Below are positions 1-20,489 of a stretch of 20,489 nt of DNA, piece by piece; within the stretch, counting starts at the first letter, position 1, and the number at the start of each line of letters is the position of its first letter. The notes beneath the pieces were generated by a model. That model was not told where the DNA came from and did no database searches. It saw only the letters and a program-made list of their open reading frames with translations. Source of the stretch: a virus; IMG/VR virus record IMGVR_UViG_3300048033_000063, positions 1-20,489 of that record; one strand, written 5' to 3'. The translations under genes were made by a program, and so were the position numbers.

Positions 1-56
1 TAGAGGAATACGAGACTTGTTCCGAAGAAAACAAGACTAGCGTTAAAACTAAAGAA

Positions 57-87
57 CCCCCTAGGAATTAACCTAGGGGGCTTTTTT
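57..87. terminator. Intrinsic terminator, probably bidirectional
   Basis: A perfect 9-bp stem (CCCCCTAGG at 57-65, CCTAGGGGG at 72-80) encloses a 6-base loop and is followed by C and six T on the plus strand (82-87). It would end a rightward transcript entering from the left of the window. It also lies just past the last leftward gene (stop at 115). Read leftwards, the stem is followed only by a weak T-rich run, so termination in that direction is less certain. Confidence 0.85.
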
Positions 88-114
88 GTGTCTTGTCGTT
101 AGATTATGATAGTG

Positions 115-261
115 TCAATCATTTGTCATACCTAGTTTGGTCATGCACATGGCTACACCTTCGTATAACATCTCTATCTCACTCTCTGTCTTAGTCACAC
201 GCCAGATTGTGTAAGCATTCAGTAGTAGACTGACGATTAGGATACCTTCGATTAAAGTCAT
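115..261 (-). CDS. Small single-span membrane protein, unknown
   Basis: This 48-residue protein begins with a hydrophobic stretch of about 20 residues (roughly 3-22: LIEGILIVSLLLNAYTIW). A charged segment (RVTKTESEIE) and a soluble tail follow. The start at 261 is chosen because AGGAA lies five to six bases upstream and because it overlaps the stop of the DUF3310 gene by four bases. A longer reading from 342 would run deep into that gene with no better ribosome site. It is the last gene of the leftward operon before the terminator. I recognise no family. The form fits a small phage inner-membrane protein, but there is no evidence that it is a holin. Confidence 0.6.
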   Translation of the reverse strand: MTLIEGILIVSLLLNAYTIWRVTKTESEIEMLYEGVAMCMTKLGMTND

Positions 262-476
262 TTGCGTTCCTGTTGTTGAATTAGTGCTTCTAGATACCAA
301 CGTGCTTTCTTGAGGTCTTCTGCCCCATTCTTGTATCGCCATCGGTGTAGATACTTGGCTACATTTCCTCGGTAGTATCCTGTCAGTTCTTCGTCGTTAA
401 GAAAGTCCTTGATGTACTCAATACATTCGATACTCCCTTGACCATAGTGTGGTGGTTGATTGACGTTATCAGTCAT
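258..476 (-). CDS. DUF3310 family protein (T7 gp1.7-like)
   Basis: This 72-residue protein matches the compact phage DUF3310 pattern. It has an N-terminal VNQPPHYGQG and IECIEYI, then YRGNVAKYLHRW and EDLKKARWYL near the C-terminus. The family includes the domain found in T7 gp1.7, reported to be a nucleotide kinase, so a role in nucleotide metabolism is possible but is not shown here. The start at 476 is supported by AAGGAG about seven bases upstream and by an ATGA overlap with the stop of phoH. A longer reading from 506 lacks such a site. Its position next to PhoH, glutaredoxin and ribonucleotide reductase suits a nucleotide-supply role. Confidence 0.85.
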   Translation of the reverse strand: MTDNVNQPPHYGQGSIECIEYIKDFLNDEELTGYYRGNVAKYLHRWRYKNGAEDLKKARWYLEALIQQQERK

Positions 477-1177
477 AGGTTCTCCTTCATAAAGACTTTC
501 ACCCACTGTGCGCAGATGTCGGATCGTATAATGTCATCCACACCAAACTCAATGATTGGTACAGGCAACATATGCTTCTTTGCTAGGTGAATAACTTTGG
601 ACAGGCCATCAGCTTCTTTCAGGTCTGACTGTTGTATATCACCATTAAGTACTATAGTGGTGTCTTCACCCACTCGTGTCAAGAGCATCTTAAGCTCATG
701 TGTGGTTATATTCTGCGTTTCATCGACGATTATAAAGGCATTATCGAAGCTACGCCCACGCATAAGTGCAAGAGGTGCCATCTCAATATTACCATTCTTG
801 ATCCCAGTTTCAACTACACCCTTCCCTAAGTGCTTCTCTAGTACATCTAACACAGGTAATGCCCAAGGCATTGTCTTCTCCTGCAGGTCACCTTTGAGGA
901 AACCTAACTCTTTACCTACGGCAACGTGAGGTCTTGTGATGACGATTTTATCAATTTCTTTCGTCGTGTAGAGGTCGGCAGCATAAGTCGCCGTAACATA
1001 CGTTTTCCCAGTCCCAGCAGGGCCAAGGATAAATACCTGAGAACTTTCTTTAAGCGCATCTAACAACTCTCTTTGTTTATTCGTTTTGGGTACTATGCCA
1101 GAGACTTTCTTAGCTGTAGCACCTTTGTAGTTAGTCTTGCGTCGAGTTCGGGTTTGTTTCTTTGGGGGTTCATCCAT
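473..1177 (-). CDS. phoH: PhoH-like P-loop ATPase
   Basis: This 234-residue protein carries a Walker A motif GPAGTGKT (residues 52-59) and a Walker B IIVDE (149-153) followed by TQN. GDIQQSD follows near 179-185. This is the PhoH arrangement common in marine phages. PhoH proteins are ATPases of debated function (phosphate-stress or RNA-linked roles have been proposed), so the phage role is unknown. The N-terminus is a short lysine/arginine-rich tail. The start at 1177 overlaps the glutaredoxin stop by eight bases; a longer in-frame start at 1210 exists but would bury the start inside glutaredoxin. The stop shares ATGA with DUF3310, which indicates translational coupling. Confidence 0.92.
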   Translation of the reverse strand: MDEPPKKQTRTRRKTNYKGATAKKVSGIVPKTNKQRELLDALKESSQVFILGPAGTGKTYVTATYAADLYTTKEIDKIVITRPHVAVGKELGFLKGDLQEKTMPWALPVLDVLEKHLGKGVVETGIKNGNIEMAPLALMRGRSFDNAFIIVDETQNITTHELKMLLTRVGEDTTIVLNGDIQQSDLKEADGLSKVIHLAKKHMLPVPIIEFGVDDIIRSDICAQWVKVFMKENL

Positions 1178-1394
1178 TGAGATACTCTTGCAACTCCGTA
1201 TAACCACCAATATGTTTGCCTGTGTAGGTCCATATCTGTGGTACTGTTTTAAGGTCTGCCTTCTTGAAAAGGTCTAATATCCACTTGGACTCTTCAAGGG
1301 AGTAATGACTAACACTACCCCCCTTAGAGTTGATAAGAGACTTAGCCTTGTCACAATATGGACAGTTACGTCTGCTTACCATTACGTACATCAT
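1170..1394 (-). CDS. Glutaredoxin
   Basis: This 74-residue protein has the classic glutaredoxin elements: the redox site CPYC (11-14), TVPQIW (about 50-55) with the cis-proline, and GGYTEL (about 63-68) for glutathione binding. Length and motif order are typical of a single-domain phage glutaredoxin. It directly follows the ribonucleotide reductase with an ATGA overlap, so its likely job is to re-reduce the enzyme's C-terminal cysteine pair. Several ATG codons sit at the N-terminus; the first is taken because of the coupling. Confidence 0.93.
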   Translation of the reverse strand: MMYVMVSRRNCPYCDKAKSLINSKGGSVSHYSLEESKWILDLFKKADLKTVPQIWTYTGKHIGGYTELQEYLNG

Positions 1395-3292
1395 GTCAAG
1401 TCCACAATCTCGCAGCTATCCCCAGAACATGCCATTGTCTGCATACCTGCGGTGTTGTCCTCTTTCTCGTAGTCTGACAGTTTAGACCAGTCGATGTCTG
1501 TAGGCATTAACGACAATAACTGCCCATAGTCAGACTTCTCACAATCCTGATAAGGTGCCTGTTGGTATGTGTGGTCACTATGTGGTAGGAACGACACACC
1601 AGACATCTCATCAAAGTACTTGAACACAAATGCGCCCACTTCTACCCACTCGTCGTCACGGACTGAGATAGTCACGCTAGGCTTATGTTCGCACCAGTGA
1701 CGTTGATACAACAACCATGTCTCTAGTTGTTCGATAGCTGTCATATCATTACGTGTGATAGCACCCTCTGGTGACTTGACTGGGAAGCTGAAGACTGTTG
1801 TATTGTCTGGCTTCATTACGTCAGGTTCGTTAGGTACACCTTGGTCAATCAAGAACTTTGTAAGCGGGTCTTTATTGTCACCACGCACAGTACGGATGTA
1901 ATAAGGGCTGTGACGAGCGTGTATACCACTAGCAGAGTCAACAAGTTGGGAGACAGTGCCACTAGGTTTGACACAAGTGATAGCAGCAGAAGTAGGGATA
2001 CCCAGACGTTCAGCCCATTCAGCATTAGTAGAGATAGCGACATTTTTTAGATGCTCCAAAGTTTTAGCCAAGCCAGAATTAGCACTGGTCATTAACTGGT
2101 TGTCCATGATGCCTGTTAAGCTCACTCCTAACAGACGCTCTTCTTCCGTATTGACCTGCCAATCTTTAGACAGATACGGAAACTTTGTGTAGGTAGACTG
2201 GATCGTACCTAGGATAGTTGCTTGGCGTACCTTACGCTCAAGGTCTTCAATCGAATCAGTTGCACGTACTACAACTTCTGTCAAGTTGCAAAACTGCGCT
2301 GATCGCAAAATTATTTCCGAACATGGATTCGTGCCGAACTCAAAGTTAGGATCACGACGATCATTCTTAGCAGCTTGCTTCTGTGAGGCCACACGGTTGA
2401 AGATACCACGTTCACCTGACTTGCTTTCCACTAGAGCTTGCCACTCACGCATGAAAGTCTCTGCATCAGGTTTATCTGTGTAGGCTACAGAGTTGTTAGC
2501 CAAAGCACGATGTCCGTAGTTCTCCCACCACTGACCTGACTTAGCATGACGCATACGATCATCCGACAGGTTAGACAAGCTGATCATAGCAGAACGGCGT
2601 ACACCACCTACAACAACAATCTCACCAATCTTACACATGATGTCGTGGCATTCGATTGACGACAGTTTACGACCTGTTGCACCCAAGAACTTGTCGATAG
2701 TAAAGTTAAACAGGTCTACTAGAGGTGCAGGACCAGATGCACGACCACCAAATGTCTTTAGTCTGGCACCTGCAGGACGAACTAGACCAATGTCCCACTG
2801 AGGAATTTCACCTGACCATAGTAATGCTAGTAGCTGGCGGTATGCCTTAGCCCACCCTTCTTTGCTATCCTTAACTACAATTGTAGTCTCAGACTTAAAC
2901 ATTTTCTCTGGTACTTCTGGTAGTTTCTGGATGTACTGACGTTCTACAGAGAAGCCAACACCTGTACCACACAACAGGATGAACATAGCCTCGTCGAAAC
3001 GCTTAGGCTTGTCTACAGCTACGTAAGAGCAGTTGTACATACACGTATTGTCACGGGCTGCTGCTTGACCTGCAGTCATCATAGACCGCATAGAAGGCAT
3101 AACCTGTAGGTCTAGGATAGCATCACGAATGTCTTTGATGTAACTGTCTTCGCCTGTCAGTGGCTTAACGATATTGTCCATGTAGCGATCAACAGTCTCT
3201 GACCATGCCTCACGCTTGTCGCCTGTCCAACGGGCATAACGTGATAGTGCAATAAAGTTTTGATAAGGGGTAGGGAGCATGTTGTTTGTCAT
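1391..3292 (-). CDS. nrdJ: Class II (adenosylcobalamin-dependent) ribonucleotide reductase
   Basis: This 633-residue protein resembles the monomeric class II ribonucleoside-triphosphate reductases. The finger loop NPCSE (322-326) supplies the thiyl-radical cysteine C324 with N322 and E326. C335 with C84 or C88 are candidates for the active-site disulfide. GTGVGFSVERQ (about 109-119) and CVKPSGTVSQ are further family motifs. The C-terminus ends in a C-x4-C pair (C622, C627), as in the Lactobacillus enzyme, which shuttles electrons to the active site. It is somewhat shorter than the roughly 740-residue Lactobacillus enzyme. It makes deoxynucleotides without needing oxygen but depends on host vitamin B12. 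It starts at a TAATG junction with the DUF1127 gene and is followed by glutaredoxin, a likely reductant. Confidence 0.93.
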   Translation of the reverse strand: MTNNMLPTPYQNFIALSRYARWTGDKREAWSETVDRYMDNIVKPLTGEDSYIKDIRDAILDLQVMPSMRSMMTAGQAAARDNTCMYNCSYVAVDKPKRFDEAMFILLCGTGVGFSVERQYIQKLPEVPEKMFKSETTIVVKDSKEGWAKAYRQLLALLWSGEIPQWDIGLVRPAGARLKTFGGRASGPAPLVDLFNFTIDKFLGATGRKLSSIECHDIMCKIGEIVVVGGVRRSAMISLSNLSDDRMRHAKSGQWWENYGHRALANNSVAYTDKPDAETFMREWQALVESKSGERGIFNRVASQKQAAKNDRRDPNFEFGTNPCSEIILRSAQFCNLTEVVVRATDSIEDLERKVRQATILGTIQSTYTKFPYLSKDWQVNTEEERLLGVSLTGIMDNQLMTSANSGLAKTLEHLKNVAISTNAEWAERLGIPTSAAITCVKPSGTVSQLVDSASGIHARHSPYYIRTVRGDNKDPLTKFLIDQGVPNEPDVMKPDNTTVFSFPVKSPEGAITRNDMTAIEQLETWLLYQRHWCEHKPSVTISVRDDEWVEVGAFVFKYFDEMSGVSFLPHSDHTYQQAPYQDCEKSDYGQLLSLMPTDIDWSKLSDYEKEDNTAGMQTMACSGDSCEIVDLT

Positions 3293-3498
3293 TATTGTTC
3301 TTTTCCTCGTCCACGCATTGTTTTATCTTCACCTAGCCATACAAGACGATCAATGTCTGCACGACTGATTCCGATGTCGTTTAGTTCTTTGTCGCTTAAC
3401 GCATTAAGCTGTTTGATAGTATTACGGTGTTCTCGCCATGTTGCTAGGTAGTTTACCCAACGCCAGAACCACGTCATACCTGTTTTCTTCTTACTCAT
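3292..3498 (-). CDS. DUF1127 (YjiS-like) protein
   Basis: This 68-residue protein has a Trp-rich N-terminus followed by the DUF1127 signature WREHRNTIKQLNALSD, then KELNDIGISRADI. Small arginine-rich DUF1127 proteins are abundant in alphaproteobacteria, where some (for example CcaF1 of Rhodobacter) bind RNA and affect RNA turnover. The start at 3498 has GGAG about eight bases upstream and overlaps the preceding gene by eight bases. The stop shares TAATG with nrdJ. A phage copy placed next to ribonucleotide reductase could act on host RNA or on this phage's own transcripts; that is an inference. Confidence 0.85.
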   Translation of the reverse strand: MSKKKTGMTWFWRWVNYLATWREHRNTIKQLNALSDKELNDIGISRADIDRLVWLGEDKTMRGRGKEQ

Positions 3499-3682
3499 TT
3501 AAGTCTCCAAACTTATACTCTGTGAACTCGCCTTCAGCATCCTCTACAGCCTTAACGAACAACATCTGTAGCCCATACTCGAATATCTTTCTGTAGGATT
3601 CCTGTAGCATTTCTACCTCTACAGTAGCAGAACCATCTTCATGCTCTGTGATCTTGTTTATGTGGATCATGTCGTTACTCAT
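3491..3682 (-). CDS. Hypothetical phage protein, 63 aa
   Basis: I do not recognise this family. The protein is acidic, with a beta-like N-terminal half (HINKITEHEDGSATVEVEM) and a helix-like second half (RKIFEYGLQMLFVKAVEDAE). The start shares ATGA with the upstream stop, with a purine-rich GAGAG about seven bases before it, and the end overlaps the DUF1127 start by eight bases. This packing supports a real gene. No membrane segment or cysteine motif is visible. Confidence 0.7.
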   Translation of the reverse strand: MSNDMIHINKITEHEDGSATVEVEMLQESYRKIFEYGLQMLFVKAVEDAEGEFTEYKFGDLNE

Positions 3683-3810
3683 AGTCTACTCTCTCTGCTA
3701 CGTTCAAACTCTAAGGACTCCACTTCTGTAAAGCGTTCACAGTGTAGTTTATCGTATACGTACCAAAATTTAGTACCCTCATCATTAACTTCTACAGTAT
3801 ATTTAATCAT
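3679..3810 (-). CDS. Hypothetical small protein, start uncertain
   Basis: This is an unrecognised small protein with a beta-rich look (MIKYTVEVNDEGTKFWYVYD) and an acidic, arginine-bearing tail. Its stop shares ATGA with the next gene. Three in-frame starts exist. 3810 gives 43 residues, lies 13 bases past the mazG stop and has AGGTGA upstream, though at long spacing. 3840 gives 53 residues, and 3873 gives 64. The two longer readings run into mazG and have no clear ribosome site. The ATG at 3840 lies inside a copy of the CAGTGGAAAT repeat. I prefer 3810 with low certainty. Confidence 0.5.
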   Translation of the reverse strand: MIKYTVEVNDEGTKFWYVYDKLHCERFTEVESLEFERSRESRL

Positions 3811-3823
3811 CAGCACCGTATCT

Positions 3824-4189
3824 TCACCTGTTATCACCATTTCCACTGATGACCCCACGCTTCTTGCGGTCATACAGCTTTTCTAAGTTACGTGTTGCCA
3901 CTGTTGTCATGTCAACGTTCAAGTCACGACATAGTATAGCAATGTACCACAAGCAGTCACCTACTTCATCTGCGATTGCCTGACGATCAAACTTACCATC
4001 ACGCAAGATTTTCTTTACCTTGTTGGCTACCTCACCAGCTTCCGCAGCTAACCCAAGGGCAGGGTAGATTACTGCATGTTCAGCACCATAGATAGCTGTG
4101 CCTGACGCTTGTTTCTGGTAGTAGTTCATCGTAATGTCTAGGTCTTCGTTATAGTATTCAAACGCTTCGATATCTTCTTTACTAATCAA
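3824..4189 (-). CDS. mazG: MazG-like nucleotide pyrophosphohydrolase
   Basis: This 121-residue protein has the helical MazG signature, with E50-x2-E53 in GLAAEAGEVANKVKK and E75-x2-D78 in IADEVGDCLWYI. These residues bind magnesium and hydrolyse NTPs or (p)ppGpp-like alarmones to monophosphates. Phage MazG is usually discussed as a nucleotide-pool cleaner or modulator of host starvation signalling. The start at 4189 shares ATGA with the upstream stop and has AGAGG about ten bases before it. An internal ATG at residue 21 (MNYYQKQ) resembles common MazG starts and is the main alternative. Confidence 0.88.
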   Translation of the reverse strand: MISKEDIEAFEYYNEDLDITMNYYQKQASGTAIYGAEHAVIYPALGLAAEAGEVANKVKKILRDGKFDRQAIADEVGDCLWYIAILCRDLNVDMTTVATRNLEKLYDRKKRGVISGNGDNR

Positions 4190-4374
4190 TGTACAGTTAC
4201 CTCTTCTTCATCAAACTGTATTACAGCATACTCTGCTAGGGCTATAGCTTGTTCCTCTGATATTGTTGGATCGTTCAACGCACGACCTACAAGTAAGTAT
4301 TTAGCCATGTTTCTCAACTTTTCAATATCTTGTTCCTCACTTAACATGTCGTAAACTTCGATGTAGTTATTCAT
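4186..4374 (-). CDS. Hypothetical acidic protein, 62 aa
   Basis: This unrecognised protein appears largely helical and strongly acidic (MLSEEQDIEKLRNMAKYLL, then ISEEQAIALAEYAV and FDEEEVTVH). The start shares ATGA with the methyltransferase stop and the stop shares ATGA with mazG, so it is translationally coupled on both sides. Small acidic phage proteins are often inhibitors or DNA mimics, but nothing specific supports that here. Confidence 0.7.
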   Translation of the reverse strand: MNNYIEVYDMLSEEQDIEKLRNMAKYLLVGRALNDPTISEEQAIALAEYAVIQFDEEEVTVH

Positions 4375-4916
4375 CCGATTAACCTACCATAAAACTGTGT
4401 GGGACTACTTGCACTCTTGTCGAACAAATACCAAGCACAGTTATCCTTTCCCGTGTGTTTACTACCCTCTATCCACTTCACTCGACCAACACTAACAATC
4501 TTACTACAGTATGTCATATACATTGCCGACTGTTTTGTATGCGCCCAATCTGCGTCAAACAACAACCAAGTAGGACAGATGTCTATCCAGTGGTCTATGA
4601 ACCTGTGTAGAAACTCTCGTTCCCACGGTGGGTTAGTGATACAGAAGTCCATGACACTATACTCACCAAAAGCAATATCAAGTGCATCGTGCTGAACAAT
4701 GTCAGGATGCTGTGGTTCAATATCACAAGCATAAATACAGGTGCCATGTCCATCTGTCAGGTTATAGATGTGTTCGATCAGACGACCATCGCCAGCACAG
4801 GGTTCTACAAAGTCAAAGGTCTCTTGTGGCAGATGGTCAATTAGTGGCTCAACAGCTTGTATGGGCGTAGGGTAGTAGTCTCGTTCTATTCTATCGAAGT
4901 CACTACGTTTTCCCAT
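4371..4916 (-). CDS. SAM-dependent methyltransferase, DNA adenine type
   Basis: This 181-residue class I Rossmann methyltransferase has motif I FVEPCAGDGRLIEH (about 36-49), an acidic cofactor-ribose residue in ACDIEP (64-68) and the catalytic motif TNPPWER (94-100). NPPW is the form found in N6-adenine and some glutamine methyltransferases. No restriction endonuclease lies beside it, so it looks like an orphan phage methylase, perhaps protecting the genome from host restriction. It is short, with no obvious target-recognition domain, so RNA or protein as substrate cannot be excluded. It overlaps the phosphoesterase stop by 14 bases. Confidence 0.82.
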   Translation of the reverse strand: MGKRSDFDRIERDYYPTPIQAVEPLIDHLPQETFDFVEPCAGDGRLIEHIYNLTDGHGTCIYACDIEPQHPDIVQHDALDIAFGEYSVMDFCITNPPWEREFLHRFIDHWIDICPTWLLFDADWAHTKQSAMYMTYCSKIVSVGRVKWIEGSKHTGKDNCAWYLFDKSASSPTQFYGRLIG

Positions 4917-5682
4917 AAACTTCTTTCAACCTCTTCAGGGACACAAACTCAGGCTCGTAAATACCGTCTTCAATCTCACGTTTGATTACCACACCCTTCC
5001 ACCACTCACCGTTGGCTTGTCCTGCCCAAGTTTCATCCGACCCTTTGTAGCAACCCGCAACCAAGCCGATAATGCCATTAGGGTGCGCACCATCTTTAAA
5101 CTTAAGATCACGTTTATGGCTATGACCACAAGTAGAACTATGGTTACGATTTGCGAGTAAGCTATTAGCGTGATGTAAGCCAGACATAGCAGAGCCAAAG
5201 TTGCCAGCACTGAAGAAATGAGCATAAGAGACGCCATCATAATCAGCGATGGAGGGGGCACCATTTTTGTACTCGTGGTATTCGTCGAACCAGTAGTCTG
5301 TTTGAAGATGCCTGAAGGATAGCCCGTACCTTTGTCCCTCCGTTCTTGGGTCGTGTTCAATAGCTTTTTTGATTCGATACTCATGATTACCCTCAAAACC
5401 AAACCAAGATGGTCGTTTGTATTTTCTAGCTCTAGATGGTATACGCATACGATCCATAGCTTCGTTATAAGTTTCAACATCCTTTTCGTAGCTTTGGCTC
5501 ACTACCTTCTGTGGATATCGGGTGTCAAACGTATTCAGAGAACGCATGTCAGCACCATCCCCAAGATCAACGATATAACTAGGGTTGATGTCGTAGATCA
5601 GTTCCCCTAACCAATCAAACCTCTCGTTACTCGTAGATGGGTCTGCATGTGCGCAACTAAATACTATTGCTGTTTTAGCCAT
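4903..5682 (-). CDS. Calcineurin-like metallophosphoesterase
   Basis: This 259-residue protein carries the metallophosphoesterase motifs in order: an N-terminal SCAHAD in place of the usual D-x-H (about 9-14), GDGAD (41-45), GNHEYR (98-103), a histidine pair in LHHAN (170-171) and CGHSHK (185-190). The first motif departs from the usual SDxH because a cysteine sits where the metal-binding aspartate normally is. D14 may substitute, or activity may be altered. Substrates in phages are unknown; nucleic-acid ends or cyclic nucleotides are possible. AAAGGA lies about ten bases before the start. It overlaps the endonuclease gene by 19 bases, within the recombination block. Confidence 0.85.
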   Translation of the reverse strand: MAKTAIVFSCAHADPSTSNERFDWLGELIYDINPSYIVDLGDGADMRSLNTFDTRYPQKVVSQSYEKDVETYNEAMDRMRIPSRARKYKRPSWFGFEGNHEYRIKKAIEHDPRTEGQRYGLSFRHLQTDYWFDEYHEYKNGAPSIADYDGVSYAHFFSAGNFGSAMSGLHHANSLLANRNHSSTCGHSHKRDLKFKDGAHPNGIIGLVAGCYKGSDETWAGQANGEWWKGVVIKREIEDGIYEPEFVSLKRLKEVYGKT

Positions 5683-6053
5683 TCGTCGGGTATCCTTTTG
5701 TCGGCATATTGGAAACCATGTTTATCACACCAGTCTCCATAAGTTGTCTTTGAGCCTTTACGGATTTTGTTTCTAGAGTTAGAGAAGACAAAGCGTAAGT
5801 CTAAATGTGGGTACTGTTTCCGTACCATCAGGTGTTTCATACGGTCAGCTACCACAAACCTACCTTTAGTCTCAATGATGATCCCATTTGGTAGGATGAA
5901 GTCTGGTGTATATGTACGGACCTGATTAACCTCATAAGTAATCTTCTTGTCCTCGTACAGAAAACTAACACCAGCTTCCTTTAGGTCTTTAGCTATTGTC
6001 TCCTCTAGCCCCGAGCGATATCCGTGTTTTATGGCATGTCGGGTGGTTGCCAT
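5664..6053 (-). CDS. T7 endonuclease I-type Holliday junction resolvase
   Basis: This 129-residue protein aligns along its length with T7 gp3. YRSGLEETI supplies E17, YTPDFILPNGI supplies D51, and ETKG supplies E61 and K63. These match the T7 catalytic set E20, D55, E65 and K67. FVFSNSRNKIRKGSKTTYG and RIPDEWLK also match. In T7 the enzyme cuts branched DNA, resolves junctions before packaging and helps degrade host DNA. It sits between the exonuclease and the phosphoesterase, overlapping both. Confidence 0.95.
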   Translation of the reverse strand: MATTRHAIKHGYRSGLEETIAKDLKEAGVSFLYEDKKITYEVNQVRTYTPDFILPNGIIIETKGRFVVADRMKHLMVRKQYPHLDLRFVFSNSRNKIRKGSKTTYGDWCDKHGFQYADKRIPDEWLKQQ

Positions 6054-6739
6054 AGTTCTCCTTCCTTACGTCTTAACCAGACAAGTTGAGCAGTTTCAAT
6101 CGCCCTTTCCTCTCCACCACCATCATCCTCGTAGGCTTTGACAATAGTGGACCAGTACTCTAGGTCTGTTTGGCAGTCTTTCAGCAGCTTTGCAGCTTTC
6201 TTTGGACCGATACCATATATGCCATAAATGTTATCTGCAGTATCTCCCGTTAGAACCTGACAAAAGAATGAGACTTTACCGTCAGCCTCTGAAACCTCTG
6301 TGAGCGTCTGCTTAGTGATATTGTAGTGTAGACAGGGAACTTGTAACATATCCTTGTCCACACTTGCGATGATAGTATCCTTACCTAACTCTGTTGCCCT
6401 AATTGCCATTGCATCATCAGCTTCCTCACCATCAGTAGTAATAGCACCATACTCAATCGTTAGGTAGTCCCTACAAAGCCCTAAGTGTATTGGCTTAGGT
6501 CTGCTTTTACGATTACCTTTGTATGGTGCAGTCTTAGCTATCTCATGTCGAAAGTTGGTTCTTCCAGAGAGGTAAACTTCGTAAGAGTCCCTGTCGATGA
6601 ATACACAAGTGTTCTTTAAGATAGCTTGCATAAGTTCATCTACTTTGTTCTTAGCGTCCTCTACGAAGTCCTTCTCTGAGGCAAAGGCAGCACGATAGGC
6701 AATTATATCACCGTCTATCAGTACTTTTCCACCAAGCAT
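6029..6739 (-). CDS. 5'-3' exonuclease, FEN/PIN-like
   Basis: This 236-residue protein has the FEN-family acidic residues: LIDGDIIAYR (D9, D11), GEEADDAMAIRA (E105, E106, D108, D109) and SVDKDM (D128, D130), then TGDTADN (D166, D169). A helix-hairpin-helix GIYGIGPKKAAKLL (about 173-186) follows. It fits the T7 gp6-like role of primer removal and of host-DNA degradation that recycles nucleotides. The ATG at 6739 shares TAATG with the upstream stop. A GTG at 6754 would add five residues and is an alternative. It overlaps the endonuclease start by 25 bases. Confidence 0.92.
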   Translation of the reverse strand: MLGGKVLIDGDIIAYRAAFASEKDFVEDAKNKVDELMQAILKNTCVFIDRDSYEVYLSGRTNFRHEIAKTAPYKGNRKSRPKPIHLGLCRDYLTIEYGAITTDGEEADDAMAIRATELGKDTIIASVDKDMLQVPCLHYNITKQTLTEVSEADGKVSFFCQVLTGDTADNIYGIYGIGPKKAAKLLKDCQTDLEYWSTIVKAYEDDGGGEERAIETAQLVWLRRKEGELWQPPDMP

Positions 6740-6939
6740 TAGATGGGTGACCACGTAACATTACCATCATCCTTATGACAACCTATGGCTTCTGAGTAGG
6801 TATACCCTGAAGCAACTGTACCTGCTTGATAGGTGTACATCAAGTCCTCTAATGTATCTACATTGTACCTATCTATTTGTACTGAACCTTCGATACCATC
6901 GTCTTCTAGGTCAAACTCAAAGTTGATTGTTACTCGCAT
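6739..6939 (-). CDS. Hypothetical protein, 66 aa
   Basis: This unrecognised acidic protein begins with a probable beta strand (RVTINFEFDLEDDG). A DTLEDLMYTY helix and a glycine/tyrosine-containing tail ending in WSPI follow. The start at 6939 is chosen over 6960 because GGAG lies eight bases upstream and because it leaves only two bases after the ssDNA-binding-protein stop. The stop shares TAATG with the exonuclease. Its position between ssDNA-binding protein and exonuclease suggests an accessory role in DNA metabolism, but nothing in the sequence specifies it. Confidence 0.7.
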   Translation of the reverse strand: MRVTINFEFDLEDDGIEGSVQIDRYNVDTLEDLMYTYQAGTVASGYTYSEAIGCHKDDGNVTWSPI

Positions 6940-6941
6940 GG

Positions 6942-7484
6942 TTATACTCCAGTCGCCCAAGTGTCTTCTAATTCAGGGGTTGTATACTCTGCTAACTCTA
7001 GCACCCCAATGTTCAATAACCGTACACCAGAGCCATTAGCATAAGTCTCAAACTGTACACGAGCCTTTGTACCATTCCCCAGTGACCCATCATCCTCAAA
7101 TGACCACCGCCGTTTATTCTCTAGACCATCACGCAGGTCCACGATGTTAGGGGCACCACCATAATCCTTTGAGAACTCCTTACCAAAACGGTCTGTAAAG
7201 GTCTTTACGTCTTGTACTAGCCGTTTCATCTTCATGTATTTCCCAATGCCCAGACTTTCATTACCTTCGATAATACGATCTGAGTTCATAGGTTTAGGGT
7301 TTAGACCCTCTTCGAGTAACTTCTCGATTTGAGCCTCGTCAGTGAAGTAAGCGTTTACGATAAACTGCCCACCTTTATCAGCGACAGCCTTTGCTACCCG
7401 ATTACCGTTTGGGTCTCCCATGTCTGCATTCTCAGGGAAGACTTTAGCCCATTCGAGTACCATTTCCATATCATAATTAGCCAT
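6942..7484 (-). CDS. Probable phage single-stranded DNA-binding protein
   Basis: This 180-residue protein appears rich in beta strands. It contains GGQFIVNAYFTDEAQIEKLL, a lysine-rich MKMKRLVQDV, and RVQFETYANGSGVRLLNIGVLEL near the end. It sits where T7-like phages keep gp2.5: beside the polymerase, exonuclease and endonuclease I. I therefore call it an OB-fold ssDNA-binding protein, mainly on context. Its C-terminus (ELEDTWATGV) is only mildly acidic and lacks the strong acidic tail with terminal phenylalanine of T7 gp2.5, which weakens the call. It is the first gene after the 7511-7547 promoter. AAAGGA lies about 11 bases before the ATG. Confidence 0.6.
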   Translation of the reverse strand: MANYDMEMVLEWAKVFPENADMGDPNGNRVAKAVADKGGQFIVNAYFTDEAQIEKLLEEGLNPKPMNSDRIIEGNESLGIGKYMKMKRLVQDVKTFTDRFGKEFSKDYGGAPNIVDLRDGLENKRRWSFEDDGSLGNGTKARVQFETYANGSGVRLLNIGVLELAEYTTPELEDTWATGV

Positions 7485-7510
7485 GTGTCGAGTTTCCTTT
7501 TGTTAGTCGG

Positions 7511-7547
7511 TATATACTATTAGGCACCTAATATTAGAAATTGTTCC
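7511..7547 (-). promoter_or_regulatory. Phage-type promoter B (GGAACA-N12-AGGTGCCTA)
   Basis: Read leftwards, GGAACA (7542-7547) is followed after exactly 12 bases by AGGTGCCTA (7521-7529) and then by ATAGTATATA (7511-7520). The same arrangement occurs upstream of the primase and of the terminase genes. If GGAACA is a -35 element, the -10 element falls in CCTAAT/TAATAG. The predicted RNA start would lie a few tens of bases before the ATG at 7484. The element occupies the only real gap between the polymerase and the next gene. A short palindrome, TACACTTTAGTGTA (7555-7568), overlaps the polymerase stop just upstream. Confidence 0.7.
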
Positions 7548-7561
7548 AAGTATTTTACACT

Positions 7562-9403
7562 TTAGTGTATTTCTGCATAAGTGTTGCCGAATTGCACATC
7601 TATGCCAAGTTCGACGTTTAGTTGTAGTTTATCATTAAGGTTTTGGATGGAAGTTTTCATCAGGTTTTCTGTTTTGTCTTGGTCTCCGTCCTTTACCAAC
7701 ACAATAACCTCGTCGTGAAACTGACCTATAGTCTCTAGGCCAAACTCACGACAATTACGAACCCAACTATCAAAGCAGAATACACCTGTACCTTGGTTTA
7801 GGGTACTAAAGCGATCCTTGTCTGACCGAAGGGAATACCAGAAGCCTGACACAGGGTTTTGTAACCACATAGAACCTCTGCGATCTATCACACGTAGGCC
7901 ATTAGCAACCTCCTGTACAGACCAGTTACGGTTCCAGAATGCATCCAGTAGCTTCTGTGCTTCACCTTTGTCCATACCTGTCTCACGAGCGAGTTTAGCG
8001 GCTCCTACGCCATACGTAGCACTATAGTTAACCACCTTGTAGTTCTTACGCAGTGCCTTGAGACTACGTTCACCTGAGTTGTGCTTGTCGATGTCATCTT
8101 GTGTGACAACACCTGCGTGTTTAGCAAGGTCAAGGTGTGGGTCAAAACCGTCCTTGGACATCTCTGCTACATAATCAGGGTCTAGTGGTTTCATGTAGTG
8201 ACGCTTTGTTGTGTCCTCTAATGAAGTCATATCCGCACCACATAAAGTGTAACCCTCTGGTGCTGTCAGACAGCCTCTTATTTCTGCTCCGTAGGGTTTA
8301 TCAACTGATGGCAAGTTGACCAATGGTCGGGCGTGACGAAAGCGGAGGGTGTTAGTGAACCCTGCAATAGTTGCTCGCACGTATCCATTGTTTTCTGACT
8401 CAACCATTGATTTAATGATGCCAATACGATGGGTAAGAACACTAAGGCCATCAAGAAGGCTAATAGCGGGTTCTCGTTCAGCCAGTTCGATAACGGATGG
8501 GCATAGTTCTGAGTCTCTTCGTACTTGCGCAATAGTCTTCTCCTCACCTGTAAGTTTGTTACGTGTGAACTTAAAGGTACGGGGTTCCCACCCCAAGCTG
8601 TTTAACCAAGACTTGACCTGATCGTTTGAATTAGGGTTGCCCTTATCACGACTGTGGACTACCTCGATTGAAGGTACGTCTGGGTGTTTACGGTATTCTG
8701 CACATAAGTCATACCACTTGTCAGCAGCTACAGTTGTCTCTCCGTTCTTCTTGTACATCTGAGCAGGACGATTGACTGTACGATACTTAACCACCTCTGG
8801 CATAGCTTCTGCAAGCTGTACGGTCTTCTCTTCCTTTAACTGTGTCCATTCGTCTAGGTGGGTCTTAGCTTTCTCTACGTCTAATTTCCACTGCAGGGCT
8901 TCCTGTTCACGAGCGCACTCCATCTTGAAGGTCAGGTAGTCAATCATGCGCCACATGTTTTCTTCCTTACCATAGATTTCTTTCATCTTAATCATCAGGT
9001 CACGATAGAGACGAGCGTTAATCTTAACGTCCTCATTACAACGGTGTGCATATTCCTCTGGGCTTAAGTTGTCCCAGTCTGCAATCTTAGGCTTTGGTAC
9101 ACCGTAATCCTCACCGAAACCCTCTAGACCATGCTTAAGTCTGTCGTGGTTTAGATACCAAGATAGAGCTAGAGTATCCACTAACTTTGCCTTAATCTTA
9201 ACCCCAAGCAGTTTCTCTACTGCAGGGATGTCAAAGCGGATGATATTGTGACCAACAAGAATGTCAGCTTCCTCAAAGAATATGCGCATAGCTACATAGT
9301 CGTGTGTATGCTGTACTTCACCGTTGTTATCCATCCATGAAAGGACATGGACTTTGGTCATCTCATCTAAAAGACCATCGGTCTCAATGTCGAATATACT
9401 CAT
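7562..9403 (-). CDS. Family A DNA polymerase, T7 gp5-like
   Basis: This 613-residue polymerase has an N-terminal 3'-5' exonuclease domain: Exo I FDIETDG (D5, E7), Exo II GHNIIRFD (D58), and Exo III near RCNEDV (D125). The polymerase domain has motif A GADMTSLEDTT (D391, E396), motif B with R452, K456 and Y460 spaced as in T7, and motif C FHDEV (H563 to E565). T7 polymerase is 704 residues, so this is a compact version. The arginine that normally follows the motif A glutamate (ELR) is absent; the sequence reads EDT. AAGGAG lies eight to nine bases before the start. The gene directly follows the PAPS-reductase-like gene. Confidence 0.95.
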   Translation of the reverse strand: MSIFDIETDGLLDEMTKVHVLSWMDNNGEVQHTHDYVAMRIFFEEADILVGHNIIRFDIPAVEKLLGVKIKAKLVDTLALSWYLNHDRLKHGLEGFGEDYGVPKPKIADWDNLSPEEYAHRCNEDVKINARLYRDLMIKMKEIYGKEENMWRMIDYLTFKMECAREQEALQWKLDVEKAKTHLDEWTQLKEEKTVQLAEAMPEVVKYRTVNRPAQMYKKNGETTVAADKWYDLCAEYRKHPDVPSIEVVHSRDKGNPNSNDQVKSWLNSLGWEPRTFKFTRNKLTGEEKTIAQVRRDSELCPSVIELAEREPAISLLDGLSVLTHRIGIIKSMVESENNGYVRATIAGFTNTLRFRHARPLVNLPSVDKPYGAEIRGCLTAPEGYTLCGADMTSLEDTTKRHYMKPLDPDYVAEMSKDGFDPHLDLAKHAGVVTQDDIDKHNSGERSLKALRKNYKVVNYSATYGVGAAKLARETGMDKGEAQKLLDAFWNRNWSVQEVANGLRVIDRRGSMWLQNPVSGFWYSLRSDKDRFSTLNQGTGVFCFDSWVRNCREFGLETIGQFHDEVIVLVKDGDQDKTENLMKTSIQNLNDKLQLNVELGIDVQFGNTYAEIH

Positions 9404-10168
9404 CTACTTATTCTCCTTCCATGCACCCTCTTCACAAAAGAGACCACAATCTACATCATAGCTTTTCATCGGGTGACCCTTGGCGTTAGGGTCTAGCTCA
9501 CTTAGTTTTAAGCGTTTGCTTTTAACTACAACGAGCTTTGCGCCAATCTTTTCTGACTGCTCTAGCCTACGTTGGAATACGTCAGGGTAATTAACACGTA
9601 ACCAGTTCCAGTAAGTAGGGGAACCCACCTTAACACAACCTAGGCAATTAGCGTTTGGTAGTCCGTTTAGGTAAAGCTCTGGTAACTTAAGACCTGCGTT
9701 ATTGATTACGTCAAAGCAGTCTTGTTTTGTGTAGCCCTCCTCAATTAGTGGGGTAAGTAAAGTCTCACGTTCTGTAAGACGAAAGCGGTCGGCCCTACCT
9801 TGTTCTTCTGCAGTAAAGCCTAAGACTGTCCAGTCTGGGTGGTTGTCACGTTCCCACCGTTGACGTGGTACTTTCTTTAATGCCCTTGTACAAGAGGCTC
9901 CTACTGGCCCTGACATGTAACGCTCATGCTCCCACACATCTTCACACGATTGTGCAGGGAACCTATGTGAGATAATATGCTCTATCTTTACATCAAGCCA
10001 CTTCTCAACATCTCGCAAGAATCTTTGGTTATCCTCTCCTTCCTCTACGATAGGGTTGTTAAGGATAGACACCTTGTTGTCCCTACCATACTTCTCTAAG
10101 GTCAGCTTTGCAGCAACTGCTGATGCAGCTCCACAAGAAAACCAAACTGCAATGTGTTTGCCTTGCAC
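9404..10168 (-). CDS. PAPS reductase-like PP-loop protein
   Basis: This 254-residue protein begins with an adenylate-binding PP-loop variant, SCGAASAVAAK (11-21). It contains cysteines in GASCTRA (C93), NCLGC (C175, C178) and DCGLFC (C241, C245). This resembles the phosphoadenosine-phosphosulfate reductase/ATP-sulfurylase-like superfamily, whose cysteines may hold an iron-sulfur cluster or pass sulfur. Sulfate reduction is unlikely to be its job between a primase and a polymerase; nucleotide or nucleic-acid thiolation or modification is a better guess but is unproven. The start codon is GTG, sharing TAGTG with the primase stop, with GGGAG about nine bases before it. No ATG start is available nearby. 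Confidence 0.78.
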   Translation of the reverse strand: MQGKHIAVWFSCGAASAVAAKLTLEKYGRDNKVSILNNPIVEEGEDNQRFLRDVEKWLDVKIEHIISHRFPAQSCEDVWEHERYMSGPVGASCTRALKKVPRQRWERDNHPDWTVLGFTAEEQGRADRFRLTERETLLTPLIEEGYTKQDCFDVINNAGLKLPELYLNGLPNANCLGCVKVGSPTYWNWLRVNYPDVFQRRLEQSEKIGAKLVVVKSKRLKLSELDPNAKGHPMKSYDVDCGLFCEEGAWKENK

Positions 10169-11772
10169 TACACAATCTCCCGTAATGTAAACGTGTCATA
10201 GTTAAACTTCATCTTACCTGCCTGTCCCTCTTGTGAACATGGGCGGTTTTTCTCTACCTTGATGTAGGTAGTATTCTTTTCTTCGACCGTATCAGCTTCC
10301 TTGTCACGATTGAGGTCAATAATAACTGACGCACGTTGACCAATCATCTTACAGTACTTTGGGTCACCGTTCTCATTGGTGTGAGCAATAGTGACAATAC
10401 CTACGTTAAGGTCTGCCGCCATCTTTGACAGGCGGACCGATAGGTCAGCTAACTGCTGCTCTTTGCTTTCTTCTGTACTACCAGTAACTACATCTTGGAT
10501 AGGCTCAAAGAACACAAACTTACAATCGCAAGCCTGACTAAAGAACCTGATCTGATCACACAGTTCATCAGCACCCTGACCGTCTTCCAAGAAGAACTGA
10601 TACAGGTTACCATCCTTGGTTAAGTCTTCGATAGCCTTAGTAACAATACCCTCTGCCATTTTCTCTTGGATAAGATCACGGCGTGTAAGGTTATCGTTAG
10701 CTTGGTACGACACAAGACCTAGGATTGAGCGTAACTTAGTTTCCTCCAAGTGCCACGTAGCAACAGGTACACCCTGCTTAAGCATCTGGAACTCTAAGAA
10801 GCGCATGATCTCTGTTTTACCAATACCTGTAGGTGCTTTGATAACAGTAAAGTGACCTTGCATAAGTCCAAGTATCTTAGCGTCCAGTTCGTTAATTCCT
10901 GTGGGGACGTACTGGAACTCAGGTGTGTCATTGTACAACTGCAGAAACTGATCTGTGGTATTCAATACGTTATCAGGGGTGTACTTCTTAGAGTTGTACC
11001 AAGCACTCTTGAACTCTGACTGAGCCTTATTTGTCAGGAAGTCGTTAGCGTCCTTGTACTTGCCATGTGGTACACGGTAGACCTTGTTAGGGAATAGCTT
11101 GGCAACCTTGTCTGCGATAGCATTACCAGCCTCGTCATTATCAAACGACAAAACAAGTTTATCAAAGCTGTCGAGGTAGTCCTTACAGTTCTCCCAAATT
11201 GCCTTGGCAGGGGTGGCACTCGGTAGTGAGACCACAGGATAGATACGATCTGTGCTTAGGTCGTTTATCATCTGATATACAGACAATGCATCTAGCTCGC
11301 CCTCAGTGATCGTAAGAACCTTAGAACAACCTGCAGTAAACTTGTCCATACCAAAGAACTCGTCTGTCTTAAAGCCCCTAGTAGTACGGAAGTCCTTCTC
11401 CTTTAGGTTACGCATCTTACGACCACCAGAAGGATATTCGTAAGTCTGGTAGGACTTGTCAGATGTCGTGGTGACATCGTACTTTTCCATTGTACGGACT
11501 GACAGACCACGCATAGCCACATATTTACCTGAAGGGCTATCGTCACTAATTTCCACTGAAGGGGTGCTAGGTGCATCTTCTACAGAGGGTAACGACTGAC
11601 CGTCTGCTAGTGGGTATTGCTCTTGTGACCAACTAAATACAGTCTTCTTAGACGGGTAGCTCTCACCACAAGAGAAGCACTTACCAAAGCCTCTTGTGTT
11701 ATAACTGAAAGCATCAGACGAACCACAGTCCACATAAGGACAAGGTTGTTTTGTGATATTACTATGGGGCAT
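10168..11772 (-). CDS. Bifunctional primase-helicase, T7 gp4-like
   Basis: This 534-residue protein combines three parts. A zinc-binding module has C11, C16, C32 and C35. A TOPRIM primase domain has TEGELDAL (E157) and SFDNDEAG (D211, D213). A RecA-type helicase has Walker A APTGIGKT (313-320), HLEE (about 341-344) and a Walker B-like strand FVFFEPIQD with E423 where aspartate is usual, then TIAHTNE (H464). It unwinds the fork and lays primers for the T7-like polymerase. The linker after the zinc module (about 60-80) is proline/serine-rich and contains a copy of the CAGTGGAAAT repeat. AAGGAG lies six bases before the ATG. Confidence 0.95.
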   Translation of the reverse strand: MPHSNITKQPCPYVDCGSSDAFSYNTRGFGKCFSCGESYPSKKTVFSWSQEQYPLADGQSLPSVEDAPSTPSVEISDDSPSGKYVAMRGLSVRTMEKYDVTTTSDKSYQTYEYPSGGRKMRNLKEKDFRTTRGFKTDEFFGMDKFTAGCSKVLTITEGELDALSVYQMINDLSTDRIYPVVSLPSATPAKAIWENCKDYLDSFDKLVLSFDNDEAGNAIADKVAKLFPNKVYRVPHGKYKDANDFLTNKAQSEFKSAWYNSKKYTPDNVLNTTDQFLQLYNDTPEFQYVPTGINELDAKILGLMQGHFTVIKAPTGIGKTEIMRFLEFQMLKQGVPVATWHLEETKLRSILGLVSYQANDNLTRRDLIQEKMAEGIVTKAIEDLTKDGNLYQFFLEDGQGADELCDQIRFFSQACDCKFVFFEPIQDVVTGSTEESKEQQLADLSVRLSKMAADLNVGIVTIAHTNENGDPKYCKMIGQRASVIIDLNRDKEADTVEEKNTTYIKVEKNRPCSQEGQAGKMKFNYDTFTLREIV

Positions 11773-11821
11773 ATAGACTCCTTCTAATTAGTGGTGGACC
11801 TTAACCATAGACTTTTCGGAA

Positions 11822-11866
11822 GAGGAACAAAAGTATATAGGCACCTTAATGACCCTTTTGTTCCTC
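11822..11866. repeat. 12-bp perfect inverted repeat around promoter A
   Basis: GAGGAACAAAAG (11822-11833) and CTTTTGTTCCTC (11855-11866) are perfect inverted copies separated by 21 bases. The right arm contains the GGAACA element of the leftward promoter and the left arm lies near its expected RNA start. It could be an operator, an RNA hairpin after the sigma gene, or both. It is not a standard terminator: the loop is long and no T run follows. Confidence 0.8.
11833..11864 (-). promoter_or_regulatory. Phage-type promoter A (GGAACA-N12-AGGTGCCTATATAC)
   Basis: Read leftwards, GGAACA (11859-11864) is followed after exactly 12 bases by AGGTGCC (11840-11846) and TATATAC (11833-11839). This matches the element upstream of the ssDNA-binding protein and terminase genes. 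It lies in the 112-base gap between the sigma-factor stop and the primase start, so it would drive primase-helicase, the PP-loop protein and DNA polymerase. Confidence 0.72.
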
Positions 11867-11884
11867 AGCAAAAGCAAAATAAAG

Positions 11885-12493
11885 TTAGTGTTGTATAGTT
11901 GCAACAATAGACCTTACTTTATCCAACAGTTTAGCTTGACGCTTAACTACAGCCGAGTGAGTCTTAAGACCAAAGAACTCTGCAACCTCACTGTCAGTCA
12001 TACCTTCTTCATACCGCATGTATAAGAGTATCTGCTCATCTGAAGTCAACTCACTATCTAACAGGGTGTCTAGGACTTCCCAGAACTCTCGGTTGATATA
12101 AAGCTCCTCTGATGAGGGTTCTGACTTACTGGTGTCACCCTCTACCTGCTCTGCCTTTAGGACACTCCTGAGATGCTCTACAGCAACGTCTGTCCATGTG
12201 TGCTGTACATTCTTGAGGTTGGCATCAGCATCTCTTACAAGCCGCCTGACAACATCTGACTTAGGGACTGTAAATGGTAAACAGTCAATGTTGAGATAGT
12301 CGTGCATACGCTTACGTGCTGCTCTAAATAGCTTTACGTCCTGCGCTGTAGGTTCGTCCGCAAGTATCTCATATATTGCCATGAGACCCTCCTGACGTAA
12401 GTCTTCGTAGTGATCTGGACGTTTAAACCTACGTGCAAGGTACTCGCACATCTTGATGAAGTGTTTAGCTTGTTCTTGTTTATCTATGACCAT
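11885..12493 (-). CDS. Small sigma70-family RNA polymerase sigma factor
   Basis: This 202-residue protein has a sigma region 2 signature, HYEDLRQEGLMAIYEIL (about 28-44). A variable middle follows, with LPFTVPKSDVVRRLV at about 72-86. A C-terminal region 4 helix-turn-helix runs from about 149 to 195 (LTSDEQILLYMRYEEGMTDSEVAEFFGLKTHSAVVKRQ, of which 165-187 form the likely helix-turn-helix). The two-domain size resembles ECF-type sigma factors, which commonly recognise a GGAAC -35 element. The three GGAACA-N12-AGGTGCCTA elements in this window are natural candidate targets, one of them right after this gene. It overlaps the upstream gene by 14 bases and has AGG six bases before its start. Confidence 0.82.
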   Translation of the reverse strand: MVIDKQEQAKHFIKMCEYLARRFKRPDHYEDLRQEGLMAIYEILADEPTAQDVKLFRAARKRMHDYLNIDCLPFTVPKSDVVRRLVRDADANLKNVQHTWTDVAVEHLRSVLKAEQVEGDTSKSEPSSEELYINREFWEVLDTLLDSELTSDEQILLYMRYEEGMTDSEVAEFFGLKTHSAVVKRQAKLLDKVRSIVATIQH

Positions 12494-12722
12494 TCTTGGC
12501 CTGCCTTTCTAAAGCTCGTTTACGTTCTAAGTCTGACATTGGTCTAATTTCCATTGCGGGGTAGTCAACGACAATACCAGTGTTCCACCTGTCCTGTTCC
12601 AACCTAGCCCCTTCGATGCTATCAAACAGCTTGGGTTCAGGGTGATTAGGGAAGCCAAATGTATTCTCTGGGACGTACATCCACTCCCCGTCAACGTCTA
12701 TCATTACTGCAAACTTAGTCAT
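12480..12722 (-). CDS. Hypothetical phage protein, 80 aa
   Basis: I recognise no named family. The protein starts with beta-like KFAVMIDVDGEWMYVP, continues through KLFDSIEGARLEQDRWNTG, and ends in a basic helix (DLERKRALERQAKNGHR). This layout looks like a small folded domain with a possible nucleic-acid-binding tail. It overlaps the thyX stop by eight bases and the sigma-factor start by 14 bases, so it is co-translated with both. Confidence 0.75.
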   Translation of the reverse strand: MTKFAVMIDVDGEWMYVPENTFGFPNHPEPKLFDSIEGARLEQDRWNTGIVVDYPAMEIRPMSDLERKRALERQAKNGHR

Positions 12723-13362
12723 ATATTAAAGCACTCCAACTTACAGGAAATTCATTTTCCATTACTACGTCAATTTCGGTTGCTACCAACCGTGTTTCAT
12801 ACTGAGTATCATGCGCACAACGTAATTTACACATGTCAGCAAAGGCGTCTAGTGAACCTGACCAAACCCAACTGGTCATCATGTTCTGTGGTAAGATGGC
12901 TCTGGCCTGTTCAGGGGCGACACCTTCTTTAATCATCAGGTCATATGTCGTTAATGCATTACGAATGGTCGCATGGTATAACATCTCTGCGTCCAGACTA
13001 ATTTCCATCGGACCCCCTGAACCTTGCTTAGAATTTTCAGGTTTACTACGCCAATCGGGTTCATAGAACCTTGGGGTTTCGTTGATATAACGACGACTCA
13101 CTTCGTTCCAACGTAGGAACTTATGCTTGACCAACTGACGGGCAACAAACACAGGTGCTGCCACACGAAATGAAGCAAAAGCATGACCAAAGGGTGACGT
13201 ATGCTTATGCTTTGCCAAGTACTGAATGAGCTTTTCGTCTCTTGCTGATAGTTCACCATCAACCCAATCTGAGGTCTTGTCGTAGCTCACACGGGCGGCA
13301 TTTACTACTGACAGGTCTGAACCCATAGTCTCTATTAGTTGTACAGTAATATCTAGTACCAT
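12715..13362 (-). CDS. thyX: Flavin-dependent thymidylate synthase
   Basis: This 215-residue protein has ThyX features: HTSPFGHAFASFRVAAPVFVARQ (about 54-76), and then KHKFLRWNEVSRRY (79-92). The usual ThyX signature is RHRxxSxNExSxRY. Here both arginines are lysines and the first serine is arginine, while N86, E87, S89, R91 and Y92 are kept. The C-terminal half contains PEQARAILPQNMMTSWVWSG, typical of the family. It makes dTMP from dUMP using FAD and methylene-tetrahydrofolate. It starts at a TAATG junction with a 54-residue upstream gene. Confidence 0.92.
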   Translation of the reverse strand: MVLDITVQLIETMGSDLSVVNAARVSYDKTSDWVDGELSARDEKLIQYLAKHKHTSPFGHAFASFRVAAPVFVARQLVKHKFLRWNEVSRRYINETPRFYEPDWRSKPENSKQGSGGPMEISLDAEMLYHATIRNALTTYDLMIKEGVAPEQARAILPQNMMTSWVWSGSLDAFADMCKLRCAHDTQYETRLVATEIDVVMENEFPVSWSALIYD

Positions 13363-13526
13363 TAGAATAACATCTCTCCATTTTCATCGTAGGGGCTACG
13401 ATAATAACCTAGTTTCATACATTCACTACGAGGGTCTATGACTTCCTCTAGCTCCTGTAATTTCGTCGGGGGAAGTACACCTAGTTCAAGTAGGCTACTT
13501 TCCAAGTGGGGCGGTATAGAATACAT
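13362..13526 (-). CDS. Hypothetical small protein, 54 aa
   Basis: An open frame of 54 codons fills the gap between sleB and thyX. It starts at an ATG (13524-13526) inside the end of sleB with GAAGGA about ten bases upstream, and it ends with TAA sharing TAATG with thyX. The product starts MYSIPPHLESSLLELG, has an acidic helix (LQELEEVIDP) and ends RSPYDENGEMLF. The coupling at both ends and the exact filling of the gap argue that it is real. I do not recognise the family. Confidence 0.65.
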   Translation of the reverse strand: MYSIPPHLESSLLELGVLPPTKLQELEEVIDPRSECMKLGYYRSPYDENGEMLF

Positions 13527-13890
13527 GATCGCCAATCCTTCCGTCTTGTTTGTAGTGCTTTGCCCATAAGGGGCGCACAGAGAGTGCGTGATAGTGTGTA
13601 GAGGTCATTTCGGTATACCCCTCTATGAAAACCTGATAGGCTACCTCACGGGCTGTTACAGCGGCTCTCCAGTCATCTAGGTTATCTGTGTATGCATCTA
13701 TACGATCTGACTTTCCATCATGGGTGAACGAGAATTGTTTGTCATCGAACACGACACCACAGATTGTATTAGGCCATCGACTATCGACCACACGGTTCAT
13801 TACTACCTCTGCCACGGCGAATTGCCCTTCGATAGGTTGGTCACGGGCCTCAAAGAAGACCGCAACCGCCAAGCATTCTAGACCAATCAT
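13495..13890 (-). CDS. SleB-type cell wall hydrolase (candidate endolysin)
   Basis: This 131-residue protein matches the SleB/CwlJ hydrolase domain. It has LAVAVFFEARDQPIEGQFAVAEVVMNRV (E14 is the likely catalytic glutamate), SRWPNTICGVVF, QFSFTHDG and ALSVRPLWA. Phages of alphaproteobacteria often use this domain as an endolysin. No signal peptide is evident, so release would need a holin or spanin that is not identified here. The gene is in the leftward block with thyX and the sigma factor rather than in the late structural block, which is unusual. The start shares TAATG with the upstream gene. Confidence 0.88.
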   Translation of the reverse strand: MIGLECLAVAVFFEARDQPIEGQFAVAEVVMNRVVDSRWPNTICGVVFDDKQFSFTHDGKSDRIDAYTDNLDDWRAAVTAREVAYQVFIEGYTEMTSTHYHALSVRPLWAKHYKQDGRIGDHVFYTAPLGK

Positions 13891-14084
13891 TACTCTTCAT
13901 CTCCATAGTCATCATTGTCAGAACAATGGCCATATGGAGACTCCTGTAGACCTTCCATGTAAGCCGACATCTGCTCTTTGTTGAAGCCTGACAGATCGCT
14001 GCTGCGACCATAGTAGGCATCCTTAGCACCCTTCTCGAATGCTTCTTCCATCTGATCCATAAACAAGTCCTTCATACGTGCCAT
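13890..14084 (-). CDS. Hypothetical acidic protein, 64 aa
   Basis: This unrecognised protein has an amphipathic helix at the N-terminus (RMKDLFMDQMEEAFEKGAKDA). YYGRSSDLSGFNKEQ and a strongly acidic tail (NDDYGDEE) follow. GGAGG lies about ten bases before the ATG, formed by the last codons of the peptidase gene, and the start shares TAATG with the peptidase stop. It also shares TAATG with sleB downstream. Confidence 0.72.
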   Translation of the reverse strand: MARMKDLFMDQMEEAFEKGAKDAYYGRSSDLSGFNKEQMSAYMEGLQESPYGHCSDNDDYGDEE

Positions 14085-14974
14085 TAGTAAGTTCCTCCAT
14101 TGTAATAATCATAATCGCGAATGTCATCAATCGCCTCACACAAGTCACTATATGAGAATCCCATGCTTGTCAACAGTGCTGCAACACTTTTTGGATAGTT
14201 AACCACAAGCGACTCAATGTCGTCGTCTTCGTAGTTGATGTCAGCGTCTACAGGTCTACGACTGATGACAAGGTTAGACATGTCTGCACAGATGAATGCG
14301 TCTGCTACACGCTCTAAGAACACAAGGTCTTGTTGCTCGCGTTTGGTGTGCTGATCGAAGTAACCAACAGAAACATTGGTACACTCTGGGATAAGGTGTG
14401 CGTACTCGTTGCTGTCGGTGTAAGAGCCAGTGTTGTCTGGTGTGTAGCCAAGGTCAACAGCACGTTCTAGCGAGCGAGCAAAGTCATCTGAACATGTGCG
14501 TGAACCCATCTGGTGGGTAATGACAGAGCCATAGCCCTTGCGGTCAAATGAGATAGCAGCGTCAATACCATGCACAACGTCTGGTGTATGCGTGACGATA
14601 TGGCTAGAGCCTTTGCAACCGATCTCTTCTGCAGCGTGTACGATGTACAGACCCTCTACACCTGCGTCGATCATACGTAGCATGATGTAGATACCCGCAG
14701 TACAGTCAGCACCTAGACAATCGTCACCAGAGGTAGCAGCAAACTCGTTGCGAACTACGACTTTCTGACGACCAGACTGAGAGTGTACAGTGTCATGGTG
14801 AGACATGTAGGCAATGCGTGGGTTGTCACCGATGCGTAGGATGTAGTTACCCTTGGCATCTGGCTTACCGAACACAGGCTCTAGGTAGCGGCGACAGAAC
14901 TTAAGCTGAGCGCGCGCGCCTTCTGGTCGCCTGTAAGAAAGCATGTCGATAAAAGTGTTAGTGGTGTAAGTCAT
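14084..14974 (-). CDS. Zinc metallopeptidase, M20/M28/M42-like
   Basis: This 296-residue protein has the metal-ligand order of co-catalytic zinc exopeptidases. HHDTVH (59-64) supplies the H-x-D pair, DDCLGADCTAGIYIML supplies D90, HAAEEIGCKGSSH supplies the E116/E117 pair, and SFDRKG supplies D144. A histidine in GYFDQHTKRE follows later. The pattern is that of aminopeptidases and deacylases of the M20, M28 or M42 families; the exact family and substrate are not clear. AGGAG seven bases before the ATG at 14974, plus the sigma70-type promoter just upstream, fix this start over the longer frame from 15049. A peptidase early in a phage programme could modify host proteins or peptides. Confidence 0.82.
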   Translation of the reverse strand: MTYTTNTFIDMLSYRRPEGARAQLKFCRRYLEPVFGKPDAKGNYILRIGDNPRIAYMSHHDTVHSQSGRQKVVVRNEFAATSGDDCLGADCTAGIYIMLRMIDAGVEGLYIVHAAEEIGCKGSSHIVTHTPDVVHGIDAAISFDRKGYGSVITHQMGSRTCSDDFARSLERAVDLGYTPDNTGSYTDSNEYAHLIPECTNVSVGYFDQHTKREQQDLVFLERVADAFICADMSNLVISRRPVDADINYEDDDIESLVVNYPKSVAALLTSMGFSYSDLCEAIDDIRDYDYYNGGTY

Positions 14975-14996
14975 ATAATCTCCTGTAATTTTCTCT

Positions 14997-15025
14997 TGTA
15001 TACATATTTCCAATAGAGGGGTCAA
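14997..15025 (-). promoter_or_regulatory. Sigma70-type promoter before the peptidase
   Basis: Read leftwards, TTGACC (15020-15025) and TATACA (14997-15002) are separated by exactly 17 bases, close to the sigma70 consensus. The spacer carries a diverged copy of the CAGTGGAAAT repeat (TTGGAAATATG). The ATG at 14974 follows about 23 bases after the -10 element. It would drive the peptidase, wall hydrolase, thyX and the phage sigma factor with host polymerase. Confidence 0.7.
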
Positions 15026-15030
15026 CCCGA

Positions 15031-15231
15031 CTAATAGATAAAGTTCCACAGCTCTTCATGTACAAAAGCTGAATTGTCGTTCATCAGGTCAAGCTCCTGT
15101 TCTGTAGCAGGACGACCCTTGTAAGTTGCGCTTGATATGTAAGCGTCACAATAGTCTGGGTAGTCTGCATGACACACGTCCTCGAACTCAATGTCCGTAA
15201 CCTGATGAAAGTCTATCGTTTTAATTTCCAC
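15031..15231 (-). CDS. Hypothetical phage protein, 66 aa, GTG start
   Basis: This is an acidic protein with FHQVTDIEFEDVCHADYPDYCDAYIS, GRPATEQELDLMND and FVHEELW. Such a pattern of small phage proteins looks familiar to me, but I cannot name the family. A GTG at 15231 is preceded by AAGGAG with nine bases between, which makes it the best start. The frame stays open further back to 15309, with an ATG at 15297, but that stretch reads through repeat copies and lacks a ribosome site. The start codon lies inside a copy of the CAGTGGAAAT repeat. It is the first gene of the leftward array. Confidence 0.65.
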   Translation of the reverse strand: MEIKTIDFHQVTDIEFEDVCHADYPDYCDAYISSATYKGRPATEQELDLMNDNSAFVHEELWNFIY

Positions 15232-15350
15232 TGTAGGGGTCTCCTTAAATTTTTTCAGGTTGTACCATATTTCCACTGCGGGGGTCAACCCTTGCATCCT
15301 TATTTCCACTGGTGGGGCGCATCCATATTTCCACTGGTGGGGGGGTCGAG
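15223..15350 (-). repeat. Cluster of four CAGTGGAAAT repeats
   Basis: On the minus strand, four copies of a motif resembling ACCCC-nn-CAGTGGAAATA begin near 15244, 15287, 15317 and 15347. Each is a C-rich run followed by CAGTGGAAAT. A fifth, diverged copy lies at 15004-15025 within a promoter spacer. The copy at 15268-15287 also carries TTGACCCC, the same -35-like start as the promoter copy, but no good -10 follows. The arrangement suggests operators, but an RNA-level role is possible because all copies face one way. Confidence 0.75.
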
Positions 15351-15393
15351 TAGCTCACATTCGATTTTTTGCAAGCGTTTTTTGGAATGTAAC

Positions 15394-15560
15394 TATAGGT
15401 TGCATGCTGCACCGCAGAATACACTTCACGCATAGGTTGTGCGAAAAACTTTTGCTCACTCTCTCATAGGTTGTAAGAATAGAACGAGTCTAATACTACC
15501 ATAGGTTGAAAATCCTTGGTTCGCGTTTGAATTGTGTTCGCATAGGTCATGCAACCTATA
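15394..15560 (+). repeat. ATAGGTTG repeats, iteron- or operator-like
   Basis: The nonamer (C/T)ATAGGTTG starts at 15394, 15431, 15465 and 15500, with a variant CATAGGTCA at 15541, giving spacings of 37, 34, 35 and 41 bases. The last one pairs with an inverted copy at 15551-15560 to form ATAGGT-N6-ACCTAT. The units are too short, and the intervening sequence too unrelated to spacers, for a CRISPR. They lie between divergent operons and could bind a regulator or a replication initiator. Confidence 0.75.
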
Positions 15561-15651
15561 CGAGAAAATTTCTACAGGACAACTTAAAGGTGTGTCCGTT
15601 CAATGGTTTTACACTATAGGAAAAGATAGTTCAACCATTAAACCATCTCTT

Positions 15652-15680
15652 TTCTGGTGCGGTTTTTTGGCCTATATAAT
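15652..15680 (+). promoter_or_regulatory. Rightward sigma70-type promoter
   Basis: A perfect -10 hexamer TATAAT (15675-15680) lies 17 bases after a weak -35 candidate, TTCTGG (15652-15657). The start of RNA would fall near 15687, just before the GGAGG of the 22-residue peptide. It is the obvious driver of the peptide and the 507-residue protein. The weak -35 suggests activator dependence or a short-lived early promoter. Confidence 0.6.
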
Positions 15681-15706
15681 GTGTATCAACTTTATGGAGG
15701 ATTCAC

Positions 15707-15775
15707 ATGTTGGTATTTTTTGGAATGTTCTTTGTCGCGGTTGCGATTGTCACAATCTTAATTGAAGGAATTTGA
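15707..15775 (+). CDS. 22-residue hydrophobic membrane peptide
   Basis: A 22-codon frame starts at ATG 15707 with GGAGG (15696-15700) six bases upstream, a strong ribosome site, and ends in TGA at 15773-15775. The product is nearly all hydrophobic (starting MLVFFGMFFVAVAIV and ending ILIEGI), enough for one membrane helix. It follows the TATAAT promoter directly, and its end supplies the AAGGA ribosome site for the next gene, which starts four bases after its stop codon. It may be a functional small membrane protein or a leader peptide that couples translation. No family is recognised. Confidence 0.6.
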   Translation: MLVFFGMFFVAVAIVTILIEGI

Positions 15776-15779
15776 ACCA

Positions 15780-17303
15780 ATGGAAAACAACGTATCTAAA
15801 ACTACCCAAACATATATTGATTTTACCACCGGCATTGTCACATGCCCTAGTGTGTGTGAATGGTCAATTCTACATGGGAAAATCGAACGGGTGTTAATGT
15901 TAGCAAATCCAGACATAGCGCATCACATGGACGGTCTGGTGCGATACATTCAACCCACGTTTGATGGTAAACTATTGAGTGTGTATGCAAACGCGGATGA
16001 CCTAGCGCGCGGCAAACGTACCATAGGCAAACCCGCGAAATTGATACGCAAGTTTTGTGATAAGCCAAACGCGGATGATCTAGAGTCTTTTGCAATCTGG
16101 TTTAACGATGTTGCATTGGCTAATGATGGTTTGACCGTCAAAACATGCACCAAACCAGAAACATTCGCGCGTATCTACAAAGCGGATGTTCAAAAGGGAA
16201 CTGATGCGCGTTTGGGTAGTGACCGCAAGAGTCTTTCATCATCGTGCATGCGTTATGAATTTAATCACCTACCGCACCATCCTGCATGGATTTATGGTAG
16301 TGGCGATTTCACGCTTGCATGGGTTGAAAATGCAGCGGGTAAAGTTTGCGCGCGTGTGGTCATCTGCACCCGCACATCAACTAAAACGGGTCTAACATGT
16401 TTTGTGCGCGCGCCTATTTATACAAATTCAAACGCTGCGGCGGATATGTTGGAGGCATGGTGCGATGATCAGAAAGCCCTAGTAAGCGATCAAGAAAAGC
16501 GAACATGGGTGAACGCGCGACTCTTGCGTGTGGAGGTGAACGATGGGTTCCTAGCGCCATATTTTGATCGCGACTCTAGCGTAAAAGATACGGGGGAATA
16601 TCTGGTGGTATCTCGCGCGGGTGAAATTGATCTAGCATCAACACATGGCACCGTGAACACTTACGAGAACACATGTAATTCTTGCGGGTGTGGCGTTGAT
16701 GAATATGACGCTTATTACCACGAAAATCATGACGGCGCATGGTGCGGTCAGTGTTTTAGCGATGAATTTACATTATGCGAATGTTGCCATGAATATGAAC
16801 CACATGATCAAATCAATAATGTTGATGGTGATTCCGTGTGTGACCACTGCGTTGAACATTCGGGAAATTACGCTTACACAATCGCGGATGAATGGCACAA
16901 TCTAGACAACGTGATTTTTGACGTTGATGGTGATGCACATGGGATTAACGATGACACATGGTTTGAGTCTGATGTTGATGGTGAAATATACCACGTTGAT
17001 AATGAGGCCAACTTGCCCACATGGTTTCCCGATCGGATGACCGTTGAACAAGCAATGGAGTCTGGGCATTGGAACCGCAAGCACATCACCCGTATTGAGT
17101 GGCGTCAACGTAGGTTTGGCGCGTTCCGTTTACCGCGTTCAACTTGGCGCTCTGACCCGTCAATGGTAGGGGAAGGGACACACGTCAAAACACATGAAAT
17201 TGTGTGGGTGTTAAAAGACCACCTTGAATGGGACGGGTGTGAGATAGCCGACAATCAACTAGACTTATTTGATGACGGTAAATTCTTTACTATCGCGCTA
17301 TAG
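15780..17303 (+). CDS. Unknown 507-residue protein with four CxxC zinc-finger-like pairs
   Basis: I do not recognise this protein. Residues 1-290 form a mixed domain with no clear motif. Residues 299-357 carry four C-x2-C pairs (C299/C302, C322/C325, C333/C336, C354/C357), a spacing that suggests two zinc sites of RING or LIM style. An acidic stretch with repeated DVDGD/DVDGE follows (about 375-410), then a basic, tryptophan-rich segment and an acidic end. The ATG at 15780 has AAGGA ten bases upstream; an in-frame TTG at 15762 is less likely. The gene is richer in GCG/CGC codons than its neighbours and has its own promoter and terminator, so it may be an acquired cargo gene or a host-takeover protein. 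Confidence 0.85.
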   Translation: MENNVSKTTQTYIDFTTGIVTCPSVCEWSILHGKIERVLMLANPDIAHHMDGLVRYIQPTFDGKLLSVYANADDLARGKRTIGKPAKLIRKFCDKPNADDLESFAIWFNDVALANDGLTVKTCTKPETFARIYKADVQKGTDARLGSDRKSLSSSCMRYEFNHLPHHPAWIYGSGDFTLAWVENAAGKVCARVVICTRTSTKTGLTCFVRAPIYTNSNAAADMLEAWCDDQKALVSDQEKRTWVNARLLRVEVNDGFLAPYFDRDSSVKDTGEYLVVSRAGEIDLASTHGTVNTYENTCNSCGCGVDEYDAYYHENHDGAWCGQCFSDEFTLCECCHEYEPHDQINNVDGDSVCDHCVEHSGNYAYTIADEWHNLDNVIFDVDGDAHGINDDTWFESDVDGEIYHVDNEANLPTWFPDRMTVEQAMESGHWNRKHITRIEWRQRRFGAFRLPRSTWRSDPSMVGEGTHVKTHEIVWVLKDHLEWDGCEIADNQLDLFDDGKFFTIAL

Positions 17304-17329
17304 CATCACCCACCATTGCAAACGATTAG

Positions 17330-17351
17330 ACCCACCTAGTGTGGGTTTTTT
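17330..17351 (+). terminator. Intrinsic terminator after the 507-residue gene
   Basis: ACCCAC (17330-17335) and GTGGGT (17341-17346) form a perfect 6-bp stem around a 5-base loop, followed immediately by a run of T (17346-17351). It lies 27 bases past the stop and closes the small rightward unit. Confidence 0.8.
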
Positions 17352-17382
17352 CTTGTTTGGTCATCACCTGTAGAAATTCCGC

Positions 17383-17393
17383 ATAGGTTGCAT
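17383..17393 (+). repeat. Isolated ATAGGTTGCAT copy
   Basis: The 11 bases ATAGGTTGCAT are identical to 15395-15405 on the other side of the rightward unit, so the unit of about 2 kb is bracketed by the same repeat. An inverted partner CACCTAT lies about 20 bases further right. Confidence 0.65.
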
Positions 17394-17934
17394 TAACACC
17401 CGTAACACACCTATAAGGGGAAATCGTCAGGTAATGGGGTTTTAGCATGTGGCGGGTGTGGTAGTGACCAAAGTTTTTACCCCTACTGCGTGGCGCTTAT
17501 ATTGAGTGTGCGGGCACATCTGGTTTTCTAGTGTTGTCAATCGGTTGTGGTGTGGTTTGCTATTGCGAATCATTTGCAAGTGGGGTGTGTGTTATCTTGT
17601 GTGGGCCTGCCGATTCGCCCGCCGTGTCAAGCAAAAATGTTTGTCAAGTGTTATTTTTATGTATTACTGTTGTATTTTTGTCACAGTATGACTAGAGCTA
17701 TACCAAAGTATACAAGAGCTATACCAAAGTATATCCAATGGGACCCTTAGTATTATACAGCTATACTTTAGGGTAGTGGTGTATACCCCCATATCTACAA
17801 CATAAGAAAATTAGTTAGGGCTTCTTACGAAGGGGTAGGTGTGACAACCTGTCGCATTGACGAGTGTCATCTATACCTGAGTGTGACATTTATGCAACAA
17901 TATTAGCACACACAAAAAAAATTTACATTAGTCA
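17394..17934. other. Long non-coding stretch before the late promoter
   Basis: I see no convincing gene here. Short open frames exist (for example 17506-17691) but they have no ribosome site and odd, cysteine/tryptophan-rich products. The first half is rich in G and T on the plus strand. The second half is AT-rich with several TATACC/GGTATA sites and the 21-base tandem repeat. No tRNA fold is apparent. A position between a terminator and the terminase genes would suit a packaging start or replication site, but no such signal can be identified by eye. Confidence 0.5.
17694..17733 (+). repeat. Tandem 21-base repeat
   Basis: AGAGCTATACCAAAGTATA occurs at 17694-17712 and again at 17715-17733, a period of 21 bases, or two helix turns. 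A partial inverted copy (CTATACTTTAGG) lies at 17761-17772. The repeat lies about 200 bases before promoter C and looks like a protein-binding array. It can also be read as two TRAIPKY heptads from an ATG at 17689, but that frame has no ribosome site. Confidence 0.75.
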
Positions 17935-17966
17935 GGAACATTATCCGTTTTTAGGTGCCTATATAC
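17935..17966 (+). promoter_or_regulatory. Phage-type promoter C before the terminase operon
   Basis: GGAACA (17935-17940), exactly 12 bases, then AGGTGCC (17953-17959) and TATATAC (17960-17966). This matches promoters A and B but faces rightwards. It would start a leader of about 190 bases ahead of the small terminase gene. Confidence 0.72.
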
Positions 17967-18066
17967 ATATAGAACACTTTAGTCCAGTCCCCTGTATAGG
18001 ACCACTACCTAATATAGTATAAGTATACCCTTAAGTATTAGTCTTGGGTATACACATCAGATACCC

Positions 18067-18136
18067 TCCCCCTATCAACCACAGTAAACCTAGCCACATA
18101 TCATGCGTAGACGTAACTGTGCCGATGGTAGGGGGA
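18067..18136. repeat. 11-bp inverted repeat before the small terminase gene
   Basis: TCCCCCTATCA (18067-18077) pairs with TGGTAGGGGGA (18126-18136), with ten Watson-Crick pairs and one G-T pair in RNA, around a 48-base loop. It lies in the presumed leader of the late operon and close to the terminase start. It may be an RNA structure affecting expression or part of a packaging recognition site. Confidence 0.6.
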
Positions 18137-18161
18137 AGTGGTTTTATCAGTAAGAGAACCC

Positions 18162-18560
18162 ATGCACAAAGAACCTTTGCCATATAGTGAAGTGATTGCT
18201 AAGAATGTCCGTAAGGGCATCCGCAATGGTGTGGCTATTAAAGATATCCTAGCATCTATCCAGAAGTATCAGAACGCACCTAGTTCATCAGCTACATTCT
18301 ATAAGTTGTATGGTGGTGATATTGCTGAAGAGCGATCAGAGATTGTAGGGCAGATTGGTTCTGTAGTTATCCAACAGGCTATGGACGGTGACTTTAAGTC
18401 TCAGGAGCTATACTTACGCTCTAAGGGTGGTTGGTCGCCAACACAGACAAATATTGAGGTAGAAGCTGATAGCAACCCTGACGAAGATACATCTGCTATT
18501 GACTCCCTTATGACATTACTCGGCAAGAACAATGCAACCACAAGCGAAGATAACGGCTGA
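18162..18560 (+). CDS. terS: Small terminase subunit
   Basis: This 132-residue protein lies directly before the large terminase, with a 29-base overlap. The N-terminal half (VIAKNVRKGIRNGVAIKDILASIQKY) looks like a helix-turn-helix DNA-binding domain. The middle has SEIVGQIGSVVIQQAMDGDFKSQELYLRSKGGW, typical of small terminases, and the tail is acidic. It would recognise the packaging site and recruit the large subunit. The ATG at 18162 has AAGAGA upstream. A GTG at 18138 would add eight residues, but its G-rich site is too close. Confidence 0.8.
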   Translation: MHKEPLPYSEVIAKNVRKGIRNGVAIKDILASIQKYQNAPSSSATFYKLYGGDIAEERSEIVGQIGSVVIQQAMDGDFKSQELYLRSKGGWSPTQTNIEVEADSNPDEDTSAIDSLMTLLGKNNATTSEDNG

Positions 18561-19890
18561 TGTACTCAGAGGGCTACCTGACGAAGAGGTAGCTAAGTTA
18601 CTATCTGAGATTGGCCCTAAGAAAGCTGAAGAGCTTAGACATGACTGGGGCTTTTGGGCTAGACCTGAGCAACTAGAGCCTGATGGTGGATGGAACACTT
18701 GGGTAGCACTCGCTGGTCGTGGTTGGGGTAAGACTAGAGCAGGTGCTGAATGGGTAAGACACAGGATACGGTCGGGAGATAAGATTGTTCATTGTGTGGC
18801 TCCTACAAAAGGCGATGTACGCCGTGTTATGGTTGAGGGTGACAGTGGACTACTTAATGTATGTTGGTCGGGAGATACTACTTACCGTGGCAAACATATT
18901 GGTTTCCCTGTATGGTCCCCCACGAACAATAGTCTCACATGGGAGAATGGTGCAAAAGCAGTCTTCTTCTCAGCCGAAGACCCAGAACGACTAAGGGGCC
19001 CACAGGCGTATAGTGCATGGTGTGACGAGCTTTGTGCTTGGCGTAATGCACAAGACACTTGGGACATGATGATGTTTGGTCTACGTCTCGGTAAGCACCC
19101 TAAAGTATTTGTTACGACTACCCCTAAGACAACCAAGCTGATAAGAACGATACTAGACGATGAAAAGACGGTTGTCTCCAAGGGTAGCACTTATGACAAC
19201 GCTTCTAATCTTGCTGACACTTTTCTCGATGCAGTCAGGAAAACCTATGAAGGCACCCGTCTTGGTCGCCAAGAACTATATGCCGAAATACTTGACGAAG
19301 CATCGGGTGCTTTATGGAACAGAACTCTCTTAGCGAAGTGTGAAATTGAGAAAGACGAAGTTCCTAATCTTAGTCGGATTGTCGTGTCTATTGACCCTGC
19401 TATTACATCTAACGCAGAATCTGACATGACTGGTATTGTGGTTGCAGGTGTAGACCAAGAAGGTATTGCCTACGTCCTAGAAGACCACACAGGAAGATAT
19501 ACCCCGCAACAATGGGCAGCTAAGGCGGTAGAACTCTACCACGATCATATGGCTGATAGAGTTGTAGCGGAAAGAAACCAAGGTGGTGATATGGTTCGCC
19601 ACACACTACACACAGAAGACGAAAACCTACCAGTTAAGCTGGTTCATGCGTCAAGGGGCAAGATGGCACGAGCCGAACCTGTCTCTGCTTTATACGAACA
19701 GAATAAAGTAAAGCATGTACGTGGGTTGAATGATTTAGAAGATCAGATGGTACAGTGGGAACCTTTAGGGTCGATAGGCTCACCAGACCGTCTTGATGCA
19801 CTTGTATGGGCTTTAACCGACCTCTCACTCAACGGATACGCCAAGCCGCAACTAAAGTTGGCATACAGTTCTGCTAAAGGTTTAATGTAA
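18532..19890 (+). CDS. terL: Large terminase subunit, GTA/Terminase_6-like
   Basis: This 452-residue protein has the packaging ATPase motifs: Walker A AGRGWGKT (61-68), Walker B SAWCDE (D165, E166) and the coupling motif VTTTPK (194-199). The C-terminal RNase H-like nuclease has VVSIDPAI (D288), VVAERNQGG (E347) and SPDRLDALVWAL (D419, D422). The overall pattern resembles the large terminase of siphophages and of the Rhodobacter gene transfer agent rather than T7 gp19. It cuts concatemeric DNA and pumps it into the prohead. It overlaps terS by 29 bases and is followed by the portal gene after one base. Confidence 0.95.
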   Translation: MQPQAKITADVLRGLPDEEVAKLLSEIGPKKAEELRHDWGFWARPEQLEPDGGWNTWVALAGRGWGKTRAGAEWVRHRIRSGDKIVHCVAPTKGDVRRVMVEGDSGLLNVCWSGDTTYRGKHIGFPVWSPTNNSLTWENGAKAVFFSAEDPERLRGPQAYSAWCDELCAWRNAQDTWDMMMFGLRLGKHPKVFVTTTPKTTKLIRTILDDEKTVVSKGSTYDNASNLADTFLDAVRKTYEGTRLGRQELYAEILDEASGALWNRTLLAKCEIEKDEVPNLSRIVVSIDPAITSNAESDMTGIVVAGVDQEGIAYVLEDHTGRYTPQQWAAKAVELYHDHMADRVVAERNQGGDMVRHTLHTEDENLPVKLVHASRGKMARAEPVSALYEQNKVKHVRGLNDLEDQMVQWEPLGSIGSPDRLDALVWALTDLSLNGYAKPQLKLAYSSAKGLM

Positions 19891-19891
19891 G

Positions 19892-20489
19892 ATGGTCAAG
19901 AAACTCTCGGAGACCGAAGCAACCCAGATTCTAGGTGTTGCAGGTGATAACACACATAACGGTCAAATCCGTGCTGACGAGTTTCTACCAGAGTTACGTG
20001 GCAAGCGAGCTATCCGTAAGTTCCGTGAGATGCGTGATAACGACAGTACTATTGGTGCTGTCATGTATGCTACAGAGCAAGTACTACGTGATGTAGATAT
20101 CAAGGTCAAACCTGCGAATGACACCCCTGCAGCCTTACGTGAGGCTGAGTTTGTTGAGAGTGTCTTTCAGGATATGGACCACACACTAGACGACCACATC
20201 TCTGAGGCACTAGCTGCCCTGACATATGGCTTCTCTTGGTTTGAGGTGGTATACAAACGCCGTGAAGGGCCAAACAAGCGTTCATCTAAGTCCCGCTCTA
20301 AGTTTACTGATGGTCGCATTGGTGTACGTAAGATCGCCTCTCGTGCGCCTTGGACAGTCAATAAGTTCGATGTAGATGTAAAGACTGGTGATGTCTTGGG
20401 TGTACATCAGGATGGCACAGGTTTCGGTAATACGAACTACATCCCTACACGTAAGTCTTTGTACTACCGTACCACATCCATCAACAATG
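19892..20489 (+). CDS. Portal protein, DUF935/Mu gp29-like, 5' part
   Basis: An open frame starts at ATG 19892, one base after the terL stop, and runs off the window after 199 codons. NDSTIGAVMYATEQVLRDVDIKVKP (about 50-74), AEFVESVFQDMDHTLDDHISEALAAL and TYGFSWFEVVYKRREG form the pattern of DUF935/Mu gp29-type portal proteins. The portal forms the ring through which DNA enters the capsid. Its place right after terL supports the call. The C-terminal part is outside the window. Confidence 0.75.
   Translation, partial: MVKKLSETEATQILGVAGDNTHNGQIRADEFLPELRGKRAIRKFREMRDNDSTIGAVMYATEQVLRDVDIKVKPANDTPAALREAEFVESVFQDMDHTLDDHISEALAALTYGFSWFEVVYKRREGPNKRSSKSRSKFTDGRIGVRKIASRAPWTVNKFDVDVKTGDVLGVHQDGTGFGNTNYIPTRKSLYYRTTSINN

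Follow-up and report, generated by a model that had tools for sequence, protein, structure and literature searches.

Half-by-half covariation of three promoter-like sites with a phage-encoded sigma factor in CRP-6-type marine phages

The stretch of viral DNA analysed here as a whole (IMG/VR virus record, 20489 bases; hereafter the window) carries a bipartite element, GGAACA-N12-AGGTGCCTA, in three intergenic gaps, each copy pointing into an operon. Across the CRP-6-type phage family this three-gap architecture was constant, the sequence of the sites took many different forms between genomes, the copies within a genome matched each other, and the two halves of the sites covaried with two different DNA-reading modules of a phage-encoded sigma factor. 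It is highly probable that the sites are the cognate promoters of this sigma and that the reader and its targets have turned over together, half by half; the sigma would come first in infection.

The nearest named relative of the window is Roseobacter phage CRP-6 (polymerase 64%, TerL 83%; host FZCC0042), with which it shares gene order. The phage group that CRP-6 stands for was found by its authors to be widespread in ocean viromes, and text searches of PMC6918029 and PMC8528129 turned up neither a sigma nor promoters.

Sites and sigma factor in the window

The sites and the genes around them are as follows.

11838..11864, minus strand: site A, exact GGAACA-N12-AGGTGCCTA, ahead of the primase-helicase/polymerase operon
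7521..7547, minus strand: site B, exact match to the same element, between the polymerase gene and the 180-aa plus nuclease/RNR/PhoH genes
17935..17961, plus strand: site C, exact match to the same element, ahead of the terminase/structural operon
11822-11833 / 11855-11866: perfect 12-bp inverted repeat, GAGGAACAAAAG...CTTTTGTTCCTC, in which site A is embedded
11885..12493, minus strand: phage sigma factor, 202 aa, sigma2 and sigma4, directly upstream of site A
10168..11772, minus strand: primase-helicase with Toprim and DnaB_C domains, first gene behind site A
9404..10168, minus strand: 254-aa protein from the ORF list, between primase and polymerase, without Pfam match
7562..9403, minus strand: family A DNA polymerase (DNA_pol_A), last gene of the site A operon
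6942..7484, minus strand: 180-aa gene from the ORF list, first behind site B, in synteny with CRP-6
3' of the 180-aa gene, to about 470: nuclease, MazG-like, RNR, glutaredoxin and PhoH genes, by synteny with CRP-6
18138..18560, plus strand: small terminase subunit, first behind site C and preceding TerL, by homology to CRP-6 gp65; 73% identical to the CRP-6 gene at the equivalent position
18532..19890, plus strand: large terminase subunit (Terminase_6N/6C), 83% identical to CRP-6 TerL

A scan of all 20489 bases returned three exact matches; allowing up to three mismatches gave the same three sites and no more, and the closest further match differed at four positions. The first-pass annotation had described three gap-located, operon-facing copies of GGAACA, 12 bases and AGGTGCCTA followed by an AT tract, with differing inserts and no further copy. 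This description held throughout: near-complete relatives scanned with their own motifs likewise gave no further copy, and the three spacers of the window (ATTTCTAATATT, AAAGGGTCATTA and TTATCCGTTTTT) are unlike one another. Beyond AGGTGCCTA the constant part runs on into the AT tract as TATATAC or TAATAGTATATAC. From the 3′ end of the site to the start of the first gene behind it the distance is 66 nt for site A (11838 to 11772, primase-helicase), 37 nt for site B (7521 to 7484, 180-aa gene) and 177 nt for site C (17961 to 18138, small terminase). Dinucleotide shuffles of the window held 0.45 +/- 0.69 matches with up to three mismatches, and 2 of 100 shuffles held three, an estimate whose weight is limited by the pattern having been picked after it was noticed. 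Because of this post hoc choice, the strong evidence for the sites is the comparative analysis rather than the estimate of chance.

The element at site A and the inverted repeat around it were both kept in L004 and L006-L009, and the element at site B was kept in L004, L006 and L008 apart from one change (AGGTGTCTA). In the relatives that have a site C equivalent, it matched A and B of the same genome. The search of the relatives' terminase-side contigs found no second one with a site C of the window's GGAACA type. That a perfect inverted repeat surrounds site A, and that AGGTGCCT is a quasi-palindrome, would suit operators of a separate phage DNA-binding protein, a repressor or an activator, at promoters read by the host, with the sigma incidental. 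We consider such operators improbable; sites B and C are without the perfect 12-bp inverted repeat, and the covariation described below also argues against them.

Even less probable are ordinary host sigma70 promoters whose variation follows host preferences. A −10 placed in the TATA tract would bring the spacing near 17, and CRP-6 holds a sigma70-like TTGACT-N17-TCATAC. However, a sigma70-like scan (TTGACA-N16-18-TATAAT) of positions 11700-18140 hit neither site A nor site C, and site B, which lies outside that region, carries the same GGAACA. The scan gave fewer hits than shuffles and is uninformative for the early region. Moreover GGAACA, like GTATAAA, GTCTAA, GCATAAA and CTTGCA of the relatives, is unlike sigma70 −35 elements.

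The product of the gene next to site A is a two-domain sigma70-family factor with both sigma2 and sigma4 domains present, in agreement with the first reading of 11885-12493 as a small factor of this kind. Its Pfam matches are weak and below cut-offs (r4, E = 9e-5; r2, E = 0.06) and PHROG assigns it to sigma factor. An AlphaFold2 model (pLDDT 86) matched the sigma2 domain of SigE at 2.6 A over 69 residues and the sigma4 domain of SigL at 2.3 A over 78 residues, and in the structural comparison also E. coli sigmaE. The recognition helix runs from T178 (THSAVVKR), and a putative −10-reading segment lies around V76-P77. In CRP-6 the homologue is gp14, at the same location, 25% identical and annotated as hypothetical. 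Used alone as a query, the sigma matched no named phage and one viral contig, and it was the polymerase gene as entry that opened the family. The sigma genes beside the polymerase in PA11/T2S2 (Zobellviridae) gave no match to the CRP-6-type sigma profile. Diverse sigmas of the family, once aligned, varied too much for the alignment to serve in a search of bacterial genomes.

Concordance of the three sites within genomes

The literal motif of the window is absent from the gaps of CRP-6, and the CRP-6 sites emerged on comparison of its own gaps. GTTGACT-N13-GACGTCATA was found exactly three times in 44.9 kb, ahead of the primase, behind the polymerase and ahead of TerS, which are the three gaps of the window. 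In the CRP-6 record MK613348 these sites begin at 4093, 8032 and 42211. For four further contigs of 38-47 kb (G001, G004, G005 and G006) and the partial G007, a scan with the respective own motif gave three exact copies and no more, at the three equivalent places; G008 contained two exact copies and one with 2 mismatches, and the partial G009 contained two copies. Scanning the window and its relatives, a check that had been proposed together with the three sites, thus recovered sites in front of operons only, each genome with its own motif.

For the larger collection, in which many relatives are short metagenome contigs and part of the site registers was set by eye, all gaps were compared against all; this replaced a comparison with the register set by best match, which was judged partly circular. 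The A and B gaps of one genome had 23.35 of 31 bases in common compared to 19.08 when permuted (p<5e-5), and the excess persisted inside clades of at least 0.95 polymerase identity. The figure for the genome's own site C was 23.9, compared to 19.4 for sites of different genomes (n = 10, p<5e-5). Discordance at one site was seen in 4 of 46 genomes, namely L049 and L061 at site B and L012 and L062 in the core. These four may represent intermediates, tolerance or chimaeric contigs, and the lagging B sites of L049 and L061 in particular could be intermediates or chimaeric assemblies.

Concordance of this kind might also come from DNA-block copying (gene conversion) among the three gaps, with no common reader. 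The spacer showed a small within-genome excess (5.0 versus about 4.0-4.7 of 10, from the partly circular best-match comparison), and the A and B spacers of L112 are identical. In the same best-match comparison, however, the 12 bases upstream of the sites were without any within-genome excess, single halves were found altered within otherwise identical flanks, the three window spacers differ, and the link to sigma residues described below would be left unexplained by copying. Copying as the source of the concordance is therefore largely refuted and has a very low probability, although local copying may play a minor role given the small spacer excess.

Sigma modules and the two halves of the sites

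Close relatives between them had about 14 classes of −35 element, the GGAAC of the window being one. When placed on the polymerase tree of the 46 phages, the −35 class and the helix class each required at least 25 changes. The two halves of the sites were examined in 97 pairs of phages with at least 85% identical polymerase, the pairs being non-independent of each other. In the 12 pairs that differed in the sigma4 recognition helix alone, distances were 0.54 for the −35 and 0.00 for the core; in the 31 pairs that differed in the sigma2/2.4-3.0 segment alone, they were 0.06 and 0.31, respectively. Partial Mantel tests gave the same picture. For the −35, the correlation was r = 0.216 (p = 0.0002) with the helix when polymerase and r2 were controlled for, and r = −0.15 with r2 when polymerase and helix were controlled for. 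For the core, it was r = 0.183 (p = 0.0008) with r2 under control for polymerase and helix, and r = 0.005 (p = 0.46) with the helix under control for polymerase and r2. Because the −35 varies with the sigma4 helix and the −10-side half with the sigma2/2.4-3.0 segment, the inference that the phage sigma is the reader of the three sites is well supported. It was also the proposal of the first-pass annotation, now strongly and independently supported by a site sequence that turns over between phages, by copies that switch jointly and by halves that each track one sigma domain.

In their DNA the sigma genes are mosaic, with cassette-like breaks. At site B, several kb from the sigma gene, the flanks were nearly identical and most differences fell inside the half that corresponds to the altered sigma part; L059/L063, L106/L112 and L117/L124 are clear mosaic cases for sigma versus site B. 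L117 and L124 have the same sigma4 and different sigma2, while L042, L046, L052 and L099 have the same sigma2 and different sigma4. The last codons of the sigma gene contain the −35 of site A in CRP-6 and L106-like phages, and exchange of a sigma4 cassette would therefore bring with it the promoter half that lies nearest; the other two sites, B and C, would then have to follow separately.

Helix-to-minus-35 rules were frozen on a first set of phages and applied to 119 newly fetched loci, which held 32 non-redundant new sigmas covered by the rules and 23 further sigmas with uncovered helices. Examples of the code are SKQ with TTGAC, SRQ with TTGC, NKMW with GTTAC, NQVW with GTATAA and xQKW with GTCTAA. 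The predicted −35 was present in 31 of 32 A gaps and 27 of 28 B gaps, any given other −35 class being present in 7.7% and 2.6%, respectively; the prediction is partly non-independent, as some new loci are near training loci. In the sole miss, L239, GTTGAC is present just beyond the spacing limit.

With the phage sigmas aligned to SigW by eye, a K or R at the SigW-K170 position went with a C at −35 position 5/6 in 22 of 22 genomes, and a Q there did so in 1 of 13, the exception being the discordant L049. The K170-equivalent residue contacts the G opposite C(−31) in the SigW and SigE complexes (PMC6713349), and because of these contacts the pairing of K/R with a −35 C fits expectation.

Operators of a separate DNA-binding protein would not be expected to have one half varying with the sigma4 helix and the other with the sigma2 segment, mutually independently and independently of polymerase relatedness, or to have their new −35 elements predicted by helix rules. 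Nor would host preference switch all copies jointly between phages with at least 95% identical polymerase, or track the helix of a phage sigma.

Proposed mechanism and relation to known systems

With the sites taken as cognate promoters of the phage sigma, the course of events may be depicted as follows. The sigma gene closes a gene block in which no such site occurs, and the sigma would therefore probably be made first, by host transcription. Host RNA polymerase core with the phage sigma would then read the three sites, the sigma4 recognition helix reading the upstream half (−35, GGAACA) and the sigma2/2.4-3.0 segment the downstream half (AGGTGCCTA/TATA, −10 side) at a fixed spacing. From the positions of the sites, this would start transcription of both replication/nucleotide operons and of the terminase/structural operon. 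Some −35 classes, such as TTGAC, resemble the host sigma70 −35 and could be readable by host polymerase.

In CRP-6-type phages the reading modules of the sigma would have been swapped or mutated repeatedly, with the three promoters following half by half. Our favoured hypothesis for this turnover of specificity is avoidance of crosstalk with co-infecting relatives. We give an even chance to the fuller proposal that module exchange, with the three promoters rewritten in step, renders coexisting relatives mutually deaf (orthogonal) in replication and late transcription, with competition among co-infecting phages, or interference from host or prophage, as the driving force. If true, mutually deaf relatives would amount to a lock-and-key diversification in which the sigma-promoter code can be read in nature.

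Sigma-promoter specificity is usually approached by mutagenesis or by comparing ECF groups that lie very far apart. The present family offers many natural pairs of close relatives in which one domain and the matching half of three promoters differ. This is close to an ideal natural experiment on how one master regulator and its several dispersed targets change jointly. The pairs are a source of candidate orthogonal sigma/promoter combinations, the −35 code is testable, and, for a group of marine phages that is widespread yet poorly understood, an unannotated sigma and the regulatory layout are identified.

Reader specificity and promoter set also diverge jointly among related phages with T7-like single-subunit RNA polymerases. 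The reader there is the polymerase itself, whereas in CRP-6-type phages it would be a sigma with two separately exchangeable modules. The CRP-6 annotation is without a single-subunit RNA polymerase, and PF00940 gave 0 matches in the window, CRP-6 and four contigs, in a search whose own controls were likewise unmatched.

ECF sigmas have a conserved AAC-containing −35 as their hallmark. In the CRP-6-type family the −35 spans about 14 classes with no conserved AAC (GTTACAA, GTATAAA, GTCTAA, GTTGAC, CTTGC, GCATAA and others), and sequence profiles match weakly. The argument from ECF-type reading of GGAAC in the first-pass annotation is thereby largely coincidental, since sister sigmas go with TTACAA, TATAAA, TCTAA, TTGAC, TTGCA and others. 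The likeness to ECF factors such as SigW and SigE lies in the two-domain build, in a recognition helix formed by the N-terminal half of the last helix, and in K/R at the K170 position going with a −35 C as in their complexes (PMC6713349).

The closest parallel is Salmonella phage 7-11, whose sigma SaPh711_gp47 reads late promoters GTAAtg-(16)-aCTA, with gp36 as the phiEco32 counterpart (PMC8948821, PMC4331800). Common to these systems and the present one are a phage-encoded sigma that reprograms host polymerase (here as predicted from sequence), low-copy bipartite promoters ahead of late operons, and promoter positions, not sequences, shared by related phages. As in the phage 7-11 type, a shared bipartite motif stands before phage operons only in the window, CRP-6, G001, G004, G005, G006 and G007, and it covaries with the DNA-reading residues of the sigma. 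The sigmas of 7-11 and phiEco32, however, are about 15% identical, were acquired independently and have promoters proven by experiment, whereas CRP-6-type phages have one orthologous sigma family, diversifying half by half among close relatives, with exactly three putative promoter sites per genome. Further sigma-promoter pairs and hybrids were predicted by the authors of the 7-11/phiEco32 work (PMC8948821). Phage sigmas with bipartite promoters were thus already known from these two phages; new are the hypervariable, modular and concerted turnover, with at least 25 switches in 46 phages, and a natural −35 code.

Inverted repeat around site A

Site A, the promoter-like element downstream of the phage sigma gene, was found to be flanked by a perfect repeat:

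11822-11866: 12-bp inverted repeat, GAGGAACAAAAG/CTTTTGTTCCTC

The repeat was kept around site A in the closest relatives, and the two matching elements, sites B and C, were without it. It could be the terminator of the block of genes ending in the sigma gene, or an additional control element.

Repeats in the early region and upstream of site C

Three further sets of repeats were identified in the window:

15216-15342: in the divergent region that precedes the early block, four direct repeats of 24 nt, each ending in TTTCCACTG..GGGG
15385-15565 and about 17380: recurring CATAGGTTG(CATGC) elements in the presumed early promoter region
17691-17757: 21-nt tandem repeat ACTAGAGCTATACCAAAGTAT, followed by GGGACCCTTAGTATTATAC

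The CATAGGTTG(CATGC) elements, which included the perfect inverted pair TATAGGTTGCATG/CATGCAACCTATA, are possible binding sites of a regulator. The tandem repeat with GGGACCCTTAGTATTATAC resembled a stretch upstream of site C in Roseobacter phage CRP-6 and the related loci L099 and L177, and is perhaps a conserved host-type promoter.

Sigma genes and their sites in the relatives

In four relatives (L049, L061, L012 and L062) one site, either B or the core (downstream half), was at odds with the genome's own sigma; these may be evolutionary intermediates or chimaeric contigs. The orthologous sigma in CRP-6 (MK613348) is:

3586-4101: gp14, annotated as a hypothetical protein

Its last codons, GTT GAC TAA (4093-4101), encode the -35 element (upstream half) of site A, and in L106 the corresponding CTT GCA is likewise part of the final codons of that phage's sigma gene. 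The public annotation of CRP-6 gp14 could be corrected to sigma.
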